From Baffinella frigidus (taxonomy: Eukaryota > Cryptophyceae > Cryptomonadales > Baffinellaceae), in NCBI GenBank assembly GCA_026770585.1, contig MU646553.1:356099-376173 (forward strand): a DNA stretch of 20,075 nt, read 5' to 3'. A program made the translations under genes and the position numbers. Positions 1 through 20,075 of this stretch are shown here, piece by piece. The notes under the pieces were generated by a model, which worked only from the letters and a program-made list of their open reading frames with translations, was not told the origin of the DNA and did not search any database. Every line of letters begins with the position of its first letter. The first letter of the stretch is position 1.

Positions 1-20
1 GATCACCACCTGTCTCGCAG

Positions 21-92
21 GATGTGGAGGAGGAGGAAGGGTCAGAGAGCGACTCAGACGAGGACGACCTACAGACCAAGGCCGAGAAAGCG
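21..92 (+). CDS. internal exon of an unrecognised gene, acidic segment
   Basis: A 72-nt open segment lies between an acceptor-like CTGTCTCGCAG (ends at 20) and a GTATCA donor-like site (93). It reads as 24 whole codons, so it is phase 0 at both ends. The residues begin D-V-E-E-E-E-G-S-E-S-D-S-D-E-D-D and finish L-Q-T-K-A-E-K-A, a strongly acidic low-complexity stretch of the kind common in flexible linkers. The upstream part of the gene lies outside the window. It may belong to the same gene as the terminal exon at 1249-1345, but that exon starts in a different phase, so at least one connecting exon is missing from my reading. Function unknown. Confidence 0.45.
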
Positions 93-101
93 GTATCACC
101 T

Positions 102-415
102 CATAACCTGGTTGCATCATAACCTGTTGGTGCCTCATAACCTGCGAATAAAAACCTGCTGGTATGAATAATGGTCTCCCTTGTTATCTTATCCCTGGTC
201 AGATAGCGAGGAGGCAAACGGATCGGGTACGAATTGCCCAAATTGGGCGCGACAGGTACCAGTCGCGTCCAATTTGTACCTGGACAAACAGCCCACATCG
301 GATGTTTGTCCAGAATTACCGAATGATTTCCCCCCCTTGCTATCCGACCAAGGCCATGGTGGCCGTGTTGGTACGAATCAAAGTCTCTCTGAAACCTCAT
401 AACCTGCTGATGTTA
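102..415 (+). repeat. CATAACCTG-containing intronic repeats
   Basis: The motif CATAACCTG recurs at about 102, 117, 134 and 398, with a related AAAACCTGCTGGT at about 151. It sits in the intron-like stretch after the acidic exon. Between the clusters there is no convincing coding segment. The open frames across 164-445 have no family resemblance and are taken as chance. Confidence 0.5.
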
Positions 416-526
416 TCAATACTGGTTTCGGGTGTAGAGTTTTAGGGTGGGGGGGTCTCCCTCGCTCTCTGATAGATGGCGGCCGTGTTGGTACTCATCA
501 CGGATCCTCACTTGAGCAGGTTGAGA

Positions 527-716
527 AGAGGAAGAAGAAAGAGGGGGGGCTGTACAAGTAACCCCCCCCCCGCGCCCCCCACCCTCCCCCCTCCTCCCCC
601 TCCCCCCAATACGCGCGTATTCCGATGAGAGAGACCGGCATTGATACCAACACAGCAAGAGGAAGAAGAAGGAGGGGGGCGTGTACACGTGATCCCCCCC
701 CCTCCCCCCAACACGC
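527..716. repeat. duplicated G-run/C-run hairpin segment
   Basis: Two copies of a segment GAGGAAGAAGAA + G run + short spacer containing TGTACA or GTGTACAC + long C run occur at about 527-613 and 656-716. Each copy can fold on itself because the G run pairs with the C run. Between them is a perfect 14-bp palindrome, AATACGCGCGTATT (608-621), and an inverted partial copy of the GTGTTGGTA dispersed repeat (630-655). Confidence 0.6.
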
Positions 717-1007
717 TCTGAGTCTTCTTCTCTTCACAATTACCCTCTGCAAGGTCCTGTAAATAGGTCCTGACCACACGGTGGACTACGGACCTTTCCT
801 CAAAAGTCAACTTGCCCAGGGTCAATTAACTTGAAGGATGTTCTCATGCAAATTTTGTCACATTACCGCTAAATCTAGCGGAACCGAAACCTTGGCAGTC
901 CACCGAGTGGCCTCTAGCGTGCGCTTTCTGCATGACCCTCCCACGCTGTTCCTGAGGCGGGCCCATCCCACGCCGGTGTTACCAAACGAACGTTGGCCCC
1001 GTTGCAG

Positions 1008-1104
1008 GAAGGTGTGCGGGCAGCGCGACCCGTGCTTCATCTTTGCCATCCGCATGATGGCGTATTCACGAAATCCCTTAGGTTATGAGATATCATGCGT
1101 GTGA
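1008..1104 (+). pseudogene. decayed copy of the terminal exon at 1249-1345
   Basis: After GTTGCAG (ending 1007) the sequence reads G + K-V-C-G-Q-R-D-P-C-F-I-F-A-I, nearly the same as K-V-F-G-Q-R-D-P-C-F-V-F-V-I at 1249 onward, in the same phase. The hydrophobic segment is then lost (R-M-M-A-Y-S-R-N...) and a TGA stop follows at 1102-1104. It is either a dead tandem copy or an alternative last exon giving a tail without the membrane segment. I favour a decayed copy because its 3' part matches intronic sequence repeated at 1134-1213. Confidence 0.6.
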
Positions 1105-1213
1105 CTGTCATGAACATCCCTAGACCTAGGGTCTTTTCATCATGTTGCCACTGATGGGTTATTCGCGGAATCACTTGGGTTGTGGGGTATCAGGTTGACT
1201 TTGATGAACACTG
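1040..1213 (+). repeat. tandem duplication of about 95 bp
   Basis: The segment at about 1040-1115 (TTCATC...GATGG.GTATTCACGAAATCCCTTAGGTTATGAGATATCA) is repeated in diverged form at about 1134-1213 (TTCATC...GATGGGTTATTCGCGGAATCACTTGGGTTGTGGGGTATCA), both continuing into TGACT-TGATGAACA-like sequence. It lies inside the zone where the terminal exon is duplicated, so at least two rounds of local duplication are visible. Confidence 0.6.
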
Positions 1214-1248
1214 ATCCCTGAACCCTGAACCGTGAACCCCAAACGCAG

Positions 1249-1345
1249 GAAAGTGTTCGGGCAGCGCGACCCGTGCTTTGTCTTCGTCATTTTCATCATG
1301 GCCCTCAACCTCATCATCATCCCGATGTCCTACTTCATGGACTAG
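1249..1345 (+). CDS. terminal exon, C-terminal hydrophobic segment, unrecognised gene
   Basis: The exon follows ACCCCAAACGCAG (acceptor ends 1248) and starts with one base completing a split codon. It then reads K-V-F-G-Q-R-D-P-C followed by F-V-F-V-I-F-I-M-A-L-N-L-I-I-I-P-M-S-Y-F-M-D and TAG at 1343-1345. About 18 residues are strongly hydrophobic, so the protein probably ends in a membrane-spanning helix with a very short tail. The sequence just before the acceptor is telomere-like (CCCTGAACCCTGAACC), as in the other split genes of this window. A mutated copy lies upstream at 1008-1104. I do not recognise the family. It may be the end of the gene carrying the exon at 21-92, but the joining exons were not resolved. 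Confidence 0.55.
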
Positions 1346-1355
1346 ATTTAGGAAA

Positions 1356-1432
1356 GGCGGGCTTGTCCGTCCCGAGGCGGGCCCGTCCAACCCGAGGCGG
1401 GCCTGTCTGTCCCGAGGCGGGCTTATCTATCC
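1356..1432 (+). repeat. 20-bp tandem repeat, four copies
   Basis: GGCGGGCYYRTCYRTCCCGA-type units begin at 1356, 1376, 1396 and 1416, an exact 20-bp period. The array starts 11 bp after the TAG of the terminal exon, so it would fall in the 3' UTR. A single related unit (GAGGCGGGCCCATCC) occurs at about 954. Confidence 0.85.
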
Positions 1433-1562
1433 ATCGGAATGGATGCGTCCGCGTCATCGTGTTCAATCGAGCAATCTGCCGACAAGGTTTGTGCGGGGGG
1501 TGGCGGCGTTTATCAACCACGTAGTTCGACTGTGGAACGCTTTCAGGGTTCAGGGTACAGAG

Positions 1563-1684
1563 GTACAGGGGTACCTCGCCCATAAGAAACCGCTCCCCCC
1601 TAGGACCCTACAGTAGGACCATGCCTAGGGTCCTATGGTGGTCCTATGGGGGGGCGGTTTCTTATGAGCGAGGTAACCCTGTAC
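1563..1684. mobile_element. foldback (MITE-like) element, CTCATAAG family
   Basis: Left arm 1563-1620 begins GTACAGGGGTACCTCGCCCA and runs through TAAGAAACCGC, a C run and TAGGACCCTACAGTAGGACC. Right arm 1628-1684 is its near-complete reverse complement, ending GAGCGAGGTAACCCTGTAC. It has almost no loop and no coding capacity. Relatives are clustered at 8274-9484. A non-autonomous foldback or MITE-type element is the simplest reading; no transposase is in the window. Confidence 0.75.
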
Positions 1685-1696
1685 CTCGTTTACAAG

Positions 1697-1868
1697 AAAG
1701 CGCTTCTCAAGAAAACGCACCGGATCTGACCGCTGCGTTTTCTTAATCTCAAGAAAAATGCAACGACCGGATTCTTCCTCCGTTTTCTTATTTTTAAGAA
1801 AACGCCGACCGACGGGATTCTCGGATTTTCTAATGAAATAAGAAAACAGCGACCGACCGGATTCTGTG
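1697..1868. repeat. array of ~45-bp hairpin units, copy 1
   Basis: A degenerate array in which a palindromic core (GTTTTCTTA...TAAGAAAAC) alternates with GACCGACCGGATTCT-type spacers; the spacers recur at about 1718, 1765, 1806 and 1851, roughly 45 bp apart. It begins immediately beyond the foldback element at 1563-1684, whose TACCTCG...TAAGAAA edge it seems to continue. Related to the better preserved array at 2315-2500. Confidence 0.7.
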
Positions 1869-1986
1869 TGTGCCAGGGGTTTTTTTGGTCCCCACATCGC
1901 TTACCCCCCCGGAGAATGGAGCTGACGAATTTTCGGACGGGAAAACATGCCAACATTAAAACGGGTTCCCGCGTGTTGCAACTTTC

Positions 1987-2290
1987 AAATTTCAGTGATT
2001 TTTGGGCACCTGCAGGGCGTTTCACGTGTGTGCACCCTACGCTTGTACCTTTTTGGGGGGGGGTGCGGTGGAAACTGGCTTACAATCGTGGGATTATCTA
2101 GTTCGAAATACCTGGAGCACTTGTTATTAACAGGAGCCGATCACAGGTTGGCCTACTCGGCAAATTTAGTGGTTTGTGGGCACCTGCAGGGCGACATGTG
2201 TGCACCCTACCCTACTTGTGTACCTTTGGGGGGGGGGGGGCGGTTTAAAGTGGCTTACACTCGTGGGGTTGTCTAGTTCGAAATGCCTAG
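1987..2290 (+). repeat. tandem duplication, ~175-bp period
   Basis: Copy 1 (about 1987-2112) and copy 2 (about 2162-2287) share AAATTT, TTTG.GGGCACCTGCAGGGCG, GTGTGCACCCTAC, TTGT-TACCTTT, a long G run, GGCTTACA.TCGTGGG.TT and TCTAGTTCGAAAT. The G run is longer in copy 2. No coding function seen. Confidence 0.8.
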
Positions 2291-2314
2291 AGGAGGAGGC
2301 GCTTTCTTACGAGC

Positions 2315-2500
2315 ACCGACCGGATTCTCCCTCTGTTTTCTCAACTTTAAGAAAACGTGGACCGACCGCTTTCCTGCGTTTTCTGAACCTTCAAGAAAAC
2401 CAGGACCGACCGCTTTCGTGCGTTGTCTTAAGCTTAAGAAAAAAGCACCGACCGGATTCTCCCTCCGTTTTCTTATTTTAAGAAAACGCACACCGACCGA
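2315..2500. repeat. array of ~45-bp hairpin units, copy 2
   Basis: ACCGACCG occurs five times, at 2315, 2361, 2405, 2447 and 2492 (spacings 46, 44, 42, 45). Between successive spacers lies a palindrome of the form GTTTTCTTA-TAAGAAAAC, for example TTGTCTTAAGCTTAAGAAAA at 2423-2442. Each unit can form its own hairpin. The array is bordered by CGCTTTCTTACGAGC on the left and AGGGTGTTCTTGTAGC...GATACCCCTGGAG on the right, both resembling the ends of the CTCATAAG foldback family, so the array may be the interior of a larger composite element. One further unit is at about 9242-9275. Confidence 0.8.
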
Positions 2501-2736
2501 CCCTCGAGCAAGGGTGTTCTTGTAGCCGAGATACCCCTGGAGCCGTTCGGAAAGCTCACGATTAGGACTGGGGGGGGGAAGCTGCGTGCAAACTCTCCAA
2601 CACAAGTTGTTGGTCTGAAGAGGGGCCGCAGTGACCGAGTTGAGCACGTGCCTTAATTGTGATGGAACTACATGTCAGGACCGCACCAACCGCTTTTGTC
2701 TGCGTGCCTGAATGCAAGACCCGTCCCGTGCACCTA

Positions 2737-2805
2737 CCCCCTCCGTTTGTCGAAAGCAAATTCTTTGATCAGCCCCCTCCGTTTGTCGAAAGCAAATTCT
2801 TTGAT
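2737..2805 (+). repeat. 33-bp exact direct repeat, period 36
   Basis: CCCCCTCCGTTTGTCGAAAG followed by CAAATTCTTTGAT occurs at 2737-2769 and again, identically, at 2773-2805, separated by 3 bp. No coding evidence. Confidence 0.95.
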
Positions 2806-2820
2806 TCGCGTTACACCCCC

Positions 2821-2882
2821 ACCGAGGCTGTGCCTGAGCAGTGGCGCCGAAACAGGCCATGCGAGTGTTGAGATCGCACATG
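2821..2882 (-). repeat. inverted partial copy of GTGTTGGTA dispersed repeat
   Basis: The reverse complement contains CTGCTCAGGCACAGCCTCGG and a degenerate CATGGC segment, matching the left half of the copies at 8645, 10513 and 17225. From here to about 3240 I see no gene; the short frames are not convincing. Confidence 0.45.
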
Positions 2883-3156
2883 TCCACCATTTGTTCCTGT
2901 GGGTATCTACTCTGTGAATCTCAAACCCTGTTTGACCAGGGCATCAACGCCAAAAGACTCCGCCAAGGCTGACGAGGCCCCGGGGGAAGCATTCCCACAC
3001 CCGAGCCTTCCCGCCAAGAACGATAACAGACACGGGATATTTTTGTTTGTTTCACTTCGCAAGGCATTTGAATGGTCGAATTAAGCTCACTCCGGCGATG
3101 GTACATTGCCAGAGACTCGCACGCGCCACGGGTGACGCGCTGCAACATTGAGCGGT

Positions 3157-3228
3157 TTCTATAACGTGATAGAAGTTCGGCGGGAGCGCAGCGAGCGTGG
3201 AACTGGTGGGGCGTCAACCCCCCACGAC
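3157..3228 (-). promoter_or_regulatory. hairpin-forming sequence 3' of RPS2
   Basis: On the RPS2 strand, downstream of the stop codon, are GGGGGGTTGACGCCCC (about 3213-3228) and TTCTATCACGTTATAGAA (3157-3174, 6-bp perfect arms). They could be 3' UTR structures. A role in 3' end formation is only a guess; no AATAAA is nearby. Confidence 0.25.
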
Positions 3229-3260
3229 ACGCGGCTTAGCCGGCAGCAAGAGAGAGCTGC

Positions 3261-4112
3261 TTACGAGTACTTGTCGGCGATACCCTTGCTCTTGATGATC
3301 TTGAGGTTCGAGAGGTCGTCGGTGAACTCCTGGAACGGCTGCTTGGTGAACTTGGTCTCCTTCCACATCTCGGGGGTGAGGTAGCCGTAGAGCACCGAGA
3401 GCGCGTTGAAGGTGGCCTTGGCGAAGTTGCCAAGGGTCGCCGACGCGCCGCGCGAGGAGGTGAAGCAGTCGGAGATGCCAGCGTACTGCAGGATCTTCTT
3501 GGCAGTCGGCGCCGCGACGATGCCGGTACCGCGGGGGGCAGGCACGAGGCGGATGTGGACGGAGCCGCACTTGCCGTGGATCTTGTTGGGCACGGTGTGG
3601 GGCTGGCCGATCTTCTTGCCCCAGTACCCGCGGCGCACGGGGACGACGTTGATCTTGGCAGCGAGGATCGCGCCGCGGATGGCGTTGGCCACCTCCTTGC
3701 CGGCCTTGACGCCGAGGCCGACGTGGCCGTCGAAGTCGCCGACGAGCACGAACGCCTTGAAGCGGGTGCGCTGACCAGCCGAGGTCTGCTTCTGCACCGG
3801 CTGCACCTTCATCACCTCGTCCTTGAGGAGGTTGGTGCCGGGCGGGCCGAGGAAATAGTCCACGATCTCGTACTCCTTGATGGGCATCGAGAAGAGGTAG
3901 ATGTGCTCAAGGCTCTTGATCTTGCCGGCCTTAACGAGGCGGCCGAGCTTGGTCACCGGGACCCACTCCTCCTTGTCGCCGTCGCCACGGCCACGGCCGC
4001 GGCCGCGGCCACGGTCGCCACGGCCACGGCCGCGGTCGCCGCGCCCGCCGCGGTCGCCGCGCCCGCCGCGATCACCGCCAAACCCACCACGGAAACCACC
4101 CCTGTCTCCCAT
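3261..4112 (-). CDS. RPS2: 40S ribosomal protein S2 (uS5)
   Basis: An intact 283-residue protein from ATG (4110-4112) to TAA (3261-3263) in one exon, close to the usual eukaryotic RPS2 length. Residues 1-45 are an RGG/RGRG-rich tail (G-D-R-G-G repeats), typical of the eukaryotic protein and a likely arginine-methylation substrate. The conserved core starts at [13 protein letters not shown] (48-60). The uS5 N-terminal RNA-binding domain follows, with [12 protein letters not shown] (115-126), [12 protein letters not shown] (129-140) and [10 protein letters not shown] (144-153). The C-terminal uS5 fold includes R-G-T-G-I-V-A-A-P (194-202) and [13 protein letters not shown] (210-222). In the 40S subunit uS5 lines the mRNA entry channel. 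Codon use is strongly G/C-ending. Unlike the other genes here it has no introns or decayed copies. This start is the first ATG and gives the expected M-G-D-R-G-G terminus. Confidence 0.98.
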
Positions 4113-4335
4113 AATGCCTGCCGCCGGGGACGCGCACGTCAGCCTCCATGGTCTTCACAAAACCGTAACACAGGTCAGTTACTCATCAATGGCGCACACC
4201 GATGTCCGCGGGCGCGGGCGGGGGGGCGGGGAGGGGGCGACAACAGGGCGGCTTTCGGCATTACCTAGAAAGTGCAAAAAAACGAAATCTCTCGTGCCTC
4301 AACTTAAGTACCCTGTCAACTTTGGTGACACGAGT

Positions 4336-4400
4336 GGGCCCCAAAGTGGACACTAAATTTAGTATATGGGACTCCTTGGCGCCTAAAGTTGTGGCGGTAT
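4336..4400 (+). repeat. dispersed direct repeat, copy upstream of RPS2
   Basis: GGGCCCCAAAGTGGACACTA and, after a small insertion, 40 identical bases starting AGTATATGGGACTCC (4361-4400) recur at 6321-6380. The copy lies about 225-290 bp upstream of the RPS2 start codon, so it could overlap its promoter. The sequences diverge immediately after GTGGCGGTAT. Between this repeat and about 4850 I see no gene. Confidence 0.85.
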
Positions 4401-4849
4401 ATACGCAGAGCCTGTGTGGGACCACTAGCCCCAATTGCAATTGAACAGGTTATTTACCTGACAGGTCGGACCTAAAGGACGGCAATATGGGCCTACGAGT
4501 CGTAGGTGGTTGAGGGGTTCTTCTGCTCTCCTCGCGTGGTATGAGTGGCCCGCAAGGAGAGTGGTCCATACATTTTTGCCCAGTCCGGGGCAACTGTGTA
4601 TGGAATAGGCAGAGGCCCCCACGCAACGGGGTGCTCTGCGGGGAGCCATTGGGGAGTGACACGCTGTCCGGTTCGCCGGGCTTGTGCGGGGAGCTCCTTC
4701 GTGGTTTTTCCTTATGGGTAGTGGCAGTTTCTTGGGCAGGAAAAATCTGGTGCAGAACCCAGACGTTTTCCTAACCTCGCCTCAATTCTTGCACCGTGCA
4801 TTCTCACTTTCGAATCAAGTCAATAAGTGTCAAAAATAAGTGGTAATCC

Positions 4850-5084
4850 TAAAGGACCTAAAGGACCTAAACCTAAAGGATCCTGTTTAAATAAAACGAA
4901 ATAACGAAAACAACGGAAGCGCGATCCCTCATCGGGAGCGGCCCCTTGATGCAGATAAGGCGGTAGCTACCTGTCTTCTCCAGCTCGTGAGAAGGCAGTG
5001 GATAAAGTGGCGAACCCGACCGAGTTTGTTGAAGGCAAGGGCTGACACCGACAATCCTGTTTAAATAAAACGAAATAACGAAAA
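4850..5084. repeat. 31-bp direct repeat with splice-acceptor-like end, plus ACCTAAAGG units
   Basis: ATCCTGTTTAAATAAAACGA plus AATAACGAAAA is identical at 4880-4910 and 5054-5084. On the - strand each copy reads T-rich and ends TTTAAACAG|GAT, a good 3' splice site shape. A short array of CCTAAAGGA units (about 4851-4880) adjoins the left copy. Confidence 0.85.
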
Positions 5085-5097
5085 TCACAATAGGAAA

Positions 5098-5287
5098 ACA
5101 TCGTGAGAAGGAGGGGCCTGAGCTTGTCCAAGACCTCGTCAGACACGGGCACGAAGAAGGCGCGGTCGAATTGCTCCGCCTGCGTCATATCCGGGGTTCC
5201 GATTTTGTTGCAAGAGGCCACCTTGATTTCGTTTGTGTGTGTCCCGTGGACTTTTACGGCCCGTATTTTACATCCGTACCGAGTTGT
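5098..5287 (-). CDS. coding-like segment, possible exon of an unrecognised gene
   Basis: On the - strand a frame is open from about 5287 to 5098 and reads ...R-A-V-K-V-H-G-T-H-T-N-E-I-K-V, then A-S-C-N-K-I-G-T-P-D-M-T-Q-A-E-Q-F-D, then F-F-V-P-V-S-D-E-V-L-D-K-L-R-P-L-L. G/C-ending codons and an amphipathic character make it look like real protein, unlike the surrounding frames. The frame runs on without a natural end into the A/T-rich 31-bp repeat at 5054-5084. There is no ATG at its left end and no recognisable family. It may be one exon of a gene, or a relic. Confidence 0.3.
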
Positions 5288-5290
5288 TTA

Positions 5291-5324
5291 AAATAGTACC
5301 AGAGGCGCGTTTCCGGTACTATTT
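5291..5324. repeat. hairpin, 10-bp perfect arms
   Basis: AAATAGTACC (5291-5300) and GGTACTATTT (5315-5324) are perfect inverted repeats around a 14-base loop, with further A/T pairing outside. No role is evident. Confidence 0.7.
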
Positions 5325-6240
5325 AAAATCCTTGTCACGTCCTATAAGTCCATTTCAAAACGGGGAAACGGGGGAACCGTACTTCCAAAACGGACAACAA
5401 TTACCGCAAACGCTCTATTCCCTTGATTGCTCCATAGGAGCTTCCAATAGGCCACCTCAAAGTTGTTTAAATAATGACCCACAGGGGGTCCAAAATACAA
5501 CCGCCGCCCAAAACCCCACATCAGGTGAGGCCAACAGCCGACAATCATGAACCAAGGATAGAGAGGGTCGAACCTTAACAGTTTAAGGTTCTTTTTAAGC
5601 CACACATGCATACATGCAGGCGATTAAAAAGGTCCACAGGATCTTTTTGGCATGCCCCATTAAGCTCCTCTCCAGAATGTCAAACCGGGGAGGTGGAGGC
5701 ATGAGCCATTGGAAGGCGAAATGTGGTACCACCATCGCGGAATAACCACGGGGTAAATTCAACCACAGGTCGCCGGATGGAGGAGTCGGCTCCCTAAAGG
5801 AGCCTCCAAAGGAGCCTTGAAGGAGTCGACTTGAGTTGGATTGAATGACCGATCCGAGGATCGGTTAACTGATCCGACTCCTCCCTTTTCAAGAACCGCC
5901 CGGAATGATAGGTCTATCGATGTGTCCGGAGCAGTAGTTCTGTCAATCATCGTGGACCTATCAGACCTCTCCCTCTTCTTCGTCGTTTACTTCATCTGCG
6001 CCAATCTTCGGGGAACGTCCCTCGGAGACAGACTGAACGGGGTATAACATGGACCGATCATAGTCTGGTTAAGGCACGGGTTAGGCAATAACAGCGAAAC
6101 CTCTTTAATAAATTCGTGGGCCTTGGCCGGCGCGGCCTCTCTCCTCCCACGCGGGGTCACAGTAATCAGTAATCGGACGTTAAGCCCTGCGTCTCGGCCT
6201 ACCTCTCCACGTGGCGTGCAGCAGTCGTGTTTGTCAAGTT
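5325..6240. other. no gene seen
   Basis: Nothing here has a recognisable domain. On the - strand a frame from about 5868 to 5604 is open and contains F-A-F-Q-W-L-M-P-P-P-P-R-F-D-I-L-E-R-S-L, but its upstream half is low-complexity (GGAGCCTCCAAAGGAGCC repeats) and there is no family match I can make. Treated as unassigned sequence. Confidence 0.4.
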
Positions 6241-6268
6241 ATTAAACATCGCTTTTCCCCCTTTTCTA

Positions 6269-6380
6269 ATCTAGAAGTTCAATCTTGCAACTTCGAAGTT
6301 CGATTTGGCCAAGTCCTACCGGGCCCCAAAAGAGGACACTAGTATATGGGACTCCTTGGCGCCTAAAGTTGTGGCGGTAT
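6269..6380 (+). repeat. junction of two dispersed repeats
   Basis: 6269-6320 is a single arm of the foldback element at 7210-7412 (TCTAGAAGTTCAATCTTGCA and following, to GGCCAAGTCCTACC). It joins directly to the second copy of the RPS2-upstream repeat (6321-6380, GGGCCCCAAAAGAGGACACT onward). The abrupt junction suggests that one element inserted at the edge of the other. Confidence 0.75.
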
Positions 6381-6494
6381 GAACGAAGATCCTGTGACGT
6401 TGTGGGGATCTAAAACTGTAAAACTGTAAAACTGTCTTCGGGAAAGTCTTCGTCTAAAGGCCTAAAGGCTTTGGCGTTCTGGACAAGCGACAGC

Positions 6495-6935
6495 GAGGCT
6501 GGGAACTCATTAGTGGAGGCTCATTAAGCTCACTAATTCTTTTGAGTTGAGCCAATGAGCCGGCTCAACTCAACAACAACTCCCCAGCTCAGATCGGCTC
6601 AACTCAACTCAACTCAACTCAACAAGGATGAGTTGAGCCAATGATCCTCAATGAGCCTTAATGAGCACAGCCAAAATTGGCGTCGTCGTGTCCCAGTTGT
6701 ACAGCATTTCTGAAATTTTCGGCCAACCAAAAACGATTTAGTTGAAAATCTTGCTACCAAAATTTTGTACCAGGAACAGATTTTGGTACCAAAATTTGGG
6801 CCGACTTTTAGTACCGCATTCTTAGTGAGCCTTGTTGAGCCAACGGCTCAACTCAACTCCACAAGGATTCTCAAAACCATTGGATTGGCTCAACAAGGCT
6901 CAACTCAACAACAAACTAATGAGTTATGATGCTGG
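6495..6935. repeat. CTCAA/TTGAG-rich simple-repeat region
   Basis: The region is built from GGCTCAACTCAAC, GAGTTGAGCCAATGAGC and related words in both orientations, including a pure AACTC pentamer run at about 6599-6622. A perfect 16-bp palindrome, ATTTTGGTACCAAAAT, lies at 6780-6795 with a diverged ACCAAAATTTTGTACC beside it. The sequence can form many alternative stems. No coding signal. Confidence 0.7.
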
Positions 6936-7138
6936 CTCAACTCATTAAGGATAAGGTTAGTTCCCAGCCCTGGGACTCTTCGGGATCGGTCTTCGGGAAA
7001 GTCTTCGGGATCGGTCAGAGGGGCATCATCAAAGAACGCCCCTCTGCTGACCGCTCTCGAACACAGTCGGATAGCCCAAGAATTAGGGAACATGCCAAAA
7101 ATAGATCAAGTTCCCTGTTCCCCCGGAACGGGGGCTTG

Positions 7139-7436
7139 TAACGAAACACGCAGCCAAAGCGGTGTGAGGGCGGGCACAGGGTGAAAAACTTAGATCTGTT
7201 CCCCTTGTAGAGTCAATGTGGTAGGACTTGGCCAAATCGAACTTCGAAGTTACGAAGATGCGAACTTCTAGATGGACCCTTTTCGACATGTAGTGTTTTA
7301 ATTCAAATTTTGCAGTACAAATCATGGTGTTTACTAATAATTACAGTCCATCTAGAAGTTCTCATCTTGCAACTTCAAAGTTCGATTTGGCCAAGTCCTA
7401 CCACATTGGCTCTAACGAAACACGCAGCCAAGGCGT
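7139..7436. mobile_element. foldback element flanked by direct repeats
   Basis: Arms of about 67 bp (7210-7276 and 7347-7412) are inverted copies with only a few mismatches: AGAGTCAATGTGGTAGGACT ... on the left and its complement ending AAGTCCTACCACATTGGCTCT on the right, around a 70-bp AT-rich loop. Direct copies of TAACGAAACACGCAGCCAA lie just outside (7139-7157 and 7413-7431). A lone arm is present at 6269-6320. The structure suits a foldback or MITE-type element; it has no coding capacity. Confidence 0.75.
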
Positions 7437-7502
7437 GGTAGCTGTGGTACGCCAACTGAAAAGTTGAGGGTCTTGTGAAATCAGACGACATCATACATCA
7501 AC

Positions 7503-7680
7503 AGTTTAGGGTTTAGGGTTCAGGGTTCAGGGTGGAAAGTAAACCAAAGTTGAGGATTTGGGTTGTATGCCATCTGGGGGGAGGGTTTTGTGAATTCAGT
7601 CAAAGGTTTGAGGCAAGGTTTAGGGTTAGGGGTTCAAAGTTTAGGGTATAGGTATCGAAGGTTAGGGCTGAGGGTTGAGA
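7503..7680. repeat. telomere-like heptamer tract (TTTAGGG sense)
   Basis: TTTAGGG, TTCAGGG and TTGAGGG words on the + strand, interrupted by unrelated sequence. It resembles intron filler of the TBC gene, which hints at, but does not prove, a - strand gene here. Confidence 0.6.
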
Positions 7681-7695
7681 GATGAATCACGTGTA

Positions 7696-7800
7696 CGCGT
7701 TGTAATTGTCGTGTGCCAGATTCACCAAATTCATCAAGTCCTTGTAAATTCGGGAACAACGGCGCGTTGTTCCTTTTGTACCTAAACACGCACCCAAAAA
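7696..7800 (-). pseudogene. possible exon fragment, F-G-C-V-F-R-Y-K family
   Basis: The - strand reads F-F-G-C-V-F-R-Y-K at about 7774-7800. A frame-shifted continuation, R-I-Y-K-D-L-M-N-L-V-N-L-A-H-D-N-Y-N-A-Y, reaches a GTGATT donor-like site near 7696. Two further copies of the F-G-C-V-F-R-Y-like motif occur on the same strand at 7139-7163 and 7412-7436. A 9-bp-arm inverted repeat, GGAACAACG/CGTTGTTCC (7753-7773), interrupts the frame. Looks like a triplicated coding scrap; family unknown. Confidence 0.25.
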
Positions 7801-8270
7801 ATGAGATACGCTTTCCCTGCCCCAGGCTCAAGAGAAGAGAGAGGATTAATCGGGAGTGCATGAAACCGCATTATGGAAGCGCCCCAGGGCGGACGCAGAC
7901 CCCGGGCTGGGGGGCGTCCTGACCCCACGCACCAGTCTGGAGGTGGGTGCTGGTTAGTTTTGGAGCTCGCAAGGCGCGCCAGCCGCGGGTTTGGGCCTCC
8001 ACTGGCGCGGACTTGGGCTGACAGGCAAAATGGCGCTCTGCAAGTGACGTTTTGGTCAGCCGTCGCGCGACGCAACTCCGGGCGGCCAGGATTTTTCCCT
8101 GCGCGGGCCCGCACGCGCAACCTGTGCTGGTCTGCAGCCGCTGGGTTGCAAAATCTGTGTGTCTCAAGCTGGCCAGAATGTTTCTCCAGAGAAGTTCCGA
8201 TTGTCTAGGTGCTGTACACGCACACTTGACGGCGGACGGAACCTGCTAGTGCAGCTGTACCACGAAAATA
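7801..8270. other. GC-rich stretch, no gene seen
   Basis: Open frames on both strands overlap here (for example 7873-8208 + and 7782-8120 -), as expected by chance in GC-rich DNA. None carries a motif I recognise, splice-site context or a convincing start. Confidence 0.4.
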
Positions 8271-8273
8271 AGT

Positions 8274-8478
8274 AGGCGACCCCTCCTAGGACCCTGCCAT
8301 GGGCCTATCCATAGCCCTACGGTGGTCCTAGGGGGCGGCGCGGCTCCTTATGAGCGAGTTAACCCTGTACAGGGGCACCTTGCATTTATGAACAGGCGCC
8401 CCCAATAGGACCACCGTAGGGTCGTAGATAGGCCTACATGAGGGCGCGAGTCCCTAAATTTGATGTGACCCTGTAGTA
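8274..8478. mobile_element. two adjoining foldback elements, CTCATAAG family
   Basis: Element 1 (about 8274-8379) runs from AATAAGTAGGCGACCCCTCC through CCTAGGACCCTG to CTCCTTATGAGCGAGTTAAC and CCTGTAC. Element 2 (about 8376-8478) begins with the same GTAC (GTACAGGGGCACC...) and contains AGGACCACCGTAGGGTCGTA. They share a TAC-containing boundary, as if one inserted at the end of the other. Confidence 0.65.
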
Positions 8479-8644
8479 GAGACCTTAACATGTTTTTTTG
8501 CTGACGTGGGCAGCATGCACATGCCTCCCCACGGAGGCTAGCATTTATGCAGTGGAGATGAGGGCGAGAGGTGTTGCGTGTATTCGTGGGGTTGCTAGAA
8601 GGCGTATTGCGCCTTTGTCTCCGTTCGTACTCAACATGTAGAGT

Positions 8645-8860
8645 GCACATGACCTCTGTTGACCTCTCTCGGCGCCCCTGCTCAGTCACACCTGCGATGG
8701 GGGTGCACACATGGCGACCGTGTTGGTAGTAGTAAAGGTCTCTCTCACTACAGGAGTTTCCCGCGAACAAGGACACACACCGCCCCAGGATCCTACGGTA
8801 GGACAAGTCCTGGGAGCCTATGACTGTCGTAGGGGTGGTGCGTGTTCTTTTTGGTCAGTA
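8645..8860 (+). repeat. dispersed repeat, GTGTTGGTA family, long copy
   Basis: Ordered landmarks GTGCACATGACCTC, CTCTCTCGGCGCCCCTGCTC, ATGGCGACCGTGTTGGTAGT, GGTCTCTCTCACTACAGG, CGCGAACAAGGACACACACC and GTAGGGGTGGTGCGTG are shared with 17225-17440, showing a unit of at least 215 bp. Shorter copies: about 345-395, 475-500, 630-655 (-), 2821-2882 (-), 10513-10610 and 17874-17965. No protein is evident. The conserved CTCTCTC.CTGCAGG part looks like a polypyrimidine tract with AG, but that may be chance. Confidence 0.75.
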
Positions 8861-8974
8861 GCCCCTGTATGTTCTAGCCTAGGGACCCACACTCACGGTG
8901 CTGCATCGCACCCCGAATTAAGTCCATCTATGGCCCGATGCGGGGCCCTCCTAGTCTCCGTCCTAGTCTCTACC

Positions 8975-9484
8975 GTACAGGGTCACCTCGCTCATGAGGA
9001 GGCGCCCTCCCCTCTAGGACCCTACATGAGGCCTATCTGGCTACAGGGGTACCTCGCTCATAAGACAACGCCCCCCCCCTTAGCTAGGACAACCATAGGG
9101 CCCTAGGCACAGGCCTACTGTAGGGTCCTAGGGGAGGACGTTTTCTTATGAGCGAGGTACCCCTGTAGGGCCCTTCGGAGGTCCTACGGGGGGCGCGGCT
9201 CCTTATGAGCGAGGCTCCCCTCGAAATTAAGAACCCAGACCGTTTGGGGGGTCTCCGTTTTCTTAATTTAAGAATTACTCACGGTGCTGGCGCGCACCAC
9301 GAATACAGTCGATGCATCGGCCCGATACCTCTCCTAGTCGCCGTCCTAGTCTCCGCCCTACATGTATGGGCACCTCGCTCATAAGGAGGCGCACCCCCCC
9401 CAGGACCCTACAGTAGGCCTATCTACGGCCCTACGGTGGTCCTTGAGGGGGCGGCGGCTCCTTGTAAGTAGATGGTAACCCTGC
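8975..9484. mobile_element. cluster of CTCATAAG foldback elements
   Basis: The best copy is 9041-9168, with 25-bp perfect terminal inverted repeats starting CTACAGGGGTACCTCGCTCA (9041-9065 and 9144-9168) and an internal pair of TAGGACC/GGTCCTA-type stems. A left-end-like fragment (8975-9040) and a right-end-like fragment (about 9170-9232) flank it. Another diverged full copy is at about 9358-9484. A single unit of the 45-bp hairpin family (TCCGTTTTCTTAATTTAAGA) sits between at about 9242-9275. Nested or serial insertion is likely. Confidence 0.75.
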
Positions 9485-9645
9485 CACTCGGGTGGAGTAC
9501 GAATCATTCACGACCCCCACATTCTGGGGGCCACCTGATCAATTGTGCACTAGCACAGGCCTTAGCGTCAACTACCTCTACGCAAGTTGCACACAGAGAC
9601 TTGCAGTCCACCGAGTGGTAGACCCCGTCATACTCCGTCCTGACG

Positions 9646-12600
9646 CTACAGCCCGCAGACGGGGAAGGGCGAAGTGAGGATGTCCGACTTTTCGGAGTAG
9701 CGCATTTTCGCGCGCTGCGCCGCCGCCAGCTCCTCCCTGCGCGCCGCCAGGTCCTGATGCGGCGGGATGCAGTTTATTGACAGGCAAAATCCAGAATGTC
9801 GCCTGGAGTGTGAAGGATACTGCATGTACAGGGCATCCTCGCTTCGGTGTTTCGGTGTTTGGGGTTCGGGGTTTGGGTTTCAGATTTCAGGTGTTGGGTT
9901 GTGGTTTCGCATGCATGGTTCACAGGCAGCGACCTCTATCTCTGTCTCACAATCTATTTGGGCTCACCAATTCGGACTCGCCCGGGCTCTTTCCTGCTCC
10001 AAAGTTGACGAATTTGTACCGCAGACCCACATGTCAACTTGAAAATAGAAGGTCAACTCGAGTGAGGCAGAGCGAAGACCTAGCTCTGCCTGGCTTTTAT
10101 TCTGGCTCGTCCTGAAAAGGATTTAAGAGAAGAAATCCAGTACAAAAGGGCGAATAGAAAGCCTTCAGGACGAGCCAGAATACAACTCAGGCTGAGCTAG
10201 AAGACCTTCAGAGGCCGGACTTGCGTGAACGTGACGCGCATCAGCGTTCCTGGTTTCGGGCTTAGGTTTAGGGTCTGGTTTCGGGTTTCGGGGCAGGATT
10301 CAGGGTTTGGGGTTTGGAGTTTAGGGTTCAAGGTTTAGGGTTCAGGGTTTAGGGTTTAGGGTTTAGGGTTTAGGGTTTAGGGTTTAGGGTTTGAGGTTGA
10401 GGGTTTAGGTTTCAGTTGAGGGTTTAGGTTTCAGTTGAGGAGACGCAGGGCGGCACAGACTTACGCCGGACTCACGACCTAACCGCCCTTGGCTTACGCT
10501 TGTACACAACGTGTAGAGTACACACCATCTCTCTCGGCACCCCTGCTCAGACACAGCCTCGGTGGGGAAGCATGCATGGCGGCCGTGTTGGTATTCAAGC
10601 GAGTTTCTCGGTGGCAGAGAAAGGGGGCATAATTGATGCAGGTCGGTCTCTTACCTGGGTCGATGCGCTTGCCTCGCAGCAGCGTGAGAGGCCCGTCTTT
10701 CGGCTTCAACGCCCCAAGGAGGTCCTCCTGGTTTTGGGTTCAAGGTTTAGGGTTTGGGGTTTGGGGTTTGGGGTTTAGGGTTTAGGGTTTAGGGTTTGGG
10801 GTTTAGGGTTTAGGGTTTAGGGTTGAGGGTCCAAGGTTTGGGGTTTAGGGTTTAGGGTTTAGGGTTTAGGGTTTAGGGTTTAGGGTTTAGGGTTTAGGGT
10901 TCAGGATTTAGGGTTCAGGGTTCAGGATTCAGGGTTCAGGGTTCTGGATTTTGGGATACAATCCGGGATTCGGGTTTCTGAAGGTCATAAACGCATTGTA
11001 TTGTTGTATTAACATTTCTATTTCCGGACTTGGGGAGGGCATGCGACGATCCCCCCTTCAGGGTATAGGTTCAGGGTTCAGGGTTTGGGGTTTGGGGTTT
11101 GGGGTTTGGGGTTTGGGGTTTGGGGTTTGGGGTTTGGGGTTTGGGGTTAGGTTTTAGGGATTGTGGTAAAGGGTTTGGGGTTCAGGGTGCGTTTGGCAGG
11201 TTTGGGGTGTAGTGATAAGTGTTTCTGGACCTGGGACGGGCACGCGAGGATCTTGGGCTGCAGAAGCTTGAGCAGCCCTACTGCTGTCCGGAGCAACACG
11301 TCACTCGCGCCATCCTGCACAGGAGGCTTTCGGGTTCAGATTGTAGAGTGCATGGTTTGAGGTTTAGGGTTTAAGGTTTACGGATTGGGAACATGAGCTT
11401 GAAGAGGCTAACTGACGTCCGGAGATGCACGTCACTCGCGTCGTCCTGTAACGCGTCGAGGGTTTGAGGCTTAGAGTTTAGAGTGCATGGTTTTGAGGTG
11501 TAGGGTCTAAGGTTTAGAGATTCCTGTAACGCGGCGGGGGTCTAGAGACGCGATTTGGGAGAAAGGCCAGGGTCAGCCTCGCATGGATCGACTACATGTG
11601 TGACACCGTCGCGAGGCAATTTGTTTTTCGAGTGACGCGATCGCAAACCGTGGGGTCGTGTGTGCACACTCACAACGCCAGAGTCTTGGAGGGGCTTGAT
11701 TCAATCGGGGGCGTCAAATAATACGCGTATGGACTTTTGAGAGCCACTGCACTGATGGAAATTTGACTTTTGGCGACTCCTTCCAAGACTCTGGCGTGGC
11801 AGGGACTCGGTGCGCCACTTCCTGGTTCCAACCCTTCCGGACGGCTGAACCCGTGTCCAGTCGACAACGACGCAAACAAGCGGGAAAAGTTGACTGTTCG
11901 TCACAGAACCGTCCACGTTTACAAACATTACCAGAAACGTCAACTTTTACGAACTTCCGATCGTGGTACGGGGGGGCTCGTAACCTGGAGGAGGATGTCG
12001 AAAAGGCGCAGTACGCAGTCCTGGGATTAGGGTTCAGGATTGAGAGTTTGGGGTTTAGGTTTTAGGGTTTAGTGTGTAGGGTTGAGGTTTTGGTGTTTTG
12101 AGTTGGGGGGTGAGGGTTTAGTGTTTAGGGTTCAGAGTTTACGACGCAGTTCTACGTCCGCGGGGTTGAGGGTTGGGGTTCTGGGGTCTAGGGTTCAGGT
12201 TTAGGGTTTCGGTTTCAGGGTTTGGGGTTCAGGGTTTAGGGTTTGGGGTTAAGGGTTCAGGGTTCATCGTACGTCCGCAGGTTTCGTGTTTCGTGTTTCT
12301 GTTTCAGGATTCAGGGTTCAGGGTTCAGGGTTTGGGGGTATGGTTTTGGGTGTAGGGTATAGGGTTTCTCGGCCACGAGAGGGAGTTGATGAAAATGGAG
12401 AGCAGACAGTATGTCGAAGCCAACGTCAGGTCGAGAGAGAGGCTCCGCATCATAAACCGATTTGACTGATCATATGTCCGTTCGCAGACTGTTGACTGAA
12501 ATCTTGCTCGTTTGCAGACTCAAGCGTTGCAGACCCCAGAGTGGGGTGAATCACCCACGGGAGAGAGTTGATGAAGATGCAGAGGAGCCAGTTTGTCGAG

Positions 12601-15548
12601 ACGAACGTCAGGTCCAGAGAGAGGCTCCGCATCTTCTCTGCCAACTCTGGGATCTGCAGCCAAGAATATTTTCAGCCACCTATGTCTTTTTCAGTGCTGG
12701 GGTCCGTTATGGGGCACTGGTTTGACCCCTGGGAAGCTTCTTCAGGACTGAAAGCATATCCCACAACCAGACGCCTTGCAATTCTACGAAATGTCTGGGT
12801 GGGCTGTGTCCTCATAGTTGGCCTCCCTTGAGCCGTGTACGGCTGCCTTGAGCCGTTGAACCCTACACCCTAGGAAACGTGAGTATAGGTTTTGGTGTTT
12901 GGGGTTCCAGTAGAGGGCCCGGGGGTTTTTTTTTTCACCCACGGGAGGGAGTTGATTACGCCTCACCTATGTTTCGACGAGTAGAGGGTAGGCTTTAGCA
13001 CCCTACACCTTACACCCTGAACCCTGAACCCGAAACCCGAAACCCTGAATGCTAAACCCTGCACCCTAACCGCAACCTCTGTTTCGACGAGAGACTCGAG
13101 CAGCATTTGATCGACCCTTAGTCCCGCCAGCGATCTGTGGTAGTACCCTGCCGTTGGGCTTAGGGTTTAGGGCTTAGGGTTTGGGGTTCAGGGTGTATGG
13201 TTTGGGGTTTAGGGTTGAGGCTTTAGGGGTCAGGGTTTAGGGTTGAGGGGTTAAGGTATGTGGCAGTATCCTCCCGTTGGGGCTGTGGACGTTTTGTTTT
13301 GCCTGGAAAAACGTCCTCGACGAGGGTTACGAGCACGCATGACGCCGCCTCCTCGTCACACACTTGCACTTGCAGCAATGTCTAACACCCCACTCCAAAT
13401 CTCCACCTCAACCTGAGTAAAACTGCGCTCGCCATAAAAGCAATTTAGATTGCCTTTTTTACCGGGGGTTCTTTTCTAAATGTGTTGTTTTATGGAGAGA
13501 TGAGTTTTAGATAGGCAGGGGTAGAACCTGGAAGGACGTCCTCGACGAGGGTGACGAGGACCCAGAACGCCGCCTCTTCATCGCGGAGTTGTAGCAGGAG
13601 CACCGCTGCGACGAAGTTCATGCTCTGGCAATACCTGCTTTGCGGGTTAGGGCTTACTTCTTCTTCTTCTTTATTACTCTCGATACAGGTCCTAGAAAGG
13701 CCCTTTAGCCTTGAGTTGGGTTAGGGGTTACACCGGGCTTCCAAGGAAGTTTCGAACAGATATCTGGGTGACATCTCAGCTGATGAGATGTGTTCGTACC
13801 GAGCAATTCCTAATTGGTAACACGAACATAGATGGACCGATCTGTGAAGCCCACTGCGTGGGGGGTTAGAGTTTGGCCTGGCGTGGGTTGCGGAGGAGAC
13901 GGGACGGACTCTGCGTAGGCAGCGAGCAAGTTCCGCAGCATATCCCTCCCAACCTCCTCCTGGTGTCTGTGCCGGGGCTGCACGCAGTGCTCGGCACCCC
14001 CACCCCGGGCTGCACCTTTCTGCGCCGCAGGCTCCCCCCCTCGAAAACGCCCCTCGCTAAGAGATCCTTCTTTGGGGCTGCGGCGCGACTTTCCCGGGCC
14101 GGTGCAACTCGGTTTATAGCAGTAACTCGGGTGAGGCACGGGCGCGGCAGCAACCCGACGGTGGGGTTGAAGCTGGCGTACGCGGCGAGCACGTTCCGCA
14201 GCCTGTCCCTCCCCGCCCCCGCCCCGAAGAAATCCTCCTCCCCATCCGGACCCCTCTGGCCAGGGAGGGTGCGCCCCAGGTCGCGCTCTATCTCCGCGAG
14301 GCATGTCGAGGCGTCTGGAGGCCGCCTGGATGCGGGTGTTTGGTGTTTGGTGTTAGCGCGTGTGGTTTGGGGTGTAGGATAAGTGAAAGATTCTGTGAAA
14401 AATGTCACGGGGGAGAGGCTGAGAACATGTGCGAGACCATCGCAGCGCAGGTGCGCCCTTGCGCCTCCTCGGATCCCATGCATACACGCATCCTATCGCA
14501 TAGATGCGTGCACTCTCCCGTAGATATCGTGCATGAGAGAGGTTCAGAACCTGTGCGAGACCATGGCAGCGTAGGTGCGCCCGTGCGCCTCCGCCGCGCG
14601 CCGCCGCGCTGTCCCCGACCATGCCCTGCAAGGGGGTTGGATTTTAGGGTTTGGGGTTTAGGGTTCGGGTTTTCAGCGTTGTCACCTCCCAAGAAATATG
14701 GAGCCGTCAGCCCAATGCCCAATGGAAAAGCTGCAATTCCCTATGGGAGCTAGGAGCTCCCTTTGGGAAGAGCGGCGCTGAGGAGGGGGCAGGCCAGGCC
14801 AGCCCTGGAATTGCAGCCGTTGGCGTCATTTCTGAAAGGAAAGCTCCCGTTTCCTGGTACGGCCTCACTCGGGTCGACTGACTACTGTCAAGTTGACATT
14901 CTGGATCTGCTGTTCAAATCCGTCTCGTCAACTTCGGCGCGAAACATGCCCCGGTCCCACCAAAATGCTCACACCGAATCAGCCGTTGAGATTCGCTGTG
15001 GGGGCGCAGGACCAGAGGAGGGGGCGGAAGCGCGGCGGCCAGCCTTTCTGTCGCACGATCTGTGTCAGCTTCTCGGAGACTGGCCGCTCCTGCTCCTCCA
15101 TGCCCCCCCCCTCCCCCTGCATGCCCCCTTTCCCCCCCTGCTGTGGGTTTGGGAATTTGGGCGGAGGGGTTGGAGATTAGAGCTTCTCGGGAACTGGCCT
15201 TCTCCCGTCTAGGTTAGGGATAAGAGTGGGGAAAAGGGTTGCGGGATGTGGTTGTTGGTTGGTTCAGGGATCAGGAAACATTAGCGGCCATCCGATCAAA
15301 AATTGCACAGGACGGTGCAGGGTCAGAGGGTTCAGCGTGTAGGTTTCAGCGCGCTTTCGACTGGGTAATCTCCTTTGAAAAGTCCCCAACGTGGCGTGTT
15401 CTGAAAGGGCCTCAGGCTCGAGTTCCCGAAGGTCTCTTCGAAAAATGGTCAGAGACTCAGAGGAAAGAACCTGCGCCTCGAGAATAGCAGCGCGACACTG
15501 TGCCTCCAGCTCCTCCTCCGGCTTCCCCGCTCCCGCGAGCGCCCCCAT
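9646..15548 (-). CDS. TBC-domain Rab GTPase-activating protein, 12 exons
   Basis: Exons on the - strand: 15548-15471, 15140-15013, 14625-14551, 14325-14155, 13634-13528, 13147-13077, 12653-12555, 12020-11985, 11314-11231, 10727-10655, 10251-10223, 9753-9646 (stop TAG 9648-9646). All introns are GT...AG, all phases agree, and the sum is 1059 nt = 352 residues. TBC proteins speed GTP hydrolysis by Rab GTPases in membrane traffic. Landmarks: K-G-W-P-P-R-F-R-P-L-L-W-A-W-S-G (58-73); I-E-R-D-L-G-R-T, the IxxDxxR arginine finger (R112); N-P-T-V-G-Y-C-Q-S-M-N-F, glutamine finger Q154; F-W-V-L-V-T-L-V-E-D-V-L-P-G-Y-Y (174-189); W-L-L-C-I-F-I-N-S-L-P-W (232-243); R-L-F-D-I-L-L (248-254); D-G-A-S-D-V-L-L-R (256-264); E-D-L-L-G-A-L-K (284-291). 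The C-terminus has a short charged helix, L-A-A-R-R-E-E-L-A. Exons 1 and 11 are least certain (exon 11 is 29 nt with a weak CAA|GTCCGG donor); exon 1 is chosen for its ATG and phase fit. Extra 5' exons are possible. Both catalytic residues are present, so the protein should be active. Confidence 0.88.
9938..10042 (+). repeat. dispersed repeat in TBC intron 11
   Basis: CTCTGTCTCA, TTTGGGCTCACCAAT, CGGGCTCTTTC, AAGTTGACGAATTTGTACC and TGTCAACTT occur in the same order as at 16757-16866 and, for the right half, at about 17078-17120. It lies within an intron and does not overlap an exon. Confidence 0.65.
10081..10199. repeat. long inverted repeat in TBC intron 11
   Basis: ATTCTGGCTCGTCCTGAA (10099-10116) and its exact complement TTCAGGACGAGCCAGAAT (10164-10181) bound a 47-bp loop. 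The pairing extends outward imperfectly to TAGCTCTGCCTG (10081-10092) and CAGGCTGAGCTA (10188-10199). It could be a small MITE-like insertion. The word CAGGCAGAGCTAGG recurs at about 17156. Confidence 0.8.
10254..10438. repeat. telomere-like tract, TBC intron 10
   Basis: Degenerate then perfect TTTAGGG repeats; about 10346-10392 is an unbroken run. On the coding (-) strand this reads CCCTAAA and ends right at the exon-11 acceptor (AAACCAG). Confidence 0.9.
10513..10610 (+). repeat. GTGTTGGTA dispersed repeat inside TBC intron 10
   Basis: Contains CTCTCTCGGCACCCCTGCTC, AGACACAGCCTCGGTGGGGA and ATGGCGGCCGTGTTGGTATT, matching 17225 and 17874. It shows that this family inserts into introns. Confidence 0.7.
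10731..11160. repeat. telomere-like tracts, TBC intron 9, with homogenised variant
   Basis: 10731-10955 is TTTAGGG/TTTGGGG/TTCAGGG, including about eight perfect TTTAGGG units near 10840-10899. 11076-11148 is an almost pure run of about ten GGTTTGG heptamers, a variant that has been locally amplified. The 10955-11060 stretch between them is unrelated sequence without coding signal. Confidence 0.9.
11335..11537 (-). pseudogene. decayed copy of TBC exon 9 within telomere-like repeats
   Basis: On the - strand, 11451-11393 reads D-D-A-S-D-V-H-L-R-T-S-V-S-L-F-K-L-M against D-G-A-S-D-V-L-L-R-T-A-V-G-L-L-K-L-L in the intact exon (11314-11231). It keeps the frame for about 18 codons but has lost the 3' half and the donor. 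A smaller scrap (CCTGTAACGCGGCG, 11524-11537) repeats its 5' edge. TTTAGGG-type words surround both. Confidence 0.8.
12027..12365. repeat. telomere-like tract, TBC intron 7
   Basis: TTTAGGG, TTCAGGG and TTTGGGG words fill most of the intron and end at the exon-8 acceptor (CCCTAATCCCAG on the coding strand). Two short islands, TACGTCCGCGG (about 12152) and TACGTCCGCAGG (about 12270), may be heavily decayed copies of exon 8 edges; this is weak. Confidence 0.75.
12379..12456 (-). pseudogene. decayed copy of TBC exon 7
   Basis: Reads M-R-S-L-S-L-D-L-T-L-A-S-T-Y-C-L-L-S-I-F-I-N-S-L-S-W versus M-R-S-L-S-L-D-L-T-F-V-S-T-N-W-L-L-C-I-F-I-N-S-L-P-W in exon 7. The frame is open and 26 codons align without a gap. 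The 5' part and acceptor are missing and the donor is changed (GGCCGA in place of GGTGAT). The invariant-type N-W is lost, arguing against use. Confidence 0.85.
12937..12985 (-). pseudogene. fused scraps of TBC exons 6 and 7
   Basis: On the - strand, L-L-V-E-T-stop with a following GTGAGG (12985-12962) matches the 3' end of exon 6. It runs straight into ATCAACTCCCTCCCGTGGGTGA (split here as ATCAACTCCC and TCCCGTGGGTGA), the 3' end of exon 7 with its donor. Two exon 3' ends from opposite sides of an intron are thus joined within 50 bp. Confidence 0.7.
12990..13074. repeat. telomere-like tract in reversed polarity, TBC intron 6
   Basis: CACCCTACACC, CCCTGAACCCTGAACCCGAAA and CTAAACCCTGCACCCTAACC on the + strand, opposite to the other tracts in this gene. 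It adjoins the exon 6 donor instead of an acceptor. Confidence 0.85.
13157..13285 (-). repeat. telomere-like tract and a scrap of TBC exon 6, intron 5
   Basis: TTTAGGG/TTTGGGG words at 13157-13256 sit next to the exon 6 acceptor. At 13285-13255 the coding strand reads CCCCAACGGGAGGATACTGC, a mutated copy of the exon 6 acceptor and first codons (CCCAACGGCAGGGTACTAC). Confidence 0.75.
13301..13376 (-). pseudogene. decayed copy of TBC exon 5
   Basis: Reads V-C-D-E-E-A-A-S-C-V-L-V-T-L-V-E-D-V-F-P-G versus L-R-D-E-E-A-A-F-W-V-L-V-T-L-V-E-D-V-L-P-G in exon 5. The glutamine-finger half of the exon and the acceptor are missing, and the conserved F-W has become S-C. Confidence 0.85.
13657..13673 (+). 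repeat. short TTC microsatellite
   Basis: CTTCTTCTTCTTCTT within TBC intron 4; GAA on the coding strand. Confidence 0.9.
13889..13975 (-). pseudogene. decayed copy of TBC exon 4
   Basis: Reads G-R-D-M-L-R-N-L-L-A-A-Y-A-E-S-V-P versus G-R-D-R-L-R-N-V-L-A-A-Y-A-S-F-N-P in exon 4. The arginine-finger part is absent. The rest of 13976-14150 is GC-rich intron. Confidence 0.8.
14418..14482 (-). pseudogene. decayed copy of TBC exon 3
   Basis: The coding strand reads GCATGGGATCCGAGGAGGCG onward, ending TGCGATGGTCTCGCACATGTTC. It parallels exon 3 from GCATGGTCGGGGACAGCGCG to TGCCATGGTCTCGCACAGGTTC. A deletion breaks the frame and the donor CAG|GT has become CATGT. Confidence 0.8.
14631..14672. repeat. 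telomere-like tract, TBC intron 2
   Basis: GGGGTTGGATTTTAGGGTTT and following TTTGGGG/TTTAGGG words abut the exon 3 acceptor; the coding strand reads CCCTAAACCCC...CCCTTGCAG. Confidence 0.85.
15176..15215 (-). pseudogene. scrap of TBC exon 2
   Basis: GAGCTTCTCGGGAACTGGCC (15180-15199) repeats CAGCTTCTCGGAGACTGGCC inside exon 2 (15067-15086). Only about 30 bp align, upstream of the intact exon in gene direction. Confidence 0.6.
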
Positions 15549-16750
15549 CGGCGGCGTCTGTCGCCAGCTCTTTTTTCAGAAAGACGCCTACACCAGCACA
15601 TAAAGCACGCCATCGCACGGAGTCTGTGTGGCGGAGATGGAGAGGGGGCGGATGGGCCTCATCTGTACCATCCACGAGTTCTGGAGTTCCCCTCCCCACG
15701 ACCGGGTGTTTTGCTTTTGGCTGTTGCGCCTGAGGGCAGCAAGAGAGGCATGGACCTGGTGCTTGTCCCGCGCCCTCATATCTGCGGCGTCGATCCGTCC
15801 ACGACTCTCCAGGGCTTCGCCTGCGGTGGGCCCACGTCCTCTGTCTTCAAAACACCCGCCCAATTTGGTGGACCTGGGGCCTGGATTCTGGTACAAAACA
15901 AGGGGTTCAAGTCGGGTTTTAAAAAGCCCTAAAAGTGTCAAGATAAGACTGGCGCAAAGAACCAAAAAAATCTGGATCTGAGAGCCAGGGGTACGGGCCG
16001 TCCTTTTGGCCCTCTTGCGTTTCCCCAAACACGAAACTCATGTAGCATCTTTGACCGATCGGCATGGCCGAGCTTGTGCTTCGATTTTTGCAAGGAACTT
16101 TGCGATAGAGCGCCGACGTGGTGCCTTGAGAGGAATTGGGAGGCCGGGGGCCGCTTCGAAGCAAAGACCTAGCCCTCCTGGCAGTAGTCGCTGACTTTAC
16201 CCTCCCCAAACAGCTATTCGTCCTTCCTCGTTCATCAGTGTTTGGCCGTTCATCGGTGGGGGGGGTTCTGGGCCCCGATTTGTCGCTCCGAGACCCAAGA
16301 TGGCGATGCCTGACGTGCCAGGAACAAAAGGGGCCGCCGGTCGTTCGTAGAGAGGGGGGGGTCTTTGAGGCGTTCGAGTGGCATGTCGGAGCCTACATAC
16401 ACTCCACGACGAAGGTCTGACTATCAAACCGATGTCATCCCTCCCGCGTCTTGATTCGCCAGCTGTTGGTCTGGCACGGCGGCCGCCAAAAAAATAGAGA
16501 AAAGGAGCGGCCAGGCAGCAGGGCCCAGGGGGTCGTGTGCCAGCAAAAGGTTTGCCTCGGCCAACCCCGATGTCGGGAACCGTATCGGTGGACATACAAA
16601 GAGAGGTTTTTATGTTGACCGACACTGGTTTCTGGATGGGGCGGCATAGAGGGGGCCGATCTGCGACAGAGGGAAGGAGGCTTCCCTGGCCAGGGAACAG
16701 TCTCACTGTTCGCCGCGTGTGGAAAGTCTCTATACCACGGTTGCCTGCAT
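15549..16750. other. no confident gene
   Basis: Several long frames overlap on both strands. On the - strand, 15817-15752 (acceptor CCACCGCAG; E-A-L-E-S-R-G-R-I-D-A-A-D-M-R-A-R-D-K-H-Q; then GTCCAT) has exon-like borders and could be an upstream exon of the TBC gene, but I cannot link it by phase. The other frames have no motif I recognise. Confidence 0.3.
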
Positions 16751-16756
16751 CGATCA

Positions 16757-17125
16757 TTATGTGGTCCTCTGTCTCAGTCGATTTGGTCTCACCAATCTGG
16801 TGATATCGGGCTCTTTTTCGCCCCGAAGTTGGCGGATTGGTACCACATGCCCAGTTTGTCAACTTAAGCATAGCCAAAAAGCCCAACGGAGGCAGGGCTA
16901 AGATTTGGTGGTACCAATCGTTCCTGATTTAGGTACCGTCCTGGTACAACACCTACCTGGTTCAGTCAACCGCTTCGGACTCTTGTCGAGACGGGGCTCG
17001 GGGAGTGGCTTTACAGACAGACACTCTGGAGCGATTGCTAGCTGTGCCTCAGTCGGGTTGACTGATTTATGTAACGCCAAAAGTTGCCGGATTTGTACCA
17101 CGAACCCGGAAAATCAGCTGCCTGT
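16757..17125 (+). repeat. dispersed repeat, two partial copies
   Basis: 16757-16866 (CTCTGTCTCAGTCGATTTGG, CTCACCAATCTGG, CGGGCTCTTT, AAGTTGGCGGATTGGTACCA, TTGTCAACTT) matches 9938-10042. 17078-17120 repeats the right part (AAAAGTTGCCGGATTTGTAC). Around 17100-17180, GCTGCCTGTCTCCTCATCTT and GAGGAGACCAGATTGGCTCAGGCAG can pair as a hairpin. Confidence 0.6.
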
Positions 17126-17224
17126 CTCCTCATCTTGAGGAGACCAGATTGGCTCAGGCAGAGCTAGGATTAGGCCTGGGAATGATGCGAGTTGAGGTTG
17201 GCATCTCTTTCGAAGCTTGCTCTA

Positions 17225-17440
17225 GATCCTACTCAGACACAGCCTCGGCGGGGGGGCATGCATGGCAGCCGCGTTGGTAGTGATAACGGTCTCTCTCTCT
17301 CTCCAGGTGAATCTCGCGAAGAGGGACACGCACCGCTCCAGGGTCCTAGGAAGGGGCTAGCAATGGCAGCCCAAGACCACCGTAGGGGTGGTGCGTGCGG
17401 GAGTCTAGGACCACCGTAGGGTTGGTGTGTGTTCTTAGTG
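17225..17440 (+). repeat. dispersed repeat, GTGTTGGTA family, long copy
   Basis: Co-linear with 8645-8860 (CTCAGACACAGCCTCGGCGG, CATGGCAGCCGCGTTGGTAG, GGTCTCTCTCTCTC, CTCGCGAAGAGGGACACGCA, CCGTAGGGGTGGTGCGTG). The last GTAGGG.TGGTG word is itself duplicated at about 17382 and 17415. Confidence 0.75.
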
Positions 17441-17565
17441 GTTTCTCTCTCACTGCAGGGGGAGCGCGGCCGCTAAAGACGCTCCAAAAGTTGACAATGC
17501 GAGCGAAAGTCACAAAACGCCTCGCTCCGAAGCCTCTGCACGCGATCGATCCCCGAGGTGCTGCC

Positions 17566-17860
17566 TGCAACCCTAAACCCGTAACCCTAAACCCTAGGCA
17601 CTGAACCTTAAAACATAACCCGTGAACCCTAGACCCCAAACCCTAGACCCTAAACTCCCAACCCCAAATCCCAAACCCCAAACCTTAAAACCTAAACCCT
17701 AGACCCTGGACCCTAGACCCTAAACCCCAGACCCTAGACCCTAGATCCTGGGCCCTAGACCCTAGAACCTGGATCCTAGACCCTAAACCGACAGCCCCAT
17801 GCCCCACCCCCACCCCCAAAATTCAAACTCCAACCACAAACTTCAAACCCTTAACCGCAA
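17566..17860. repeat. telomere-like tract (CCCTAAA sense)
   Basis: Degenerate CCCTAAA, CCCTAGA and CCCCAAA words. CCCTAGACCCTAGA-type variants dominate 17690-17790. No exon was recognised at its right end, where a further GTGTTGGTA repeat begins at 17874. Confidence 0.9.
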
Positions 17861-17873
17861 ATACATTATAGCA

Positions 17874-17965
17874 CATGACCTCTCTCGGCGCCCCTGCTCC
17901 GACACATCCTCGGTGGGGATGCATACATGGCGGCCGTGTTGGCAGTATTAGAGTTCTCTCTTATT
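17874..17965 (+). repeat. dispersed repeat, GTGTTGGTA family
   Basis: Contains ACCTCTCTCGGCGCCCCTGC, CACATCCTCGGTGGGGATGC and ATGGCGGCCGTGTTGGCAGT. From here to about 18110 no gene is seen. Confidence 0.75.
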
Positions 17966-18121
17966 AATCAAGGTCCCTTTCAGTTGAGTTTCAAGGCAGC
18001 GTTGACTTTTCAGCTATTTCGGCTCTGATAGAGGTCTCTGATAGAGTTCTCATTGGGCAGGGGCGGAGCGGCGTCGGATCTCGCGGGGGGCGGTCTTTTG
18101 GGCCTCGATGACGGGTCAGTG

Positions 18122-18262
18122 GGGTGGAGGGCTGAGAGTTGAGGGTTCAGGGTTGAGGGTTGAGGGTTCAGGGTTCAGGGTTGAAGGATGGGGGTTGAGG
18201 GTCTGGGTGCAGGGTGCAGGGTGCAGGGTGCAGGGTGCAGGGTGCAGGGTGTAGGGTTTAGA
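18122..18262. repeat. telomere-like tract with GGGTGCA array
   Basis: TTGAGGG/TTCAGGG words are followed by about seven uninterrupted GGGTGCA heptamers (18205-18252) and then TTTAGAGGG. Polarity is opposite to the CCCTAAA tracts on either side (17566-17860 and from 18331). Confidence 0.9.
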
Positions 18263-18356
18263 GGGAGTTAACACCAGGCACTCCGAAACATGTCCCCAAA
18301 TTGGTTTCTTTTGGTACCGGGACACACCACACCCCAAACCCCAAACCCTAAACTAG

Positions 18357-18407
18357 ACGCTGATGGAGATGCTGGTGCGACTCGGGCCGGAGGAGATTGA
18401 ATCTTAG
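18357..18407 (+). pseudogene. F-box exon copy 1, truncated
   Basis: After CCCCAAACCCTAAACTAG the frame reads T-L-M-E-M-L-V-R-L-G-P-E-E-I-E-S-stop (TAG 18405-18407). The match to copy 3 ends after E-E-I, so the second half of the F-box is missing. A CCCTAAA tract lies directly before it. Confidence 0.75.
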
Positions 18408-18528
18408 GGGTGGAGTTTTTGCCATGCAAAAGCCACATGTAGAGGCTGGGATAGCACACGGCTTGAGGTTCAATGCCAAACCCAAAACCCGTGTGAGATT
18501 GATCCCCAAATCCTCAACCCCAAAACAG

Positions 18529-18571
18529 GACGTTGCTTGAGATTCTGGTACGGCTCGGGCCGGCAGAGCTG
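18529..18571 (+). pseudogene. F-box exon copy 2, truncated
   Basis: An intact acceptor (CCCCAAAACAG) precedes G + T-L-L-E-I-L-V-R-L-G-P-A-E-L, after which similarity to copy 3 stops. It has the same start phase as copy 3, and no donor is preserved. Confidence 0.75.
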
Positions 18572-18644
18572 CATCACCTGTTTTCATTTTGAGTTGTGAT
18601 AACGCTATCTCGAGGCTCAGATCGCAAAACAACCCGTACGGCAG

Positions 18645-19535
18645 GACGCTGCTGGAGATTCTGGTGCGGCTGGGCCCCGAGGAGATTGCGTGCACTGCCA
18701 CCGCCTGCCGCGCCTTCGCTCTCATGTGAGGGGTTAGCGTTTGGGGGCTAGGGGTTGGTCTGTCCCGATACCCAACGAGCTTAGCGAGAGAGAGAGAGAG
18801 AAAGAGACATACACATAGAGACAAAGTCAGAGACAGCGAGAGAGGCACAGCGAGAGAGGAAGAGATGGAGAGAGAGTGATGAAGCGCGGTTCTGGTGCGG
18901 CTGGGTCCGGAGGAGATTGCGTGCACAGCCACCGCCTGCCGCGCCTTCGCTCTCATGTGAGCTTATTGTCCAATTGATTTTTGTTCTGGTAACGCTTTTG
19001 CTTTACTATTGCTAGTGTGGTCCAGCTGCGCAGCAATTTTTGTTACCCAAAATATTGGAATTGAACGTTTTCCCTGATGCAGGTGTCGGAGCGAATGGCT
19101 GTGGAGGCAACTGTGCGCCCTCAGGTGAAGCCTTTTCAACAATCCCTGAGGGGGACTTGCTTGACAAGGTTCAGGTCAATTCCAAGGGTCGGGACTCAGG
19201 GTCAAGGCGCAGGGTCATCTCAGATGTTCTCAACACTCTGAACCCTGAACAACTGACTCTAAACCCTAAACCCTGAACCCTAAACCCCATTCTCGATTCT
19301 GAGGGGCACCTCTGATTGTCGCAAATCTCTGAATCCTGAACCGTAGACTCTAGAACCTAAAGCCTAAACCCTAAGCCTATTCTCTAGAGACCCTAAACCC
19401 GAAACCTGTAGACCCCAAACCATCAACTATAAGCCCCATTCTCTACCCTTAACCGTACAATGGGTTGGCAGGGGGATCCGAAGCGAGGAGGAATGCGGCA
19501 AGATCTGGCGCGCGGCCTTCACGTGTCTCCGCAAG
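18645..19535 (+). CDS. F-box protein, partial, three exons
   Basis: Exons 18645-18725, 19083-19124 and 19472-19535, with GCAG acceptors (GGCAG, GATGCAG, TTGGCAG) and GTGAGG, GTGAAG and GTGCAC donors. Each of the first two exons ends two bases into a codon and each following exon supplies the third. The product reads T-L-L-E-I-L-V-R-L-G-P-E-E-I, then A-C-T-A-T-A-C-R-A-F-A-L-M, then C-R-S-E-W-L-W-R-Q-L-C-A-L-R, then G-I-R-S-E-E-E-C-G-K-I-W-R-A-A-F. This is the F-box pattern (leucine-rich helix, L-x-P-E-E, C-R-x-F, then S-x-x-L-W-R-x-L-C) and the W-R-x-x-F that often follows. F-box proteins bind SKP1 and bring substrates to SCF ubiquitin ligases. The substrate-binding region would lie beyond the window, and the start codon was not found. 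Copy 4 (18892-18956) could replace the first exon. Confidence 0.75.
18785..18879 (+). repeat. purine-rich GA/GACA simple repeat
   Basis: GAGAGAGAGAGAGAGAAAGA and GAGACA/GCGAGA variants fill the interval between F-box exon copies 3 and 4. Low complexity, no coding meaning. Confidence 0.9.
18885..18956 (+). pseudogene. F-box exon copy 4, 5' truncated, donor intact
   Basis: L-V-R-L-G-P-E-E-I-A-C-T-A-T-A-C-R-A-F-A-L followed by AT|GTGAGC matches copy 3 over about 65 bp with only a few mismatches, so this duplication is recent. The L-L-E-I start is lost. A weak acceptor, GATGAAG (ends 18884), would give the same phase, leaving open use as an alternative exon. Confidence 0.6.
19235..19465. repeat. 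telomere-like tract, F-box gene intron
   Basis: CCCTGAAC, CCCTAAACCCTGAACC and CCCTAAGCC words, mixed with unrelated islands, extend to shortly before the acceptor of the exon at 19472. Confidence 0.85.
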
Positions 19536-19545
19536 GTGCACTGCA

Positions 19546-19740
19546 TCCCGAAACCCGAAACCCGAAACCCGAAACCCTAAACCCTCAATCCCAAACCCTA
19601 ACCCTAAACCCTAAATCCTGAACCCTAAACCCTAAACCCTAAACCCTGAACCCTAAACCCTGAACCCTAAACCCTGGACCCTAAACCCTAGACCCTAAAC
19701 CCTAATCCCTAAACCCTAATCCCTAAACCCCGAACACTAG
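19546..19740. repeat. telomere-like tract (CCCTAAA), F-box gene
   Basis: Begins with a CCCGAAA run (about 19547-19575), then CCCTAAA with CCCTGAA, CCCTAGA and CCCTAAT variants. It starts about 10 bp after the AAG|GTGCAC donor, so nearly the whole following intron is repeat. A further weaker tract covers 19785-19865. Confidence 0.9.
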
Positions 19741-19743
19741 ACC

Positions 19744-19770
19744 GGACCTTGACGTGTCCCCGGAAGGTGC
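19744..19770 (+). pseudogene. scrap of the third F-box-gene exon
   Basis: CCTTGACGTGTCCCCGGAAG|GTGCC mirrors the 3' end of the exon at 19472-19535 (CCTTCACGTGTCTCCGCAAG|GTGCA), with the donor retained. Only about 25 bp survive. Downstream to 20075 nothing else is recognisable. Confidence 0.7.
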
Positions 19771-20075
19771 CAAAAACATCGCCCCACACCCAAACACCCA
19801 ATACCATAAACCGTAACCCCCACACCCCAAACCGTAAACCCTCAGCCGTAAACCCTCAGCCCTGAAGCCTGAACGAAATTTATTCATCCACCGGGTCCCT
19901 CTTTGCACTGCCAGAAACAAATCATCACGCCCCCCCCGCATACCACCAAAAACATCATCACGTCCATCCTTGCAGTACACTGAAATGAGTCGGGTCCGTC
20001 TTTGCAGGTGCACGTTGTCGGTTGGCGCGCCCAGCCCCGGGTAACCCTTGTTCCCACACCCTCCACCCTCCACCC

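Follow-up and report, generated by a model that had tools for sequence, protein, structure and literature searches.

Telomere-type repeat tracts, mostly C-rich on the coding strand, in introns of the cryptophyte alga Baffinella

The window analysed here, a stretch of 20,075 nucleotides (54.6% GC), comes from Baffinella, a cryptophyte and Arctic single-celled alga, and holds a RabGAP-TBC gene, an F-box gene, an RPS2 gene, and tracts of telomere-like heptamers (Table 1). The assembly comprises 382,457,362 bases in 1,364 contigs; among 20 random 10-kb stretches of it, drawn to sample intergenic DNA, 14 are entirely N, which may be gaps or withheld sequence, and six contain some letters. Six scaffold ends were checked for telomere arrays: three are N and none of the other three has a clean array. 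The published genome of Baffinella CCMP2293 is given as 534.5 Mb, with 41.1% repeats and 53.9% GC, in the passages of its report on genome content, which put the assembly at six times the 87.2 Mb of Guillardia theta (PMC9756366); the main text of that paper does not contain the words "telomer" or "intron". Searches of the window with Rfam (gathering threshold) and ARAGORN gave no matches. The RPS2 gene (3264-4112, minus strand) is intronless, and its protein clusters, among the 120 relatives listed, with 16 sequences, with a short insertion after FLG in 16 of 16. By eye, the window also shows several copies of a palindrome-like repeat at 1553-1690 and 8275-9480 (CTCATAAG...CCCCTAGGACC...GGTCCTA...GGGG...CTTATGAGCGAGGTACCC), perhaps a MITE family, and a dispersed short element, recognised by an exact or near match to GGCGGCCGTGTTGGTA, at about 480, 8711, 10570, 17260, and 17925, which occurs inside intron 11 of the TBC gene too.

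Table 1. Positions of the genes, exons, introns, and tracts described in the window.
Feature	Position	Strand	Description
C-rich tract	1214..1248	+	precedes exon at 1249, a near copy of the exon start at 1008
RabGAP-TBC gene	9646..15779	-	13 exons, 12 introns; exact spliced mapping of public protein P0121
TBC exons 1-5	15779-15756, 15557-15471, 15140-15013, 14625-14551, 14325-14155	-	P0121 mapping
TBC exons 6-10	13634-13528, 13147-13077, 12653-12555, 12020-11985, 11314-11231	-	P0121 mapping
TBC exons 11-13	10727-10655, 10249-10206, 9753-9646	-	P0121 mapping
TBC intron 2	15141..15470	-	short C-rich tract at end, 4 nt from exon
TBC intron 3	14626..15012	-	acceptor tract CCCGAACCCTAAACCCCAAACCCTAAAATCC
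TBC intron 5	13635..14154	-	ends in CCCTAACCCGCAAAGCAG; decayed partial copy of exon 5 inside
TBC intron 6	13148..13527	-	acceptor C-rich tract between two copies of acceptor and exon start
TBC intron 7	12654..13076	-	exception: sense G-rich tract after donor, between two copies of donor region
TBC intron 8	12021..12554	-	22 sense AACCC; tract reaches 9 nt from exon
TBC intron 9	11315..11984	-	short tracts between repeated acceptor sequence (CGCGTTACAGGA)
TBC intron 10	10728..11230	-	39 sense AACCC; ends in CCCTAAACCTTGAACCCAAAACCAG
TBC intron 11	10250..10654	-	14 sense AACCC; ends in CCTAAGCCCGAAACCAG
TBC intron 12	9754..10205	-	4 sense AACCC; 108 nt between the last one and the exon
C-rich telomere-like tract	17575..17849	+	upstream of F-box exons
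Two short C-rich tracts	18336..18528	+	precede acceptors of F-box exon copies (starting near 18357 and 18529)
F-box exon copy	18645..18725	+	own spliced model; PF12937 F-box-like match at 6.3e-07
C-rich tracts	19240..19471	+	in intron preceding exon at 19472
C-rich tract, 180 nt	19551..19730	+	between exon at 19472 and copy of its end

The structure of the TBC gene was obtained by an exact-match spliced search with P0121, the public rab-GTPase-TBC domain-containing protein of Baffinella frigidus, all 368 residues of which map exactly; all 12 introns have GT-AG ends. A spliced model of our own, which uses another copy of exon 10 and lacks exons 1-3 and 12, matches PF00566 at 1.6e-43. As the initial annotation had stated, the introns contain telomere-like repeats that are mostly C-rich on the coding strand: over all 12, the sense strand holds 108 AACCC against eight GGGTT. 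The same annotation had placed a tract near the acceptor in at least eight of eleven introns; with the P0121 mapping the count is 8 of 12. In introns 2, 3, 5, 6, 8, 9, and 10, the last sense AACCC lies 4, 8, 9, 15, 9, 17, and 8 nt from the exon, respectively, and the end of intron 11 (CCCGAAACCAG / ...CCTAAGCCCGAAACCAG|) brings the acceptor-proximal tracts from 7 to 8 of 12. Not counted is intron 4, whose end is a degenerate tract of CACCAAACACC, and introns 1, 7, and 12 have no tract at the acceptor. The G-rich tract of intron 7 has six GGGTT and begins 17 nt past the donor.

Several introns also hold non-tract sequence and decayed exon copies, so that the tract often makes up just a part of a larger intron. 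The end of exon 6 recurs as a copy in intron 6, as does most of exon 8 (79 of 99 nt) in intron 8. Over the TBC gene, such copies (score of at least 15) were found in 5 of 24 adjacent exon-intron pairs versus 0 of 132 non-adjacent ones. Running from 11445 down to 11380, intron 9 also carries an unused near-copy of exon 10 (DDASDVHLRTSVSLFKLMF); the public model takes the other copy, and this one is possibly a mutually exclusive or dying exon.

C-rich tracts had also been reported on the opposite genomic strand, before the F-box exon copies and the exon at 19472, and they are present there, with one exception in the F-box gene (18143-18176, G-rich on the sense strand). The tract described before the exon at 1249 is likewise found, and the junction reads CCCCAAACGCAG|GAAAGTG. 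Under the tract definition of the kinesin sample described below, which misses the short tract at 1214-1248, positions 1-9640 hold two short tracts (40 nt) and positions 9646-14624 hold 11 (574 nt).

Some introns consist of nothing else. We took 14 three-kilobase stretches around (TTTAGGG)3 sites on contig 1 and listed the tract flanks in these, in earlier loci, and in the window (113 tracts in all); in the part of this list that was read, the tract spans the whole of several introns, donor to acceptor. One is a 205-bp intron of a CCA-adding-enzyme gene (locus L044), tract from end to end, across which the frame reads ...TTCACCATCAACGCCATG|GTATACCTAAACCC...CCCGAAACCAG|GCGGTGCATG...; the match to PolyA_pol is 93.4 bits unspliced and 114.7 bits spliced. 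Two homologues, P0136 (identity 88%, covering 88% of the query) and P0138 from Guillardia theta, are contiguous across this join (TINAM|AV), and P0137 is 100% identical up to the join, then reads into the tract (VYLNPKP) and stops. P0136, which belongs to an ENA contig of 3032 bases, thus shows no interruption at the site of the 205-bp tract intron of Baffinella, and by sequence the two form a candidate intron presence/absence pair. Two introns of a NAP gene (L029), 156 and 171 bp long, are tract introns, the first of which by our reading would need a GC donor (GC-AG), and, again by reading, the gene has two further introns without tract; its match to NAP goes from 3.3e-05 in a single frame to 4.4e-21 spliced. 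Tract introns are thus a large class and not all introns. The GT-AG ends of all 12 TBC introns and the exact joining of the frame, which P0136 and P0138 match at the PolyA_pol join, are those of U2-type introns, and homology together with the public gene model suggests that the tract introns are removed by splicing. A kinesin exon at G000:C2:1537825-1537923 lies within an open frame of 2343 aa; tract variants free of stops (LNPKPQT-type repeats) could be annotated as spuriously long proteins.

To avoid selecting loci by their repeats, we chose a further set by kinesin homology. There are 45 kinesin exon matches genome-wide, and 24 stretches on 18 contigs, picked by spacing and length, touch 30 of them. 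These stretches contain 14 sense C-rich tracts and one sense G-rich tract; base shuffles predict 0.035 sense C-rich tracts. Eight stretches, on eight different contigs, have only sense C-rich tracts and none has only sense G-rich ones (two-sided p 0.008), while L051 has one of each. The claim that polarity follows gene direction thus holds in a sample independent of the genes for which it was made. Fifteen of the 24 stretches are without a tract by the definition used, so many introns do without one; at L062, that definition missed a degenerate G-rich sequence past the donor. By eye, C-rich tracts directly follow the donors at L053, L056, L065, and L068. In the genes examined (TBC, F-box, kinesin), exons seem to be commonly duplicated on a local scale. 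At L050, L051, L056, and L065, single exons or exon pieces have tandem near-copies within a few hundred bases.

In the whole assembly, perfect (TTTAGGG)3 occurs at 53,120 overlapping positions (25,832 + 27,288) and its reversed control at 27 (13 + 14). This contrast and the kinesin shuffles exclude chance or base composition as the source of the tracts. An assembly artefact is unlikely, because the public gene model and the homologues join across the tracts. The 21-mer AACCCTAAACCCTAAACCAGG had no match in the viral and prokaryote collections. In 118 uninterrupted runs we counted 874 units, 706 of them with a length of 7 nt; CCCTAAA (288), CCCCAAA (120), CCCTGAA (74), and CCCTCAA (58) are the most frequent. 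Of 756 pairs of neighbouring units, 311 are identical, against 232 expected and a maximum of 262 in 2,000 permutations, which points to local slippage or duplication. The 6,022 bases of these runs contain 25 AG and 29 GT in the C orientation versus 571 AG and 886 GT in the G orientation, a contrast that is partly built in, as the runs were selected with a C-rich unit pattern, yet it is also the contrast that the spliceosome would meet. With so few AG or GT, the C-rich strand is plausible from its sequence as an acceptor context.

The left and right flanks of the same tract share a repeat (score of at least 12) in 11 of 72 tracts, compared with 0.52 expected from flanks of other loci. The 11 repeats are imperfect and 14-41 nt long, four come from the window and two from L044, and several include CAG|G with the exon start. 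At tract L036, the repeat GCAGGCACGACNGT has one mismatch and directly adjoins the tract on both sides. Outside these 11, shorter repeats spanning AG|G were seen by eye at whole-tract introns: TCAAGGTG at L033, AAGGT at L046, and AGGCA at L029.

Counted genome-wide by orientation, the proximity to acceptors proposed in the initial annotation did not emerge: CAGGH, 2-10 nt past a perfect tract, is commoner after G-rich tracts (1,992) than after C-rich ones (1,456, out of 2,960 CANGH), in a comparison that is probably confounded. Of the first 100 G-orientation matches listed, 73 have in-register spacing (lengths 21 or 28) and are probably TTCAGG(G) repeat variants. Because such spacing is expected of the common TTCAGGG variant, the count cannot separate acceptors from repeat variants, and it gives no support to the splicing model. 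Among the first 100 C-orientation matches listed, 47 are of length 27, which corresponds to a tract with the end ...AAACCAGG. A comparison of the two flanks of 82 tracts gave weak differences, both for CAG[GA] within 14 nt (24 vs 12; discordant 20 vs 8, p 0.036) and for YAGGH within 25 nt (22 vs 12; discordant 20 vs 10, p 0.099), and in seven kinesin tracts the result was 1 vs 2. A better internal control than the CAGGH count is the tally by eye of the letters that follow AACCCTAAACCCTAAACCA: in the first 100 of 624 genome matches, these are GG (56), TG (39), CG (3), and AG (2), and TG is one change from the CCCTGAA unit, whereas GG is not.

The analysis shows real genes, exact exon joins, a polarity found from the genes first, the composition of the tracts, flank duplication above chance, and a non-random order of units. 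The account that we consider rather probable is that telomere-type repeats seeded or swelled many of these spliceosomal introns and then grew by slippage and local duplication, their polarity being kept mainly by splicing selection. Repeats of TTTAGGG and its variants would lodge at or near a splice junction and enlarge through slippage and local tandem duplication, copying neighbouring pieces of exon as well. Cryptic splice sites, branch-like words, and the exclusion of AG upstream of 3' splice sites belong to the general background of splicing. The C-rich strand in RNA would be tolerated, because it has nearly no AG or GT; it would also supply pyrimidines and branch-like CTAAAC or CTGAAC words, and its tract could reach the acceptor, often ending ...AAACC|AG. 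In the other orientation, the typical unit would carry TTTAG, a cryptic acceptor (TTTAG|G), and GGTTT, a cryptic donor, and G-rich tracts would for this reason be removed except near donors. The surviving ones (intron 7, L062) are near the donor and upstream of the expected branch point, which is consistent with this model though not predicted by it. Selection rather than the insertion process would then set the polarity, the tract may act in branch-point or U2AF recognition or as a polypyrimidine tract, and telomerase is a plausible source of the repeats. The insertion process could itself be strand-biased. The C-rich tracts adjacent to donors at the four kinesin loci are unexplained by a rule at the 3' splice site alone. 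Intron 7 and L044 had prompted the notion of an outward telomere-cap polarity, G-rich away from both ends of every exon, like that of gene fragments capped with telomeres; we rejected it because those same four kinesin donors are followed by sense C-rich tracts.

In a second account, staggered breaks of exons at AG|G were healed by telomerase with a few telomeric repeats and rejoined. This would give a new intron in one step, since the duplicated AG|GT supplies both splice sites, and the outcome would be introner-like with no transposon. The excess of flank repeats, the L036 repeat that adjoins its tract on both sides, and the AG|G-spanning repeats of L033, L046, and L029 speak for it, and passages of PMC2246262 propose telomerase insertion at breaks, at times with target-site duplication, for mammals. 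Yet the 11 flank repeats, imperfect and 14-41 nt long, look more like local duplication, and AG|G on both sides is expected from the splice-site consensus anyway. P0136, without a tract between TINAM and AV, may derive from RNA; on the other hand, its frame seems to enter a later intron after AYR, and its source is perhaps an intron-free allele. The growth of tracts by slippage or duplication, and the non-tract sequence and decayed exon copies in several introns, also speak against a single insertion event as a full account. We regard telomerase-seeded gain of this kind as possible but doubtful.

The clustering of variant units (311 of 756 identical neighbours vs 232) and the position of tracts at acceptors of conserved genes would also suit a simple-repeat expansion, in which the C-rich, CTAA-containing acceptor region of old introns slipped into heptamer arrays that merely resemble telomeres. 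We find this unlikely: 706 of the 874 units keep a period of 7, the most frequent one (288) is CCCTAAA exactly, perfect (TTTAGGG)3 occurs at 53,120 positions, and slippages arising separately at very many sites would not arrive at a single telomere-type unit without a common source. The genome-wide spread and the flank duplication, located at splice junctions in the genes examined, would also follow from a family of introners or non-autonomous DNA transposons with an interior that is telomere-like by coincidence, and introner families with duplications of 3-9 bp are described in parts of PMC9860276. We hold it to be very improbable, as the flanks listed show by eye no conserved non-repeat border common to different tracts, and length and content vary between sites. 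Scarcely credible to us are telo-box-like regulatory elements under selection for transcription: passages of PMC3022908 report that Arabidopsis telo boxes are more frequent in the first two introns, but here there are long arrays at internal acceptors rather than single boxes in 5' regions.

Several known systems resemble the tract introns of Baffinella in part. Introners, in the sections of Gozashti et al. 2022 (PMC9860276) that describe them, share the many intron copies in one genome and, in some families, terminal direct repeats; they differ in having a copied consensus where we see tandem heptamer arrays. Many dispersed similar introns in one genome are what we found, with tract introns in TBC, NAP, PolyA_pol, and kinesin genes. 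The methods passages of that survey state that low-complexity families were filtered out, so telomere-repeat introns may have escaped it; its main text lacks "telomer", "cryptophy", and "Baffinella". Interstitial telomeric sequences at double-strand breaks likewise consist of short telomeric arrays located within chromosomes, some with a duplicated target site, but the passages on them in Nergadze et al. 2007 (PMC2246262) do not treat them as introns as such and give no link to gene strand or acceptor. The tracts studied here are tandem telomere-type units away from chromosome ends, although TTTAGGG is telomere-type by likeness of sequence and may not be the host's telomere repeat. The telo boxes of Arabidopsis and rice have the same heptamer and occur in introns, but according to portions of PMC3022908 they are short motifs, mainly in 5' regions, unlike the arrays described above; its main text nowhere uses "splice", "strand", or "orientation". 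Direct repeats of 4-30 bp around intron borders are reported in parts of Rogers and Bendich 2025 (PMC11782384), which in those parts do not mention telomere-repeat introns. Among the matches listed in the literature searched, we found no description of introns made of telomeric repeats, and within that literature the class is possibly undescribed so far.

Where spliceosomal introns come from has long been debated, and transposons (introners) are the best documented recent source. The tract-filled introns suggest that DNA of the kind found at chromosome ends can become intron DNA, and tracts at splice junctions, together with the gene-strand rule in the sampled genes, make a transposon-free route directly testable. 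These introns would also be a clean natural test of the exclusion of AG upstream of 3' splice sites. A wider proposal, which we put forward tentatively and think unlikely, is that telomerase-type repair makes new spliceosomal introns genome-wide, an insertion at AG|G being at once spliceable if the C-rich strand is in the RNA. If this were true, the maintenance of chromosome ends would act as a transposon-free intron generator. For Baffinella itself, the tracts may help to explain a genome of 534.5 Mb compared with 87.2 Mb in Guillardia theta.
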